64,000 nucleotides of DNA from Bradyrhizobium sp. SK17 (GTDB taxonomy: Bacteria > Pseudomonadota > Alphaproteobacteria > Rhizobiales > Xanthobacteraceae): NCBI RefSeq assembly GCF_002831585.1, contig NZ_CP025113.1, forward strand, positions 5,905,001 to 5,969,000. The letters are read 5' to 3'. The translations under genes were made by a program, and so were the position numbers. The notes under the pieces were generated by a model. The model ran no database searches and was not told the DNA's origin. It saw nothing but the letters and a program-made list of their open reading frames with translations. Shown here piece after piece: positions 1 through 64,000 of this stretch (position 1 is the stretch's first letter; the number at the start of each line of letters is the position of its first letter).

Positions 1-104
1 GAGAGCGCGGAGGTGGGAGGCAGGCACCGCAACCGGACGATTGCCGCCGTATTTGGCGAGGACTTGGCGTTGCTTCCGACCAGCGCGGATGCTGCACCCG
101 ATGA

Positions 105-1611
105 GAAATCTTGCGCTGCGGACGTCAGCGGCGCGACCCTCGCTCCGGTCAAACGGAAGCGAAGGAGTCGTGTGATGGAATACTTTACCGGCCTCGATGT
201 CTCGGTCGACGAAACCGCGATCTGTGTCGTTGGCGATGACGGCAAAGTGGCGTTCGAAACCGCCGTCGAAACCGATCCGGCTGCAATCGCGGAAGCGCTG
301 CGGCCGTACGCGGATCGCATGCGCCGCGTCGGCCACGAGGCCGGATCGCTGTCGCCGTGGCTGCACACCGAGCTGCTGGCCGAAGGTGTTCCAGCGGTCT
401 GCCTCGAAACCCGTCATGTGCGCGCGGCCCTGTCGGCGCAGCGCAACAAGACGGACGCCAATGATGCACTCGGCATCGCACATATCATGCGCACCGGCTG
501 GTTCCGCCAGGCGCACATCAAGACGGATGGCTGCTATCGGATCAGGCTGCTGCTCGTTCAGCGCCGCAATCTGAAGCGCAAGTTCCTCGACCTTGAAAAT
601 GCGATCCGCCACTCGCTGAAGGTGTTCGGGATCCGGCTTGGCAAGGTCGGCCGCGGCGCCATGGAGAAGTCCGTGCGCGAGGCCGTCGCGGGCGACGCGA
701 TGACCGCTGGTCTGATGGACTGCATGCTTCGCGCACGCGCCGCGCTGTGGGCTGAGTATCTGACGCTGCACAAGCTCGTCGTGCAGCTCGCCATGCGCGA
801 CGAACTCTGCCGGCGCTTCATGGCGATCCCGGGCGTCGGTCCGGTGACGGCGCTGAGCTTCAGCAGTGCGATCGACGACCCGCAGCGCTTCCGTCGATCG
901 CGCAACGTGGCGGCCTACTTCGGGTTGACGGCGAAGCGGTGGCAGTCGGGCACGTCGATCGATGTGCAGGGACGGATCAGCAAGGCTGGCGATCCCGATG
1001 TGCGTCGCGCGCTCTACGAGGCGGCGTCGGCGATGCTCACCCGGTTCAAGGGCAGCGACATGATCAAGACCTGGGGCCTGAAGCTCGCGAAGACCAAGTG
1101 TCACGCGAAAGCGCGTGTCGCCGTTGCCCGCAAGCTCGCCGTCGTCATGCACGCGATGTGGCGCGACGGCACCTTCTATGTCGGCGATCCGAACGCGTCG
1201 GCGGACGATATCGACACCATGAACGCAGCGAAACGGCGGCGGCTAAGCCGCGCGAACTCATGACAGACACGGCCATATCGACAGCCGGTTGACGGCTCAC
1301 GAGCTCAAGGAGGTCCGCGCAAGCGGCAAAGGAATGATACAGACCAAGGAAACGGGAAGCACGATATCTTGCCTGTGGCCGCGCACAGCGGACCACGCGC
1401 GATTGCCTGTGAAGTTGCCCCGTAAATCCGATAGCGACATGTGCCGCGACGGTTCGCGCGCCGCCCAAATGCGGATCGAACACGCCGTCGATGAGCCCGG
1501 AGGACTGCACGGCGTATCAAACCTCAACCACTTCGCAGACGTTCAAGAGCCCACGTCGAATAGTGCCCGATTACTTGCTATGAAGGAGAGATGGAGATGG
1601 CGAAATCTTGC
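105..1611 (+). mobile_element. IS110-family insertion sequence (approximate limits)
   Basis: This is a putative IS110-family element around the transposase gene at 175-1263. The limits are inferred. The 10-base word GAAATCTTGC occurs at 105-114 and again at 1602-1611, on either side of the transposase gene. IS110 elements lack classical long terminal inverted repeats and often carry short identical words at their ends. About 340 noncoding bases lie 3' of the transposase gene and only about 60 lie 5' within these limits. That layout is more like the IS1111 subgroup, where the guide (bridge) RNA is encoded 3' of the transposase. The exact ends are uncertain without other copies to compare. Confidence 0.5.
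175..1263 (+). CDS. IS110-family transposase
   Basis: The product is a DEDD transposase/recombinase of about 362 residues that moves its own element. The N-terminal RuvC-like domain starts with GLDVSVDETA at about residue 6, has the acidic stretch GHEAGSLSPW, and ends with NKTDANDALGIA at about 92-103, which fits the D-E-D-D set. The C-terminal Tnp_20-like domain begins near IPGVGPVTA (about 218) and contains AAYFGLTAKRWQSG, with the serine expected to take part in catalysis. The frame is open upstream to base 13, but the ATG at 175 has a GAAGGAG ribosome-binding site just before it and gives the normal family length. In this family, related enzymes are guided by an RNA encoded in the noncoding end of the element. 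The gene appears intact. Confidence 0.93.
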   Translation: MEYFTGLDVSVDETAICVVGDDGKVAFETAVETDPAAIAEALRPYADRMRRVGHEAGSLSPWLHTELLAEGVPAVCLETRHVRAALSAQRNKTDANDALGIAHIMRTGWFRQAHIKTDGCYRIRLLLVQRRNLKRKFLDLENAIRHSLKVFGIRLGKVGRGAMEKSVREAVAGDAMTAGLMDCMLRARAALWAEYLTLHKLVVQLAMRDELCRRFMAIPGVGPVTALSFSSAIDDPQRFRRSRNVAAYFGLTAKRWQSGTSIDVQGRISKAGDPDVRRALYEAASAMLTRFKGSDMIKTWGLKLAKTKCHAKARVAVARKLAVVMHAMWRDGTFYVGDPNASADDIDTMNAAKRRRLSRANS

Positions 1612-1791
1612 AGAAAACGGGAGCCAAATAGGACGGCAGGATAAAAGGCCGCGAGGTGCGGCTTCGGTCGGTTGTGGTTTTTCAAGGAGTTATGAGGCGA
1701 TTTCGCGAGGTGCGGGATTCTCGCACACCTCGCGGCAATGCCGATTTCTCATAGGTTTCCGTCCCTTGGCGCGATGTGCGGGGCATCGGCC
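1264..1791. other. Noncoding stretch: IS110 3' end, then relaxase leader
   Basis: I see no convincing gene here. The first part, to about 1611, is probably the 3' noncoding end of the IS110 element and could hold its guide RNA. The second part leads into the relaxase gene. It contains two copies of CGCGAGGTGCGG (1650-1661 and 1704-1715) and an inverted copy that forms a hairpin. A 168-residue open frame crosses the stretch, but it has no recognisable domain and runs into the relaxase gene in another frame. Confidence 0.6.
1650..1734. other. Candidate origin of transfer (oriT) with repeats and hairpin
   Basis: CGCGAGGTGCGG occurs at 1650-1661 and 1704-1715. CACCTCGCG at 1726-1734 is the exact inverse of CGCGAGGTG at 1704-1712, so a 9-bp stem can form with a 13-base loop. 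The first copy also sits in a short palindrome, GCCGC-GAGGT-GCGGC. A repeat plus a hairpin immediately 5' of a relaxase gene is a usual layout for oriT, where the relaxase nicks. No nick site can be assigned from the sequence. The structure could instead regulate relaxase expression. Confidence 0.4.
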
Positions 1792-3528
1792 ATGACCGGC
1801 GACAGTGATTTCCGCATCCGGCCTGGCCGCATCCGCTCGACGCGCGCGCAGGCGGCGCGTCCCTTCATCGCGCAGGCTCTGGCGGCGGCGAAGAAGGCCG
1901 GGGCCGGCGTCTCGCGATCCGGCCGCATCGTGCCTGGCAATCGCTCGCGCTTCGGGCGCGGCCAGCGCGCAAGCATCCAGGCGAACCGTCTGCTCACCGC
2001 CCGCTCTCGCGGCGCTGTCATCAAGGCGCGCGTCGTGCGCCACTCAGCCCGCTCGGCACCGCTCGCCACTCACCTCAACTATCTGCGCCGCGAAGGCGTG
2101 ACCCGTGACGGAGAGAAGGCACACCTCTTAGGTCCCGGAGGAGATAACGCCGATCCGAAGGCCTTCGCCGAGCGGTGTCAGGACGATCGCCATCATTTCA
2201 GATTCATCGTCTCGCCCGACGACGCGGTGGACATGGCCGACCTGCGATCCTTCGCCCGCGATCTCGTCAGCCAGATGGAAAAGGATCTCGACACCAGGCT
2301 CGATTGGGTGGCCGTCGATCACTGGAACACCGAGCATCCCCATGTCCATCTTATCGTGCGCGGCGTGCGCGACGACGGACAGGATCTCGTCATCTCCCGC
2401 GATTACATCAAGGAGGGGATGCGGGATCGCGCGCGTGATCTCATCACCCGGGAACTGGGACCGCGTACCGAACTCGACATCCAGCGTAGCCTGGAGCGTC
2501 AGGTGGCGTCCGAGCGCTTCACGCAGCTCGATCGTCAGCTCGTCCGCGACAGTCGTGAAACCGGCGTCATCGACATGGCGGTCGATCCGAGCACCCGGCC
2601 CGACGAATACCATGCGCTGAAGCTCGGTCGGCTCCGCAAGCTGGAGACGCTAGGCCTCGCCGAACAGTTCGGTCCGGGCCAGTGGATGATCGACGAGAAA
2701 GCCGAGGCGACGCTGCGCGAACTCGGCGAGCGCGGCGACATCATCAAGCGGATGCACCGGGCGTTGACCGAGCGCGGCATCGAGCGCGGCTCGGCCAGCT
2801 ATGTCCTTGCCGCTGAGAGCCTCGACACGCCGATCATCGGCCGGCTGGTCGATCGCGGGCTCGACGATGAACTGAAGGGCACCGCCTACGCCGTGGTCGA
2901 CGGCGTCGATGGCCGCACGCATCACATCAAGCTGCCCGACCTCGGCGCGGCCGGCGATAGCGCGGCGGGCTCGATCGTCGAGCTGCGCAAGTTCGATGAC
3001 GCGCAGGGGCAGCGGCGTGTGGCCATCGCCGTCCGCTCCGATCTCGACATCGATCGGCAGATCACGGCGACGGGTGCGACCTGGCTCGACCGGCAGAATA
3101 TCGCGCGCGAACCGGCAGCGCTGTCCGAGGGCGGCTTCGGCGCCGCGGTTCGGGAAGCGATGGATCGCCGCGCCGATCATCTGGTCGGACAAGGCCTCGG
3201 CGAGCGGCACGGACAGCGCGTCACCTTCAATCGGGGGCTGATCGACACGCTGCGTCGCCGCGAGCTGGAGGCGGTTGGCGAGAAGCTCGCCGCCGAAACC
3301 GGCCGCCCGTTCAATCGCGCGGGAAGCGGCGAATATGTCGCCGGCACTTACCGCCAGCGTCTCACGCTCGCCTCCGGCCGCTTCGCCATGCTGGACGACG
3401 GCCTCGGCTTCCAGCTCGTGCCCTGGTCGCCCTCACTCGAAAAGCAGCTCGGGAAGCATGTCTCCGGCGTCGCTCGCGATGACGGCATCGACTGGAGCTT
3501 CGGCCGCAAGCGGGGCCTCGGCCTCTGA
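1792..3528 (+). CDS. rlxS: Relaxase, MobA/VirD2 type with DUF3363 domain
   Basis: This protein of about 578 residues nicks the element at oriT and pilots the strand during conjugation. The N-terminus is very basic. The three-histidine metal-binding motif is visible as HWNTEHPHVHLIV at about residues 177-189, preceded by a relaxase-like HHFRFIVSPDD stretch. The rest matches the DUF3363 region found in relaxases of rhizobial ICEs such as RlxS of Mesorhizobium. An upstream ATG at 1738 is in frame. I chose 1792 because MTGDSDFRIRPGR is a typical family start and the extra 18 residues look non-coding. traG follows after 24 bases. The catalytic tyrosine cannot be assigned with certainty by eye. Confidence 0.9.
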   Translation: MTGDSDFRIRPGRIRSTRAQAARPFIAQALAAAKKAGAGVSRSGRIVPGNRSRFGRGQRASIQANRLLTARSRGAVIKARVVRHSARSAPLATHLNYLRREGVTRDGEKAHLLGPGGDNADPKAFAERCQDDRHHFRFIVSPDDAVDMADLRSFARDLVSQMEKDLDTRLDWVAVDHWNTEHPHVHLIVRGVRDDGQDLVISRDYIKEGMRDRARDLITRELGPRTELDIQRSLERQVASERFTQLDRQLVRDSRETGVIDMAVDPSTRPDEYHALKLGRLRKLETLGLAEQFGPGQWMIDEKAEATLRELGERGDIIKRMHRALTERGIERGSASYVLAAESLDTPIIGRLVDRGLDDELKGTAYAVVDGVDGRTHHIKLPDLGAAGDSAAGSIVELRKFDDAQGQRRVAIAVRSDLDIDRQITATGATWLDRQNIAREPAALSEGGFGAAVREAMDRRADHLVGQGLGERHGQRVTFNRGLIDTLRRRELEAVGEKLAAETGRPFNRAGSGEYVAGTYRQRLTLASGRFAMLDDGLGFQLVPWSPSLEKQLGKHVSGVARDDGIDWSFGRKRGLGL

Positions 3529-3552
3529 TCCACTGCAGAAAGACGCATCGCT

Positions 3553-5541
3553 ATGTCCGCTACGAAAATCCTCTGGGGCCAGATCCTCACCATCTTCGCC
3601 ATCGTGTTGGTCACGACCTGGGGCGCCACCGAATGGGTGGCCTGGCGGCTGGCCTTCCAGCCGGAACTCGGTGCGCCGTGGTTCCGGCTGCTCGGCGTTC
3701 CCTTCTATCTGCCGCCCGCCTTCTTCTGGTGGTGGTATGGCTTCGACGCCTATGCGCCGTCGATCTTCGTCGAGGGCGCCTTCATCGCCGCGTCCGGCGG
3801 CTTCATCTCGATCGCGGTCGCCATCGGCATGTCGGTCTGGCGTGCGCGCGAGGCCAAGAAGGTCGAGACCTATGGCTCGGCGCGCTGGGCCGAAAAGAAG
3901 GAGGTGGATGCCGCCGGGCTTCTCGGTCCCGATGGCGTCGTGCTGGGACGCTACGATCATGCCTATCTGCGCCATGACGGGCCGGAGCATGTGCTGTGCT
4001 TTGCGCCGACCCGTTCCGGCAAGGGCGTCGGCCTGGTCGTACCCTCGCTGCTGACCTGGCCGGGCTCGGCCATCGTCCACGACATCAAGGGCGAGAACTG
4101 GCAGCTCACCGCCGGCTTCCGCGCGAAGCATGGTCGCGTGCTGCTGTTCGATCCGACCAACGCCAAATCGTCGGCGTACAACCCACTGCTCGAGGTGCGC
4201 CGCGGCGAATGGGAGGTCCGCGACGTCCAGAACATCGCCGACATCCTGGTCGACCCGGAAGGTTCGCTCGAAAAGCGCAACCACTGGGAAAAGACCAGTC
4301 ACGCCTTGCTGGTCGGCGCGATCCTCCACGTCCTCTATGCCGAGGAGGACAAGACGCTGGCCGGCGTCGCCGCCTTCCTCTCCGATCCGAAGCGGCCCAT
4401 CGAGTCGACGCTGGCCGCCATGATGAAGACGGCCCATCTGGGCGAAGCCGGTCCGCACCCGGTCATCGCGAGCGCGGCGCGCGAACTGCTGAACAAATCC
4501 GACAACGAACGCTCCGGCGTGCTCTCCACCGCCATGTCGTTCCTCGGGCTTTATCGCGACCCGGTCGTCGCCGAAGTGACGCGGCGCTGCGATTGGCGGA
4601 TCACGGACATCGTGGGCGACAAGCGCCCGACGACGCTCTACCTCGTCGTGCCGCCCTCCGACATCAATCGCACCAAGCCGCTGATCCGTCTGATCCTCAA
4701 TCAGGTCGGCCGCCGCCTGACCGAGGATCTGCAGGCGAAGGCCGGACGCCATCGGCTGCTGCTGATGCTGGACGAGTTTCCGGCGCTGGGCCGCCTCGAC
4801 TTCTTCGAGTCCGCCCTGGCTTTCATGGCCGGCTACGGGCTGAAAAGCTTCCTGATCGCGCAGTCGCTCAACCAGATCGAAAAGGCCTACGGCGCGAACA
4901 ATTCGATCCTCGACAATTGCCATGTTCGCGTGAGCTTTGCCACCAACGATGAGCGCACCGCCAAGCGCGTGTCGGATGCGCTCGGCACTGCGACCGAGAT
5001 GAAGGCCATGAAGAACTATGCCGGCCACCGGCTGTCGCCCTGGCTCGGTCACTTGATGGTGTCGCGTTCGGAAACGGCCCGGCCGCTGCTCACGCCCGGC
5101 GAGATCATGCAGCTTCCGCCAGCCGACGAGATCGTCATGGTCGCAGGCACGCCGCCGATACGCGCGAAGAAGGCGCGCTATTACGAGGACGCGCGATTCA
5201 AGGAGCGTCTCCTGCCGCCGCCGTCGCTTGCGGCGCCGGAAAGAGGCCGGCCCGACGACTGGACCAACCTCCCACGTCCCGCCCGCCCGGCACTGCTCGA
5301 ATCCGGGTCCGTGCCCGATGCCGCCGATGACGATCCGACCGAGTCGGAACGCCGGCAGCAACCCGAGCTGAACCGCGTGAAGCCGGTCGAGAAGAAGCCG
5401 CCTGTCGAGAACGAATTCGAAATCGATGTCGAGCGCGATGACGATGACGATGTTGCCGCGCGCAACCGGCGCATGACACGGATGATGCAGGGCGTGGCAA
5501 GGCAGGTGTCGCTCGATCCGAACGACGGCATGGAGTTGTGA
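3553..5541 (+). CDS. traG: Type IV coupling protein TraG/VirD4
   Basis: This inner-membrane ATPase of 662 residues couples the relaxase-DNA complex to the mating channel. Hydrophobic segments lie near residues 10-30 and in about the 50-95 region. A Walker A motif, PTRSGKGVGL, is at about 152-161 and a Walker B motif, LLLMLDEFPALG, at about 402. The C-terminal 80 residues are charged and rich in D, E and R, which is common for the variable tail of this family. It lies between the relaxase and the CopG-like gene with short gaps on the same strand, so the three are probably one transcript. No defect is seen. Confidence 0.95.
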   Translation: MSATKILWGQILTIFAIVLVTTWGATEWVAWRLAFQPELGAPWFRLLGVPFYLPPAFFWWWYGFDAYAPSIFVEGAFIAASGGFISIAVAIGMSVWRAREAKKVETYGSARWAEKKEVDAAGLLGPDGVVLGRYDHAYLRHDGPEHVLCFAPTRSGKGVGLVVPSLLTWPGSAIVHDIKGENWQLTAGFRAKHGRVLLFDPTNAKSSAYNPLLEVRRGEWEVRDVQNIADILVDPEGSLEKRNHWEKTSHALLVGAILHVLYAEEDKTLAGVAAFLSDPKRPIESTLAAMMKTAHLGEAGPHPVIASAARELLNKSDNERSGVLSTAMSFLGLYRDPVVAEVTRRCDWRITDIVGDKRPTTLYLVVPPSDINRTKPLIRLILNQVGRRLTEDLQAKAGRHRLLLMLDEFPALGRLDFFESALAFMAGYGLKSFLIAQSLNQIEKAYGANNSILDNCHVRVSFATNDERTAKRVSDALGTATEMKAMKNYAGHRLSPWLGHLMVSRSETARPLLTPGEIMQLPPADEIVMVAGTPPIRAKKARYYEDARFKERLLPPPSLAAPERGRPDDWTNLPRPARPALLESGSVPDAADDDPTESERRQQPELNRVKPVEKKPPVENEFEIDVERDDDDDVAARNRRMTRMMQGVARQVSLDPNDGMEL

Positions 5542-5548
5542 GGCGCCA

Positions 5549-5980
5549 ATGTCGAAATCACCCAGAAAGCAGCGTCTCTCCGTCTACCTCGATCCGGGTG
5601 TGATGAGCCGGCTCGCCGAACATGCCGCGCGGCGTGACCATTCGCGCTCGCTCATTGCCGAGGCGGCCATCGAATCCTTCCTGTCGCCCGATGCGGCTGA
5701 ACGGCAGGAAGCAGCCGTCACGAAACGCCTCGACCAACTCGATCGTCGGATTACACGGCTGGAGCGGGATGTCGGTATTGCAGTTGAGACGCTCGCCGTG
5801 TTCATCCGTTTCTGGCTCTCGACGACACCAGCGCTACCCGAGCCTGCCGCACAGGCCGCCCGTGCAAAGACCGGAGAGCGCTACGAGGCCTTCGTTACGG
5901 CCTTAGGGCGCCGACTGGCGAAGGGGCCGAAACTGCGACAGGAAATTTCCGAAGACGTCGTCTCTGACGGTGAGCCTTAG
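5549..5980 (+). CDS. CopG-family ribbon-helix-helix protein
   Basis: This is a small protein of 143 residues. The first 50 residues have the ribbon-helix-helix pattern (QRLSVYLDPGVMSRLAEHA) with a basic N-terminus, as in CopG/Arc repressors and conjugation accessory proteins. Residues of about 55-85 form a probable coiled coil (KRLDQLDRRITRLERDV), followed by a hydrophobic stretch, VETLAVFIRFWLS. It starts 7 bases after the traG stop, so it is likely cotranscribed. In related ICEs a gene of this type sits at the same place. It may regulate the transfer genes or help the relaxase at oriT. The role is inferred from family and position. Confidence 0.8.
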   Translation: MSKSPRKQRLSVYLDPGVMSRLAEHAARRDHSRSLIAEAAIESFLSPDAAERQEAAVTKRLDQLDRRITRLERDVGIAVETLAVFIRFWLSTTPALPEPAAQAARAKTGERYEAFVTALGRRLAKGPKLRQEISEDVVSDGEP

Positions 5981-6016
5981 CACTTCACCGCCAATCTAAG
6001 GTCGATCCGCACAGGA

Positions 6017-6496
6017 TCATCTTTCGACATAACGCGCGAGGTTTTCGAGAGTCGAACGAAGCCCAACATCGTGGTCTTCTTTGCTTATTCCCGTCGGCAC
6101 ATCCTCGGCGATGATCGAGACCACTGTCCCACCCGCTGCCGATGCAAGGCTCCACATCATCCGCATCTGGCCCGCAAATCGTGGGTCATCGGACTCGAAC
6201 GTCACGAGCTGCACGACGCGCTCATTCGGGACCAACTCGGCAAACCGGCCCTCGACGATATCGGTGTCGTCCGATGTCTTGCCGGCGTTCGCGTGATCGC
6301 CGTCATAGGTCAGCACCATCCGGTATTTCCCTCCCGGTCGTGCATCGAATTCGTAAACCTGGCCGGTCATGCCTTCAGGCGGAAGCCATTGCGGCCACGC
6401 TGTCGGATCGACAAATGCACGATAGATCACGTCCGCGGGTGCGGCGATGAATCGCGTCGCCGAGTCGGTTCTTCCCTGCTGTAGATTTGCGGCCAT
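6017..6496 (-). CDS. SRPBCC (AHSA1-like) family protein
   Basis: This is a 159-residue protein with the START/Bet v1-like fold of the AHSA1 group. It shows the usual opening TRFIAAPADVIYRAFVDP, the mid-region YEFDARPGGKYRMVLTYDG, and ERVVQLVTFESDDP before a terminal helix. Proteins of this kind bind small hydrophobic ligands or act as polyketide-cyclase-like enzymes, and the substrate cannot be told. The frame is open 19 residues further upstream. I chose the ATG at 6496 because AGGAG-like sites precede it and the fold begins soon after. It lies on the opposite strand between two conjugation blocks, so it is an accessory gene and not part of the transfer apparatus. Confidence 0.85.
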   Translation of the reverse strand: MAANLQQGRTDSATRFIAAPADVIYRAFVDPTAWPQWLPPEGMTGQVYEFDARPGGKYRMVLTYDGDHANAGKTSDDTDIVEGRFAELVPNERVVQLVTFESDDPRFAGQMRMMWSLASAAGGTVVSIIAEDVPTGISKEDHDVGLRSTLENLARYVER

Positions 6497-6640
6497 TCCT
6501 CCTTCTCCTCGCGCGTTCCAAATTCTGATCCCGCCGTTCTCCTGTATTTGCACGCTACACTACGACGCCGATAAATCCTTGTTGAGTCGGCCCAAAATCA
6601 GGCCCTTTTAATCATCCCGTTCGGGGAAGGTCTGTCTCAT

Positions 6641-6657
6641 CCCCGTTTGAATCGGGG
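6641..6657 (+). promoter_or_regulatory. Short hairpin just before trbB
   Basis: CCCCG (6641-6645) and CGGGG (6653-6657) can pair across a 7-base loop, and the trbB ATG lies only 4 bases downstream. No strong ribosome-binding site is visible in front of that ATG. The stem could affect translation of the first gene of the trb operon. This is inference from position only. Confidence 0.25.
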
Positions 6658-6661
6658 TTTC

Positions 6662-7648
6662 ATGGCGGCGTCTCATCAAAATTCTGAAGGCTTTGCGCGC
6701 GGCGCACGGATGCTGCGCACCGCGCTAGGTCCCGCCATCGCGCGCTATCTCGACGACGCCGGCATCGTCGAGGTGATGCTGAATCCAGATGGGCGGCTTT
6801 GGATCGACCGTCTCTCCGAGGGGCTGTCCGACACGGGCGAGCGGCTGTCGGCGGCCGACGGCGAGCGCATCGTTCGCCTCGTCGCCCATCACGTCGGCGC
6901 CGAGGTCCATGCCGGCGCTCCCCGTGTCTCGGCCGAGCTGCCCGAAACGGGCGAGCGGTTCGAGGGGTTGTTGCCTCCCGTCGTCGCCGCGCCCGCCTTC
7001 GCGATCCGCAAGCCTGCCGTCGCAGTGTTCACGCTCGACGACTACGTCGTGGGCGGCATCATGTCCGCGGAGCAGGCTGAGGCGCTCCGCCAAGGCGTCG
7101 CGGCGCGAGCCAACATCCTCGTCGCCGGCGGCACATCGACCGGCAAAACCACGCTCACGAACGCGCTGCTCGCCGAGGTCGCGAAGACCGCCGATCGCGT
7201 CGTCATCATCGAAGATACGCGCGAGCTGCAATGCGCGGCGCCGAACCTCGTCGCCATGCGGACGAAGGATGGGGTCGCCTCGCTCTCCGATCTCGTGCGC
7301 TCGTCGTTGCGCCTTCGCCCCGACCGCATTCCGGTCGGCGAGGTGCGCGGCGCGGAGGCGCTCGACCTGCTGAAGGCCTGGGGCACTGGCCACCCCGGCG
7401 GCGTCGGGACCATTCACGCCGGCAGCGCCATCGGCGCGCTGCGCCGCCTCGAGCAGCTCATCCAGGAAGCTGTCGTCACCGTCCCGCGCGCGCTGATCGC
7501 CGAGACGATCGATCTCGTCGCGGTCCTCTCGGGCCGCGGTTCCGCGCGCCGGCTCGCCGAACTCGCCCGTGTCGAGGGGCTCGGTCCCGACGGCGACTAC
7601 CGCGTCACCCCCATCACCTCGAAGCCCAACGAAGGAGAATCCGCATGA
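6662..7648 (+). CDS. trbB: Conjugal transfer ATPase TrbB (VirB11-like)
   Basis: This is a hexameric secretion ATPase of 328 residues that powers pilus assembly and transfer. A Walker A motif, [15 protein letters not shown], is at about residues 156-170, and [10 protein letters not shown] near 180 is the Asp-box. [14 protein letters not shown] is the conserved His-box region. It is the first gene of the trb operon. An in-frame TTG at 6647 is possible; the ATG at 6662 is preferred because it gives a normal N-terminus. The stop overlaps the start of trbC (ATGA). Confidence 0.95.
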
Positions 7649-7977
7649 TCTCGCATGTCCGCACATTGCCTCGCCGCCTGATGATGACGGCGTCGGCCGT
7701 TGTCATCAGCGTGGCGATCGCGCCGGCCGCCCATGCTTCCGGCTCTTCCATGCCGTGGGAGCAGCCGCTCCAGCAGATCCTCCAGTCGATCGAAGGTCCC
7801 GTCGCCAAGATCATCGCGGTGATCATCATCATCGTCACCGGCCTGACGCTGGCGTTCGGCGACACGTCGGGCGGCTTCCGCCGCCTGATCCAGATCGTGT
7901 TCGGTCTCTCGATCGCCTTCGCGGCGTCGAGCTTCTTCCTGTCCTTCTTCTCGTTCGGCGGCGGAGCGCTCGTCTGA
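7645..7977 (+). CDS. trbC: Conjugal pilin TrbC (VirB2-like)
   Basis: This is a pilin precursor of 110 residues. A long basic N-terminus and a hydrophobic stretch ending PAAHASGSS look like the extended signal peptide of TrbC/VirB2 pilins, cleaved near AHA. Two membrane segments follow, IIAVIIIIVTGLTLAF and LIQIVFGLSIAFAASSFF. The start ATG at 7645 overlaps the trbB stop and is preceded by GAAGGAG. The stop overlaps the trbD start, so translation is probably coupled. Confidence 0.93.
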   Translation: MISHVRTLPRRLMMTASAVVISVAIAPAAHASGSSMPWEQPLQQILQSIEGPVAKIIAVIIIIVTGLTLAFGDTSGGFRRLIQIVFGLSIAFAASSFFLSFFSFGGGALV

Positions 7978-8258
7978 TGGCGGGCATCGCGGATCAGGCC
8001 GGCGAGGTGCCGGGCTTCACGGTCGCGGTCCATCGGGCGCTGACCGAGCCGATTCTGCTCGGCGGCGCCCCGCGCGCCATCGCCATCATGAACGGGACGC
8101 TTGCGGGCGCAGTCGGCTTGGGCCTCCGCCTCTGGCTCGTCGGGATCGCAATCTGGGCGATCGGCCATGTCGCGGCCGTCTGGGCGGCGAAGCGCGATCC
8201 GCTCTTCGTCGACGTGGTGCGGCGCCATCTGCGCATTCCCGCGCACCTTTCGGTCTGA
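7977..8258 (+). CDS. trbD: Conjugal transfer protein TrbD (VirB3-like)
   Basis: This is a small inner-membrane protein of 93 residues in the mating-pair channel. It opens with PGFTVAVHRALTEPILLGG, a typical TrbD/VirB3 start, then has two adjacent hydrophobic segments (about residues 32-68) and a basic tail, KRDPLFVDVVRRHL. The start overlaps the trbC stop by one base. trbE follows directly. Confidence 0.92.
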   Translation: MAGIADQAGEVPGFTVAVHRALTEPILLGGAPRAIAIMNGTLAGAVGLGLRLWLVGIAIWAIGHVAAVWAAKRDPLFVDVVRRHLRIPAHLSV

Positions 8259-8275
8259 GGGAGGGCGTCGCCGTG

Positions 8276-10711
8276 ATGAACCTCGCCGAATATCGCAACC
8301 GCAACAGCCGGCTCGCCGACTTCCTGCCCTGGGTCGCGCTGGTCGGCGCCGGCCTCGTCCTCAACAAGGACGGCAGCTTCCAGCGCACAGCGCGGTTTCG
8401 TGGCCCCGATCTGGACTCGGCCGTCCCGGCCGAGCTGGTCGCGGTCGCTGGCCGCCTCAACAATGCTTTCCGCCGTCTCGGCTCCGGCTGGGCGATCTTC
8501 GTCGAGGCGCAGCGCCATCCCTCGAACCGCTATCCCGACAGCAAATTCCCCGATGCGGCCTCCGCCCTGGTCGATGCCGAGCGCAAGGCCGATTTCGAGG
8601 AAGCCGGCGCACACTTCGAGTCCAGCTACTTCCTGACGTTCGCCTGGCTCCCGCCGGCCGAGGATGCCGCCCGCGCCGAAACCTGGCTCTACGAGGGCCG
8701 CGAGACGTCGGGCATCGACCCGCGCGAGACGCTGACCGGCTTTGCCGATCGCACCGACCGCATCCTGCGCCTGGTCGAAGCCTTCATGCCGGAATGCCGC
8801 TGGCTCGATGATGCCGAAACCCTGACCTATCTGCACGGATGCGTCTCGACCAAGCGCCATCGCGTCCGCGTTCCCGAGACACCGATCTACCTCGATGCGC
8901 TGCTCGCCGATCAGCCGCTCGCCGGTGGGCTCGAACCGCGGCTTGGCGATCAGCATGTTCGCATTCTGACGATCACCGGATTCCCCAACGCCACGACGCC
9001 CGGCCTGCTCGACGAGCTGAACCGGCTCGCCTTTCCCTATCGTTGGTCGACCCGCGCCATCCTGCTCGACAAGACCGACGCAACGAAGCTGCTGACCAAG
9101 ATCCGCCGGCAATGGTTCGCCAAGCGCAAATCGATCGCCGCGATCCTCAAGGAAGTGATGACCAACGAGGCGTCCGTCCTCGTCGACACCGATGCGGCGA
9201 ACAAGGCGGCCGATACCGACATGGCGCTGCAGGAACTCGGCGCCGACTATGCCGGCATGGCCTATGTCACCGCGACAGTGACGGTGTGGGACGCCGATCC
9301 GCGCGCCGCCGACGAGAAGCTGCGGCTGGTCGAGAAGGTCATCCAGGGCCGCGACTTCACCGCCATGGTGGAGACGGTGAACGCGGTCGATGCCTGGCTC
9401 GGATCGCTGCCGGGCCACGTCTACGCCAATGTTCGGCAGCCGCCGATCTCCACGCTCAATCTCGCCCACATGATCCCGCTCTCGGCGGTATGGGCGGGAC
9501 CGGAACGGGACGAGCATTTTGCAGCGCCCCCACTGCTCTTCGGCAAGACCGAAGGCTCGACCCCGTTTCGGTTATCCCTTCATGTCGGCGATGTCGGCCA
9601 TACGCTGATCGTCGGCCCGACCGGCGCGGGCAAGTCCGTGCTGTTGGCGCTGATGGCGCTTCAGTTCCGACGCTACGCGCGTTCGCAGATCGTCGCCTTC
9701 GATTTCGGCGGATCGATCCGCGCGGCCGCGCTCGCCATGGGCGGCGACTGGCACGACCTCGGCGGCGATCTCAGCGACGGCGCATCCGACAGCGTAAGCC
9801 TTCAGCCGCTCGCGCGCATCCAAGACGTGCCCGAGCGGGCCTGGGCCGCCGACTGGCTGGTCGCCATCCTGATCCGCGAAGGCGTGACGATTACGCCAGA
9901 GGTGAAAGAGCATCTCTGGACGGCGCTGACCTCGCTCGCCAGCGCCCCGGTCGAGGAGCGCACCCTTACGGGCCTCGCCGTGCTGCTCCAGTCGAACGAT
10001 CTGAAGCAGGCGCTGCGTCCCCATTGTGTGGGCGGCCCCTATGGCCGGTTGCTCGACGCCGAGCATGAATATCTCGGCTCGGCCTCGGTCCAGGCGTTCG
10101 AGACCGAAGGACTGATCGGTACCGGCGCCGCGCCCGCCGTGCTCGCCTATCTCTTCCATCGCATCGATGATCGTCTCGATGGCGCGCCGACACTGATCAT
10201 CATCGATGAAGGCTGGCTTGCGCTCGACGACGATGGTTTCGCCGGACAGCTCCGCGAGTGGCTCAAGACCCTGCGCAAGAAGAACGCGAGCGTCATCTTC
10301 GCTACGCAGTCGCTGTCGGACATCGACGGCTCGGCGATCGCGCCGGCGATCATCGAGAGCTGCCAGACCCGGCTCCTTCTCCCTAATGAGCGCGCGATTG
10401 AGCCGCAGATCACCGCGATCTATCGGCGCTTCGGTCTCAACGATCGCCAGATCGAGATCATCGCGCGGGCCATGCCCAAGCGCGACTACTACTGCCAGTC
10501 CCGGCGCGGCAACCGCGTGTTCGAACTCGGCCTGTCCGACGTCGCGCTCGCCCTCTGCGCCGCGTCGTCGAAGACCGACCAGGCCGCAATCGCGCGCATC
10601 GTCGCCGAGCATGGCCGCGATGGCTTTCTCGCCGCCTGGCTCAACCACCGCGAAGTCGGTTGGGCGGCCGACCTCATTCCCACGCTCATCAACAAGGAGA
10701 AGTCCTCATGA
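8276..10711 (+). CDS. trbE: Conjugal transfer ATPase TrbE (VirB4-like)
   Basis: This is the large channel ATPase of 811 residues. The CagE/TrbE/VirB N-terminal domain opens with NLAEYRNRNSRLADFLPW. A Walker A motif, GPTGAGKSVLLALM, is at about residues 448-461 and a Walker B motif, LIIIDEGWLALDD, at about 641. The full family length is present. A GTG one codon upstream (8273) is an alternative start; the ATG is used here. The stop TGA is contained in the ATGA shared with trbJ. Confidence 0.95.
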   Translation: MNLAEYRNRNSRLADFLPWVALVGAGLVLNKDGSFQRTARFRGPDLDSAVPAELVAVAGRLNNAFRRLGSGWAIFVEAQRHPSNRYPDSKFPDAASALVDAERKADFEEAGAHFESSYFLTFAWLPPAEDAARAETWLYEGRETSGIDPRETLTGFADRTDRILRLVEAFMPECRWLDDAETLTYLHGCVSTKRHRVRVPETPIYLDALLADQPLAGGLEPRLGDQHVRILTITGFPNATTPGLLDELNRLAFPYRWSTRAILLDKTDATKLLTKIRRQWFAKRKSIAAILKEVMTNEASVLVDTDAANKAADTDMALQELGADYAGMAYVTATVTVWDADPRAADEKLRLVEKVIQGRDFTAMVETVNAVDAWLGSLPGHVYANVRQPPISTLNLAHMIPLSAVWAGPERDEHFAAPPLLFGKTEGSTPFRLSLHVGDVGHTLIVGPTGAGKSVLLALMALQFRRYARSQIVAFDFGGSIRAAALAMGGDWHDLGGDLSDGASDSVSLQPLARIQDVPERAWAADWLVAILIREGVTITPEVKEHLWTALTSLASAPVEERTLTGLAVLLQSNDLKQALRPHCVGGPYGRLLDAEHEYLGSASVQAFETEGLIGTGAAPAVLAYLFHRIDDRLDGAPTLIIIDEGWLALDDDGFAGQLREWLKTLRKKNASVIFATQSLSDIDGSAIAPAIIESCQTRLLLPNERAIEPQITAIYRRFGLNDRQIEIIARAMPKRDYYCQSRRGNRVFELGLSDVALALCAASSKTDQAAIARIVAEHGRDGFLAAWLNHREVGWAADLIPTLINKEKSS

Positions 10712-11469
10712 AACTGCGCCAATCTCGCGCAGCGCGGTTCGCTGCCGCGCTGCTGACCGCTCCCGTCGCGCTCGCGCCCATGCTGGCGACGCCCGCGCAC
10801 GCCATCATCGTGTTCGACCCGTCGAACTACGCGCAGAATGTCCTGACGGCGGCGCGCTCGCTCCAGCAGATCACCAACCAGATCACCTCGCTTCAGAACG
10901 AAGCGCAGATGCTGATCAACCAGGCGCGCAATCTGGCGAACCTGCCTTTCTCGTCGCTGCAACAGCTTCAGCAGTCGGTGCAGCGGACGCAGCAGTTGCT
11001 GAGCCAAGCGCAGAACATCGCTTACGATGTCCAGCAGATCGACCGGATATTCCAGCAGAAGTACGGGAACGTGTCGCTGTCGGCCTCCGATCAGCAACTC
11101 GTCGCCGATGCGCGCTCGCGCTGGCAGAACACCGTCGGCAGCCTGCAGGACGCCATGCGCGTGCAGGCAGGCGTCGTCGGCAACATCGACACCAATCGTG
11201 CTCAGATGTCCGCGCTGGTCGGCCAGAGTCAGGGCGCGACGGGGGCGCTCCAGGCGACGCAGGCCGGCAACCAGCTTCTCGCGCTTCAGGCGCAGCAGCT
11301 CGCCGATCTCACAGCCGTCGTCGCGGCGAACGGCCGGGCACAGGCATTGCAATCGGCCGAACAGGCAGCCGCTGCGGAGCAGGGTCGCGAGCAGCGCCGT
11401 CGCTTCCTGACGCCGGGCCAGGGCTACCAGCCCGGCAACGCCCGCATGTTCCCGAATAGCAGCAACTGA
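10708..11469 (+). CDS. trbJ: Conjugal transfer protein TrbJ (VirB5-like)
   Basis: This is an exported protein of 253 residues, probably a minor pilus component. A clear signal peptide runs over the first 33 residues and ends TPAHAIIVFD. The mature part is rich in Gln, Ala and Leu with coiled-coil character (SLQQITNQITSLQNEAQML). The ATG overlaps the trbE stop and has AAGGAG at a good distance. The in-frame extension back to 10660 lies inside trbE and is rejected. Confidence 0.93.
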   Translation: MKLRQSRAARFAAALLTAPVALAPMLATPAHAIIVFDPSNYAQNVLTAARSLQQITNQITSLQNEAQMLINQARNLANLPFSSLQQLQQSVQRTQQLLSQAQNIAYDVQQIDRIFQQKYGNVSLSASDQQLVADARSRWQNTVGSLQDAMRVQAGVVGNIDTNRAQMSALVGQSQGATGALQATQAGNQLLALQAQQLADLTAVVAANGRAQALQSAEQAAAAEQGREQRRRFLTPGQGYQPGNARMFPNSSN

Positions 11470-11479
11470 GGCCCGCGCG

Positions 11480-11881
11480 ATGGACGGCAAGACCCTCGCT
11501 CGCATCGGCGCCATCGTCTTCGTCGCGGTCGCCATCACGGCGACCGCGATCGAGATGAATCGGAAGGACGTTCGGCCCGAAGCATTCGCGACACAGGGCC
11601 GTTCTGTCGTATCGCAAGATCCTCTCGCGGCCGAACTTCTCCGCTGCTCCGAGATCGGCGAATCCGGTACACGCGATCCCGGCTGCCTAAGGGCATGGGC
11701 CGAGAACCGCCGCCGCTTCCTTGGCCAATCGGCTCCCGCGGTGTCGTCGGCCCCGGCTTCGCCAACGACATTGTTTCCGAATGCGCCGGCATCGGCCGAC
11801 CCCGTCCGCAAGGAAAGCACGCCGGCGGATCTGACCGGGCCTGCGATGCAGGCCGAGCCAGCCCGGCCGGAGGGCCGCTGA
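11480..11881 (+). CDS. Putative entry-exclusion protein TrbK-alt
   Basis: This is a 133-residue protein in the trbK position between trbJ and trbL. It has one N-terminal membrane segment (ARIGAIVFVAVAITATAIEM), a conserved middle with two cysteines (LLRCSEIGESGTRDPGCLRAWAENRRRF), and a Pro/Ala-rich tail. This pattern matches the alternative TrbK family of rhizobial and agrobacterial trb operons, and not the short lipoprotein TrbK of IncP plasmids. The entry-exclusion role is assigned by family and position and is not evident from the sequence alone. Confidence 0.85.
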   Translation: MDGKTLARIGAIVFVAVAITATAIEMNRKDVRPEAFATQGRSVVSQDPLAAELLRCSEIGESGTRDPGCLRAWAENRRRFLGQSAPAVSSAPASPTTLFPNAPASADPVRKESTPADLTGPAMQAEPARPEGR

Positions 11882-11882
11882 C

Positions 11883-13229
11883 ATGGGCGGCACCGGCGTC
11901 ATTGACCATTTCCTCGAAGTCTTCACGCGCTACATCGACGGCGGCTTCGGCCTGCTCGGCGGCGAGGTCGGCTTCATCGCCACGACGCTGATCGTCATCG
12001 ACGTGACGGTGGCCGCGCTCTTCTGGTCATGGGGCGCCGACGACGACATCGTGGCGCGCCTCGTCAAGAAGACGCTGTTCGTCGGCGTCTTCGCTTATCT
12101 GATCTCCAACTGGAACAATCTCGCCCGCATCATCTTCGAGAGTTTTGCCGGTCTCGGCCTGAAGGCATCGGGCACAAGCTTCGCCGTCAGCGATCTCTTG
12201 CGTCCGGGAAAGGTGGCTCAGACCGGACTCGACGCCGGCCGCCCGCTACTCGACTCCATCTCCGGCCTGATGGGCTATTGGTCCTTCTTCGAGAACTTCA
12301 TCCAGATCGCCTGCATGTTCTTTGCCTGGGCGCTGGTGCTGCTCGCCTTTTTCATCCTCGCCATCCAGCTCTTCGTCACTCTGATCGAATTCAAGCTGAC
12401 GACGCTCGCAGGCTTCGTGCTGATCCCGTTTGGTCTGTTCGGCAAGTCCGCCTTCATGGCCGAACGGGTGCTTGGCAACGTCATCTCCTCTGGCATCAAG
12501 GTGCTGGTGCTCGCCGTCATCATCGGCATCGGCTCGACGCTGTTCTCCGAGTTCACCGCCGGCTTCGGCGGCAATACGCCGTCGATCGACGACGCAATGG
12601 CGATCGTGCTGGCCGCACTTTCTCTTCTCGGCCTCGGCATCTTCGGTCCCGGTATCGCCAATGGCCTCGTCTCTGGCGGCCCGCAGCTCGGTGCGGGTGC
12701 GGCGGTCGGAACCGGGCTTGCCGCCGGCGGTATGGTTGCCGCTGGCGCCGCCACGGTCGGCGCAGTCGCCTCTGGGGGTGCGGCACTGGCAGGAGGCGCT
12801 GCCGCCGCAGCTCGTGGCGGGGCCGCGATCGCGGGCGGGGCCTCCACGGCCTACAGCCTTGGCGCCGCCGGACAGTCAGGCGCCTCGGCCGTCGCATCTG
12901 GACTCGGCAATGTCACCAACACGGGCGCGAAGGCCGCTGTCTCGCCGCTGAAACGCGCTGCCGGCCGCGCCGCCGACAGCCTGAAGCAGAGCTACCAAGG
13001 CGGTAGCCAGGCCGCGACCGGGATCGCCACAGGGGCATCCGCCCCAGTGGCGGGCGAGGCCAACGCTTCCGTCGCATCCTCGTCCGCCACCGACAGCCCG
13101 CCGGCCTGGGCGAAGCGCATGAAGCGCTCGCAACAGATGACCCATGGCGTTCAGGCCGCCGCTCACGCCGTTCGCAGCGGCGACAGTCATGGCGGCGGCT
13201 CCTCCGTCAACCTCTCCGAAAGCGACTGA
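11883..13229 (+). CDS. trbL: P-type conjugative transfer protein TrbL (VirB6-like)
   Basis: This is a polytopic inner-membrane protein of 448 residues. It opens GGTGVIDHFLEVFTRYID, typical of TrbL, followed by about five or six hydrophobic segments to about residue 265 and a long Ala/Gly/Ser-rich cytoplasmic tail. The start is one base after the trbK stop. It forms part of the channel through the inner membrane. The low-complexity tail is normal for the family and varies between elements. Confidence 0.94.
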   Translation: MGGTGVIDHFLEVFTRYIDGGFGLLGGEVGFIATTLIVIDVTVAALFWSWGADDDIVARLVKKTLFVGVFAYLISNWNNLARIIFESFAGLGLKASGTSFAVSDLLRPGKVAQTGLDAGRPLLDSISGLMGYWSFFENFIQIACMFFAWALVLLAFFILAIQLFVTLIEFKLTTLAGFVLIPFGLFGKSAFMAERVLGNVISSGIKVLVLAVIIGIGSTLFSEFTAGFGGNTPSIDDAMAIVLAALSLLGLGIFGPGIANGLVSGGPQLGAGAAVGTGLAAGGMVAAGAATVGAVASGGAALAGGAAAAARGGAAIAGGASTAYSLGAAGQSGASAVASGLGNVTNTGAKAAVSPLKRAAGRAADSLKQSYQGGSQAATGIATGASAPVAGEANASVASSSATDSPPAWAKRMKRSQQMTHGVQAAAHAVRSGDSHGGGSSVNLSESD

Positions 13230-13231
13230 CC

Positions 13232-13915
13232 ATGTTCAAACGACCTTCCACGCATTACGGCAAAGCCCCCCAGCCCGAGACGCCCTATCAGCGCGCCGCT
13301 CAGGTCTGGGACGATCGTATCGGCTCCGCCCGCGTTCAGGCCCGCAACTGGCGCTACATGGCTTTCGGCTCGCTGGCGCTCGCGGGCGGGCTTTCGGCCG
13401 CGCTGGTCTGGCAGTCGGCCAACGGCTCGATCGTGCCCTGGGTGGTGCAGGTCGACCGGCTCGGTCAGGCGCAGGCGGTCGCGCCGGCGACCGCAGACTA
13501 CCAGCCGAACGACCCGCAAATCGCCTTCTACCTCGCGCGCTTCATCGAGCAGGTCCGCTCGATCCCATCCGATGCCATCATCGTGCGGCAGAACTGGCTG
13601 CGCGCCTACGACTTCACGACACAGGGCGGCGCGCTCGCACTCAACGACTATGCTCGCGCCAACGACCCCTTCACCAAAGTCGGCAAGCAGCAGATCGCGA
13701 TCGAGGTGTCGTCGGTCATCCGCGCCTCGCCATCGAGCTTCCGCATCGCCTGGATCGAGCGCCGCTATCAGGATGGCTCGCTGGCTTCCACCGAGCGCTG
13801 GTCCGCCATCCTCACCGTTGTCGTGCAGCCCCCTCGCGACGCCGACACGCTGCGGAAGAATCCCCTCGGAATCTACATCAACGCCATCAATTGGTCGAAG
13901 GAGCTTGGACAATGA
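13232..13915 (+). CDS. trbF: Conjugal transfer protein TrbF (VirB8-like)
   Basis: This is a bitopic inner-membrane protein of 227 residues that nucleates channel assembly. A short cytoplasmic N-terminus carries YQRAAQVWDDRIGSARVQAR, followed by one membrane segment (MAFGSLALAGGLSAALVW) and a periplasmic VirB8-like domain ending GIYINAINWSKELGQ, which is the conserved TrbF end. The stop overlaps the trbG start (ATGA). Confidence 0.95.
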   Translation: MFKRPSTHYGKAPQPETPYQRAAQVWDDRIGSARVQARNWRYMAFGSLALAGGLSAALVWQSANGSIVPWVVQVDRLGQAQAVAPATADYQPNDPQIAFYLARFIEQVRSIPSDAIIVRQNWLRAYDFTTQGGALALNDYARANDPFTKVGKQQIAIEVSSVIRASPSSFRIAWIERRYQDGSLASTERWSAILTVVVQPPRDADTLRKNPLGIYINAINWSKELGQ

Positions 13916-14964
13916 CACCGACCTTCCGCAAAGCCGGGAGGCCGGCTTTCCTCAACCGTGCCGTTCCGGGTTTCCGTAAATCCGGCTTGCCGCTTCTCCT
14001 GCTTTGCACGTCGGCGCTGGCGGGCTGTGCCGGACACACGCCACCGCCCGAGATTTCCTATGACGATGCCGCGCCCGCCGTCATCGCCGCCGATCCGCCG
14101 AAACCCGTGCGGGTCGTGGAGCTACCGAAGCCACTCCCGCTGCCCGGCCAGTTGAAGCCCGTCGACAAGGACGGCAAGCCCGAGCCGGAACCGACCGATC
14201 CGGCCGCGCGCGTCAACCAGGCCAACGCCGCCGCGCGCGTCCAGCCGGTGCGCAACGGCTTTATCAATTCGATGCAGGTTTATCCCTTCGTCGATGGCGC
14301 GCTCTATCAGGTCTACGCCTCGCCGGGGCAAATCACCGACATCGCGCTTCAGCCCGGCGAGCAGCTCGTCGGCTCCGGTCCCGTCGCTGCTGGCGACACG
14401 GTGCGTTGGATCATCGGCGACACCGAGAGCGGTGTTGGCGCGGCCAAGCAGGTCCATATCCTCGTGAAGCCGACGCGCGCCGAGCTGATGACCAATCTCG
14501 TCATCAACACCGACCGGCGCACCTATCACATGGAGCTGCGCGCTACGCCCTCGACCTACATGGCGTCGGTATCCTGGCAATATCCTCAAGACCAGCTCAT
14601 CGCGCTACGCCGGCAGAACCAGCAAGCCGAAGCCGCGCAGCCGGTGTCAAACGGCATCGATCTCGCCCGTGTCAATTTCCGCTACGAGGTGACGGGCGAC
14701 CGCGCGCCGTGGCGGCCGCTGCGCGCCTTCGATGACGGGAGACAGGTGTTCATCGAATTTCCACGCGGAATCGGCCAGGGCGAGATGCCACCCCTGTTCG
14801 TCGTCGGACCGGAAGGCGACACGTCCGAACTGGTGAACTACCGGGTGCGCGGCAACTATATGATCGTCGACCGCCTGTTCGCCGCAGCCGAACTGCGCTT
14901 CGGGTCCGGCAAGAGCCAGAAGCGCGTCCGCATCTCCCGCACCGATGGGAGGCCGGCATCGTGA
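13912..14964 (+). CDS. trbG: Conjugal transfer protein TrbG (VirB9-like)
   Basis: This is a periplasmic/outer-membrane channel protein of 350 residues. An unusually long basic N-terminal region (about 22 residues) precedes the signal sequence LPLLLLCTSALAGCAGH, whose LAGC looks like a lipobox, so it may be a lipoprotein. The VirB9-like body includes YQVYASPGQITDIALQPGE and the C-terminal YMIVDRLFAAAELRFGSG. The start overlaps the trbF stop and the stop overlaps the trbI GTG start. Confidence 0.94.
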   Translation: MTPTFRKAGRPAFLNRAVPGFRKSGLPLLLLCTSALAGCAGHTPPPEISYDDAAPAVIAADPPKPVRVVELPKPLPLPGQLKPVDKDGKPEPEPTDPAARVNQANAAARVQPVRNGFINSMQVYPFVDGALYQVYASPGQITDIALQPGEQLVGSGPVAAGDTVRWIIGDTESGVGAAKQVHILVKPTRAELMTNLVINTDRRTYHMELRATPSTYMASVSWQYPQDQLIALRRQNQQAEAAQPVSNGIDLARVNFRYEVTGDRAPWRPLRAFDDGRQVFIEFPRGIGQGEMPPLFVVGPEGDTSELVNYRVRGNYMIVDRLFAAAELRFGSGKSQKRVRISRTDGRPAS

Positions 14965-16220
14965 GCGACGAACTCGAACCCGAAAAGCAAGAAGGTCGGG
15001 GGCCGACGGATGAAGCCGGGCCGGAGACTCCGGCCGAGGATGGCGCCCGGCCGCTGACCGGCGAGCCGGCCGCGACCATGCGGCTACGCGCCGAGCCGCC
15101 GCGGGTGACGCGCCTTTCCCGAAAGGTGCTGGCTGGATTGGGTCTCGCCGCAAGTCTCGGTGTTGGTGGCGCTCTGATCTATGCGCTTCAGACCCGTCAT
15201 CAAGGCCAGGGTCAGGAACTCTATTCCACGGACAATCGCTCGACACCTGACGGTCTCGCTGGCCTGCCGAAGGACTATTCGGGCGTGCCGAAGCTCGGCC
15301 CGCCGCTCCCCGGCGATCTTGGCCGCCCGATCCTCAACGCACAGAATGGCGGCCCCGTGCCGGCGATCGGCGCGCCCACAACGGGACCCGTAGGACCCAG
15401 CCCGGAGGAACAGCGCCGCGCGCAGGAGCTGGAAGCAGCGAGGACCGCGCGTCTGTTCGCGTCCACGGAAACGCGGCCCGCGAGTAACGCGACCGCCGGC
15501 CAGACTGCGTCAACTATCGCGCCGCAATCGGATCTCACCGGCCTCGGACTCGCGCCGCAACCGGCGACGCCTTCGGCGCAGGACCGCCAGCTCGCGTTCC
15601 TCAATCAGGCGCCGGACAAGCGCACCGTCTCGCCGGATCGCATCGCTGCGCCGGCGTCGAAGAACGTGCTACAGGCCGGCGCGGTCATCGCGGCCGCGCT
15701 CATCACCGGCATCCGCTCCGATCTCCCAGGCCAAATCACCGCGCAGGTGACCGAAAACGTCTATGACAGCCCGACCGGCAAGATCCTGCTCGTGCCCCAG
15801 GGCACCCGCCTCATCGGACAATATGACAGCGGGATCGCCTTCGGTCAGCGACGCATTCTCCTCGTCTGGAACCGCCTGATCTTCCCCAACGGCCGCTCCA
15901 TTGTCTTGGAGCGTCAACCCGGCGCCGACTCAGAGGGCTATGCCGGCCTTGAGGACGGTGTGGACTACCATTGGGGCGAACTGTTCAAGGCCGCAGCGCT
16001 TTCCACTCTCCTCAGTGTCGGCGCCGAGGCCGGCACATCCGGACAGGAGAGCGACATCATCCGTGCGCTCCGCAATGGCGCGTCTGACAGCATCAACCAG
16101 ACCGGCCAGCAGATTGTCCAGCGCCAACTCAATATAGCGCCGACGCTCACAATCCGGCCGGGTTTCCCCGTCCGCGTCATCCTTACGCGCGATCTAATGC
16201 TCGAACCTTATGGGAGCTGA
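14961..16220 (+). CDS. trbI: Conjugal transfer protein TrbI (VirB10-like)
   Basis: This protein of 419 residues spans the envelope and links inner and outer channel rings. The acidic cytoplasmic start is followed by one membrane segment near residues 55-75 (LAGLGLAASLGVGGALIYAL), a proline-rich linker and the VirB10 barrel domain (LLVPQGTRLIGQYDSGIAFGQ). It ends PGFPVRVILTRDLMLEPY, typical for TrbI. The start is GTG at 14961, overlapping the trbG stop. An internal QGTRLIGQYD motif is intact. Confidence 0.95.
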   Translation: MSDELEPEKQEGRGPTDEAGPETPAEDGARPLTGEPAATMRLRAEPPRVTRLSRKVLAGLGLAASLGVGGALIYALQTRHQGQGQELYSTDNRSTPDGLAGLPKDYSGVPKLGPPLPGDLGRPILNAQNGGPVPAIGAPTTGPVGPSPEEQRRAQELEAARTARLFASTETRPASNATAGQTASTIAPQSDLTGLGLAPQPATPSAQDRQLAFLNQAPDKRTVSPDRIAAPASKNVLQAGAVIAAALITGIRSDLPGQITAQVTENVYDSPTGKILLVPQGTRLIGQYDSGIAFGQRRILLVWNRLIFPNGRSIVLERQPGADSEGYAGLEDGVDYHWGELFKAAALSTLLSVGAEAGTSGQESDIIRALRNGASDSINQTGQQIVQRQLNIAPTLTIRPGFPVRVILTRDLMLEPYGS

Positions 16221-16221
16221 C

Positions 16222-16461
16222 ATGACGAAGCTGAAGCTCGGCCCAATCGCCGACGATAAGCCGGTGAAGGTCACGCTGGAGCTGCCAGCTAGCCTTCATC
16301 GCGACCTTGCGGCATATGCCGAAATTCTCGGCCGTGAGACCAATCATCCCCCGGCCGACCCCTTGCGATTGATCGTGCCCATGTTGCAACGCTTTATCGA
16401 AACGGATCGAGGTTTCGCAAAGACGCGACGGTTTATTGGACCCTCGAAGGTCGATAGCTGA
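16222..16461 (+). CDS. DUF2274 family protein
   Basis: This is a 79-residue protein, starting KLKLGPIADDKPVKVTLELPASLHRDLAAYAE, that matches the DUF2274 family found just after trbI in many alphaproteobacterial ICEs and plasmids. The pattern resembles a short ribbon-helix-helix protein (strand, then two helices), so a DNA-binding or regulatory role is possible but unproven. The start is one base after the trbI stop, so it is very likely the last gene of the trb transcript. Confidence 0.85.
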   Translation: MTKLKLGPIADDKPVKVTLELPASLHRDLAAYAEILGRETNHPPADPLRLIVPMLQRFIETDRGFAKTRRFIGPSKVDS

Positions 16462-16506
16462 TTCTTTGGCCGGGTTGCGGCGAACGAACAAACACTCGCT
16501 GCGCCG

Positions 16507-16779
16507 CTAACGTGCGAGAGCACCAACGATATGCAGCCCTAGCGCCACAAGCGATAGCCACAATGCTTCGTCCCAATGGTTGAATCCGTCCCTCTGAAAA
16601 AAGCGTTCCTTGAGCATCAGCGCGAAGGCCACGCAACACGCGGAATAAAGGCCGATCCAGAAGGAGACGGCCGTGAGATAGCCGGCCTTGCCGTATGTAC
16701 CGATTACGGCCGAAATCGCGAGTTTCGTGCAGAAGCGACGGATCGCCAAGCGCGATTCGGCATTGAGGCGGGACGGCAT
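16507..16779 (-). CDS. Small membrane protein of unknown function
   Basis: This 90-residue open frame has a basic N-terminus (MPSRLNAESRLAIRRFCTK) and about three hydrophobic stretches, near residues 20-40, 42-62 and 70-88, which suggests an inner-membrane protein. No known domain is recognised. The ribosome-binding site is weak. It is transcribed towards the end of the trb operon. The amino-acid composition is sensible for a real membrane protein, and the other frames here are not. Confidence 0.5.
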   Translation of the reverse strand: MPSRLNAESRLAIRRFCTKLAISAVIGTYGKAGYLTAVSFWIGLYSACCVAFALMLKERFFQRDGFNHWDEALWLSLVALGLHIVGALAR

Positions 16780-16965
16780 GATTCGGTCGGTCGATCTCGA
16801 TCATTTTTTCTGTGTCTATCGACTTCCGAATAAAGACCGCATCAAATTTACGCCGCAGCGAGGGGGCGCGCTTCGGTAGGTCGGTGAAGCGATCACTACA
16901 AGGTTCTTACAGGACGCCCCCAAACATTGCGCCACCCTAACACCGGCCATGTTAACCGTCCGCCC

Positions 16966-17292
16966 ATGCGGCTCGAGGACGGTCTTGGTCGTTGGCTCAG
17001 CGTGCTACGCGATCCCGATGAACGCTCGCGTAAACATTTACGGCTGTTCGGAGGTCAGGTCGGCTTCATCGTTCTATTTTGCTCTCCTACACTGGTCATT
17101 GACCAGCACCGACCGTTACTCTTCGTATCGCTAATCCATCTCATGTTCGGGTTTTCGGCGGCGCTCGTATTCGGCGTCGCGCTCTGGAAACGCAATCCAA
17201 TTCCTCCCGCCCGCCTGTGCGTCTGGGATCACGGCGTCGCCATGCTCCTTTTAATGCTGATCAGTTCGGTCGTGCTTAGGGTAATGGCGTAA
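16966..17292 (+). CDS. Small membrane protein of unknown function
   Basis: This is a 108-residue protein with three likely membrane segments (VGFIVLFCSPTLVI, LLFVSLIHLMFGFSAALVFGVALW and VAMLLLMLISSVVLRVMA). The N-terminus is charged (DPDERSRKHLRLF). Its stop TAA directly abuts the ATG of the downstream regulator, so the two are probably cotranscribed and may work together. A TTG 13 codons upstream is an alternative start; the ATG at 16966 is preferred. No family is recognised. Confidence 0.55.
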   Translation: MRLEDGLGRWLSVLRDPDERSRKHLRLFGGQVGFIVLFCSPTLVIDQHRPLLFVSLIHLMFGFSAALVFGVALWKRNPIPPARLCVWDHGVAMLLLMLISSVVLRVMA

Positions 17293-18156
17293 ATGCACAT
17301 GCAGTCACAGCCGATGTCGCACATCAGATCTGGCGACGTCAGCCTTGAGCTTCGCCCTGCTCGATCCCCGACCAACAGGACGATAGCGTCCGCATCCGCG
17401 GTTGATCCCATCGTCGCTTTGCAAAGCGGAGCGCTCGAGGACGAGCGCGTCGTGCGCCAGTGGCCGCAGGTGGCCCTGGACGGCTATGGAGCGATCGCGG
17501 TTATCGCCTCTGACGCAGCTAGCCGGCGCTATATCACACGCATTCTACAACGTGCTGGATGCATGGCGACCGGCTTCACCGAACCACAGGCGGTGTTGGA
17601 CCCGCTCGCCGAACGCGAATACGATGTCGCTGTGGTGTCGGGCGACCCAGCGGAGCTGCCATGGTGCGCTTCCCTCCTTGGGGTGCGTCCCGATCTGGCC
17701 ATGCTGTTCGCTTTTCAGAGCGGCAATTCAGACACCATTGCCAAGGCGATCGACTCTGGGATCGATTGTCTCGAAGCGCCCTTCCTGGAATCGGACCTGA
17801 TCGCGCGTTCCGGACTGCTGTTCCGCTCCGTCTGGCGGCAGCGTGGCCTAATTATCCCAGGCGGCGAAGCCGCTGTCCGTCTCCACCTTTACCGGCCTCG
17901 CGTTCAAGTGAGGGGCCGTGAGATCGCGCTGACACCGGTTGAATACCGGACGCTCTGGGCCTTGGCGCAAAGCCGCGGCGGCGTTTCGCGTTTCTGCGAT
18001 CTGGAGAAAAGCGTTTGGGGGACTTCCTCCAATGCGCGTCGCGTTGCGCTACGGCAAGTCATCCAGGGTCTCCGGCGCAAGCTGAACGAGCGTTCTGACG
18101 ATCAGCGTCTCTTGAAGACCGAGCGGTGCGTCGGATACCGCCTGCTCAGCACATAG
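17293..18156 (+). CDS. Winged-helix regulator with degenerate receiver domain
   Basis: This 287-residue protein has a response-regulator layout. The N-terminal half folds like a receiver (YGAIAVIASDAASRRYITRI, then YDVAVVSGDPAELPW), and the C-terminal 80 residues form an OmpR-type winged helix (EIALTPVEYRTLWALAQS ending CVGYRLLS). The normal phosphoacceptor Asp is replaced by Ser at about residue 116, the acidic pair by SD, and the conserved Lys by Ala (LEAPF). It therefore probably does not respond to phosphorylation. About 50 extra residues precede the receiver. It follows a small membrane-protein gene with no gap and lies just past the trb operon, so it may control transfer. No kinase gene is next to it. 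Confidence 0.85.
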   Translation: MHMQSQPMSHIRSGDVSLELRPARSPTNRTIASASAVDPIVALQSGALEDERVVRQWPQVALDGYGAIAVIASDAASRRYITRILQRAGCMATGFTEPQAVLDPLAEREYDVAVVSGDPAELPWCASLLGVRPDLAMLFAFQSGNSDTIAKAIDSGIDCLEAPFLESDLIARSGLLFRSVWRQRGLIIPGGEAAVRLHLYRPRVQVRGREIALTPVEYRTLWALAQSRGGVSRFCDLEKSVWGTSSNARRVALRQVIQGLRRKLNERSDDQRLLKTERCVGYRLLST

Positions 18157-18179
18157 GCCCCCCGTCAATGCGAGGGGCC
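18156..18179 (+). other. GC-rich hairpin after the regulator gene
   Basis: GGCCCC (18156-18161) and GGGGCC (18174-18179) can form a stem starting at the last base of the stop codon of the winged-helix gene. No run of T follows, so it is not a standard intrinsic terminator. It may stabilise the mRNA 3' end. Confidence 0.35.
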
Positions 18180-18265
18180 GGCGCCGCCCTCCGTGACTGA
18201 ACGAGCTTTGTTACGGTCACTCCCCTCAGCCGTCTGCGGGGGTCGAGATGCGTTCCGCGATGCAG

Positions 18266-18355
18266 TTACCAATACCGCTCAGGATCGCGGAACCCAATCG
18301 TCGGGTCGATCGGCGGCTTGGCCTCGGCCAACCCGCAAAGCCATGCGGCGGCCAT
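18266..18355 (-). CDS. Very small hydrophobic ORF (possible remnant)
   Basis: From the ATG at 18355 this frame encodes 29 residues, MAAAWLCGLAEAKPP continuing to a PERYW end. The same frame is open 13 codons further upstream to 18394 and there reads LGILVFFVVVGAL, a good membrane segment, but no normal start codon precedes that part and a TAG stops the frame. It looks like a small single-pass membrane protein that has lost its start, or a microprotein using a rare start. No family is recognised. Confidence 0.3.
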   Translation of the reverse strand: MAAAWLCGLAEAKPPIDPTIGFRDPERYW

Positions 18356-18425
18356 CAGCGCGCCGACTACGACGAAGAAGACAAGAATGCCTAGCTAGGT
18401 CCCCGATCGCTTCCGTAAAGAACCT

Positions 18426-19403
18426 TTAGCGCTGTCTCGCCGAGCGCAGCGTCAGCTTTGGTCGCCGTTGATTATCCGTTTGACGGACGGTCGCCACCTT
18501 GCGGCCGATCAGCAGCAGTTGATTGGCGTTGTCGTTGTATTCGCGACTCGCTGAGAGGTGCTTCTCCATTTTGGCAAGCTCCAGCGCGAGCGCCTGGGGA
18601 AGGTCTTGGCCAGGTGGATTCCACCGAGGGTCTGCTGCGAAGCGCCCATGAAAGAAATCTAATCCTTCAAGCGCCTCGATCTCGAAGATGCCCTTGAAGA
18701 GGGAAGCCAGTTCGTCGGTCGAGAAGAGGTGGAAGCTGAATGCCACGCGGCAGCCGTCAGCCAGCTCCACCTCGCACCAATTCCGCCGCTGGTCGTGGCG
18801 AAGCCGGCGCACGTCGCTGATTGCGGCGACAAGTCCGGACGCCATGCTCCCGACCGGCCGGACGGTCGTGATGAAACTGCCGCGGGTGACGCGCCCGAGT
18901 TCCCTTGCGACCGACGGGAGCTCCGCGAGAGGGATGTGGCTGAGCACGCTGTAGAGGCACAGCGTAAGGTCGACGCTGTTGTCCGCCTCGGGAAGGGGAT
19001 GCGTGAGGTCGCCGACCGTGAATTCCAGCCTGACGCCGGGTAGAGACGAGAGGCCGCGGCAATTCACTCGGGCTTGCTGGATCTGCTCGGCGGAGACATC
19101 GAATCCGCGGGCCGAGATCTCGACGAAGCCCATTTCCCTGGCGTTGATCACCAGGCGCTTTAGCCATGTGCCGGGGCCGCACCCGGCGTCGAGAACGCTG
19201 AGGGAGGTTGTCCCTGACAGGCGTATCTCGCACAGCCTGGCCATGATGCATGTCCAGACCTGATGGTCCGCGTAGGCGTGCGGGCCGCTAAAGCGGAACA
19301 GATCCGACGTATCGCCGTCCGCATAGCTGCCATAGATGGCGCCGGACAGGTCATAGGCTTTAGCCACAGGCGACGTGCGAACTTCTTTGCTGATTGCGAG
19401 CAT
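18426..19403 (-). CDS. Class I SAM-dependent methyltransferase
   Basis: This 325-residue protein has the Rossmann methyltransferase motif SLSVLDAGCGPGTWLKRL, an acidic motif II region (ARGFDVSAEQIQQAR) and a motif resembling post-motif III (DLTLCLYSVLSHIP). The C-terminal half is not diagnostic, so the substrate is unknown. The ATG at 19403 is chosen because it lies one base after the upstream small gene's stop, which suggests translational coupling. It forms a two-gene unit with the small gene at 19405. Confidence 0.8.
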   Translation of the reverse strand: MLAISKEVRTSPVAKAYDLSGAIYGSYADGDTSDLFRFSGPHAYADHQVWTCIMARLCEIRLSGTTSLSVLDAGCGPGTWLKRLVINAREMGFVEISARGFDVSAEQIQQARVNCRGLSSLPGVRLEFTVGDLTHPLPEADNSVDLTLCLYSVLSHIPLAELPSVARELGRVTRGSFITTVRPVGSMASGLVAAISDVRRLRHDQRRNWCEVELADGCRVAFSFHLFSTDELASLFKGIFEIEALEGLDFFHGRFAADPRWNPPGQDLPQALALELAKMEKHLSASREYNDNANQLLLIGRKVATVRQTDNQRRPKLTLRSARQR

Positions 19404-19404
19404 T

Positions 19405-19689
19405 TCAGGCCGCCTTCCGATAGGCGGGCGCTCTGCTCTTCGACGCATTGCTGCCATGGAAGCTGGCCTGCCGAAAAATGAGGGCGCTGGCTTGAGGAAG
19501 CTCGACGATCAGGTCAGGGCGACGCCCATTTTCGGAGAGCGCGAATTTTCGCGCCCATTCCCGATTGATGAAATAACCTGATCGGCTGCAGGACTGGTCT
19601 TGAACAACCCAATGGCCCAGATGATCGGGGGCCATGAAAAAAAGCTGCTGTGACCCGTCGTCAGGGTCATCGGACTCGTCGGAGGTCAT
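19405..19689 (-). CDS. Small protein, unknown function, coupled to methyltransferase
   Basis: This is a 94-residue protein. The acidic start (MTSDESDDPDDGS) is followed by a compact core, HLGHWVVQDQSCSRSGYFIN, then REWARKFALSENGRRPDLIV. Short proteins with this GxWVVQDQ pattern occur widely in rhizobia as uncharacterised families. A strong AAAGGAG site lies before the ATG at 19689. The stop is one base before the methyltransferase start, so the two are likely cotranscribed. Confidence 0.65.
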   Translation of the reverse strand: MTSDESDDPDDGSQQLFFMAPDHLGHWVVQDQSCSRSGYFINREWARKFALSENGRRPDLIVELPQASALIFRQASFHGSNASKSRAPAYRKAA

Positions 19690-19767
19690 ACTCCATCTCC
19701 TTTGCTTGTGAGTGATCATGTGCGCCTCGCTGGGCGGCGCGGTGTTCTGCTCATGCCGCCCGCTCGC

Positions 19768-21018
19768 TCAGAAGAGGATGCCGGTCTCCACCAGGGCGCG
19801 GACCTGATCGCGCTGGTTAAAGTCGCGGCCGAAGCCGGATCCGGGTTGAAGGTGGCCAATCCCGGTGTAAGACAGCTCGCCACGCGCGAAGAACACGCCC
19901 TTCTGGTATGTCGGAGTAATGGTGAACGACCATGCGTCGCTCTTTGCGCCGTAGAGCAGGTTGGTCGGCGTGCAGTTGGCGTCCGCCCCGCACGTTCCGC
20001 CCGTTGTCTTCAGATACTCGGCGCGGGCGCCGAGCGACCATTCACTGTTTAGCGCGTATTTGACCAGCAGCGCGCCGCCATAGGTGTCGGCCGAGCGAAT
20101 GATGCCGAGCTGATCATCACGCCCGACGTGGCTGTATTGCAGATAGGGGGTGAGCGTCAGCGGACCGCTGGTGTAAGTGTAGATGAGATTGAAGATACTG
20201 CTGTTGTTCTGAGCGAGGGGCGTCGCCACTGACGACTTGTCGCTCCGCGATAGGCTGCCGGCGCCGACGAAGCTGATCGAGTTCGACGCGTCGATCGCAT
20301 AGCCCAACATGCCCGAAAGCCAGTTGAGCTTGCCGGAAAAATAGCCGTCGTTGAGCGAGACCGCCGCGGAGAGCGGCCCCCGCGCATAATTGATCTGCAC
20401 GCCGCGGCTGATGGCCGGCTCCTGATTCCAAAGGAGGCCGCGTTCGATGTTGACGTTCTGAAAGGTGAAGGTCGATTCCGCTCCCACCATTGTCGGCAGC
20501 AAACCAGCCATGACCGTCAGCTCCGGCGTGATCACCCCCTTCGCGTAGGCGACCGGAACAGGACCAAACAACTGGTCCGTCGCCTTGGTCGCTTGCAGAT
20601 AGGACGAGCCCAGCGACGGCAAGGAATATGCCCCCGCCTGAATGTAAAACTGCAAAGGCCCCTGAGTCGTCTGGATCTCGATCTGTCCGTTACTCAGATC
20701 GACGAACCCATCCTGATTGCCGATCCCGCCGGCATGGCTTGCGTGAGTCTGAAGGCCGCCGATCCCGCTCACCTGGCCGGAGATGGCGACCGATCCGAAC
20801 GGACCGGCGTCGACCGTGAGGGGGTGGGGGTTTGGGGCGAGCGGCCCGGAGAAGCTAGGACTGGGAAGCGGGTCCGCGTTAGCGACGCCGGCCCAAGAAA
20901 CGGCACCGCAACTGCCCAGCAAGAGGAGCACCCACAAGGCTGGACCGCCGAGGCGGCGACATCCGGAATGTCGAGCAGCACACAGAACAGGCGATGGGTG
21001 TGATAGCGGGCTTATCAT
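19768..21018 (-). CDS. Outer-membrane beta-barrel protein (OmpL/BBP2-like porin)
   Basis: This 416-residue protein has a signal sequence (ALWVLLLLGSCGAVSWAGVANA) and then many alternating amphipathic strands rich in Tyr, Gly and Ser (FNLIYTYTSGPLTLTPYLQY). It ends in a terminal Phe (VETGILF), as expected for an outer-membrane barrel. It resembles the putative porin family with PF07642-like features. The ATG at 21018 is chosen over that at 21027 because AAGGGA lies about 9 bases ahead of it. It probably lets small solutes pass the outer membrane. The gene lies near a LysR gene and the K+ uptake operon, so a link to salt or nutrient uptake is possible. Confidence 0.8.
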   Translation of the reverse strand: MISPLSHPSPVLCAARHSGCRRLGGPALWVLLLLGSCGAVSWAGVANADPLPSPSFSGPLAPNPHPLTVDAGPFGSVAISGQVSGIGGLQTHASHAGGIGNQDGFVDLSNGQIEIQTTQGPLQFYIQAGAYSLPSLGSSYLQATKATDQLFGPVPVAYAKGVITPELTVMAGLLPTMVGAESTFTFQNVNIERGLLWNQEPAISRGVQINYARGPLSAAVSLNDGYFSGKLNWLSGMLGYAIDASNSISFVGAGSLSRSDKSSVATPLAQNNSSIFNLIYTYTSGPLTLTPYLQYSHVGRDDQLGIIRSADTYGGALLVKYALNSEWSLGARAEYLKTTGGTCGADANCTPTNLLYGAKSDAWSFTITPTYQKGVFFARGELSYTGIGHLQPGSGFGRDFNQRDQVRALVETGILF

Positions 21019-21096
21019 TAGGTGCATTCCCTTTGCGTGAAGGTCAATGCACGCAAGAAGTAAGAGGAAGGGCGTAAAATCGGCACCTTATCTTCC

Positions 21097-21110
21097 ACTT
21101 ATTCGTAAGT
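21097..21110. promoter_or_regulatory. Inverted repeat upstream of the porin gene
   Basis: ACTTA-TTCG-TAAGT forms an inverted repeat about 80 bases before the porin start, between it and the LysR gene. The spacing fits an operator. The regulator that might bind is unknown; the adjacent LysR protein and KdpE are candidates. Confidence 0.25.
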
Positions 21111-21134
21111 ACCGTATAAGGACGCCGCCCTCCC

Positions 21135-22103
21135 CTACGCGGAGAACGTAGATTTCGCTGAGTCTGCAATGAGCTGCGAAGTGCGGGAGTCTCCCGTTGC
21201 AAAGCCGTCGCGCACCTTGGCCAAGGTGTTGGCCACGCTTAAGAAGCGCCGGAAAGCAGGATTATCATTCTCATCCGACCATATCCCGCAGAACGGAATG
21301 AAGCATCCAGTCAGGGGACGATACTCAACGCCGGCAAATCGCGCTTCTACAACGGAGTCGCTCGCCAAGGTAATGCCGCGTCCACAAGCGACGAGCTGCA
21401 TCAAGGTTTGACGAGACACGCTGTCACGCAGAATGTCGGGGCGGTGGCCAAGCGCGGAGAGATTGCGAAAAAGGAAGCTTTCTATATCCCTCCCCGGCGC
21501 AACTTCAGTCACTATGAAGCGCCTATAACGTATGTCATCGAAAGAGATTTCCGATTGACGTGCAAGGGGGTCCCCTTGTGCCACAACAACGTATACCTGT
21601 TCCGTCCAGAAGCGAACGGAATTGAAGCCTGCGACTTCAAGGGGCTCAGTCACGAATGCAATATCAAGCTCATGACGACGTATCGCCGGGATGAGTTCGA
21701 TATGGTCGCCCTCGACGAACTCGAGTTGAACCTCGCTGTGATGCTTACCGAATCGGGCAATCAGCTCCGCAACGAAGCCGGTAGCCAAAGAAGAAAAAAG
21801 GCCAATCCGGATAACGCCGCTTCCCCCGCGCCCGATCGCGCCAACCTCTCGGATAGCATACTCAATTTGCGTCAGCGCACATTCCGCCCTCCGGACGAAA
21901 TTCTCTCCGGCCTGCGTAAGAAGAACGCCCGAGCGCCGCCGGATGAAAAGACTGGAACCGAGCGCGTCTTCTAAATCCCGAATTTTCCGGCTGATCGTCG
22001 ACTCCCGCACGCCGAGCTTGCTAGAAGCTCTTCTCAAACTCCCTTCCTCGGCGGCCGTCACGACAAAGCGAAGCTGCCGAACCTCGACGTTGCATTTCCG
22101 CAT
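21135..22103 (-). CDS. LysR-family transcriptional regulator
   Basis: This 322-residue protein has an N-terminal LysR helix-turn-helix (RQLRFVVTAAEEGSLRRA, then LGVRESTISRKIRDLE) and a periplasmic-binding-like effector domain from about residue 95 (GVIRIGLFSSLATGFVAELI). It is divergent from the kdp operon with about 510 bases between, and upstream of the porin gene on the same strand. LysR proteins usually act on a divergent neighbour, so kdpF or the porin could be targets. The inducer is unknown. Confidence 0.92.
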   Translation of the reverse strand: MRKCNVEVRQLRFVVTAAEEGSLRRASSKLGVRESTISRKIRDLEDALGSSLFIRRRSGVLLTQAGENFVRRAECALTQIEYAIREVGAIGRGGSGVIRIGLFSSLATGFVAELIARFGKHHSEVQLEFVEGDHIELIPAIRRHELDIAFVTEPLEVAGFNSVRFWTEQVYVVVAQGDPLARQSEISFDDIRYRRFIVTEVAPGRDIESFLFRNLSALGHRPDILRDSVSRQTLMQLVACGRGITLASDSVVEARFAGVEYRPLTGCFIPFCGIWSDENDNPAFRRFLSVANTLAKVRDGFATGDSRTSQLIADSAKSTFSA

Positions 22104-22614
22104 AGATCCGATCAGTTTGCCGAGCGGCTTAGATTGAGATGGCCGCGTCGAAGCCGCGGTTCATTTCGGCCTTGCCCGAGATTGTCGTGTGATATGTAGT
22201 GGCATAAACGTATAACTGCGTCGTAGGCGATCGCGTATAAGTCCGGTGCAGCGTTTTTTCCGCTAGCATAAAAACGGCGCAAAATTCCGTACCTCTAGGA
22301 AATTGCCCTCCGTCGGCTGTTGGCCGAGCGCGCCGCGACCGCAGTATTCGCGGTGAACCAGGTTTACCCCTGCTGCATTTTCTGATGTCTTTACACCGTC
22401 CTTACGTCTTGGCGTAAAAACTCAGCACCACTCTGACATGCGGCGCTCTACATCCATCACAGCATTCCAAGCTGAAAATGGAGCCAGCACGCATGCTCGA
22501 CACTCTCCCATCACTTAAAGCCCGGCCGCCAGCGAAGCGATTGGCAGCCCACTCGCCCTCGCTGATCAGCGCTCCGCGCTTTCTCATTCGCTCTCAATCC
22601 TATGGAGGTCAGCC
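22104..22614. other. Noncoding region between LysR gene and kdp operon
   Basis: I find no convincing gene in these 511 bases. The stretch must hold promoters for the LysR gene and for kdp. It is less GC-rich than the coding sequence in parts (for example around 22250-22290). A candidate KdpE site is listed separately at 22390. A 61-residue minus-strand frame (22402-22587) lacks any recognisable feature. Confidence 0.6.
22390..22406 (+). promoter_or_regulatory. Candidate KdpE-type binding site
   Basis: TTTACA (22390-22395) and CTTACG (22401-22406) are separated by 5 bases. KdpE sites in other bacteria are T-rich half-sites of this kind with similar spacing. It lies about 210 bases before kdpF, which would allow a promoter in between. 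The similarity is loose and untested. Confidence 0.25.
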
Positions 22615-22710
22615 ATGGCCGCTGCCGCGATGACCTGGCTCGCCGGTCTCTGCGCCGCCGGCCTCACGATTTACCTGTTCTATGCTCTCGTGAAGCCAGA
22701 GCGCTTCTGA
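22615..22710 (+). CDS. kdpF: K+-transporting ATPase subunit KdpF
   Basis: This short gene encodes 31 residues, with a single membrane segment ending LFYALVKPERF. The YxLxxPExF-type end is the hallmark of KdpF. KdpF is thought to stabilise the KdpABC complex. A good GGAGGT site lies 6 bases before the ATG. Confidence 0.8.
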   Translation: MAAAAMTWLAGLCAAGLTIYLFYALVKPERF

Positions 22711-22746
22711 GGCTGGCAATCGCAACATTAAAACTCGGTGACAACT

Positions 22747-22830
22747 ATGGGCGACCTCATTTTCGTAGCTGTGACGCTTGTTTTCTTCGCAACCACGGCA
22801 GGGTTCATCATCGCCCTGGATCGGATTTGA
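22747..22830 (+). CDS. Small single-pass membrane protein in kdp operon
   Basis: The frame from the ATG at 22747 encodes 27 residues, [19 protein letters not shown] then FIIALDRI. It is one hydrophobic segment with an acidic start and a basic-aspartate end. Similar very short frames ending in (D/E)RL or (D/E)RI sit near kdpA in other alphaproteobacteria. It lies between kdpF and kdpA, 14 bases from kdpA, so it is probably translated with them. The function is unknown, and it may be a second small subunit. Confidence 0.6.
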
Positions 22831-22843
22831 GGGGGCGCTCGTC

Positions 22844-24547
22844 ATGACTGAAGACATCACACAGTTTGTAATCATACTCGCGATCATGACTGGACTGGTC
22901 GTGGTCCTCGGCAAGTGGATGACGCACATGTTCACGAGCCCCGCCGACAACATTGTCGAACGTGGCACCTATCGCATTCTCGGCGTCGATCCGGCGGAGA
23001 AGATGTCCTGGAAACGCTATGGCATGGTGCTGCTGCTCAGCAACGCCGCCATGATGTTGCTCGGCTATCTCGTCCTTCGCCTGCAACAATATCTGCCGGG
23101 CGACACGCTCGGGCGCGCGTCGCAGACGCCGGATCTGGCCTTCAACACCGCCGCATCCTTCATCACCAACACCAACTGGCAGTCCTATTCGGGCGAATCC
23201 AGTCTTTCGAACTTCTCGCAGATGGCGGTCATCACCTTCCTGATGACGGTCAGCGCGGCGACAGGCGTGGCCGCGGCAGGCGGCTTCATCCGCGGGCTCA
23301 GCCGCAAGACCTCGGCGGACATCGGCAACTACTGGGTCGACTTCACCCGCGTCGTCTACCGCCTGTTCCTGCCGCTCTGCTTCGTCATGGCGCTGGTCTA
23401 CGTCTGGCAGGGAATGCCGCAGACGCTGATGTCGGACACGATCGTCACGACGCTCGAAGGCATGAAGCAGCAGCTCATCATCGGGCCGGTCGCCAGCCTT
23501 GAATCGATCAAGCACATCGGGACCAACGGTGGCGGCTTCTTCGGCATGAACGCCGCCCACCCATTCGAGAACCCGACCCCGCTTACCAACACGCTGCACA
23601 TCCTCAGCATGCTGCTGATCCCCTCGGCGCTGACCTACACGTTCGGTGCGATGATCCTGCGCCGCAAGCAGGGCTGGGCCTTCTTCGCGGCCTTCCTGAT
23701 CATGTTCGTCGCCTTCCTTGCGCTGATCTACAGCGCTGAACGTGCCGGCAATCCGCTGCTCGCCACGCTCGGCGCCGACCAGGCCCAAACCGAGATCCTC
23801 GGCGGCGGCAACATGGAGGGCAAGGAGCTTCGCTTCGGCATCGCTCAGACCAGCCTGTTCGCCACGACCACCACCGCGGCGACGACCGGTTCGGTCGACG
23901 CGATGCATTCCTCGCTGACCCCGCTGGGCGGCCTGGTGCCGATCGCACAGATGATGCTGAACAACGTGTTCGGCGGCGATGGCGTCGGTCTCATCAACCT
24001 CGTCACCTACGCGATCCTGACCGTGTTCCTTGTCGGCATGATGATCGGTCGCACGCCCGAGTTCCTCGGCAAGAAGGTCGAAGCGCGGGAGATGAAATAT
24101 GTGATGCTCGCGGTACTGGCGCATCCGTTCAGCATCCTGGGCTTCACGGCGCTCGCCTGCCTGATGCCTTCGACCCTCGATAGCCTGGCCAACACAGGGC
24201 CGCACGGCTTCAGCGAGGTGCTCTATGCCTACACCTCCGGCACGGCCAACAATGGCTCGGCCTTCGCCGGCCTCAACGCCAACACGCCGTTCTTCAACAC
24301 GACGATCGGTCTCGCCATGCTGGTCGGGCGATATCTCACTCTGCTGCCGATGCTGGCGGTCGCCGGCGTGATGGCCGCCAAGAAAACCGTGCCGGCTGGC
24401 CCGGGCACTCTGTCGACGGCGACGCCGCTGTTCACCGGGCTGCTTGTCTTCGTGATCATCGTCGTCGGCGGCCTGACCTTCCTGCCGGCGCTCGCCCTCG
24501 GCCCCATCGTCGAGCATCTGCTGATGCTCGCGGGCACGACCTTCTAA
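22844..24547 (+). CDS. kdpA: K+-transporting ATPase subunit KdpA
   Basis: This is the K+-selective channel-like subunit of 567 residues, with about ten membrane segments and repeats containing the filter residues, such as [20 protein letters not shown] near the middle. It imports K+ when external K+ is scarce, together with KdpB, KdpC and KdpF. The frame is open further upstream, but the ATG at 22844 gives the expected N-terminus. It runs into kdpC with an 11-base gap. The full family length is present. Confidence 0.96.
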
Positions 24548-24558
24548 GGACAGATCCC

Positions 24559-25239
24559 ATGCGAGAGATATCCAAAACCACCAATACGCATGCGTCGGCC
24601 GGCCCTCTTCTGGGCGGCCTCACGCGCCCGGTCCTCGTCTCCGCCGTGTTCTTCATGGCGGTCACCGGGATCGCCTATCCGCTGGCGACGACCGGCGTCG
24701 CGACGCTGTTCTTCCCCGCACAGTCGCGAGGAAGCATCGTGACGGCCGACGGCAAGGACGTGGGCTCCCGGGTCATCGGCCAATATTTCACCCGGCCGGA
24801 CTATTTCCATGGCCGGCCCAGCACGACCTCCGGAACAGATCCCAACGATCCGTCCAAAACGGTCGACCAGCCCTATAACGCCGCCGCCAGCGGCGCGAGC
24901 AATCAAGGCGCGATCAGCAAGAAGCTGATCGAGGCAGTGACGGAACGGACCGCGGCCTATCGTGAAGAGAATGGCCTTGCCGCCAACGCGCCCGTGCCAA
25001 TCGATGCTGTCACCGCGTCTGGATCGGGCCTCGATCCGCATATCTCGCTCGCCAATGCGCGATTGCAGGTTGCCCGAGTCGCCAAGGCGCGGGGCCTGTC
25101 CCCCGACAAAGTGATGGAGCTCGTCGACCAGAATACGAGCGGTCGCCAACTCGGCGTCCTCGGCGATCCCAGAATCAATGTTCTCGAACTCAATCTCGCG
25201 CTGGATGCGGCGGCCCCCGCCCGTCCGGCCGCGCAATAA
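24559..25239 (+). CDS. kdpC: K+-transporting ATPase subunit KdpC
   Basis: This 226-residue protein has one N-terminal membrane segment (PVLVSAVFFMAVTGIAYPLA) and a periplasmic domain with DPHISLANARLQVARVAKARG and ending INVLELNLALD, typical for KdpC. It stabilises the KdpA-KdpB complex and improves K+ binding. Its place here is unusual, because it lies before kdpB; in most bacteria it follows kdpB. Confidence 0.95.
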   Translation: MREISKTTNTHASAGPLLGGLTRPVLVSAVFFMAVTGIAYPLATTGVATLFFPAQSRGSIVTADGKDVGSRVIGQYFTRPDYFHGRPSTTSGTDPNDPSKTVDQPYNAAASGASNQGAISKKLIEAVTERTAAYREENGLAANAPVPIDAVTASGSGLDPHISLANARLQVARVAKARGLSPDKVMELVDQNTSGRQLGVLGDPRINVLELNLALDAAAPARPAAQ

Positions 25240-25254
25240 GAAAGCGGTGCCATC

Positions 25255-27336
25255 ATGACACAGTTTGATGCAGCCGCGCCTCACAGCGCAGCGATCGGCA
25301 CCGGACCCAAGCCGATCAATTGGGCGTCGGTAATCGGCCAGGCGTTCAGCAAGCTCTCCCCGCGGGTGCAGCTGAAGAACCCGGTGATGTTCGTCGTCTA
25401 TCTCGGCAGCATCGTCACGACGCTGCTCTGGATCCAGGCGCTGCGCGGACAGGGCGAAGCCTCGGCCGCGTTCATTTTCGCCATCGCGATCTGGCTCTGG
25501 TTCACGGTGCTCTTCGCCAATGCGGCCGAGGCCCTGGCCGAGGGCCGCGGCAAGGCGCAAGCTGATGCGCTACGGGCCACGCGCCAACGGGTGATCGCCC
25601 GGATGCTCAAGGAGCCCACCCGTGAGAGCGAATCCTGGCCGCAGCCGAGTGATGAACTCGACGTTGGCGCCTACGTCCTGGTCGAGGCCGGAGAGATCAT
25701 TCCCGCCGATGGCGAGGTCATACAAGGCGCGGCGTCGGTCGACGAGTCCGCGATTACCGGCGAATCCGCGCCCGTCATCCGGGAATCGGGCGGCGACTTC
25801 TGCTCCGTCACCGGCGGCACGCGCGTTCTTTCCGACTGGATCATCGTGCGGGTGACCGCGCGGCCCGGCGAGGCCTTTCTCGACCGCATGATCGCGATGG
25901 TGGAAGGCGCCCAGCGCGGCAAGACCCCGAACGAGGTCGCGCTCACCATCCTGCTGGTCGCGCTCACCCTGATCTTCCTTCTCGTATGCGTGACCTTGAT
26001 GCCGTTCTCGAGCTTCGGCACCATCATGAACGGGTCCGGATCGGTCGTGACGATCACGGTTCTGATCGCGCTTCTGGTGTGCCTGATCCCGACGACGATC
26101 GGCGCCCTGCTCTCGGCGATCGGCATCGCGGGAATGAGCCGGATGATGAAGGCCAATGTGCTCGCCACGTCCGGCCGCGCCATCGAAGCCGCCGGCGACG
26201 TTGACGTGTTGCTCCTCGACAAGACAGGCACGATCACACTCGGAAACCGCGAAGCGACCAAATTCCTTCCGGCGCCTCAGGTGACGGAGCGGGCGCTTGC
26301 CGACGCGGCCCAGCTTGCATCACTCGCGGATGAAACGCCCGAGGGCCGCTCGATCGTGGTGCTGGCGAAGAACGCCTTCGCGCTTCGCGGCCGCGAGCTG
26401 CACGGCGCGGAAGCGCTCCCCTTCAGCGCCCATACCCGCATGAGCGGGATCAACATCGACGGCCGGCAGATCCGAAAGGGCGCCGCCAGCGCCATTCGCG
26501 CGCATGTCGAGGCGATGGGTGGCGTGTTCCCGCAGGAGGTCGCCAAGATCGTCGACGAGGTCTCCCGCCGTGGCAGCACGCCGCTGGTCGTCAGCGACGA
26601 TGTCCGTGTCCTTGGCGTGGTCGAACTCAAGGACATCATCAAGGGCGGCATCAAGGAGCGTTTCGCCGAACTGCGCGGCATGGGCATCAAGACCGTGATG
26701 ATCACGGGCGACAACAAGTTGACCGCGGCCGCGATCGCCGCCGAGGCCGGCGTCGATGACTATCTCGCCGAGGCGACGCCGGAGGACAAGCTGAGGCTGA
26801 TCCGCGAGTACCAGGCCGAAGGCCGCCTCGTCGCCATGACCGGCGACGGCACCAACGACGCGCCGGCGCTGGCCCAGGCCGACGTTGCGGTGGCGATGAA
26901 CAGCGGAACACAGGCCGCCAAGGAGGCCGGCAACATGGTCGACCTCGACAGCAACCCGACCAAGCTGTTGCGCGTCGTCGAGGTGGGCAAGCAGATGATC
27001 ATGACCCGCGGCGCGCTGACCACGTTCAGCGTCGCCAACGATCTGGCCAAATACTTCGCCATCATCCCCGCCGCCTTCGTCGCGACCTATCCGCCCCTGG
27101 CCGTGCTCAATGTCATGGGGCTTCACAGCCCGGCTTCGGCGATCCTGTCGGCAGTGATCTTCAACGCCTTGATCATCGTCGTCCTGATCCCGCTTGCCTT
27201 GCGCGGCGTCAAGTATCGGGCCGAACCGGCCGACCGGCTGCTCAGCCGCAACCTGCTGATCTATGGTTTGGGCGGGATCATCGTGCCGTTTATCGGTATA
27301 AAGCTGATCGACGTCGTGCTGACCCCCTTCTTCTGA
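25255..27336 (+). CDS. kdpB: K+-transporting P-type ATPase subunit KdpB
   Basis: This 693-residue P-type ATPase subunit is phosphorylated at the Asp in DKTGTIT (about residue 322) and drives K+ import. Also visible are [11 protein letters not shown], containing the TGES actuator motif and the regulatory Ser site, [17 protein letters not shown] for the hinge, and several membrane segments. The start ATG at 25255 is 15 bases after the kdpC stop. It is intact and of full length. It sits third in the operon, after kdpC. Confidence 0.97.
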
Positions 27337-27385
27337 TGAGGATCGGGAAGCCGAACAAGGCGAAAGCCGAAGGTTATTGACGACC

Positions 27386-30073
27386 ATGAAAGATCAGCGA
27401 CCCGATCCCGACGCACTTCTGGAGGTCGCGACGGATGAAAGCCATCGCTCCAAACGCGGACAACTGAAGATTTTCTTCGGCGCCTGCGCAGGGGTCGGCA
27501 AGACCTTCGCGATGCTCAACGCCGCCCGCCAACTCCAGGCGGACGGGGTGCCCGTCGGGATCGGGATCGTTGAGACCCATGGCCGCAAAGACACCGAAGA
27601 GCTGATCCAGGGTCTTCCGGTGCTGCCGCGCAAGACGATGAGCGGCAACGGCAAGCCCACGACCGAGTTCGACCTCGATGGTGCGCTCTCATCAGGGTAC
27701 AAGCTGCTGGTTGTTGACGAACTGGCCCACACCAACGTCGCAGGCAGTCGCCATGCCAAACGCTGGCAAGACGTCGAGGAACTGCTCGACGCCGGCATCG
27801 ACGTCTTCACCGCCCTCAACGTCCAGCACCTGGACAGTCTCAACGATATCGTCGGCGGCATCATTGGCATCCGCGTTCGCGAGACGGTCCCCGACCGTAT
27901 CTTCGACGCTGCAACCGACGTCGTCCTGGTCGATCTGCCCCCGGACGATCTCCTCGCGCGCATGAACGCGGGCAAGGTGTACCTGCCGGTTTCGATCGAG
28001 CGGGCCCGACAGAATTTCTTCCGGCGCGGCAACCTGATTGCGCTGCGCGAGCTTGCGCTGCGGCGCGTCGCCGACCGGGTCAATTCGGACGTGCGAACCT
28101 ACCGGGTGTCGCATGCCATCCGCACCGTATGGCCCACCCAGGACCTGCTCATGGTGTGTGTCAGGGCCGACCGCTCGCAGGAAAAGCTTGTCCGCGAGGG
28201 CACCCGCCTCGCCCAGCGTCTGCAAGCCAAATGGATCGTCGTCCACGTCGACCAGCCCTATCGCGGCGATGACGCCCAAGCGCGTGGTTCGCTTCTGGAG
28301 ATCGCCGCCGCGGCCCAGGCGGCCGGCGCCGAATTCGCCAACATCCCCGGCCAGGATGTCGCCGAAACCCTGCTGGATTATGCACGCAAGCGCAATGCCA
28401 CCAAGCTCATCCTCGGCAATCCCGCCGGTCGACAATTCATCCCGTTCAAGCCGCGCCTTCAGGAGCGTATTGCGCGCGCCAATCCGGAAGTCGGCCTGAT
28501 CATCCTGAGTGTCGACGCCGCCCCTGAAGCGCACCAGTCCACAATGGCTGATGAACCGCAGGGCTACGCACGCGCCCTCGCGATCGCAACCCTGGCCTGC
28601 GGCGTGACGACAGCGGCGGCCGCCTGGCTGTTGCGCGTTTTCGACCTCTCCAACATCGTCATGCTCTTCCTCATGACCGTTGTGTTCGTCGCCATGCGGC
28701 TGGGGCGCCTCGCCGGCGCCTGGGCGGCACTGTTGTGCGTCGCCTGCTTCGACTTCTTCTTCGTCGAACCGCGGCTGTCCTTCGCCGTCACCGACACGCA
28801 ATATGTCTTTACCTTCGCCCTGATGCTGGTGGTCGCGCTTGTCATCAGCCAGCTCGCCGCACGCATGCGCTCGGAGGCACGGTTTGCCCGCGCCGGCGAA
28901 CGTCGCGCCTCGGCGCTCGCGCGCGTCGCGCGCGAGCTTTCGAGTGCGATCAAGGTCGAACAGGTGATCACGGTATGCCGGGACGCAATCTCGCCCCTGT
29001 TCGGCGCACGCATCATTCTCCTGGTGCCGGACGATAGAGACCGCCTTTTACCGATGCAGGACGCCGCCCTCGTGGATTTGTCGGTGGCGCAATGGGCGTT
29101 CGATCATTCCCAGGAGGCCGGGCGCGGCACCCAGACGCTGGCCGCCGCCGAGGCTCTCTACCTGCCGCTGAAGGCGTCGATGGCGACCAGGGGTGTGCTC
29201 TGCATTCTCCCGATCGACACGCCTCTATCAAGCAATCCCGACGATCGCCGGCTTCTCGACGCCTGCTGCTCGACCATCGGTCTTGCGCTCGAGCGCATTC
29301 ACTTCGTCGAAGTGGCGCAAGATACCCTGGTGCGGATGGAAGGCGAAAAGCTCCGTAACGCCCTTCTGTCGGCGGTGTCTCACGATCTGAAGACACCATT
29401 GACCGCGATACGCGGCCTCGCCGAAACGCTTGAGCATGGGAAGGGGCTTCCCGAGGACGAAAGAAGCGATCTGGCCCGCTCGATCCGCGTCCAGGCCGAC
29501 GAACTGAAACGCCTCGTCAGCAATCTTCTCGACCTGGCACGCATGCAAAGCCAGGGCGTGCGCCTCAACAAGGAATGGCATTCGTTGAGCGAGATCGTCG
29601 GAAGCGCCCTGGCGCAGTCTGCGTCTCTGCTGGCGCCAAGGTCGATCCGAACCAATCTTCCGCCCGAGCTCCCGCTCGTCGAAGTAGACGCCGCTCTCAT
29701 CGAGCGGGTGCTGATCAATCTCTTCGACAATGCCGCCAAATATACGCCGACCTCGGCCGCTATCACGGTGCGCGCGGGGACATCGGGCGAGTCCATCTAC
29801 CTCGTGGTCGAGGACGATGGACCGGGTTGGACGGCGGGTGACCCCGAAGCTCTCTTCGAGCCCTTCGTTCGCGGGCAGAAAGAGTCTGCGACTGCGGGCG
29901 TCGGGCTTGGCCTTGCGCTCTGCCGCAGCATTATCTTGGCGCATGGCGGCACCATCCGGGCGGAAGCGCGCAAGCCGCACGGCGCGACGTTCGAGATTCG
30001 GCTGCCGTTGGGCGCTCCGCCCGAGATTGAAAGCGAGATTGTTCATGATCAAGCCGCGCATCCTGATCGTTGA
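27386..30073 (+). CDS. kdpD: Sensor histidine kinase KdpD
   Basis: This is the K+-limitation sensor of 895 residues. The N-terminal KdpD domain has a Walker A-like motif, GACAGVGKTFAM, at about 32-43, followed by a universal-stress-protein-like domain and four close membrane segments near residues 395-500. A GAF-like linker comes next, then the kinase: HisKA H-box VSHDLKTPLTAI (about 664), the N-box FDNAAKYTP (about 780), and G-boxes EDDGPGW and GVGLGLALC. A TTG 9 bases upstream is an alternative start. It overlaps kdpE by 29 bases. Confidence 0.96.
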   Translation: MKDQRPDPDALLEVATDESHRSKRGQLKIFFGACAGVGKTFAMLNAARQLQADGVPVGIGIVETHGRKDTEELIQGLPVLPRKTMSGNGKPTTEFDLDGALSSGYKLLVVDELAHTNVAGSRHAKRWQDVEELLDAGIDVFTALNVQHLDSLNDIVGGIIGIRVRETVPDRIFDAATDVVLVDLPPDDLLARMNAGKVYLPVSIERARQNFFRRGNLIALRELALRRVADRVNSDVRTYRVSHAIRTVWPTQDLLMVCVRADRSQEKLVREGTRLAQRLQAKWIVVHVDQPYRGDDAQARGSLLEIAAAAQAAGAEFANIPGQDVAETLLDYARKRNATKLILGNPAGRQFIPFKPRLQERIARANPEVGLIILSVDAAPEAHQSTMADEPQGYARALAIATLACGVTTAAAAWLLRVFDLSNIVMLFLMTVVFVAMRLGRLAGAWAALLCVACFDFFFVEPRLSFAVTDTQYVFTFALMLVVALVISQLAARMRSEARFARAGERRASALARVARELSSAIKVEQVITVCRDAISPLFGARIILLVPDDRDRLLPMQDAALVDLSVAQWAFDHSQEAGRGTQTLAAAEALYLPLKASMATRGVLCILPIDTPLSSNPDDRRLLDACCSTIGLALERIHFVEVAQDTLVRMEGEKLRNALLSAVSHDLKTPLTAIRGLAETLEHGKGLPEDERSDLARSIRVQADELKRLVSNLLDLARMQSQGVRLNKEWHSLSEIVGSALAQSASLLAPRSIRTNLPPELPLVEVDAALIERVLINLFDNAAKYTPTSAAITVRAGTSGESIYLVVEDDGPGWTAGDPEALFEPFVRGQKESATAGVGLGLALCRSIILAHGGTIRAEARKPHGATFEIRLPLGAPPEIESEIVHDQAAHPDR

Positions 30074-30761
30074 GGACGAAGCGGACATCCGCCGCTTCGT
30101 ACGGATGGCGTTGGAAAAGGAAGGCATGAGCGTCTTCGAGACGGCCACCGCCGAGGATGCCCGGCTCAACGCGGGTAGCCGAAAACCCGACCTCATGATC
30201 GTGGACCTCGGCCTACCAGACGGCGACGGCAAGATGCTCATTCGAGACGTGCGAAGCTGGATCTCGGCGCCGATCATCGTCCTGTCGGCGCGGGACCGGG
30301 AAACCGAGAAAGTCGAGGCACTCGACGCCGGGGCCGACGATTATCTCGTCAAGCCGTTCGGCGTGCCGGAGCTTCTCGCCCGTGTCCGCGCCCAGCTACG
30401 CCGAACCAGCGCGGTATCGGATGGGGCCAAGGCTTCCGCTCTCGTTCGTTTCGGTCAGGTCGCCATCAACCTCGCGACACATGAGGTTACGCGAGACGGC
30501 AAGGCTGTGCATCTGACACCGAATGAGTTTCGCCTGCTGACGGCGCTGATCCGCGGGCATGGCAAGGTGCTGACGCATCGCCAATTGCTTTTGGATGTGT
30601 GGGGACCAGGCTACGCAGAACGCGCGCATTACATTCGCATCTACATGGCCCAGTTGCGGCAGAAGCTCGAGGACGATCCATCTCAGCCCGTTCACCTCAT
30701 TACCGAACTGCAGGTCGGATATCGCCTCTCGGGTCTGGAGCTCGATTCGCCACAGAAATAG
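30045..30761 (+). CDS. kdpE: Response regulator KdpE
   Basis: This 238-residue OmpR-type regulator has a receiver domain with the acidic pair ILIVEDEAD, a phosphoacceptor Asp in MIVDLGLPDGDG (about residue 54), the conserved Lys in YLVKPFG, and a C-terminal winged helix (HLTPNEFRLLTALIRGHG ending LQVGYRL). It is the expected activator of the kdp genes. The start ATG at 30045 lies inside the end of kdpD, and the short overlap suggests coupled translation. Confidence 0.95.
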   Translation: MIKPRILIVEDEADIRRFVRMALEKEGMSVFETATAEDARLNAGSRKPDLMIVDLGLPDGDGKMLIRDVRSWISAPIIVLSARDRETEKVEALDAGADDYLVKPFGVPELLARVRAQLRRTSAVSDGAKASALVRFGQVAINLATHEVTRDGKAVHLTPNEFRLLTALIRGHGKVLTHRQLLLDVWGPGYAERAHYIRIYMAQLRQKLEDDPSQPVHLITELQVGYRLSGLELDSPQK

Positions 30762-30874
30762 CTGCAAGAATACTGTTCATTGTGTACGCCAGGGGTCCAG
30801 ACACAATCGGATCTGCTAAAAGTGCAAACCGCACGGATGACCACCTACTGCTTTGGGCCAGCAGTCTCGACGTC

Positions 30875-31510
30875 TTACGTGCTTGCTCTCCGATAGACAG
30901 CCAGGGATCCCGACAAGGTTAGGAGGGCAGCACCGCACATCCGATCCAGCCAAAGAGCACCGGTCCCCTTCAAAAAACGTATCGCCCGCGAGCCGAGGAC
31001 AGCATAGGCCAGCATGATCAGGAAATCGAGGAAGGCGAAGATCAGTGCCAAAATGACGTATTGTGGCACCTGAGATGAGGTCGGGGCGATGAACTGAGGC
31101 AGGAATGCAGAGAAGAACAGGTAACCCTTCGGATTAGTGATCGCCACAAGAAGGCTCTTGAGGAACAGCGAACGCGGGGTTCCCGATCCACTAACTGCTG
31201 CCGCTTGGAGGGATGGGTCAAGTGTCCCTTTCGAGCGCAACAGTATGATCCCGAGATAGGTCAAATACCCGACCCCGAGCCACTTCACGAGGCCGAACCA
31301 AAACTCGGAGGCAGCGAGCAACGCACCAAGCCCTAGTGCGACAGCGCCGATCAGGATAAAGTCAGACAAGACTGCACCAGCCATCCCGTAGCATGCACGC
31401 GACACGCCGTGGCGCGAGCCGTTGGTCAATGCTAGCAAAACCGTGGGACCGGGCGTCGCAATGCCGATGAACGCGACCAGTGCGAAGGTGAGAAGCGTCA
31501 GGCCGTCCAT
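30875..31510 (-). CDS. LysE-family exporter
   Basis: This is a polytopic membrane protein of 211 residues. It opens TLLTFALVAFIGIATPGPTVLLAL, the diagnostic LysE/RhtB start with ATPGP, and has about six hydrophobic segments and the conserved AITNPKGYLFFSAFLPQF. The family exports amino acids such as Lys, Thr or homoserine lactones. The substrate here is not known. A strong AAGGAG lies before the ATG at 31510. The gene faces away from the kdp operon. Confidence 0.9.
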   Translation of the reverse strand: MDGLTLLTFALVAFIGIATPGPTVLLALTNGSRHGVSRACYGMAGAVLSDFILIGAVALGLGALLAASEFWFGLVKWLGVGYLTYLGIILLRSKGTLDPSLQAAAVSGSGTPRSLFLKSLLVAITNPKGYLFFSAFLPQFIAPTSSQVPQYVILALIFAFLDFLIMLAYAVLGSRAIRFLKGTGALWLDRMCGAALLTLSGSLAVYRRAST

Positions 31511-31554
31511 GGTAGCTCCTTCTAAGTGATACCAGTTCTAACCATTCCATCATA

Positions 31555-31794
31555 ATGTATGAGCTCGTCAACGGAATCCAGAATGACGAGTCGGTTCAAT
31601 ATTTTCAGGATCTGATCGCTCGTATGAAGTTGTGTGGCTGCAACGCGGTCGTCCTTGGCTGCACCGGAGTCCCGATCATCATCACGGACAGCAACTCGCC
31701 GCTTCCGACGCTGGACTCGACGCGATTGTTGGCACACGCGGCGCTTCATCATGCGATCAATCCGCGGCATGAAAGACATGAAGGAGCGCCGTAA
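31555..31794 (+). pseudogene. Aspartate/glutamate racemase, C-terminal fragment
   Basis: About 79 residues match the C-terminal end of Asp/Glu racemases. CNAVVLGCTGVPIII carries the family's second catalytic-Cys region (usually VLGCTEIPL), and PTLDSTRLLAHAALHHAI is the usual end. The N-terminal two thirds, including the first active-site Cys, is absent, and the frame opens abruptly next to the LysE promoter. It is almost certainly a truncated remnant. Confidence 0.75.
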
Positions 31795-31859
31795 CACTAG
31801 CGTCTGGTCCCGAAGCGTGGGCGTTCAGCCAAGCCAATCCCGCATTTCAGGAGGCGCTA

Positions 31860-31915
31860 TGGGCCAGATACTTGGCGGCCGCGCCACGGCACATTGGGCC
31901 ATCGGAACTCGATTC
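31860..31915 (+). pseudogene. Possible leader of another transposase, cut by IS21
   Basis: After a strong AGGAGG-type site the frame starts MGQILGGRATAHWAIGTRF, then runs into the IS21 end. The MGQxLxGxATxxxAI pattern resembles the start of helix-turn-helix transposases of IS481/IS3-like elements. Only 19 residues are available, so the assignment is tentative. Confidence 0.3.
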
Positions 31916-32028
31916 TGTGAATCGGCCTGCAATATTGACCCCGGTTCTGGGGTAATCGGCGTCCAAAATTGACCCCCTGAACGATTGCAGTTCACGCTCC
32001 GGCGCTTTGCGGCGGGAGCGGTGAGGAG

Positions 32029-33594
32029 ATGCTGGTCGTGGAGACGGTGGCGCGCATCCGGCGCGAGTTTTTCGTCAAAGGCAAGTCGATCAAGGAGATC
32101 GTGCGGGACCTTGGCGTGTCGCGGAACACGGTCAGGAAGGTGCTGCGGTCGGGCGAGACGGCGTTCGCTTACGAACGCAGCGTACAACCTTTGCCTAAGC
32201 TCGGGCCGTGGGCGTCGGAGCTGGACGGGCTGCTCGAGGCGAACGACCGCAAAGCACGGCGCGAGCGGTTGACGATGGTCAGGGTATTCGAGGAACTTCA
32301 GGGGCTTGGCTATCGCGGTGGTTATGACGCGGTCCGGCGGTATGCGGCAAATTGGTATCGCGAGCGTTCGGCGATGACGGCGGCGGCCTATGTGCCGCTG
32401 AGCTTTGCCCCGGGCGAGGCTTACCAGTTCGACTGGAGCCACGAGATCGTGGTCATCGCCGGGGTCACGACCACGGTGAAGGTCGCGCACATGCGGCTTT
32501 GCCATAGCCGGATGTTCTACGTGCGGGCCTATCCGCGCGAGAGCCAGGAGATGGTGTTCGATGCCCATGACCGGGCGTTCGCGTTCTTCGGCGGCGCTTG
32601 CCAGCGCGGGATCTACGACAACATGAAGACGGCGGTCGATGCGATCTTCGTCGGCCGCGAGCGTCGGTATAACCGACGCTTCGAGCAGATGTGCGGGCAT
32701 TATCTGGTCGAGCCGGTGGCCTGTACACCTGCATCAGGGTGGGAGAAGGGCCAGGTCGAGAACCAGGTGGGGCTGGTCCGCGAACGCTTCTTCACGCCCC
32801 GACTGCGGTTCAAGAGCTACGCAGAGATGAACGCCTGGCTCGAGGATCGCTGTGTCGCGCGTTCGAAGCAGGCCACCCATCCCGAACTGAAGGACCGCAC
32901 CGTATGGGAGGTGTTCGAGACTGCCGACCGTCCTGCGCTGATCGCCTATCGCGGGCCGTTCGACGGCTTCCATGCCCTGCCGGCGTCGGTATCGAAGACC
33001 CTGCTTGTCCGGTTCGATTACAACAAATACTCGGTGCATGCAGCTGCGGCAGGACGACCAGTCGAGATCCACGCCTATGCGGATCGGATCGTCATTCGTC
33101 AGGGCGGCGAGATCGTCGGCGAGCATGCCCGCCGGTTCGGCCGTGAGCAGACGATTTATGATCCCTGGCACTATGTGCCCGTGCTGGCGAAGAAGCCCGG
33201 GGCGCTGAGGAACGGCGCGCCGTTCAAGGACTGGTCGCTGCCGCCTGCCATCGAGCGGGTGCGGCGGCGGCTCGACGGCCATACCGATGGCGATCGGCAG
33301 ATGGTCGGAATACTGACCACCATCACCAGCGACGGCCTTGCCGCGGTCGAGGCGGCCTGCGCCGAAGCGCTGGGCCAGGGCCCCATCAGCCGCGACATCG
33401 TGCTCAACATCCTGACCCGCCAGCGTCAGCCGCCGGCACCACTCGCCATCGCGACCCCCGACGCTTTGCGGCTGACCCATGAGCCGGTCGCCGACTGCGC
33501 CCGCTACGATAGTCTGAGGAGGTATTATGGAACGCCACGAGATCCTGGAGATGATGGGGACGCTCAAGCTTGCCGGCATGCGGCATGCTTATGA
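32029..33594 (+). CDS. istA: IS21-family transposase IstA
   Basis: This is a DDE transposase of 521 residues. It has an N-terminal helix-turn-helix ([20 protein letters not shown]) and a catalytic domain with [10 protein letters not shown] (first Asp), [10 protein letters not shown] (second Asp) and [12 protein letters not shown] (Glu). It acts together with IstB. It overlaps istB by 68 bases at the 3' end. It appears intact and of normal length. Confidence 0.95.
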
Positions 33595-34261
33595 CGAGGT
33601 GGTCGCCGATGCCGTGAAACGGCAGCACTCCGCCCAGCGGGTGGTTGGCGATCTGCTCAAGGCCGAGATCGACGAGAAGCAGGCGCGCTCTATCAAATAT
33701 CAGATGACCATCGCGAAGTTGCCGCTCGCCAAGGAGATCGCCGCGTTCGACTTCGCGGAAACGCCGATCAACGAAGGGTTGGTCAAGGACCTCGCAACCG
33801 GGGCCTTCCTTGCCGCCCAGCGCAATGCCGTGCTGGTCGGCGGCACCGGAACCGGCAAGACGCACCTGGCGATCGCGATCGGACGCGGATGCGTGCGCAC
33901 CGGCGCCCGGGTCAGATATTATAACACCATCGACCTGGTGAACCGGCTCGAGGCCGAAACCCGCGCTGGCAAGCCCGGACGCATCGCCGATCACCTGTCG
34001 CGGCTCGATCTCGTGATCCTCGATGAGCTCGGCTATCTGCCGTTCGCGCTGTCGGGCGGGCAACTGCTGTTCCACCTCGTCAGCCGACTCTACGAGCAGA
34101 CCTCGATCATAGTCACCACCAATCTTGCCTTCGGCGAATGGCCTTCGGTGTTCGGCGACGCCAAAATGACCACCGCGTTGCTCGACCGCCTCACCCATCA
34201 CTGCGACATCATCGAGACCGGCAACGAGAGCTGGCGCTTCAAGAACCGCGAAGCCGCCTGA
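33527..34261 (+). CDS. istB: IS21-family helper ATPase IstB
   Basis: This is an AAA+ ATPase of 244 residues. It has a Walker A motif, [15 protein letters not shown], a Walker B motif, [11 protein letters not shown], and DnaC-like features, including the sensor [15 protein letters not shown]. It helps IstA choose target DNA. AGGAGG lies before its ATG. It appears intact. Confidence 0.96.
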
Positions 34262-34418
34262 ACATCCCCACACAGCAACGCCATCGGCATGGGGGTGAGC
34301 CGGCTCCGGGCTACGCCCTCCACCGCCACACCCCCATGCCGACACGGTCCGAAAAAACTACTACCCGGGGGTCAATGTTGAATGCCGATAAGGGGTCAAT
34401 ATCCCGCGCCGATTGACA

Positions 34419-34612
34419 GTCTGGAGCGCGGGGGGCTGACCATTCGCGATCTCTGCCCGGACGACAAACGCGGCGTTTACACGGTGCTCACCGACAAGGG
34501 GCGCGCGCGCCTCGAAAGCGCGCAGTCGGATTACGAAAAGGCGCTCGACACGACCCTCAAGGAGTATGGCTGCGAGGAACTGCTGGTGGCGAGGTTCATC
34601 AAGGCCGCATAG
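34419..34612 (+). pseudogene. MarR-family regulator, C-terminal fragment
   Basis: The frame right of the IS21 end reads LERGGLTIRDLCPDDKRG, then VYTVLTDKGRARLESAQ, which is the wing and dimerisation helix of a MarR-family repressor. The helix-turn-helix half is absent and not found on the left side of IS21. This fragment is therefore not functional as a repressor. It may once have regulated a neighbouring gene. Confidence 0.7.
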
Positions 34613-34996
34613 TTCCATACCTTCGCCCACGGGCCGGACTACGTCCTCGATGGAATTGCCCCAAACAGCGCTCCAGACTCCTCGACAACCGCGGGTTGAC
34701 CCGGTCGAGCTGAGCCCAATCGCTGAAGGTGGGTGGTCGGAACCGAACCGCCACTCCGTTCGGAACCGGATTTTGAAAGGAGAGCGGGTTCGATCGGAAA
34801 GAAATTACACGGGCGGTGGCGCCTTAAACAAGAACCGAAGGGTCGGCGACGCTCCTGGACGACGCTTACGCTTTGAGACCACCCGTCCGATTTACACGCT
34901 ATAATCTGATATTACCGCACACGTTCACGCGTGGGCTTCAAAGCGGAAGATCTATCGCCTTCTATCTCCACAAGAGCAAAGAAGTGGAGATACGGT
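34613..34996. other. Noncoding region before the alpA-like gene
   Basis: I see no convincing gene in these 384 bases. They hold a short direct repeat, TCGGAACCG (near 34738 and 34759), and a TATAAT word at 34900-34905, about 92 bases before the AlpA start. That word could be a -10 element, but no well-spaced -35 box is seen. Confidence 0.5.
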
Positions 34997-35266
34997 ATGA
35001 GCGCTGCCCCGCATGTCGCCCGCAGAACAATCCGTCGGCAGCAGCTACGAGAGATCGTGCCGCTTGCCGACAGCACAATCTACGACATGGAGCAGCGAGG
35101 AGAATTCCCGCAGCGCTTCTATCTTACCTCACGCTGCGTCGTTTGGGACTTGGCAGAGGTCGAAGCCTGGCTCGACGCTCGGCGCAATGCATCTCGCGCA
35201 AATGCCATCAAGCGTGCTCCAAGCCCTGACGTGAGGTTGCGCCGTTCGCGTCCCGTCAAACACTAG
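34997..35266 (+). CDS. AlpA-family DNA-binding protein, candidate excision factor
   Basis: This is an 89-residue protein with a winged MerR-like helix-turn-helix of the AlpA/excisionase group (REIVPLADSTIYDMEQRGEFP, then CVVWDLAEVEAWLDARRNAS), the usual end of that domain. A GGAG site precedes the ATG at 34997. It is convergent with the integrase and overlaps its 3' end by 11 bases. Small proteins of this family next to an integrase often act as recombination directionality factors or as activators of the integrase. Which role applies here is inferred. Confidence 0.85.
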   Translation: MSAAPHVARRTIRRQQLREIVPLADSTIYDMEQRGEFPQRFYLTSRCVVWDLAEVEAWLDARRNASRANAIKRAPSPDVRLRRSRPVKH

Positions 35267-36512
35267 GCTCCAACTCAAGCAACTCCATCGTGGCCGGTAG
35301 CAGCGTTGGTCGATACTTCTGACCCAAAACCCACGCGTCCACTAGATTGGACCACTCCTGCATCATATGGCGACGTTGATGCTCATACTCTGCCTTATTG
35401 TACACACCACGCGATGACCTTCCGTCTTCGTGCGCCAGGCATTTCTCGATCCAGTCGCTGTTGAAACCCATCTCATTCAACAGGGTCGAACCGGTGCGCC
35501 GAAGATCGTGAACGGTGAAGGGTTCGAGCGGCAACCCTTCCTTTTTCGCCCTGACGGCAACCGCAGTCGTGATTCGGTTGAACGTCGCCCGCGACATCGG
35601 TGCGTCAGCATCGTAGCGTGACGGAAGGACATAGCGCGAATTTCCCGCGCAGGTTTTCAACGCGATGAAGATGTCGACGGCCTGCTGCGACAGGTAGACG
35701 TTGTGTGCTTTCGACCGCTTCATTCGCTCCTTGGGTATCGACCATACGGCGTTCTCGAAATCGACTTCATCCCACGTCGCGTCCTGCAGTTCGCTTTTCC
35801 TCACCATCGTCAGAAGGAAGAGTTTCATTCCCAGCCGTATAGTCGGCAGAGTCGGCACATGCTCGAGCTGACCGAGCATGACGCGAATCTCCGCGGGAGA
35901 GAGCGAACGGTCCTTAGGAACGAAGGTCGCGATGGAAGCGGGCCCAACTTCATCCGCCGGGTTGGCGACCTTCTCGCCATGCAGGATCGCGAACGCAAAG
36001 ATCAGCTTCACGATATCCCGCACATGGACGGCCGTGGCTGGAGCGCCGCGCTCCTTCACCTTCCCGCACATCATCCGGAGATCATCAGGCGTGATCTCGG
36101 TCAGAAGCCTGTTTCGAAACGTTGGCAAGATGTCGCGCTCGTAGATCGAGCGCCGCATGGCGCGCGTGCTGTCGGCCATGCGCGACTCCTGGAACCACTT
36201 CTCGCCGAACTCGCCGAACCTCTTCGCCTCCTTCAATCGACGCTTGTCGTGCTGCTTCTCTTGAGCAGGCGACCGTCCCTCTGAAATAGCCCGCTTCGCA
36301 TCGATCAGCTTCTCGCGAGCCCTGGCGAGCGAGAGGCCATCTGGGCCGTATCGACCCAGCGTCAGCGTCTCCCGACGTCCATTGAGGCGGTAGTCGTACC
36401 GGAACACGATCGCGCCCGACGGCTGAACCACGACGTACATACCGTCGCGATCGCTCACCTTGTACAATTTATTCTGTGATCTCAGCGCCTTAATCGCAGT
36501 GTCAGTAAGCAT
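35256..36512 (-). CDS. Tyrosine integrase of the ICE (IntG-like)
   Basis: This 418-residue P4/CP4-57-type tyrosine recombinase inserts and excises the element at the guaA 3' end. The N-terminal arm-binding DUF4102 domain opens LTDTAIKALRSQNKLYKV. Catalytic residues seen are Arg in TMVRKSEL, Lys in KERMKRSKAH, His and Arg in HDLRRTGSTLL, His in CLAHEDG, and a Tyr in GVYNKAEYEHQRR. ATG 36512 is preferred to 36524, as GGAGG lies before it. It is transcribed away from guaA. By analogy with ICEs at guaA in mesorhizobia it would be an IntG. Confidence 0.95.
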   Translation of the reverse strand: MLTDTAIKALRSQNKLYKVSDRDGMYVVVQPSGAIVFRYDYRLNGRRETLTLGRYGPDGLSLARAREKLIDAKRAISEGRSPAQEKQHDKRRLKEAKRFGEFGEKWFQESRMADSTRAMRRSIYERDILPTFRNRLLTEITPDDLRMMCGKVKERGAPATAVHVRDIVKLIFAFAILHGEKVANPADEVGPASIATFVPKDRSLSPAEIRVMLGQLEHVPTLPTIRLGMKLFLLTMVRKSELQDATWDEVDFENAVWSIPKERMKRSKAHNVYLSQQAVDIFIALKTCAGNSRYVLPSRYDADAPMSRATFNRITTAVAVRAKKEGLPLEPFTVHDLRRTGSTLLNEMGFNSDWIEKCLAHEDGRSSRGVYNKAEYEHQRRHMMQEWSNLVDAWVLGQKYRPTLLPATMELLELEPSV

Positions 36513-36829
36513 GGGAGCCTCCAAAACCGTCTAAAATCCGGAGAGAGGCGCCGATTATACCGTCAGGCCAAAACAGGTGATGCTGGAAGCATGATTCCCA
36601 TTTTATATCAGCTTGTTAGCACCAAAAATAATACCGTCAGCAGCTCTCTTAGCCCTGACGGTATAGCGAACTTCCAAATCGAACAAGTTCCCCTATACCG
36701 CCTGCTATACCGTCAAATCGGAGCACTGCCCCTCGATAGACGATGATAGACGGTGATTGGATAGTCGCGATATTTCAATAACTTAATGCGTTCTGTAGCG
36801 TACAAACGGATACTGCCGGAGGGGTAAAA
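36513..36829. other. Integrase-proximal end of the ICE: att arm region
   Basis: These 317 bases lie between the integrase and the last codon of guaA and have no gene. They hold four copies of a TATACCGTCA-like word: 36556-36566, 36630-36640, an inverted copy at 36655-36666, and 36705-36715. A partial copy, CTATACCGCC, starts at 36694. They are probably arm-type binding sites for integrase or AlpA. The composition is more AT-rich than the surroundings. The crossover core should lie at or near the 3' end of guaA, just right of this region. Confidence 0.6.
36556..36715. repeat. TATACCGTCA repeats (three direct, one inverted)
   Basis: The word ATACCGTCA occurs at 36557-36565, 36631-36639 and 36707-36715, and as TGACGGTAT at about 36656-36664. 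Pairing of the inverted copy with the partial copy at 36694 or the copy at 36705 could also give a hairpin. Repeats of this sort beside an integrase gene fit arm sites. Confidence 0.7.
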
Positions 36830-38428
36830 TCATTCCCACTCAATCGTCCCCGGCGGCTTTGACGTCACGTCGTACACCACCCGGTTCACGCCCTTCACCT
36901 CGTTGATGATGCGCGTCGCGGTCTCGCCTAAGAACTTCATGTCGAACTGGTAGAAGTCGGCGGTCATGCCGTCGGTCGAGGTGACGGCGCGCAAGCCCAC
37001 GACGTATTCGTAGGTGCGGCCGTCGCCCATCACGCCGACGGTCTTCACCGGCAGCAGCACCGCGAAGGCCTGCCAGATCGCGTCGTAGAGGCCATGCTTG
37101 CGGATCTGGTCGATATAGACGGCGTCCGCGTTGCGCAGGATGTCGAGCTTCTCCCTGGTGATGTCGCCGGGGCAGCGGATCGCGAGGCCCGGGCCCGGGA
37201 ACGGGTGACGGCCGACGAACACTTCGGGCAGGCCGAGCTCGCGGCCGAGCACGCGCACCTCGTCCTTGAACAATTCGCGCAAAGGCTCGACCAGCTTCAT
37301 GTTCATGCGGGCCGGAAGGCCGCCGACATTGTGGTGCGACTTGATGGTCACCGACGGGCCGCCGGTGAAGGAGACGCTCTCGATCACGTCGGGGTAGAGC
37401 GTGCCCTGCGCCAGGAACTGAGCGCCGCCGATCTTTTTGGCCTCGGCCTCGAACACGTCGATGAACAGGCGCCCGATGGTCTTGCGCTTCACCTCGGGGT
37501 CGGTGACCCCATCGAGCTCGCCGAGAAACTCCTTCGACGCGTCCACATGGACCAGCGGGATGTTGTAGTGGTTGCGGAACAGGTCGACGACGGTCTTGGC
37601 CTCGTCGAGCCGCAGCAGGCCGTGATCGACGAACACGCATGTGAGCTGGTCGCCGATCGCTTCGTGGATCAGGACCGCGGCGACAGCGGAATCGACGCCG
37701 CCGGAGAGGCCGCAGATCACCTTGCCCTTGCCCACCTGGGCGCGGATCTTCTCGATCGCCTCCTCGCGGAAGGCGCGCATGGTCCAGTCGCCGGAGAGCC
37801 CCGCGACCTTGCGCACGAAGTTGCGCAGCAGCTTGGCGCCGTCGGGCGTGTGCACCACCTCGGGGTGGAACATCAGGCCGTAATACTTGCGCTTCTCGTC
37901 CTGGATGATCGCGAACGGCGCGTTCGGCGAAGTGCCGGCGACGGAGAAGCCGGGCGGCATCCTGGTGATGCGGTCGCCATGGCTCATCCAGACCTGGTGC
38001 TTCTCGCCGTGGTTCCAGATGCCGTCAAACAGGCAGCTGTCGGTCTTCACCTCGACATCGGCGCGGCCGAATTCGCGATGGTGTCCGCCCTCGACCTCGC
38101 CGCCGAGCTGGGCCGCCAAGGTCATCTGGCCGTAGCAGATGCCGAGCACGGGGACGCCGGATTCGAAGATCAACTGCGGGGCGCGCGGCGAGCCGGTCTC
38201 GTGGACTGACTCCGGACCGCCGGAGAGGATCACCGCTTTCGGCTTCATCTCCTTGAAGGCGGCCTCCGCCTTCTGGAACGGCACGATCTCGGAATAGACG
38301 CCCATCTCGCGGACGCGGCGGGCAATCAATTGCGTCACCTGGCTGCCGAAATCGACAATCAGAATCTTGTCATGCGCCGAGGCCACGGCGGGCGTCGACG
38401 ATTCACGGGCTGTGTGCTGGGCTGTCAT
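36830..38428 (-). CDS. guaA: GMP synthase (glutamine-hydrolysing)
   Basis: This 532-residue enzyme converts XMP to GMP with glutamine and ATP in purine synthesis. It has a class I glutamine amidotransferase domain with the nucleophile Cys in LGICYGQM (about 98), an ATP pyrophosphatase domain with the [10 protein letters not shown] loop, and a C-terminal dimerisation domain ending [10 protein letters not shown]. The ATG at 38428 is used; upstream extension looks untranslated. The 3' end remains complete although the ICE lies directly beyond it. Inserts here normally restore the gene end. Confidence 0.97.
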
Positions 38429-38565
38429 GGCAAGCAGATACGCGACACTGCCCGCCCCCGCAACCGCGCTCACAGGCGCGCCCACATTCTTCTTTGGGCA
38501 TGGACAAAGCGATATAGGTCAGTATTATTGACCTAATTTGACCATAAGCAACAAGGAGGAAACCG

Positions 38566-38937
38566 ATGCCGGAGTTTCACGACCCGTCGCGCCTGCTGGC
38601 GCTCGGCCATGACTGGATCGCCGCCTGGAACGCGCGCGACCTCGAGCGCGTACTGGCGCTCTACTCCGATGATACCGAGATGACCTCGGACCGGATCCCG
38701 GCATTCGGCTTCGGCGCGTCGGGCACGGTGCGCGGCAAGGCGCAGCTGCGGGCCTATTGGAGCGCGGCGCTGGCGCAACTGCCCGAGCTGCATTTCGAGC
38801 TGATCGACCTCTATGTGTCGCCCGACAGCGTCGTGGTGTTCTACCGGAACGAACGCGGCAAGAAGATCTGCGAGTATCTGCGGCTCGATGATCAGGGCAA
38901 GATCCGGCAGGGCTCGGCGAACCATCCGGTGCATTGA
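38566..38937 (+). CDS. SnoaL-like / NTF2-fold protein
   Basis: This is a 123-residue protein with the cone-shaped NTF2 fold pattern: WIAAWNARDLERVLALYSDD at the start, the mid-segment VRGKAQLRAYWSAALAQLPE, and a strand-rich end. Members include cyclases, isomerases and ligand-binding proteins, so the substrate is not predictable. A strong AAGGAGG lies just before the ATG. Confidence 0.85.
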   Translation: MPEFHDPSRLLALGHDWIAAWNARDLERVLALYSDDTEMTSDRIPAFGFGASGTVRGKAQLRAYWSAALAQLPELHFELIDLYVSPDSVVVFYRNERGKKICEYLRLDDQGKIRQGSANHPVH

Positions 38938-38949
38938 GGGTGGGTGGAT

Positions 38950-39036
38950 CGTAGAGTGGGTTAGCCGCAGGCGTAACCCGCCGAACCACGCGATGAGAAA
39001 GCCGGTGGGTTACGGCTTCGCCTAACCCACCCTACG
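38950..39036. repeat. Palindromic intergenic repeat, GTGGGTTA family, copy 1
   Basis: The two ends, starting CGTAGAGTGGGTTAGCCGC and ending CTAACCCACCCTACG, are inverse to each other and can form a long stem. A close relative lies at 41303-41392. Such repeats are typical of Bradyrhizobium chromosomes. Confidence 0.8.
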
Positions 39037-39067
39037 TACCGGCGTCTCGATCAGGAGCCCGCGCATC

Positions 39068-39400
39068 ATGAAAATCCCGACCTTGCCCTTCACCGTCACC
39101 GACTGGAGCCAAGTCGAGCCTTCGGTGCATCCCGGCGAGACCGGACAGGCGCTGTGGCGCACGCTCGATATCGGCGAGCTGCGGGTGCGGATGGTGGAGT
39201 ATTCGCCCGGCTATCTCGCCGATCACTGGTGCGATCGCGGCCATGTGCTCCTGGTCGTCAAAGGCGAGCTCGACACCGAGCTGCGCGACGGCCGCAAATT
39301 CACGCTGAAGCCCGGCATGAGCTACCAGGTCTCCGATTTCGGCGACGCCGCGCATCGGTCGTCGACCAAGACCGGCGCGACCCTGTTTATCGTGGATTGA
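39068..39400 (+). CDS. DHCW-motif cupin-fold protein
   Basis: This is a 110-residue single-domain cupin. It shows the diagnostic LADHWCDRGHVLLVVKGEL (DH-W-C type motif) and a second cupin motif, LKPGMSYQVSDFGDAAHRS. The reaction is unknown; the motif residues could bind metal. It stands alone between two hairpin repeats. Confidence 0.85.
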   Translation: MKIPTLPFTVTDWSQVEPSVHPGETGQALWRTLDIGELRVRMVEYSPGYLADHWCDRGHVLLVVKGELDTELRDGRKFTLKPGMSYQVSDFGDAAHRSSTKTGATLFIVD

Positions 39401-39416
39401 GCTGGTGCGGTCCCTT

Positions 39417-39461
39417 CGTCATTGCGTGGATTGCTTCGTCGCTTCGCTGCTCGTAATGACG
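39417..39461. repeat. Imperfect hairpin repeat (CGTCATT type)
   Basis: CGTCATTGCG (39417-39426) and CGTAATGACG (39452-39461) can pair with one mismatch. The sequence resembles a fragment of a Bradyrhizobium intergenic repeat. It may also work as a terminator between the convergent genes on either side. Confidence 0.5.
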
Positions 39462-39478
39462 TGGAGGGAACTCGACAC

Positions 39479-39931
39479 TCACCTTCTCCGCCCCGCAACC
39501 TTCTTCACCTTGGTCTCCGACCACACCAGCGGCTTGCCGCTCTTCGATGGCAGCACGAGTTGGCCGACGGCGTGGCCGGCCTGGTCGAGCAGCACCGAAT
39601 GGGTCTCGCCGCGCGCATAGAGATGCGCTTCGCCCCATTGCCGGAGGCCCACCACGATCGGGAACAGGTCGTGTCCGCGCCTGGTCAGCACATATTCCTG
39701 ATAGGCGCTGCCGTCGGAGGCTGCGACCTGCTCGAGCACGCCAAGCTCGACCAGCTTGCGCAGCCGCGCCGTCAGCATGCCCTTGGCGATGCCGAGATTG
39801 GCCTGGAAATCGCCGAACCGGCGCAGGCCATCGAACGCGTCGCGCACGATCAGCAGCGACCACCAGTCGCCGATCGCGTCCAGCGCACGCGCCACCGGGC
39901 ATTCCGCCTTGGCGAATCCGGTCCGCTTCAT
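39479..39931 (-). CDS. HxlR-family transcriptional regulator
   Basis: This 150-residue protein has the HxlR winged helix (CPVARALDAIGDWWSLLIVRDA with the typical start Cys, and GIAKGMLTARLRKLVELGVLE). The start at 39931 fits the family. It is divergent from the MFS exporter gene, with two palindromes in the gap, so it probably represses that gene and itself. Cys-based redox or ligand sensing is common in the family. Confidence 0.92.
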   Translation of the reverse strand: MKRTGFAKAECPVARALDAIGDWWSLLIVRDAFDGLRRFGDFQANLGIAKGMLTARLRKLVELGVLEQVAASDGSAYQEYVLTRRGHDLFPIVVGLRQWGEAHLYARGETHSVLLDQAGHAVGQLVLPSKSGKPLVWSETKVKKVAGRRR

Positions 39932-39966
39932 CGCGCTCACCCTCCCTCGATCACGATTCCGAACTG

Positions 39967-39981
39967 GTCCTAAAATAGGAC
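39967..39981. promoter_or_regulatory. Palindrome 1 in HxlR-MFS gap (candidate operator)
   Basis: GTCCTA-AAA-TAGGAC is a perfect inverted repeat between the divergent HxlR and MFS genes. HxlR proteins bind short palindromes of this kind as dimers. Confidence 0.6.
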
Positions 39982-40001
39982 TAGACAGCGCTCGACGCAA
40001 C

Positions 40002-40020
40002 TGGTCTCATTATAAGACCA
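40002..40020. promoter_or_regulatory. Palindrome 2 in HxlR-MFS gap (candidate operator)
   Basis: TGGTCT-CATTATA-AGACCA is an inverted repeat with 6-base arms. Its centre is 37 bases from that of the first palindrome. The CATTATA part could also be the -10 region of the MFS promoter. Confidence 0.55.
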
Positions 40021-40045
40021 GATTGGAATGTGGAGCGGACGTGCA

Positions 40046-41299
40046 ATGACCACCCAGGATGCAACGACGGCTGGACCGGATAAGTCCGGCGCCACGGCCG
40101 GACCACGGCTTTCCCCCGCGATCGTGCTGCTGTTCGCGATCGCCAGCGGGCTGAGCGTCGCCAACGTCTATTCGGCCCAGCCGCTGCTCGACACCATGGC
40201 GAGCGATCTCGGCATCACCCCGGCCGCGATCGGCATCGTGGTGACGCTGACCCAGATCGGCCTCGCCTTCGGCCTGATGCTGATCGTGCCGCTCGGCGAC
40301 CTCTGGGACCGGCGCAAGCTGATCGTCGGCCAGATCGCGCTGTCGGCGATCGCGCTCGTCGTCGTCGGCACCGCGCCGAACGCCGTCGTGCTGTTCGGCG
40401 GAATGGCGCTGGTCGGGCTGCTCGCCGTCGTGATCCAGGTGATCGTCGCGTTCGCAGCGACCTTGGCCGCGCCGGCCGAGCGCGGGCAGACCATCGGCAC
40501 CATCCAGAGCGGCGTCGTCTCCGGGATCCTGCTCGCCCGCTTCGCCTCGGGCGCGCTGGCCGATATCGGCGGCTGGCGCGTGGTCTACCTGACCTCGGCG
40601 GCGCTGATGCTGGTGATGGCGGCGCTGCTCGCGCGTGCTCTGCCCCGGCAGGCGCCGCAGCCGCTGGCCGGCGCGTCCTATGCCAAGCTGTTGCGCTCGA
40701 CCGCCACGCTGTTCACCGAGGAGCCGGTGCTGCGCGAACGCGCGGTGTTCGCGCTGCTGGCATTCGCGAGCTTCAGCGCATTCTGGAGCTCGATCGTGCT
40801 GCCGCTGGCGGCGCCGCCGCTGTCGCTGTCGCACACCACGATCGGGATGCTCGGGATCGCCGGCCTCGCCGGTGCGCTAGCGGCGCGCAATTCCGGCCGC
40901 CTCGCCGATCGCGGCTGGGGCCAGCGCACCACCGGATTGTCGCTACTGCTGATGCTCGCCGGCTGGGCGCCGATCGCCTGCCTCAACACCTCGCTCTGGC
41001 TGGTGCTGGTCGGCGTGGTCATGATCGACTTCGCGGTGCAGGCGATCCATGTCACCAACCAGAGCCTGATCATCGCCACCCGTCCCGAGGCTTCGAGCCG
41101 CCTGATCGGGGTCTACATGGTGTTCTATTCGATCGGCAGCGGGCTCGGCGCGATCGCCTCGACCATCGTCTATGCGGCCGCGGGCTGGCTCGGCGTCTGC
41201 GCGCTGGGTGGTTCGATCAGCGCGGTTGCGCTGCTGTACTGGGTGATCGTGGTGAGCCGAACGCCGACGCCTGTGGGGGTGTGCTCCGTGTCGTCGTAA
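40046..41299 (+). CDS. MFS exporter
   Basis: This is a 12-segment transporter of 417 residues. It has the loop motif GDLWDRRKLIVGQ between the second and third segments and a long cytoplasmic loop with EEPVLRERAVF. It probably exports a drug or small metabolite. The ATG at 40046 is used, with GGAG upstream. It is divergent from an HxlR gene. It resembles the MFS gene at 61625 in length and in the EEPVLR loop, so the two may be paralogues. Confidence 0.88.
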   Translation: MTTQDATTAGPDKSGATAGPRLSPAIVLLFAIASGLSVANVYSAQPLLDTMASDLGITPAAIGIVVTLTQIGLAFGLMLIVPLGDLWDRRKLIVGQIALSAIALVVVGTAPNAVVLFGGMALVGLLAVVIQVIVAFAATLAAPAERGQTIGTIQSGVVSGILLARFASGALADIGGWRVVYLTSAALMLVMAALLARALPRQAPQPLAGASYAKLLRSTATLFTEEPVLRERAVFALLAFASFSAFWSSIVLPLAAPPLSLSHTTIGMLGIAGLAGALAARNSGRLADRGWGQRTTGLSLLLMLAGWAPIACLNTSLWLVLVGVVMIDFAVQAIHVTNQSLIIATRPEASSRLIGVYMVFYSIGSGLGAIASTIVYAAAGWLGVCALGGSISAVALLYWVIVVSRTPTPVGVCSVSS

Positions 41300-41302
41300 A
41301 AT

Positions 41303-41392
41303 CGTAGGGTGGATTAGCCGCAGGCGTAATCCACCGATCGCGGCATGCGGCACAAAGATGGTGGGTTACGCCTTTGGCTAACCCACCCTACG
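41303..41392. repeat. Palindromic intergenic repeat, GTGGGTTA family, copy 2
   Basis: Begins CGTAGGGTGGATTAGCCGC and ends CTAACCCACCCTACG. The two ends are inverse to each other. It lies between two convergent genes and may help to end transcription. It belongs with the copy at 38950. Confidence 0.8.
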
Positions 41393-41395
41393 AAG

Positions 41396-42694
41396 CTAGG
41401 CCTTCTTCAGCACCGATACGAAGAACCCGTCGGTGCCGGTGCGGCGCGGCGTCATCAGCCAGCCTTCGTCGGACTGCAACGCAGCCTCGCTGAACGCCTC
41501 AGCCTTGTCCCACAGCACCGATGCGGTCTGCTCCGGCGGCTGCACCGAGAACTCCGGATGCCCGGCGACGAACGCCCTGACCTGCTCGCCGTTCTCCTCC
41601 GCCAGCACCGAGCAGGTGATGTAGGCGATGCGGCCGCCGGCCTTCACCAGCGGCGCGGCGCGTGCCAGCACCTCGGCCTGGTCCTTCAGCCGCACCTCGA
41701 GCGCGCCGGGCCGCATCCGCCATTTGGCGTCGGGGTTGCGGCGCCAGGTGCCGGTGCCCGTGCACGGCGCGTCGATCAGCACCAGATCGGCGGAGGCCTT
41801 GATGTCGGACAGCACCTCGTCCTCGCCGCGCGGCGTGCGGACGTCGCAATTGTGCACGCCGGCGCGCGACAGCCGCTCGTGGATCGGCGCGAGCTGGCGC
41901 TTGTCGCTGTCGGTCGCGATCAGCCGGCCTTTGCCTTGCATCTGAGCTGCGATCGCCAGCGTCTTGCCGCCGGCGCCGGCGCAGAGATCGATCACCTGCT
42001 CGCCGGGCTTGGCCGCCGAGAACAGCGCGGCGAGCTGCGAGCCCTCGTCCTGCACCTCGATGGCGCCCTTGATGAAGTCCTCCTCGGCATGGATGCCGGG
42101 ATTGCGCGCGTCGGCGCCGAGCTCGATGCGCAGGCCGAGCGGCGACCACGGCGTTTCCCTGGCACCGAGATGCGACAGTCGCGGCAGCACCTTCTCGCGC
42201 TTGCCCTTCAGCGTGTTGACGCGCAGGTCGAGCGGCGCGCGGCTGGCCATCGCGGTTGCTTCCGCCGCGCGGTCGTCGCCGAACACCTTCGCCAGATGCG
42301 GGTCGAGCCAATCAGGATAATCGCCCGCGACATGCGCCGGCGCATCGGCGAGCGAGCGCGAGGTCAGCGCGGCCTCTTCCGCTGGGGTCAGCGGCTCCGG
42401 CGCGAACCGGCCGCCGTCGCACAGCGCCGCAATGGTCGCAACATCCATGCCGCGCTCGAGCTTGAGCATGCCGAGCACCCGCGAGCGGGCGCTGGCATCG
42501 TCCATCAGCCAGGCCGCCGAGGATTGCCGGCGCAGCACGTCCCAGATCAGGCCGGAGATCGCCGCACGATCGCCGGAGCCGGCATAGCGGTGCGCGGTGC
42601 CCCATTCCTTCAGTGCCTTGGCGGCGGGAATGCGCTGTGCGTCGATGGTGGCGATCAGTTCGATCGCGGCGGAAAGCCGGGCAGCGGGAGTCAT
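41396..42694 (-). CDS. rsmB: RsmB/NOP-family rRNA methyltransferase
   Basis: This 432-residue enzyme is expected to make m5C in 16S rRNA. It has an NusB-like N-terminal domain and a catalytic domain with VIDLCAGAGGKTLAIAAQ for SAM binding, LVLIDAPCTGTGTWRRNP carrying one catalytic Cys, and YITCSVLAEENGEQV with the second Cys. The exact target base is inferred from the family. It is intact. Confidence 0.9.
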   Translation of the reverse strand: MTPAARLSAAIELIATIDAQRIPAAKALKEWGTAHRYAGSGDRAAISGLIWDVLRRQSSAAWLMDDASARSRVLGMLKLERGMDVATIAALCDGGRFAPEPLTPAEEAALTSRSLADAPAHVAGDYPDWLDPHLAKVFGDDRAAEATAMASRAPLDLRVNTLKGKREKVLPRLSHLGARETPWSPLGLRIELGADARNPGIHAEEDFIKGAIEVQDEGSQLAALFSAAKPGEQVIDLCAGAGGKTLAIAAQMQGKGRLIATDSDKRQLAPIHERLSRAGVHNCDVRTPRGEDEVLSDIKASADLVLIDAPCTGTGTWRRNPDAKWRMRPGALEVRLKDQAEVLARAAPLVKAGGRIAYITCSVLAEENGEQVRAFVAGHPEFSVQPPEQTASVLWDKAEAFSEAALQSDEGWLMTPRRTGTDGFFVSVLKKA

Positions 42695-42716
42695 CGTTCT
42701 CTTTCGGTTGGGCGCG

Positions 42717-43139
42717 TCAAATCAGCAGCAGGATCTTGAGCGCGAAATACAGCCACATCGCCGCCAACACCAGCACGCCGGCGAACCAGGCAAGCGAGCG
42801 CGGCCGCACGTCGTTGGAGGTGACGAATACCCCGGCATGGGCAAACCGCGTCACCACGAAGACCCAGGACATCAGCACGATGAACAGATCGGCATGGCGC
42901 AGCGGCAGCGCAATGGCGATCAGGGCGTAGAACAGCACCGGCAGCTCGAACTGGTTGGCGAAGCAGTTGCCGATCTGGGTCGCCTTCGCCGGCCAGTTCG
43001 GCTCGCGCAGCGCGATGTCGGCCATCTTGGTCTCGCCGCTCGCCAGCGTCCGCGTGCGCAGCGTCGCCATCCCGAACAGCAGCGCGAAGGTGAGACCAAT
43101 CTGGATGAAGACCGGCAATAGAACCATTTGAACCGACAC
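42717..43139 (-). CDS. MAPEG-family membrane protein
   Basis: This is a 140-residue integral protein with about four hydrophobic segments and the family pattern QIGNCFANQFELPVLFYALI. MAPEG proteins include glutathione-dependent enzymes. The start is GTG at 43139, as GGGAGG lies 7 bases before it. It precedes rsmB on the same strand with a 22-base gap, so they may be cotranscribed. Confidence 0.88.
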   Translation of the reverse strand: MSVQMVLLPVFIQIGLTFALLFGMATLRTRTLASGETKMADIALREPNWPAKATQIGNCFANQFELPVLFYALIAIALPLRHADLFIVLMSWVFVVTRFAHAGVFVTSNDVRPRSLAWFAGVLVLAAMWLYFALKILLLI

Positions 43140-43296
43140 GAAAAACCTCCCTCAGCCGCGGGCGCCCGGCCGCCCTCTTAGCCGCCACGGCCGCCCAATA
43201 CAATCGAGCGCCCGGAGACGGGGTTGAACCATCCTCCGAGCCTGGGTGACCAACTCCCAGGACCAACGGCGGTTTCAGCCCTTCACGGATGACGCG

Positions 43297-43746
43297 ATGA
43301 GCATCATCAGCCCGATCCTGGACGGCGCGGCCCAGGTGGCCGAGGCGCTCGGCAATATGCTCGCGCCCCTGTTCGAAACGATCGGCCCCGGCGCCGGCGG
43401 GTTCGGCGACGCGGCGGATGGCGGGCTCGGCATGATGATGTCGGGGCTGGCCGGCGTCGCCGCGGCGCTGCTGGTCGCGCTGCTGGTCGCGATCCTGCTC
43501 TCGATCTATTTCCGCAGCGGCTATCGCTCGACCGCCGACATCGTCAAGCACGGCGTCGCCACCGCGCTGCTGCTCGGCCTGCTCGGCTTTGCCGTCTACG
43601 ACATGCGGCATGACGTGCGCGACTATTTCGGGCTAAACGCGCAGCCGGCCGTCGCCGGAACCAACCTGCCCGACACCGGACTATTCGGAAGCCGCGTGAG
43701 CCCGCCTGCCCCGCCGCCGCGCTGGATGAACCGGCTCTCGATCTAG
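43297..43746 (+). CDS. Membrane protein of unknown function
   Basis: This is a 149-residue protein. The Ala/Gly-rich N-terminus has a possible amphipathic helix, followed by two membrane segments (MMMSGLAGVAAALLVALLVAILLSIYF and ATALLLGLLGFAVYDM) and a proline-rich end (VSPPAPPPRWMNRLSI). No family is recognised. A GTG at 43246 is an alternative start. Confidence 0.6.
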   Translation: MSIISPILDGAAQVAEALGNMLAPLFETIGPGAGGFGDAADGGLGMMMSGLAGVAAALLVALLVAILLSIYFRSGYRSTADIVKHGVATALLLGLLGFAVYDMRHDVRDYFGLNAQPAVAGTNLPDTGLFGSRVSPPAPPPRWMNRLSI

Positions 43747-43894
43747 GGTTCGGTGGCAGGATCGCGCCGACGCATCGAAAGCGCCGTCAAACAACACTTC
43801 AAACAAGCCATCAAACAGAGCACCGAACAAGACGTCGAAATCGTCATCGTTCCGACTTCGCGCCGACCTATCCTTCGGACGAAAGGATCGATGC

Positions 43895-44731
43895 ATGTCC
43901 CAGTTTCGCCTGACCCAGATCTCCGACACCCACCTAGCCCGCCATCACACGCTGCTGATCGACAATTTTCATCGCGTCAGCGAGCACATCGACGCGACGC
44001 GGCCCGACCTGGTGCTCAACAGCGGCGACGTCTCGTTCGACGGGCCGACCAGCCGCAACGACATGGTGTTCGCCAAACAGCTGCACGACGCGCTGCCGGT
44101 CGACTGCCTCTATCTGCCCGGCAATCACGACATCGGCGACAATCCGTGCGCGGCCGGGCCTGTGCCTTCGCAACTGCCGACCGAGGAAACATGCGGTGCC
44201 TTCACCGCCGTGCTCGGCGAGGACCATTGGCAGTTCGACGCCGCCGGCTGGTGCTTCATCGGCCTCAATTCCCTGATCATGAACACCGGCCTCGACAGCG
44301 AGGCCGAGCAATTCGAATGGCTTGCCGCGGCGCTCGACAAGGCGGTCGGCAAGCCGGTGGCGCTGTTCGTGCACAAGCCGCTCTATCGCGACGTGCCCTA
44401 CGATGCCGAGCGCGCCGAGACCTCGTTCCGCTACGTGCCGCAGCCGGCGCGGCGCCGCCTGATCGAGATGTTCGGCAAGGTCGATTGGCGGCTGGTCGGC
44501 AGCGGCCATGTGCACCAGCGCCGCGACTACACGTTCGAGCATGTCAGGCACGTCTGGGCACCCTCGGCCGGCTTCATCATCCCGGATGCGAAGCAGGAGG
44601 TGATCGGCATCAAGGAAGTCGGCCTGGTCGAGTACCGCTTCCAGCCCGACAGTTTCGAGGTTCGCCATGTCAGGGCGAAGGGTCAGGTCGATGTCGACCT
44701 CGACATGCTGCACGGCAAGCAGCCGGCCTGA
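43895..44731 (+). CDS. Metallophosphoesterase (cyclic nucleotide phosphodiesterase-like)
   Basis: This 278-residue enzyme has the full metal-binding set: ISDTHL, NSGDVSFDG, LPGNHDIGD, VHKPL and GSGHVHQRR. It probably cleaves phosphodiesters such as cyclic nucleotides; substrate is not predictable by sequence. It stands alone on plus between a membrane-protein gene and a minus-strand gene. Confidence 0.9.
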   Translation: MSQFRLTQISDTHLARHHTLLIDNFHRVSEHIDATRPDLVLNSGDVSFDGPTSRNDMVFAKQLHDALPVDCLYLPGNHDIGDNPCAAGPVPSQLPTEETCGAFTAVLGEDHWQFDAAGWCFIGLNSLIMNTGLDSEAEQFEWLAAALDKAVGKPVALFVHKPLYRDVPYDAERAETSFRYVPQPARRRLIEMFGKVDWRLVGSGHVHQRRDYTFEHVRHVWAPSAGFIIPDAKQEVIGIKEVGLVEYRFQPDSFEVRHVRAKGQVDVDLDMLHGKQPA

Positions 44732-44737
44732 GCGGCG

Positions 44738-44992
44738 TCAGCTTCGCGCCGCGTCGTGCAGGTCCCGCTTGATGACGGTGAGCAGCGCCTGCAACGAGTC
44801 CTTGTCGGGCTGCGGTGCTGAGACCGCCGGACGCGCGTGCGGCGATGGCGGCGAGCGCATCGGTTCGGCGCTCACCTCATGCTCCACGAATTTTCCGTGC
44901 AGGACGTCGTCGCGTCGGCCCATGACGAACATCGTCGCCCAATAGCCAACGGCGAGGAGGATGACCGCGAAAACAACAGCTTCAAAAACCAT
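44738..44992 (-). CDS. Small single-pass membrane protein
   Basis: An 84-residue protein with one N-terminal membrane segment (VFEAVVFAVILLAVGYWATMFV), then a charged region rich in Pro and Ser. It ends just 6 bases from the phosphoesterase gene, on the other strand. No family is recognised. ATG 44992 gives a sensible start. Confidence 0.55.
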   Translation of the reverse strand: MVFEAVVFAVILLAVGYWATMFVMGRRDDVLHGKFVEHEVSAEPMRSPPSPHARPAVSAPQPDKDSLQALLTVIKRDLHDAARS

Positions 44993-45137
44993 GGCTACAC
45001 CTGAAATATAGCCATATTGAATCAACTGCCCCGGGTCCCCGTCAAGCAAATGGGGGCCGAAAAGCCCCCAAAAGCCTGCCAATGTGGCGTATTTGATACT
45101 TTGTTGCGCGGAATAAGAGCTTCGCGCCCCCCTTAGC

Positions 45138-46172
45138 TCAGGCCTTGTCCGGCCCGACCCGGACCAGCTGCTTGCCGAAATTGGCGCCCTTGAGCAGGCC
45201 CATGAAGGCCTCCGGCGCGCTGTCCAGGCCCTCGGTCACGAACTCCTTGTACTTGACCTTGCCCTCGCGCACCCACTGCGACATGTCGCGCAGGAAGTCG
45301 CCATGCATGGCGGCGAAGTCGCTGACGATGAAGCCACGGAAGGTCAGCCGCTTGGTCAGGATGTTGCGCATCATCGCGCCGGCCCATTTCGGCGCGTGCG
45401 CCTCGGTGTCGTTGTAATGCGCGATCAGGCCGCAGACCGGAATCCGCGCGAACGCATTGAGCAGCGGAAACACCGCGTCGAACACCGCGCCGCCGACATT
45501 CTCGAAATAGACGTCGATGCCCTTCGGGCAGGCTTCCTTCAGCTTGGCGGCGAGATTGGGATCGCGATGGTCGAGGCACTCGTCGAAGCCGAGCTCGTTC
45601 TTGACGTAGGCGCACTTGTCCTTGCCGCCGGCAATCCCGATCGCGCGCGCGCCCTTGATCTTGGCGATCTGGCCGACCGCCGATCCGACCGCACCGGAGG
45701 CACCGGCAACCACCACCGTCTCACCCGGCTGCGGCTTGCCGATCTCGAGCAGGCCGGTATAGGCGGTCATGCCGGGCATGCCGAGCACGCCGACGGCGGT
45801 CGAGATCGGCGCGATCTTCGAATCGATCTTGGCGAGGCCCTTGCCGTCCGACAGCACATGGGTCTGCCAGCCCGCGCGCGACAGCACGATATCGCCCTTG
45901 GCAAAGCCGGGATTGTTCGACGCGATCACCTCGCTCACGGTGCCGCCTTCCATCACGCCGCCGACCGGCACCGGCGCGGCATAGGACGGACCGTCGGCCA
46001 TGCGGCCGCGCATATAGGGATCGAGCGACAGCCAGATGGTGCGGAGCAGCACCTGCCCATCACCCGGCACCGGCGGCGTGTAGTCCTCGAGCCTGAAATT
46101 GGCCGGCGTGGGCTCGCCGTGCGGACGCGAAGCCAGAACGATGCGCTTTCCTTCTGATTTTCCTTGGGACAT
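45138..46172 (-). CDS. NADP-dependent oxidoreductase (MDR family, curcumin/alkenal reductase-like)
   Basis: This 344-residue enzyme belongs to the zinc-independent medium-chain dehydrogenase/reductase group. It shows WLSLDPYMRGRM, the NADPH-binding VVAGASGAVGSAVGQIAKIKG, and YFENVGGAVFDAVFPLL. Family members reduce alkenals and related double bonds. The start at 46172 has AGAGGAA before it. The substrate is unknown. Confidence 0.93.
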   Translation of the reverse strand: MSQGKSEGKRIVLASRPHGEPTPANFRLEDYTPPVPGDGQVLLRTIWLSLDPYMRGRMADGPSYAAPVPVGGVMEGGTVSEVIASNNPGFAKGDIVLSRAGWQTHVLSDGKGLAKIDSKIAPISTAVGVLGMPGMTAYTGLLEIGKPQPGETVVVAGASGAVGSAVGQIAKIKGARAIGIAGGKDKCAYVKNELGFDECLDHRDPNLAAKLKEACPKGIDVYFENVGGAVFDAVFPLLNAFARIPVCGLIAHYNDTEAHAPKWAGAMMRNILTKRLTFRGFIVSDFAAMHGDFLRDMSQWVREGKVKYKEFVTEGLDSAPEAFMGLLKGANFGKQLVRVGPDKA

Positions 46173-46334
46173 GCGGATTTCCTCTCGAGGTGATTGGTTT
46201 CGTGGCGCACACGTAGTCACGCAATCCACCTCCCCGCAAGGGAGATGGATTTGCTGTTTTCGTGCGATGCTGTTTGAAATGTTGTTTGAAATGACGGGCG
46301 TCATTTCGGAAGGGCGCAAACGCAAACTCTCAAG

Positions 46335-46442
46335 GTCGTCATTCCGGGGCGTGCGAAGCACGAGCCCGGAATCCATTCCTCCACCAACGACGCAGCCCGA
46401 TGGATTCCGGGCTCTCGCTTTCGCGAGCCCCGGAATGACGAC
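46335..46442. repeat. Palindromic intergenic repeat (GTCATTCCGGGG family)
   Basis: Begins GTCGTCATTCCGGGG and ends CCCCGGAATGACGAC, which are exact inverses. Inner parts (GAGCCCGGAATCCAT and ATGGATTCCGGGCTC) also pair. It lies between guaB's stop and the oxidoreductase gene, and could act as a transcription stop for guaB's neighbour or be a mobile-type repeat. Confidence 0.8.
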
Positions 46443-46451
46443 AGTTGGTGT

Positions 46452-47978
<1,527 letters not shown>

Positions 47979-48131
47979 TTACGGATGAACGCCGCCTGCG
48001 GCGACGCTCGCTGCGTCACCGTCGAATCGGCGCCCATCGGTGGGGTTGACGCTGGTCGATAGCATGGCGGCATGACGAATCAAAGTGTTTGCCAGCCATG
48101 CACAGGCTTTTTACGGGGCTCGGCGGCCCGC

Positions 48132-48377
48132 TCAACGATAACCCTGCGGCGGCCCATACCGGCGGATCGCCTCGACCACCTCGCGGTGGCGGCGATCCTC
48201 CCGCTTCATGTGGACCGCGATCAGCGCATGGGCCGACGGCACCAGCAGCAAGACGTGGAAAAACAGCCCGAAAATCGCGCAAAATACGATCAGGACCAGA
48301 TTGAAGATGGCCGAAAACGGCTGTCCGTTCAGGAGCAGCCCGATCGGCGGCAGCAGAGCGGCAAGGACGTAGATCAC
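48132..48377 (-). CDS. Pmp3/YqaE-like small membrane protein
   Basis: An 81-residue protein with two membrane segments, IYVLAALLPPIGLLLNG and FNLVLIVFCAIFGLFFHVLL, in the pattern of the Pmp3 family, plus a charged tail (HMKREDRRHREVVEAIRRYG). A GTG at 48377 is chosen because GGAGGT lies before it; an ATG at 48407 is an alternative. The function is unknown, but Pmp3 relatives are linked to membrane stress. Confidence 0.7.
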   Translation of the reverse strand: MIYVLAALLPPIGLLLNGQPFSAIFNLVLIVFCAIFGLFFHVLLLVPSAHALIAVHMKREDRRHREVVEAIRRYGPPQGYR

Positions 48378-48518
48378 GGCGCACACCTCCAACGCTGGCG
48401 GATGCATAGCAGCGTCACGCAGGATTTAGGGCGTTTGGCCGGTTCCGCAATAGCGTGGCCGAAGGCAGGATGATACAGCCCCCTCGCCCGCCTTTTTCAG
48501 CACAGCCGTCCTATTTTG

Positions 48519-50006
48519 ATGAACAAACAACGCCTAATCCCGCTCATCGTGGCCACTGCCCTGTTCATGGAAAACATGGACTCCACGGTGATTGCGACCT
48601 CGCTGCCGGCGATCGCCGCCGATATCGGCACCAGCCCCCTGACGCTGAAGCTTGCGATCACGTCCTACCTGCTGTCGCTCGCGGTGTTCATCCCGGCGAG
48701 CGGTTGGACCGCGGACCGCTTCGGCGCCCGCATCGTGTTCGCCGGCGCGGTCGCCGTGTTCATGCTGGGCTCGATCGGCTGCGCGCTGTCGTCCTCGGTG
48801 ACCGATTTCGTGTTCGCCCGCATCCTGCAAGGCCTCGGCGGCGCGATGATGACGCCTGTTGGGCGGTTGGTGCTCTTACGCTCGGTCGACAAGAGCGCAT
48901 TGGTCAACGCGATGGCGTGGGTGACGGTGCCGGCGCTGGTAGGCCCGGTGATCGGGCCACCGCTCGGCGGCTTCATCACCACCTATTTCTCTTGGCACTG
49001 GATCTTCCTGATCAACATCCCGATCGGGCTGCTCGGCATCTTCCTGGCGCTGAAATATATCGACCCGATCAAGAGCGAAGACCCCGAGCGTTTCGACCTG
49101 ATGGGGCTGGTGCTGGCCGGCATCGGCCTTGCCGGCATCGCGTTCGGGCTGTCGGTCGCGGGCCTCAATCTGTTGCCGTGGCCGATCGTCGCGGCGCTGG
49201 TCGGGGTCGGCTCGATCTCGATGACGCTCTACGTGCTGCATGCGCGGCGGACCGGATCGCCGGTGCTGGATTTTTCGCTGCTGCGGCTGCCGACCATGCG
49301 CGCCTCGATCGTCGGCGGCTTCATGTTCCGGCTCGGCATCGGCGCACTGCCGTTCCTGCTGCCGCTGCTGATGCAGGTCGGCTTCGGCCTGTCGCCGTTT
49401 CAGTCCGGCCTCGTGACGTTTGCCTCCGCGGTCGGCGCCATGGGCATGAAGACGCTGGCGGCGCGCATCATCAAGGCGTTCGGCTTCCGCAACATGATGA
49501 CGGTCAATGCGGTGGTCAGCTCGGCTTTCCTCGCCGCCTGCGCGCTGTTCACGATCTCGACGCCGCTGATGCTGATCTTCACCATCCTGGTGGTCGGCGG
49601 CTTCTTCCGCTCGCTGCAATTCACCGCGATCAACACCGTCGCCTATGCCGAGGTCGAGGCGCCGCAGATGAGCCGCGCCACCACCCTCGTCAGCGTCAAC
49701 CAGCAGCTCGCGGTGTCCGCCGGCGTCGCGGTCGGCGCGTTCTCGGTCGAAACCGTGCTGGCAATGCATCACCAGACCGAGCTCTCCGCCGACGTGTTCG
49801 GGCCGGCCTTCATCGTGGTGTCGCTGATCTCGGCGGCCTCGGCCTGGTTCTTCTGGCAGATGCCGGCCGATGCCGGCAATGAAATCTCCGGCCGCAAGCC
49901 GCTCGACATCTCGAGCCGCAAGGGCGCCGAGAAACGCGCCGCCACCGACGCCGTCAAGACGGCGACCGAGAACACCCAGAACGCGCGGGATCAGCGACTG
50001 GGGTGA
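48519..50006 (+). CDS. DHA2-type MFS drug exporter
   Basis: A 495-residue transporter with about 14 hydrophobic segments. It carries FMENMDSTVIATSLPAIA, the first-segment signature of DHA2 exporters, and WTADRFGARIVF for the loop between segments 2 and 3. It likely confers resistance to toxic compounds. Its 3' end overlaps the monooxygenase gene on the other strand by 16 bases. Confidence 0.92.
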   Translation: MNKQRLIPLIVATALFMENMDSTVIATSLPAIAADIGTSPLTLKLAITSYLLSLAVFIPASGWTADRFGARIVFAGAVAVFMLGSIGCALSSSVTDFVFARILQGLGGAMMTPVGRLVLLRSVDKSALVNAMAWVTVPALVGPVIGPPLGGFITTYFSWHWIFLINIPIGLLGIFLALKYIDPIKSEDPERFDLMGLVLAGIGLAGIAFGLSVAGLNLLPWPIVAALVGVGSISMTLYVLHARRTGSPVLDFSLLRLPTMRASIVGGFMFRLGIGALPFLLPLLMQVGFGLSPFQSGLVTFASAVGAMGMKTLAARIIKAFGFRNMMTVNAVVSSAFLAACALFTISTPLMLIFTILVVGGFFRSLQFTAINTVAYAEVEAPQMSRATTLVSVNQQLAVSAGVAVGAFSVETVLAMHHQTELSADVFGPAFIVVSLISAASAWFFWQMPADAGNEISGRKPLDISSRKGAEKRAATDAVKTATENTQNARDQRLG

Positions 50007-50329
50007 TCGAGCCGGGGTGACGGCCTCGATCCGGCCGCCCAGGTGCGATGCCGGATCACGCTACAGATTTGGAATTTGTAGTCGCTGAAGAAGTCCGCAA
50101 TGCCGCGCCGCTTGGCCTTGGCATGCTCGGGATCACGTCGCCATTGCTCCAGCGCTTCTTCGGTTTCGAACTCGACGATCGTCACTCGCTCGCCGTCTTC
50201 GGCAACGAAGCCCTTGTGGGCAATGTAGCCGGGGACGGTCCGGGCCAGCTCGCTCATCTGCTTTGCCATCGGCCCGTATTCGTCTTGAACGCCGGGATTC
50301 AGTCGCGAGCGAAATATGGTGACGATCAT
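49991..50329 (-). CDS. Antibiotic biosynthesis monooxygenase-like protein
   Basis: A 112-residue protein with the small ferredoxin-like ABM fold: IVTIFRSRLNPGVQDEYGPM at the start, GFVAEDGERVTIVEFETEE and EHAKAKRRGIADFFSDYKFQ at the end. Members oxidise quinols or act in haem metabolism. GGAAGG lies before the ATG at 50329. Confidence 0.88.
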   Translation of the reverse strand: MIVTIFRSRLNPGVQDEYGPMAKQMSELARTVPGYIAHKGFVAEDGERVTIVEFETEEALEQWRRDPEHAKAKRRGIADFFSDYKFQICSVIRHRTWAAGSRPSPRLDHPSR

Positions 50330-50456
50330 GAGCGCCTTCCTGTGCACAGTCGTTCGAGATCGCCGGAGGCGTCCGTCACCCCCGACGCCGCAAACTATGC
50401 CGCCAGCCAGCACACCAAATCAAATGCATACTCTCGATTATGATTATGCAAAGAAT

Positions 50457-51356
50457 CTAAGCCAGCTTCGCTTTCAATTCGTCAGTCAGCAATGCGATCG
50501 CCGGATCGAAACGCCCCGGTGCCACGTTGCGGATCAAGGTCACCACGGCAGGCAACGAGAAATCCATCACGTCCAAGATGCGCAGCGCGCGGCGGTGCGG
50601 GCTTTGCTCGAATTGACGACGCGGCACCAGACCCAATCCGCCGCTTTGAGCAAGCAGCGACAATTGGAGATCCTCACCAAACACCTCAGCCGCGACGTGG
50701 ATTGGCAGGTGGAGCCGGTCGAAGAATTTGATCAGAGCCGCGCGGCAACCGCAGCCCGGAGGGTTGAGGAACCAACCCTGCCCCGAAAGGTCACGCAGCC
50801 GATAACGATCGTCGCGGCGCTTCGCCGATAATTTCGCGGGGCCGACGATGACGACCTGCTCGGCGCCGAGCGCTACGCCAGTCAACCCTGGTGGAAGCGT
50901 ATGCGCATCGGTCAAGAGGCCGATTGCACAGTCGAGTGATCCGTTGCGCACATCTTCGATGAGACCAGCACTCCAATTCGAGCTGATCTGCAATCTGATC
51001 CGAGGGAACGTCCGCCGTAGAGCATCGAGCGGCGTGGTCAGGACGATCTCGCCGAGACCATGCGCGATCCCGGCCTTCAGATCGCCGGCTGGATCAGCCG
51101 CGTTCGTGGTGCAGCTTTCCAGTTCGGCGACCGCGGTCAGAACCTTCCGGCAATGTTCGAGGACATGGTTCCCGAGCGTGGTGAGAACCGCCGGCTTGAC
51201 GGCGCGATTGAACAGCGGCGCGTCGCCGATCGCAGCCTCGAAGTTCTGGATGCGACGGGTCGTGGCCGGCTGCGTCAGATTGAGACGCGCAGCCGCGCGG
51301 TTCACGGACCCCGTTTCGGCGACTGCTACGAAAGCTTCGATGTCCTGCAAGTTCAT
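50457..51356 (-). CDS. LysR-family regulator
   Basis: A 299-residue protein with the LysR helix-turn-helix (MNLQDIEAFVAVAETGSVNRA, then LTQPATTRRIQNFE) and an effector-binding domain. Its sequence is similar in layout to the LysR gene at 60629, which sits beside an MFS gene. No divergent gene adjoins this one, so its target is not indicated by context. Confidence 0.9.
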   Translation of the reverse strand: MNLQDIEAFVAVAETGSVNRAAARLNLTQPATTRRIQNFEAAIGDAPLFNRAVKPAVLTTLGNHVLEHCRKVLTAVAELESCTTNAADPAGDLKAGIAHGLGEIVLTTPLDALRRTFPRIRLQISSNWSAGLIEDVRNGSLDCAIGLLTDAHTLPPGLTGVALGAEQVVIVGPAKLSAKRRDDRYRLRDLSGQGWFLNPPGCGCRAALIKFFDRLHLPIHVAAEVFGEDLQLSLLAQSGGLGLVPRRQFEQSPHRRALRILDVMDFSLPAVVTLIRNVAPGRFDPAIALLTDELKAKLA

Positions 51357-51423
51357 AAACAGGAATTATAATCAATCCTTGATTATGCAGAAAGCATTAA
51401 AGACACGGCTCTCCGTCACGAAT

Positions 51424-52116
51424 TCACGACGGAGGCGGCTGCTGCCCTCGAAACCCCGTCGCGAGCACGTAACGCTCGGACGAATCCTGCCGGCTCGCGG
51501 ACGGCTTGACGTGGCGCACAGCGGCGAAATCGCGCTTCAGCTGCGCTACCAACTCGGCGTCGGCGCCGCTCTGGAATACTTTTGCCAGGAACGTGCCGCC
51601 GGGATTGAGCACCTCGCCGGCGAAATGCGCGGCGGTCTCGACCAGGCCGATGATACGCAGTTGGTCGGTCTTGCGATGGCCGGTGGTGTTGGCTGCCATG
51701 TCGGACATCACGAAATCGGCGCGGCCACCCATCATCGCGATCAGCTTTTCCGGCGCGTCGTGATCGAGGAAGTCGAGCTGCGCGAAGCTGACGCCCGGGA
51801 TCTCGCCCATCTCCAGCAGATCGATCGCGACCACCTTGCCCTTGCCGTCGGCGGCTCCGGTACGTTTGGCCGCGATCTGGCTCCAGCCGCCCGGCGCGGC
51901 GCCGAGGTCGACCACCGTCATGCCCGGCTTGAGCAGGCGATATTTGTCGTCGATCTCGAGCAGCTTGAAGGCCGCGCGCGAGCGGTAGCCCATCGCCCTG
52001 GCCTTCGCGACGTAGGGATCGTTGAGCTGGCGCTCGAGCCAGAGTTTCGAGGACAGCTTGCGCTTGCCGCCGCTCTTGACCGTGACGTGCAGCCGCCCGG
52101 TGGTGTCTTTCGCCAT
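51424..52116 (-). CDS. rlmE: 23S rRNA 2'-O-methyltransferase RlmE (FtsJ)
   Basis: A 230-residue enzyme that methylates a uridine in the A-loop of 23S rRNA. It has [18 protein letters not shown] for SAM binding, [15 protein letters not shown] and FLAKVFQSG. The K-D-K-E set can be recognised. The ATG 52116 is used; the upstream frame runs into a repeat. It lies just 5' of a repeat block, next to the phosphatase gene on the same strand. Confidence 0.93.
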
Positions 52117-52124
52117 TCTATTTT

Positions 52125-52283
52125 CTCTTCTCCCTCGCCCCGCTCTTGCGGGGAGAGGGTTGGGGTGAGGGACTGCCTCGTCAAGGAAAGTGAGAGATGC
52201 ATTCTCGGAGAGTCCCCTCACCCGGATCCTGCGCTTCGCGCAAGATCCGGCCTCTCCCCGCAAGCGGGGCGAGGCAAGAGAAG
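52125..52283. repeat. Long inverted repeat between rlmE and ppx/gppA
   Basis: The left part (TCGCCCCGCTCTTGCGGGG) and the right part (CCCCGCAAGCGGGGCGAGG) are inverse to each other, with further pairing parts, GGGTGAGGG type, near the centre. The block fills nearly all the gap between ppx and rlmE, so it sits in the rlmE 5' leader or in a readthrough transcript. Confidence 0.75.
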
Positions 52284-52285
52284 CT

Positions 52286-53329
52286 CTAGCACGCCCGCAG
52301 CGCGCCGTCCTCGCGCATCATCTCGACCAGCATGCCCTCGCGCAAGCCGCGGTCGGCAACCCGCAGCCGCGGCAGCGGGAACGCGTTGCGGATCGCATCG
52401 AGGATCGCGCAGCCGGCGAGCACCAGGTCGGCCCGCTCGACGCTGATGCAATTGTTGTTGACCCGTGCCTCATAGCTCATGCCGAGCAGCTTCTGGATCG
52501 TCGCGGTGACCTCGCAATCGTCCATCCAGATGCCGTCGATGCGGCGGCGGTCGTAGCGCGACAGATTGAGGAACACGCCGGCGAGCGTGGTGACGGTGCC
52601 CGAAGTGCCGAGCATGTGCATGTCGCGCAGGTCCCTGCCGTGCTCGGCGGCGAACGGAGCGACATGGCGGGCGACCTCGTCGATCATCCGCGCATAGAGG
52701 TCCTTGGTGACGACCTTGCCGCCGAAATGCTCGGCTAGCGTGACGACGCCGAGCGGGATCGACATCCACGCCCTGATGCGCGGCGGCGTACCCGGCGCAT
52801 CGGGATCGCGCTCGATCCGGACCAGTTCGGTCGAGCCACCGCCAATGTCGAACAGGATGGCGCCCCGTCCCCTGGGATCGAGCAGCGGCGAGCAGCCGAT
52901 CACGGCAAGCGTCGCCTCGGTCTCGCGATCGATCACCTCGAGCTGGATGCCGGTTTCGGCCGCGACGCGGGCGCGGAAGCTGTCGGCATTGCCGGCGGCG
53001 CGGCAGGCCTCGGTGGCGATCAGCCGCAGCCGGCGGGCCTTGCGATAGCGGATTTTGTCGCTGCAAATGGCGAGCGCGGCGATCGCGCGCTCGATCGCCG
53101 CCTCGCTGATCGAACCGGTCGCGGCGATGCCCTCGCCGAGCCGGATGATCCGCGAGAAGGAATCGACCACGCGGAACCCATCGCCGGTGGGACAGGCGAT
53201 CAGCAGCCGACAATTGTTGGTGCCAAGGTCGAGCGCGGCGTAGACGCCACTTTCCGCGGCTGCCGCAACCAACCCTGACGGGGCTTCGCCGGCCGGCGGG
53301 CCGTCACAAAGCCGCAAATCGTCATTCAT
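52286..53329 (-). CDS. Ppx/GppA-family phosphatase
   Basis: A 347-residue enzyme of the ASKHA fold. The N-terminal [18 protein letters not shown] and mid-part [17 protein letters not shown] are the phosphate-binding loops. It probably hydrolyses polyphosphate or pppGpp. The ATG 53329 is preferred to a TTG just upstream. It lies 5' of rlmE on the same strand, a common pairing in alphaproteobacteria. Confidence 0.93.
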
Positions 53330-53539
53330 CAAAACTGTCTTTCCGCAGGACCGCCCGCCGAGCGATCGGGCCCGCCGAATAATTACCGTTCACGGAAACT
53401 TTAGCAGCGCCAAGGGCCTGCGCAAACTCTGTTCACATTGGGTCCATGTCCAATCGGGCGTTGTCGTTAAGGGGGGTGTGCGTTATCTCCACAGCGCCCC
53501 CAAACCCCAGCAAATCCGGGCATTTCAGGTCATTTTCCG

Positions 53540-55912
53540 ATGCAAGATCACACGCCGCCCGCTTCCCTCGACAACGCTATCGCACTGCAAAAATACGGTG
53601 TCGGGCAGCCTGTTCGACGAAAGGAGGACGACACCCTGGTGCGCGGCAAGGGCAAATACACCGACGATTTCTCCCTGCCCGGCCAGGCCATCTGCTGGAT
53701 GGTCCGCTCCTCCCATGCCCATGGAATCATCAAGGGGATCGACACGGCGGCCGCCAAGGCGATGCCGGGCGTGCTCGGCGTCTGGACCGGCGCCGATCTT
53801 GAGGCGGTCGGATACAAGCCCTTCACCTGCGGACTGCCGCTGAAGAGCCGCGATGGCTCGCCGCTGCTACAGACCAACCGACCGGCGCTCGCGACCGACA
53901 AGGTGCGTTTCGTCGGCGATCCCGTCGCCTTCGTGGTCGCGGAAACCGCGGCGCAGGCCCGCGACGCCGCGGAGGCCGTCGAGGTCGACATCGAGCCGCT
54001 CCCGGCCGTGACCGATGCGGCCGAGGCGTCGAAGCCCGGCGCGCCGCAGCTTTATGACAACATCCCGAACAACGTCGCGCTGGACTACCATTACGGCGAC
54101 GCGGCCAAGATCGACGCGGCATTCGCCGCCGCCGCGCACGTCACCAAGCTCGACATCGTCAACACCCGCGTCGCCGTGGTCTCGATGGAGCCGCGCGTCG
54201 CGCTGGCGCATTACGACAAGGCCACCGAACGCTTCACGCTACAGGTGCCGACCCAGGGCGTCTCCGGCAACAAGGCGATCCTGGCGCGGCTGCTCAACGT
54301 GCCGGCCGACAAGGTGCGGATCCTGACTGGCAATGTCGGCGGCTCGTTCGGGATGAAGAACCTGAACTATCCCGAATACACCTGCATCGCGCATGCGGCG
54401 CGCGAGCTCGGTCGTCCGGTGAAATGGCTGGACGAGCGCTCGACCAGCTTCCTGTCCGACAGCCAGGGCCGCGCGCAGCTGATCCATGCCGAGCTCGCAC
54501 TCGACGCCGACGGCAAATTCCTCGCGGTGCGGCTGTCCGGCTACGGCAATCTCGGCGCTTACATCACCGGCGTCGCGCCGGGCCCGCTGTCACTCAACAC
54601 CGGCAAGAACCTCGCCAGCGTCTACCGCACGCCGCTGCTCGGCGTCGACATCAAGACGGTGGTGACCAACACCACGCTGATGGGCGCCTATCGCGGCGCC
54701 GGCCGGCCCGAGGCCAATTACTACATGGAGCGGCTGATCGACACCGCCGCCGATGAAATGGGCATTAACCGCTTCACTCTGCGCAAGCGCAATTTCATCA
54801 AGCCGTCGCAACTGCCGTTCCCCGCCGCATCCGGCGTCACCTATGACAGCGGCGATTTCGGCGGCGTGTTCCAGAAGGCGCTGGAGATCTCCGACTACGA
54901 CAACTTCGCCAAGCGCAAGAAGGAAAGCAAAAAGAGCGGCAAGCTGCGCGGCATCGCCGTCGGCTCCTATCTCGAAGTCACCGCGCCGCCGTCCGGCGAG
55001 CTTGGCAAGATCACCTTCGAGCCCGACGGCTCGGTGAAGCTCACCACCGGCACGCTCGATTACGGCCAGGGCCACGCCACGCCGTTCGCGCAGGTGCTGT
55101 CCGAGCAGCTCGGCGTTCCCTTCGAGAAGATCACGCTCGAACAGGGCGACAGCGACCTCGTGCGCTTCGGCAACGGCACCGGCGGCTCGCGCTCGATCAC
55201 GGCGACCGGACAGGCGATCGTCGAGGCCTCGGCACTGGTCGTCGAGAAGGGCAAGAAGGCGGCCGCGCACATGCTGGAGGCGTCCGAGGCCGACATCGAG
55301 TTCGGCCGGGGCCGCTTCACCATCGCCGGCACCGACCGCTCGATCGGCATCATGGAGCTCGCCGAGCGGATGCGCACGGGCAAGATGCCGGAGGGCACGC
55401 CCGAGACGCTCGACGTCGATCACGCCACCAAGGAGACGGCGTCGACCTTCCCGAACGGCTGCCATGTCGCGGAGGTCGAGATCGATCCCGACACCGGCGT
55501 GACGCGGATCGTGCGTTACTCGGCGGTCAATGATTTCGGCACCGTGGTCAACCCGATGATCGTCGCCGGCCAGCTCCATGGCGGCGTCGCGCAGGGCATC
55601 GGCCAGGCGCTGATGGAGGAAGTCAGCTACGACGCCTCCGGCCAGCCGATCACCGGCTCGTTCATGGACTACGCACTGCCGCGCGCCGGTGACGTGCCGT
55701 CGATGCAGGTCGGCGATCACCCCTCGCCGGCGAAGTCCAATCCGCTCGGCACCAAGGGCTGCGGCGAAGCCGGCTGCGCCGGCAGCCTCGTCTGCATCGT
55801 CAACGCCGTGGTCGACGCGCTATCCGAGTACGGCATCAAGCACATCAACATGCCGCTGACGCCGGAGCGCGTCTGGCGCGCGATCCAGGATGCCAAGGCG
55901 AACGCAGCGTAA
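53540..55912 (+). CDS. Xanthine dehydrogenase-family molybdopterin-binding subunit
   Basis: A 790-residue large subunit of the molybdenum hydroxylase group. It has [19 protein letters not shown] at the start (aldehyde-oxidase a/b hammerhead region), [27 protein letters not shown] (the AYRGAGR type, not the CO-dehydrogenase Cys loop), and [13 protein letters not shown] with the catalytic Glu. It would hydroxylate an unknown organic substrate. No iron-sulphur or FAD subunit gene is next to it, which is unusual. Confidence 0.93.
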
Positions 55913-55944
55913 CGGCGCGCCCTGCTCTACCGTCACTCACCGCC

Positions 55945-56044
55945 GTCATCGCCCGCGAAAGCGGGCGATCCAGTATTCCAGAGACAGCAGTTACTTACTG
56001 GGAAGCCGCGGCGTACTGGATACCCCGCATGCGCGGGGTATGAC
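55945..56044. repeat. Intergenic repeat with inner hairpins (GTCATCGCCCGC family)
   Basis: Starts GTCATCGCCCGCGAAAGCGG, with a tight hairpin GCCCGC-GAAA-GCGGGC at 55951-55966, and ends ACCCCGCATGCGCGGGGT followed by ATGAC. The outer ends GTCAT and ATGAC are inverse. It lies between convergent genes. Confidence 0.75.
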
Positions 56045-56078
56045 AGTTGTTGGTGCGGCGAGGTTTTGCCTCCTCCCG

Positions 56079-56882
56079 CTACGCCGCCGCCTGCTCGCGC
56101 GGTTGAACAATCGCGATGTGCCAGCAATGCGCGAGCGGGATGCCGTTGCCGAGCACCAGCGCGTCGAGTTCGACGAAGCGGTGGCCCTTCTTGTCGTAAT
56201 TGCCGGTGACCTTGGCACGCGCCGTCAGCTCATCGCCGATCTTGCCGGCCGAAAATAGCTGCATCCTGGTGCCGACATGGATCCAGGGCCCGAGGATCGC
56301 ATTGTCGACCAGCACCTTGTTCATCACCCGCGGCAGCAGCCCGGGATGGCCGAGACCTTCACGCAGATAGATCGGGTCGGTCTCCCTGATGTCGGCGAGA
56401 TACTCCTTGGCTGCGTCGCCCGACCAGTCGCGCGGGATGACGCCGAGCCACTTGCCCTGTTCGTAGGACGACGCACTGACCGGCTTGCGCTCCGCGACAG
56501 CGGCCACCTGCCTGTAATCGCCGATATTGACCTTTGGCGTCGAGGCCGGCAGCGACGCAGTACCGGTGGCGCAGAGTTCGCCGCGGCTGAAGAGCTCGAT
56601 CGAAAGCCCATTGCCGGTCTCCTGGCCGGTCAGCTCCGCGATCTCGCCGTCATAGACCGGCTTGATGAAGCGCGCCTCGATCAGGCCGCGTTCCAGGAAG
56701 TCGCGGCCCCATTTCTCGACCGGCAAGTGCATCATGTAGGCCATCACATCGACGCCAGGCACCAGGCCGCCGGAAAAGCCGAACTTCCGCGCCACCGTGT
56801 CGTCGTGGATCTTGTTCTCCGAGAGCTTCGAGGTGTTGTAGGCCGAGACGCGATAGGTCTGCGCTGCCGTCTTCGAATCCAT
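56079..56882 (-). CDS. Hotdog-fold (MaoC-like) protein
   Basis: A 267-residue protein that looks like two hotdog domains. The first has [20 protein letters not shown] and [16 protein letters not shown]; the second has [18 protein letters not shown] and [16 protein letters not shown]. Hotdog proteins act on acyl-CoA or similar thioesters. The frame is open far upstream, but the ATG at 56882 starts the conserved part. The substrate is unknown. Confidence 0.7.
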
Positions 56883-57017
56883 GGGGTTTCCCCTTATTTC
56901 GGTTGTTTTTCCCAGGCAATCGTAGTCGAAGCTGTCCGCGTGGCAAGCCTCTCGTTTTGCTCGCAATTTTCCGCCCGATGGAGTACACGCAGGCCGCGCC
57001 CGCGAACCGTTGAATCG

Positions 57018-57518
57018 ATGACTGAATCCACTGCCCCCACCCGCATCTATGTCGACGCCGACGCCTGTCCGGTGAAGGACGAGATCTACCGCGTCGCGAT
57101 CCGGCTCGGCGTGCCCGTCAGCGTGGTCGCGGGCAATTTCATCCGCGTGCCGCAGGACCCGCTGATCGAGCGCATCGCCGCCGGTTCCGGCATGGACGCC
57201 GCCGACGACTGGATCGCCGAACGCGCCCACGCCGGCGACGTCGTGATCACGGCCGACATTCCCCTGGCGAGCCGCTGCGTCAAGGCCGGCGCCGATGTGA
57301 TCGCGCCAAATGGAAAACCGTTCACGGAACAGTCGATCGGCATGACGCTGGCGGTACGCAATCTGATGACCGATCTGCGTTCGTCCGGTGAAATCACCGG
57401 CGGGCCGAAATCCTATTCGCCGCGCGACCGCTCGACGTTTCTGTCGACGCTCGACCAGACCATCCGCCGCATCCAGCGCCGCCGCGCCGAGCAGGCGACG
57501 ACGAACCAGCAAAGTTAG
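57018..57518 (+). CDS. YaiI/YqxD family protein (DUF188)
   Basis: A 166-residue protein with the DUF188/UPF0178 signature, [29 protein letters not shown] and [20 protein letters not shown]. The conserved Asp residues suggest a PIN-like nuclease fold. It ends 4 bases before the ABC-F gene and is probably cotranscribed with it. Confidence 0.93.
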
Positions 57519-57522
57519 CGCG

Positions 57523-59340
57523 ATGGCTCCGCCTCCTCTCATCCAGCTCAAGGACATCAGCCTGACCTTCGGCGGCACGCCGCTGCTGTCGGGTGTCGAG
57601 CTGTCGGTCTCCGCGGGCGAGCGCGTCTGCCTGATCGGCCGCAACGGCTCCGGCAAGTCGACGCTGCTGCGGATCGCCGCAGGCCTGGTCGAGCCCGATG
57701 CGGGCAGCCGTTTCGTGCAGCCCGGCGCCACCATCCGCTATCTGCCGCAGGAGCCGGATTTCGGCGAGCACAAGACGACACTGTCCTATGTCGAGGCCGG
57801 CCTCGGCCCCGGCGACGATCACTACCAGGCGCGCTATCTGCTCGAACAGCTCGGCCTGACCGGCGAGGAAGATCCTGCGCATGTCTCCGGCGGCGAGGCG
57901 CGCCGCGCGGCGCTGGCGCGGGTGCTGGCGCCCTCACCCGACATCCTGCTGCTCGACGAGCCGACCAACCATCTCGACCTGCCGACCATCGAATGGCTCG
58001 AAGGCGAACTGGAAAGCCGCCGCTGCGCGCTGGTCCTGATCAGCCATGACCGCCGCTTCCTGACCAACCTGTCGCGCTCGACCGCCTGGCTCGACCGCGG
58101 CCAGATCCGCCAGATCGACCGCGGCTTCGGCGCTTTCGAGGCGTGGCGCGACGAGGTGCTGGAGGAAGAAGAGCGCGAGCAGCACAAGCTCGACCGCAAG
58201 ATCGTCAACGAGGAGCACTGGCTGCGCCACGGCGTCTCCGGCCGCCGCAAGCGCAACGTCAAGCGGCTCGGCAATCTGTTTGCGCTGCGCGACCAGCGCC
58301 GCAACTATCGCGGCGCCACCGGCAATGCCACGCTCGCCGCCGCCGAGGCCGAGAAATCCGGGCGCCTGGTGATCGAGGCCAAAAGCATCGCCAAGGCGTT
58401 TGGCGAGCGCAAGATCGTCGACGGCTTCTCGACCCGGATCCAGCGCGGCGACCGGCTCGGCATCGTCGGCCCGAACGGCGCCGGCAAGACCACGCTGGTG
58501 CATCTGTTGATCGGCAACGATCCGCCCGACTCCGGGACGGTACGGCTCGGCGCCAATATCGAGATGGCGACACTCGACCAGCACCGCGAGAGCCTCGATC
58601 CGAAGCTGACGCTCGCCGAAGCCCTGACCGGCGGCCGCGGCGATCACGTGATGGTCGGCGACAAGTCGAAGCACGTGATCGGCTACATGAAGGACTTCCT
58701 GTTCGCGCAGGAGCAGCGCGGCACGCCGCTCGAAGCGCTCTCCGGCGGCGAGCGCGGCCGCCTGATGCTGGCGCGCGCGCTGGCAAAGCCGTCGAACCTG
58801 CTCATCCTGGACGAACCGACCAACGACCTCGATCTGGAAACTCTCGACGTGCTCGAGGAGATGCTCGGCGACTATGACGGCACCGTGATCCTGATCAGCC
58901 ATGACCGCGACTTCCTCGATCGCGTCGTGACATCGGTGATCGTGCCGGAAGGCCAGGGACGCTGGATCGAATATGCCGGCGGCTACTCGGACATGCTGGC
59001 GCAGCGCGGCGCCGACGTGAAGCGTGAGACGATCAAGACGGAGGTCGTGGCCGAGGAAAAGAAGGAAGCCAGGGCCGCGGTGCCCGCTGCCGCGCCAAAA
59101 CGCCGGCTGAACTTCAACGAGAAGCACGCGCTCGAGACGTTGCCGAAGACGATCGACAAGCTCCACGCCGAGATCGCAAGGCAGCAGAAGCTGCTCGACG
59201 ATCCCGACCTCTATGCGAGGGATCGCAAGAAGTTCGACGCCGCTTCCGCCGCGATCGCCAAGGCGCAGCAAGAACTCGCCGCCGCCGAGGACCGCTGGCT
59301 CGAGCTCGAAGTGCTGCGCGAAGAGATCGAACAGGCTTGA
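57523..59340 (+). CDS. ABC-F ATPase, Uup-like
   Basis: A soluble 605-residue protein with two ATP-binding cassettes and no membrane domain. The first cassette has GRNGSGKSTLLRIAAG and LLLDEPTNHLDLPTIEW; the second has GPNGAGKTTLVHLLIG and LILDEPTNDLDLETLDV. A charged C-terminal coiled coil (TIDKLHAEIARQQKLLDD) is typical of Uup. ABC-F proteins act on the ribosome or on DNA. The ATG is at 57523. Confidence 0.93.
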   Translation: MAPPPLIQLKDISLTFGGTPLLSGVELSVSAGERVCLIGRNGSGKSTLLRIAAGLVEPDAGSRFVQPGATIRYLPQEPDFGEHKTTLSYVEAGLGPGDDHYQARYLLEQLGLTGEEDPAHVSGGEARRAALARVLAPSPDILLLDEPTNHLDLPTIEWLEGELESRRCALVLISHDRRFLTNLSRSTAWLDRGQIRQIDRGFGAFEAWRDEVLEEEEREQHKLDRKIVNEEHWLRHGVSGRRKRNVKRLGNLFALRDQRRNYRGATGNATLAAAEAEKSGRLVIEAKSIAKAFGERKIVDGFSTRIQRGDRLGIVGPNGAGKTTLVHLLIGNDPPDSGTVRLGANIEMATLDQHRESLDPKLTLAEALTGGRGDHVMVGDKSKHVIGYMKDFLFAQEQRGTPLEALSGGERGRLMLARALAKPSNLLILDEPTNDLDLETLDVLEEMLGDYDGTVILISHDRDFLDRVVTSVIVPEGQGRWIEYAGGYSDMLAQRGADVKRETIKTEVVAEEKKEARAAVPAAAPKRRLNFNEKHALETLPKTIDKLHAEIARQQKLLDDPDLYARDRKKFDAASAAIAKAQQELAAAEDRWLELEVLREEIEQA

Positions 59341-59343
59341 TGT

Positions 59344-59427
59344 GTAGGATGGGTAGAGCGCAGCGAAACCCATCATGCCGCATACGGATAAACGCCGATG
59401 GGTTTCGCTTCGCTCTACCCATCCTAC
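59344..59427. repeat. Palindromic repeat, GGATGGGTAGAGC family, copy 1
   Basis: Begins GTAGGATGGGTAGAGCGCAG and ends GCTCTACCCATCCTAC. The two ends are inverse. It lies between the ABC-F and DSD1 genes. Related copies are at 60540 and 62853. Confidence 0.85.
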
Positions 59428-59451
59428 GAGGCCGGAGAAGAAGGACAGATC

Positions 59452-60531
59452 ATGACCACGCCCCTCGCCGCCAAGATCGCCAAGGACTACGGCACGCCCT
59501 GCGCCGTGATCGACATGGACCGGGTCGAGCGCAACATCGCGCGGATCCAGAAGGCCTGCGACGAGGCCGGCATCGCCAACCGGCCGCACATCAAGACCCA
59601 CAAGAATCCGATGCTGGCGCAGCTTCAGATCAAGGCCGGCGCCAAGGGCATCACCTGCCAGAAGCTCGGCGAGGCCGAGATCATGGCGGAGAGCGGCATC
59701 GACGACATCCTGATCAGCTACAACCTGCTCGGCGACGAGAAGATGGCGCGGCTCGGCGCGCTGCAAGGCAAGGCCAACGTCACCGTCGCGGCCGACAATT
59801 CGGTGGTGGTCGGCGACCTGCCGAAGGCGGCAGCGGCCTCCGGCCGCCCGCTCTCGGTGGTGGTCGAGTGCGACACCGGCCGCAAGCGCGCCGGCGTCGA
59901 GACCCCGGCCGAGGCGATCGCGCTGGCGCGCGAGATCGCAGCCTCGAAGGGCCTGCACTTCGCGGGCTTCATGCTGTATCCGACCGAGACCGGCTGGGCG
60001 GACGCGCAGAAGTTCTATGACGAGGCGCTGGCCGGCGTGCGCGCCCACGGCCTCGATGCGACCATCGTCTCCACCGGCGGCACGCCGAACCTGAAGAACC
60101 TCGGCAAACTGAAGGGCGGCACCGAGCATCGTTTCGGCACCTATATCTACAACGACCGCATGCAGGTCGCGGCCGGCAGCGCGACCTGGGACGACTGCGC
60201 CCTGCACATCTATTCCACCGTGGTCAGCCGCGCCGGTCCCGAGCGCGGCATCCTCGATGCCGGCTCCAAGACGCTGACCACGGATACCGGCGGCCTCGAA
60301 GGCCATGGCCTGATCCTCGAACATCCCGAGGCCAAGATCGCGCGTTTCGCCGAGGAGCACGGCTTCCTCGATCTCTCCCGCAGCAACACCCGCCCCAATG
60401 TCGGCGACGTGGTGCGGATCGTGCCCAATCACGTCTGCGTCGTCGTCAACATGATGGACGAAGTCGTGATGGTGCGCGGCGACGAGATCATCGGCGCGTT
60501 GCCGGTGACGGCGCGCGGCAAGTTGCGTTAG
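59452..60531 (+). CDS. DSD1-family PLP enzyme (D-threonine aldolase-like)
   Basis: A 359-residue PLP-dependent enzyme of the alanine-racemase-like fold III. The N-terminal YGTPCAVIDMDRVERNIARI and NRPHIKTHKNPMLAQLQI (with the Lys that binds PLP) fit D-threonine aldolase and D-serine dehydratase types. The C-terminal FLDLSRSNTRPNVGDVVRIV and NHVCVVVNMMDEV supply metal-binding His and Cys. AAGGA lies before the ATG. The precise reaction is unknown. Confidence 0.9.
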   Translation: MTTPLAAKIAKDYGTPCAVIDMDRVERNIARIQKACDEAGIANRPHIKTHKNPMLAQLQIKAGAKGITCQKLGEAEIMAESGIDDILISYNLLGDEKMARLGALQGKANVTVAADNSVVVGDLPKAAAASGRPLSVVVECDTGRKRAGVETPAEAIALAREIAASKGLHFAGFMLYPTETGWADAQKFYDEALAGVRAHGLDATIVSTGGTPNLKNLGKLKGGTEHRFGTYIYNDRMQVAAGSATWDDCALHIYSTVVSRAGPERGILDAGSKTLTTDTGGLEGHGLILEHPEAKIARFAEEHGFLDLSRSNTRPNVGDVVRIVPNHVCVVVNMMDEVVMVRGDEIIGALPVTARGKLR

Positions 60532-60539
60532 CCGACACG

Positions 60540-60624
60540 GTAGGATGGGTAGAGCGCAGCGAAACCCATCATGTTTCCGCAGGCATCAAGGGCGATGGGT
60601 TTCGCTGCGCTCTACCCATCCTAC
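60540..60624. repeat. Palindromic repeat, GGATGGGTAGAGC family, copy 2
   Basis: Begins GTAGGATGGGTAGAGCGCAG and ends GCTCTACCCATCCTAC. Same family as at 59344. It lies between the DSD1 gene and the LysR gene, which are convergent. Confidence 0.85.
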
Positions 60625-60628
60625 GCAT

Positions 60629-61531
60629 CTACCCGCGCATGAGCGCCTGCAACTCCTGATCCAGCGCCGAACGAAACACCTCGATCGGCCGCGCCAGGCG
60701 GCCGGCGGGCGGACGGTGCACGATCCAGGCGCGCACCGCGGGATTGAAATCCCGGATTCGCACCGTCTTCAGCCGGCTGCGGATCGCACTGCGCCTGACC
60801 GCGACCGGCGTCACGACGCCGATGCCGAGCCCGCGCGCGACCAGCGACAACCGCAATTCGCTGTCCAGCGCCTCGACCGCGACGTTGAACGGCAGATGCG
60901 CCGCCTCGAAATGCCGCTTCAGGGTCTGGCGGAAGCCGCAGCCATCTTGATTCATCACCCACCCCATCCGGGACAACCATTCGAGGTCGACGGATTTCGG
61001 CAGCTTGGTGTCGCGCGCGACGACGAAGACGACGGGCTGTGCGCCGAGATCATCCGCGGCGAGGTCTGCCGGCGGCGTGGTGCCGTCGGGCAGGCAGATC
61101 GCGGCAGCGTCGAGTTCATTGCGCGAGACGGCTTCGATCTGGTGCGGCGACAAGCCCGCCACGACCCGCACCACCAGCGCGGGGAATTCGCCACGCACGG
61201 CATCGAGCGGCCCCGCCAGGCCGGCCTCCGACAGATAAGGCGTCAGGCCGAGCCTGAGCTCGCCGCGCACCACGCCGTCATTGGCGACGCCCGACTTGAG
61301 GTCCTCGAGCATCCGCAGCACGCGACGGCCGCGTTCATAGGCCTCATGGCCGGCCGCGGTCGGCCTTAACGGCTTCGACAACCGGTCGAGCAACTGCGCA
61401 CCGAGCATCTCCTCGAGATTCTGGATCCGCCGCGTCACGCCAGGCTGGGTCAGGTTCAGCCGCGCCGACGCAGCGACGATCGATCCGGTTTCCACCACGG
61501 CGACGAATGCCACAAGGTCATGGGTGTTCAT
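60629..61531 (-). CDS. LysR-family regulator divergent from MFS gene
   Basis: A 300-residue LysR protein with MNTHDLVAFVAVVETGSIVA and LTQPGVTRRIQNLEEMLGA for the helix-turn-helix, and an effector domain beyond. It is divergent from the MFS gene at 61625 with 93 bases between, the normal arrangement for a regulator and its target. The effector is unknown. Confidence 0.92.
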   Translation of the reverse strand: MNTHDLVAFVAVVETGSIVAASARLNLTQPGVTRRIQNLEEMLGAQLLDRLSKPLRPTAAGHEAYERGRRVLRMLEDLKSGVANDGVVRGELRLGLTPYLSEAGLAGPLDAVRGEFPALVVRVVAGLSPHQIEAVSRNELDAAAICLPDGTTPPADLAADDLGAQPVVFVVARDTKLPKSVDLEWLSRMGWVMNQDGCGFRQTLKRHFEAAHLPFNVAVEALDSELRLSLVARGLGIGVVTPVAVRRSAIRSRLKTVRIRDFNPAVRAWIVHRPPAGRLARPIEVFRSALDQELQALMRG

Positions 61532-61624
61532 AACAAACTCGCATAGTCTGCATCATCTTATTTGAATTGTAGCATATTATCCCGATCCCCTAAAGGGGGC
61601 CTCGCCATTCCATCGCGAGGTTCC

Positions 61625-62842
61625 ATGACCATTTCCGAAGCCACGAAAATCTCCCCGGCGCGCACTGCCTCGGTGCGCCCCCTGATCTGGATCGGGGCCA
61701 TCACGACCGGCACCGTCGTCACCAACCTGTTCGCCCCGCAGATCCTGGTCGGACTGATCAGCCGTTCGCTCGGCATGACCACGCTCCAGGCCGGGCTGAT
61801 CTCGACATTGACCCTGCTCGGCTACGCGCTCGGGCTGTTGCTGCTGGTGCCGCTGGTCGATCTGGTCGAGAACAAACGGCTGATCCTGCGCACGCTGGCC
61901 TGCGCCATCGTGGCCGCGATCGGCACTGCGATGGCGCCAACGCCGGTGATCCTGCTCGCCGCCACCTTCGTGCTGGGCGCGTCGTGCGCCGCGATCCAGA
62001 TGGTGGTGCCGCTGGTGGCGTCGATGGTCCCGCCGGAGCGCCGGGGACAGGCGATCGGCGACGTCATGAGCGGGTTGATGATCGGCATCCTGCTGTCGCG
62101 GCCGGCGGCAAGCGTGATCGCCGACAGCTGGAACTGGCGCGGCTACTACATCACGTCGGCCGTGTTGATGACCGTGCTTGCCGGCGCGTTGGCGCGCTAT
62201 CTGCCGAGCTTGCAGCCGGCGGCGAAGGCCAGCTACGGCGCGCTGCTGCGGTCGTTTCCAGACCTGTTGCGCGAGGAGCCGGTGCTGCGCGTTCGGTCCT
62301 GGACCGCGGCGCTGGTGATGGCGTCGTTCACCGCGTTCTGGGCCGCGGTCGCGCTCCGCCTGCCGGATGCGCCGTTCAGGCTCGACGCCAGGGGCATCGC
62401 GCTGTTCGCGCTGATCGGCGTCGCCGGCGCCACCGCGACACCGCTCGCCGGCCGCTGGGGCGACAGGGGCTTCGCGCGACCGCTCCTGATCATCGCGCAC
62501 CTGATGATCATCGGCGCGCTGGCGCTGTGCGCCTGGGCTGGCGTGATGGAATCGCGAGCCACGGCCCTGACGCTGCTGGGCATCGGCGCCGTGCTGCTCG
62601 ACTTCGGCATCACCACGGATCAGACGCTCGGCCGCCGCGCCGTCAATTTGCTGCGGCCGGAGGCGCGCGGCCGGATCAACGGGCTGTTCGTCGCGCTGTT
62701 CTTCATCGGCGGCGCGGTTGGCGCGGCGGCGGCGTCCGCGGCGTGGAGTTTTGGCGGCTGGAGCGCGGTGTGCGCTGTGGCTGCGACTTTCGGCGCACTT
62801 GGCTTGATCACCGATCTCGCGACGAGGACAGGTTCGGAGTGA
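61625..62842 (+). CDS. MFS exporter
   Basis: A 405-residue transporter with 12 hydrophobic segments, with the loop VPLVDLVENKRLILRTLA and the cytoplasmic loop LREEPVLRVRSW. It lies next to a divergent LysR gene. It resembles the MFS gene at 40046, including the EEPVLR motif, so both may belong to one family of exporters. ATG 61625 is used; the upstream extension is not supported. Confidence 0.88.
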   Translation: MTISEATKISPARTASVRPLIWIGAITTGTVVTNLFAPQILVGLISRSLGMTTLQAGLISTLTLLGYALGLLLLVPLVDLVENKRLILRTLACAIVAAIGTAMAPTPVILLAATFVLGASCAAIQMVVPLVASMVPPERRGQAIGDVMSGLMIGILLSRPAASVIADSWNWRGYYITSAVLMTVLAGALARYLPSLQPAAKASYGALLRSFPDLLREEPVLRVRSWTAALVMASFTAFWAAVALRLPDAPFRLDARGIALFALIGVAGATATPLAGRWGDRGFARPLLIIAHLMIIGALALCAWAGVMESRATALTLLGIGAVLLDFGITTDQTLGRRAVNLLRPEARGRINGLFVALFFIGGAVGAAAASAAWSFGGWSAVCAVAATFGALGLITDLATRTGSE

Positions 62843-62852
62843 ACCACGCTTT

Positions 62853-62937
62853 GTAGGATGGGTAGAGCGAAGCGATACCCATCACGTCTCCACGCAGAGC
62901 GAAGTTGATGGGTGTCGCTTCGCTCTACCCATCCTAC
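62853..62937. repeat. Palindromic repeat, GGATGGGTAGAGC family, copy 3
   Basis: Begins GTAGGATGGGTAGAGCGAAG and ends GCTCTACCCATCCTAC. Third copy of this family in 4 kb. Its last bases overlap the stop end of the flavoprotein gene at 62934. Confidence 0.85.
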
Positions 62938-64000
62938 GATTTCCGTGCGAGCCAACTCAAAGCGCCCTTCCCGGCAGCGACGCCGGTCGCGAACGACGCC
63001 TGCAACAGATAGCCGCCGGTCGGCGCTTCCCAGTCGAGCATCTCGCCGGCGGCGAAGACGCCTGGCAGCCGGCGCAGCATGAAATGCGCGTCGAGCTCAT
63101 CGAACCTGATGCCGCCGGCGCTCGAGATCGCGCGCCCGATCGACGCCACGCCGGATAGCTCGATCGGCACCGCGTTGACCAGCGTGGCAAGCTCGGCCGG
63201 CGGCAGCGTGGCCAGCGATCGGCCGGAGGCGGCGGCTGCCTCCTGCAACAGCCCAATCCCGACCGGCGAGAGCTGCGCCGCCTTGCGCAGGAAGTTGGAG
63301 AAGGTCTGCTTGCCCCTCGGCGCCGACAGCCGCAAGACCAGTTCGTCGCGTGCCGCGTCTGGCCGCAGCGCCACGTTGAGCACAGCCCGGCCCTTCGCCA
63401 GCACCGCGTCGCGCAGTTCGGCCGACAAGGCGTAGATCGCGCCGCCCTCGATGCCCGTGCGGGTCACGATCGCCTCGCCGCGCACCGTATGCGGGCCGAC
63501 CGTGAGCGCGACGCCTTTCAGCGGCTGCCCTTCGAACCGGTCGCGAAAGATCTTCGACCATGCGACCAAAAAACCGGAATTGGCCGGCTTCATCGGCGCC
63601 ACGGCAACGCCATTCGCGGCAAGAATGTCCGCCCACGCACCATCCGAGCCGAGCCGCGGCCAGCTGGCACCGCCGAGTGCGAGCACGATGGCGTCCGCGC
63701 TCACCGCGCGCCGGCCGTCAGATGTCTCGAACAGCAGTGCACCCTGCGCATCCCATCCGACCCAGCGATGCCGGAACGCGAATCCGACGTCCGCTGCATC
63801 GAGCCGCCGCAGCCAGGCGCGCAGCAAGGGCGATGCCTTGAAGGCTTTCGGGAAGACACGGCCGCTGGTGCCAACGAATGTCGGCTGCCCCAGCCCATCG
63901 CTCCAGGCGCGCAAGGCATCAGGCGGGAATGCCTCGACGGGAGCCTTCAGGCGCGGCATCGCCTCGCGATAGCGCGCAAGGAAATCCGGCAGCGGCTCGG
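62934..64000 (-). CDS. NAD(P)/FAD-dependent oxidoreductase (HI0933/TIGR03862-like), partial
   Basis: The C-terminal part of a flavoprotein, about 355 residues seen. The frame stays open to the right edge and its start lies beyond it. It shows AIVLALGGASWPRLGSDGAW, FVGTSGRVFPKAFKASPLLR near the seen N-terminus, and GVFAAGEMLDWEAPTGGYLL, which is the usual FAD-binding end in this family. The reaction is unknown. Confidence 0.9.
   Translation of the reverse strand, partial: EPLPDFLARYREAMPRLKAPVEAFPPDALRAWSDGLGQPTFVGTSGRVFPKAFKASPLLRAWLRRLDAADVGFAFRHRWVGWDAQGALLFETSDGRRAVSADAIVLALGGASWPRLGSDGAWADILAANGVAVAPMKPANSGFLVAWSKIFRDRFEGQPLKGVALTVGPHTVRGEAIVTRTGIEGGAIYALSAELRDAVLAKGRAVLNVALRPDAARDELVLRLSAPRGKQTFSNFLRKAAQLSPVGIGLLQEAAAASGRSLATLPPAELATLVNAVPIELSGVASIGRAISSAGGIRFDELDAHFMLRRLPGVFAAGEMLDWEAPTGGYLLQASFATGVAAGKGALSWLARKS

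Follow-up and report, generated by a model that had tools for sequence, protein, structure and literature searches.

Textbooks present Kdp as an ion channel joined to a P-type ATPase, and what keeps the channel and motor halves matched is an open question. The closest known systems include E. coli KdpFABC/KdpDE (PDB 6hra) and, in Deinococcus radiodurans MP1, kdpBAC (DR_B0083, B0086, B0087), which is reported to be induced by K+ limitation (PMC5716572). Kdp genes on ICEs are already in print and not new: Tn4371-like ICEs of Pseudomonas aeruginosa PA7 and Thioalkalivibrio HL-EbGR7 carry them as cargo (PMC2789088), and Acidithiobacillus caldus ICEs carry kdpABC as an extra copy beside the core copy (PMC3826726). 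The order F-A-C-B has also been printed, as the ‘kdpFACB’ of Alcaligenes faecalis, in accounts whose available portions remark neither on the order nor on its lineage or origin, nor on any small ORF (PMC7643998, PMC11160463).

The locus analysed here lies in a window of 64,000 nucleotides from Bradyrhizobium sp. SK17. Its gene order, kdpF, x, kdpA, kdpC, kdpB, kdpD and kdpE at 22615-30761, all on the + strand, agreed exactly with that given by an earlier sequence-only reading, as did the intactness claimed for all Kdp subunits, every frame being open from kdpF through kdpE. KdpF (22615..22710, 31 aa) scored 34.8 bits with TIGR02115 (cut-off 26.85) and 48.2 bits with PF09604, KdpA (22844..24547, 567 aa) 653.6 bits with TIGR00680, KdpC (24559..25239, 226 aa) 204.9 bits with TIGR00681, and KdpB (25255..27336, 693 aa) 1049 bits with TIGR01497; the curated cut-offs of all four TIGR models, and that of PF09604, were exceeded. 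KdpA residues 11-559 and KdpB residues 26-690 aligned with the KdpFABC chains of PDB 6hra (6hra_A and 6hra_B), and the KdpA filter segments TNTNWQ and GTNGGG and the KdpB catalytic motifs TGES and DKTGTIT were readable in these alignments. KdpD (27386..30073, 895 aa) was full length, with KdpD, DUF4118, GAF, HisKA and HATPase matches, and scored 953 bits with NF007793, below the cut-off of 1123; the start of kdpE (30045..30761, 238 aa) overlapped the end of kdpD, and KdpE scored 311 bits with NF007820, below the cut-off of 325.

The window operon has the same subunits, regulators, and catalytic and filter motifs as the E. coli system and differs from it by the order F-x-A-C-B in place of the canonical F-A-B-C. 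It would encode a high-affinity K+ pump that is complete and brings its own regulators (KdpFABC plus KdpDE), the second Kdp of this host, whose own genome holds a second KdpC elsewhere. KdpA would bind K+, as in E. coli, KdpB would hydrolyse ATP via DKTGT, and K+ would pass between KdpA and KdpB with the assistance of KdpC and KdpF, while KdpD/KdpE would turn the operon on at low K+; we infer both the transport activity and the low-K+ induction from this likeness. The D. radiodurans kdpBAC resembles the window in having A and C adjacent, its KdpA being the sister of the A-C-B type and its KdpC falling with the A-C-B clade; it differs in that kdpB comes first and encodes a KdpB of another type, x precedes kdpF, and KdpD is split, with KdpD-N 3′ of kdpC and the kinase and regulator opposite. 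The kdp genes of the A. caldus ICEs, written kdpABCE or kdpABCF, were compared with the window by these written names only (PMC3826726).

Between kdpF and kdpA lies ORF x (22747..22830, + strand), which encodes 27 aa with a single hydrophobic segment and matched no KdpF model; NCBIfam gave nothing at E <= 0.1, and the sole Pfam hit, PSI_PsaJ, stayed below its cut-off. It was found in 49 of 49 A-C-B loci and hardly varied in length (27 aa in 46, 30 aa in 3), with a pN/pS of 0.40 among 18 representatives, and this conservation across A-C-B loci is new here. The order F-x was demonstrated for 37 A-C-B loci; in 11 of 48, mostly from Pseudomonas, the filter for small ORFs missed kdpF. A homologue of ORF x sits 5′ of kdpF in many A-B-C operons and an x-like ORF also precedes kdpA in Deinococcus; none was detected at E < 0.05 in the five upstream stretches of the A-B-C family f35. 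Literature searches for a named extra small Kdp gene were weak, the papers listed by one of them all concerning unrelated things spelled KDPG, KDPH or similar; the available text of PMC8552747, from the other, deals with a non-annotated KdpF, not with x. ORF x is a candidate fifth Kdp subunit, a concrete and cheap-to-test candidate for a missing part of the pump. A sequence search for solved KdpA chains returned three sequences with near-equal scores, presumably all from E. coli.

ORF x could instead be a translated leader or regulatory uORF, given that it is tiny and ends 13 bases 5′ of kdpA in the window, with similar spacing in other A-C-B loci. We consider this unlikely, though the most credible of the alternatives discussed here, because constraint at the amino-acid level and the nearly fixed length speak against it, and the ORF x family lies on the opposite side of kdpF in A-B-C operons, a position at odds with a leader of kdpA. 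We retain the reading of ORF x as a putative added small subunit of the pump.

The A-C-B order was shared by 45 of 45 fetched relatives (KdpA at least 69% identical), which excludes chance or misreading. In KdpA trees the A-C-B operons formed one clade (46 versus 29 rows, SH-aLRT 100; support 100/99 in the careful tree), bearing out the earlier proposal that the order marks a distinct Kdp lineage. An order common in the genus, with a tree following that of the species, was not what we observed: a full-length match occurred in 2 of 265 genomes of the genus, six of the 265 (G134, G136, G153, G155, G170 and G177) giving weak partial best matches that were left unjudged. In the class sample none of 384 other genomes matched at E <= 1e-190, a threshold that fragments would escape. 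The commonest order was A-B-C, seen at 74 of 81 KdpA places in the phylum sample, and 33 of 40 genomes with A-C-B had a second, standard Kdp beside it, recognized by a second KdpA. Among 459 plasmid records with KdpA, 20 reached at least 60% identity, and the matches listed (12 of these 20) comprised two Burkholderia replicons of more than 3 Mb, one Salmonella plasmid and nine Deinococcus records, which argues against A-C-B as a general plasmid trait. The Salmonella kdpACB had no match among 20,395 E. coli records in a near-mode search. One apparent independent case of A-C-B (G532) was discarded, its true order being B-A-C-D-E and its KdpA distant.

The subunits of this lineage do not seem to share one history. 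KdpA of the A-C-B operons grouped with Deinococcus (100/99), where the kdp order is B-A-C, and so did KdpC (100/99), the latter grouping being held less firmly; KdpB grouped with five non-alphaproteobacterial A-B-C rows (100/98). In AU tests, whose groups were named after inspection of a first tree and which left out 8 rows, most of them on long branches, the A-C-B plus Deinococcus grouping was rejected for KdpB (p-AU 9e-51), and grouping of A-C-B with the five A-B-C rows was rejected for KdpA (p-AU 3e-5) and not for KdpC (p-AU 0.10), with log-likelihood differences of 100 for KdpB and 196 for KdpA. Plain identities gave the same picture, with Deinococcus (L212, L213) sharing 66-68% identity with window KdpA and 61-63% with window KdpB, and the A-B-C rows L215/L216 sharing 46-47% and 72%, respectively; from their E. 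coli-like KdpF we take L215/L216, of family f35, to be enterobacterial. In the best KdpB tree the five A-B-C rows stood beside the Pseudomonas/Comamonas A-C-B branch, so that A-C-B was not one KdpB clade there, while the first, narrower tree had it as one clade and a single A-C-B KdpB clade was not rejected (p-AU 0.118). Both the conflict between KdpA and KdpB trees and the link to Deinococcus are new here.

The F-x-A-C-B lineage thus most likely combines an A-C pair of Deinococcus-like type with a kdpB of proteobacterial A-B-C type. An A-C gene pair of a type also present in Deinococcus would have taken up a foreign kdpB, presumably in that direction, and placed it after kdpC; the odd gene order would then mark a kdpB exchange beside a fixed A-C pair. 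The shortest path to the same order, from what is by far the commonest arrangement, would be a simple local swap in which kdpB and kdpC exchanged places in an ordinary A-B-C operon and all subunits kept one history. This is improbable in view of the strong conflict of KdpA versus KdpB trees, the position of B before A in the sister group of KdpA, and the x-F pair of A-B-C operons, which reads F-x here. We give equally little credence to the view that the operon is not chimeric and that hidden paralogy, unequal rates or sparse KdpB sampling produced an artefactual conflict. Only 43 rows were available, deep branches were weak, and A-B-C and A-C-B KdpB were intermixed, but the plain identities agree without any model and the log-likelihood differences are large for both subunits.

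An exchanged kdpB is part of a broader reading, which we put forward tentatively, as somewhat less likely than not: a mobile chimeric Kdp lineage, in which a KdpA-KdpC channel module was re-paired with a foreign KdpB motor and the gene order is the scar, together with an undescribed 27-residue fifth membrane subunit, x, in many Kdp pumps outside enterobacteria. If true, the E. coli model of Kdp would be without a part owned by many bacteria. A natural lineage with separate channel and motor histories would also offer ready-made pairs for testing KdpA-KdpB contacts, and the operon would have been kept as one unit while spreading between classes of bacteria.

When 7 upstream regions selected from A-C-B loci were aligned, conservation was highest in a block 5′ of kdpF with an TTTACACC-type repeat (22388..22429, + strand); it is a candidate KdpE site and may resemble that of E. 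coli. A LysR-type regulator gene (21135..22103, − strand) is divergent from kdp, and LysR proteins 57-58% identical to it are encoded upstream of kdp in L016, L020-L024, L026 and L027. A BBP2 (OmpL-like) porin gene lies at 19768..21027 (− strand; PF07642); such a gene also neighboured kdp in 10 of the 45 A-C-B relatives and in 0 of 35 A-B-C loci, some of the latter on short contigs. An IS21 pair lies between kdp and the integrase described below.

The operon does sit, as had been proposed, between conjugation genes and an integrase. On one side is a block at 1738..16220 (+ strand) with a DUF3363 relaxase, VirD4/TraG, a T2SSE ATPase, TrbE-like, TrbL, VirB8/TrbF and TrbI proteins; on the other are an AlpA-type regulator (34931..35266, + strand; PF05930) and a tyrosine integrase (35256..36524, − strand; PF00589, PF13356, PF22022), which adjoins guaA (36830..38485, − strand; GMP_synt_C, GATase). 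Three copies of TATACCGTCA, one inverted, occupy 36556..36715 and recur at the opposite end of the element, at window coordinates -40438 and -40250; these 5 copies in 124 kb are confined to the two ends, whereas 0.04 per strand would be expected from base composition. A diverged version of the guaA 3′ end (IEWE-stop) is present at that opposite end, at about -40513. An exact direct repeat of it, of at least 14 bases, was sought in the same 124 kb and found to be absent. The element would be an ICE of ~77 kb that encodes a trb-type T4SS and has inserted at the 3′ end of guaA, its likely ends being placed from the TATACCGTCA repeats and the diverged guaA terminus. An empty guaA site was not found in 20 relatives, and the left flank gave short weak matches only, in 2 of the 20.

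Kdp as ICE cargo is common to the window and the Tn4371-like ICEs, PA7 and HL-EbGR7 being compared as cargo only. Compared by gene kinds alone, the trb/traG block and DUF3363-type relaxase of the window would fit a Tn4371-like ICE; the window ICE sits at guaA. In three relatives (L011, L013, L014) kdp A-C-B has traG-trb genes on one side and a DUF3363-type relaxase on the other, and L012 is alike, its contig ending in traG.

For the window, the assignment of kdp as mobile cargo stood, with relaxase, coupling protein, T4SS, integrase and recognisable ends in one element. The further claim that the lineage moves with ICEs held for this element and for those 13 of the 45 relatives in which conjugation genes lie no more than 10 kb from kdp, but was not supported as a trait of the whole lineage: 14 Burkholderia, 10 Pseudomonadaceae and 2 Comamonas loci had no match to the window conjugation or integrase proteins in flanks of at most 10 kb a side, and in the KdpA tree the rows of Burkholderia formed a single branch, as did, separately, those of Pseudomonas. 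That the ICE is a remnant and its kdp operon passive baggage, neither expressed nor useful, is very unlikely: a second Kdp in the host and the IS21 pair between kdp and the integrase speak for it, but the Kdp frames are intact, the block 5′ of kdpF is conserved, and near-identical segments across orders reflect recent transfer of related ICEs. With the ICE data, K+ scavenging joins the traits spread across orders by conjugation. Related ICEs spread recently across orders, and one pair of relatives from different orders shares 20.6 kb of identical sequence.

The operon read from sequence alone, kdpF-x-A-C-B-D-E with intact subunits, was confirmed: kdpF, the 27-codon ORF x, kdpA, kdpC, kdpB, kdpD and kdpE occupy 22615–30761 on the plus strand with every frame open, and KdpA, KdpB, KdpC and KdpF passed the cut-offs of the curated TIGR models. 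Window KdpA and KdpB also aligned near full length to chains of PDB 6hra, and KdpD and KdpE scored under the NF007793 and NF007820 cut-offs, respectively, both carrying the expected domains. The 8.29-Mb host genome (window at G000:C1:5905001–5969000) contains a second, standard-order kdp locus, L003, arranged x'-F-small ORF-A-B-C-D-E. In this A-B-C locus the resident kdpB (L003 10042–12059; G000:C1, minus strand) seems to be frameshifted within a conserved stretch, and the host may thus have no intact KdpB other than that of the ICE; a sequencing error in L003 would explain the frameshift equally well. The small ORF between kdpF and kdpA in L003 has 34 codons and is hydrophobic, and the wide kdpF-kdpA gap of other genus loci could accommodate a similar one.

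The proposal that the A-C-B order marks a distinct Kdp lineage proved right. Among 80 kdp loci from a scan with the window KdpC (one genome per species, a set thus chosen by KdpC similarity), A-C-B order was found in 45 of the 45 loci with KdpA ≥69% identical to that of the window, and A-B-C order, wherever the three genes were visible, in the remaining 35, with KdpA ≤54% identical. The KdpA tree of 46 A-C-B versus 29 A-B-C rows (with a warning on one long A-B-C row, L079) placed A-C-B in one clade with SH-aLRT support of 100; the support in the same narrow set was 99 for KdpB and 81 for KdpC. Because the 80 loci had been picked by KdpC similarity, an even sample of 249 phylum genomes was drawn, in which 74 of 81 KdpA places had a kdpB-sized gap between A and C, 3 were unjudgeable, and 4 had A next to C: the window, G489 and G377 (72% identity), and G532 (about 43–44%). 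KdpA identities were empty between 57% and 72% in this sample. G532 (locus L127) was rejected as an A-C-B member, its order being B-A-C-D-E and its KdpA distant, and it probably represents a second, independent A-C adjacency. The order was not common in the genus: KdpA was present in 243 of 265 genomes, and a full-length A-C-B-type KdpA in 2 of the 265, the window's own genome and G107 (six with weak partial matches were unjudged). The KdpA places of G107 coincide with those in the genome of L009, Bradyrhizobium sp. Ai1a-2, and on this basis we take Bradyrhizobium as the genus. None of 384 other genomes in an even class sample had A-C-B-type KdpA at E ≤ 1e-190. A second KdpA, 40–55% identical to the window's, was found in 33 of the 40 A-C-B genomes searched (40 of 45); most often, therefore, A-C-B kdp supplements another Kdp system. 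One Opitutia contig (L077) carries two kdp loci, the second with a divergent KdpA (37%) and a KdpB.

Deinococcus plasmid records contained a KdpA 66–68% identical to the window's; the order kdpB-kdpA-kdpC was annotated in three records, one of which marked kdpF between B and A. In D. radiodurans, kdpBAC is published and is induced by K+ limitation (PMC5716572). In trees of 51 hand-picked rows (18 A-C-B, 4 B-A-C and 29 A-B-C), A-C-B stood beside the three Deinococcus rows for KdpA and KdpC. The KdpB tree placed it beside A-B-C rows, mostly non-alphaproteobacterial, among them family f35, which we take to be enterobacterial. The fourth B-A-C row, G532, stood apart from the Deinococcus/A-C-B grouping in this set, and its KdpA fell outside that clade in the KdpA tree. 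Careful trees of the 43 rows left after 8 were dropped agreed with the 51-row groupings of all three proteins: A-C-B joined Deinococcus for KdpA and for KdpC (100/99 each) and five non-alphaproteobacterial A-B-C rows for KdpB (100/98). AU tests, with groups defined only after viewing a first tree, rejected A-C-B with these five A-B-C rows for KdpA (p-AU 3.2e-5) and A-C-B with Deinococcus for KdpB (p-AU 9e-51), and did not reject A-C-B with the five A-B-C rows for KdpC (p-AU 0.10). Plain pairwise identities pointed the same way. Since the KdpA/KdpC and KdpB groupings conflict, at least one KdpB exchange would be needed. In the best KdpB tree A-C-B was not a single clade (a single clade was not rejected, p-AU 0.118), and for this reason three directions are admitted: A-C-B may have received KdpB from the A-B-C group, may have donated its own, or Deinococcus may have changed. 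In each direction kdpB would be the movable piece beside a fixed A-C pair, which would account for its position after C in A-C-B and before A in Deinococcus.

All 49 A-C-B loci contained ORF x, 27 codons long in 46 of them and 30 in the other 3, with its stop just ahead of kdpA and a pN/pS of 0.40 among 18 representatives. By a simple filter, kdpF was detected upstream of x in 37 of 48 A-C-B loci and was undetected in 11, mostly Pseudomonas. A profile built from 46 x sequences only was run on 61 other loci (12,286 reading frames); its top 42 matches, of which 24 had E < 0.1, all lay on the kdp strand, 194–554 bases upstream of kdpA, and the first match elsewhere had E = 3. The A-B-C side showed x before kdpF in the 33 loci with both by simple patterns, that is, x-F compared to F-x in A-C-B. 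In the phylum sample, 77 upstream stretches were searched, of which 19 matched the A-C-B-only profile at E < 0.05. A widened profile matched 43, each in sense orientation, the best antisense match having E = 2.5; this count leans high because the widened profile was partly trained on same-genome loci. The five f35 stretches (L170, L177, L179, L181 and L182) had no x at E < 0.05. Deinococcus contained x-like ORFs, ahead of kdpF where both were detected, and in Azospirillum lipoferum 4B a 'hypothetical protein' gene directly preceding kdpF gave a weak match (E = 4). No NCBIfam model matched x, the only Pfam match was PSI_PsaJ, below cut-off, and a weak literature search covering few subscription papers found no description of it. 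We consider x a candidate small membrane subunit of Kdp, although it may instead act as a leader.

The kdp operon is flanked on one side by genes for a DUF3363 relaxase, VirD4/TraG, a T2SSE ATPase, TrbE-like, TrbL, VirB8/TrbF and TrbI, and on the other by an IS21 pair, AlpA and a tyrosine integrase adjoining the guaA 3′ end, a gene already published as an ICE site in Mesorhizobium (PMC8627217). Within the 124 kb examined, the two strands together contained 5 copies of the 10-mer TATACCGTCA, compared to 0.04 expected per strand: 3 by the integrase and 2 at about −40.4 kb relative to the window start, together with a diverged guaA-like terminus (IEWE-stop). Judged by the repeats and this terminus, the element would span about 77 kb, with putative ends near G000:C1:5864487 and at the end of guaA. 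Comparison of the left flank with 20 relatives gave short weak matches in 2 only and did not prove the crossover of the element.

The suggestion that the lineage moves with ICEs held for a part of it. Conjugation genes, searched with the window's conjugation proteins, lay ≤10 kb from kdp in 13 of 45 relatives (L008, L011–L014, L016, L020–L024, L026 and L027), and the fetched flanks of the remaining loci (14 Burkholderia, 10 Pseudomonadaceae, 2 Comamonas and 6 others) had no conjugation or integrase genes of the window kinds. L012 showed traG and relaxase only, its locus being cut by a contig end. A VirB4-family search of 33 genomes gave matches in fitting places for L008, L011, L013, L014, L016, L020, L022, L026 and L027, and none on the 108-kb kdp contig of L009. 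L016, L020–L024, L026 and L027 shared the window-like order trbL-trbF-trbI-small ORF-BBP2-LysR-kdp, with two more genes in between in the window. L020 (Brevundimonas, a MAG for which mis-binning is possible) and L021 (Methylobacterium) did not differ over 20,609 bases. Identity was 99.95% over 19.6 kb between L023 (Sphingomonas) and L024 (Roseicella), and 94.1% over 18.0 kb between L011 (Castellaniella) and L014 (Stenotrophomonas); L021, L023 and L024 bear no MAG mark. The window element is an older relative, matching L020 at 76% over 13.6 kb. Kdp on ICEs and the written order F-A-C-B are already in print: a 2009 paper described Kdp cargo on Tn4371-like ICEs (PMC2789088), a further one did so for ICEs of Acidithiobacillus caldus (PMC3826726), kdpFACB was written for Alcaligenes faecalis (PMC7643998), where it is up-regulated at C/N 4 (PMC11160463), and the string kdpACB/kdpFACB was applied to E. 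coli (PMC10599522). Of greater interest are the pump's mixed ancestry and the conservation of ORF x. On a Salmonella enterica plasmid (pSA20083039.1, L087), A-C-B kdp with a divergent regulator pair is bracketed by IS110/IS903 copies and has arsenic genes nearby.

A conserved block at 22388–22429 upstream of kdpF, together with full-length KdpD and KdpE, suggests that the operon would be induced at low K+ in the ordinary manner. The BBP2 porin lay near kdp in the window and 10 of 45 A-C-B relatives compared to 0 of 35 A-B-C loci, suggesting that the mobile unit may also supply an outer-membrane route for K+. The window BBP2-type gene lies at 19768–21027, and L008 and L010 had no window-type LysR gene between BBP2 and kdp. 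KdpD without the N-terminal KdpD sensor domain was observed in the Burkholderia A-C-B operons L017, L018, L019, L029, L031, L033, L036 and L040 and in the Salmonella plasmid (L087 10726–12687), nor did these fetched loci reveal an N-terminal piece encoded separately. In L011–L014 and L032 the structural genes were A-C-B and KdpD/KdpE shared just 36–45% identity with the window proteins, as though regulator exchange had taken place independently of the pump.
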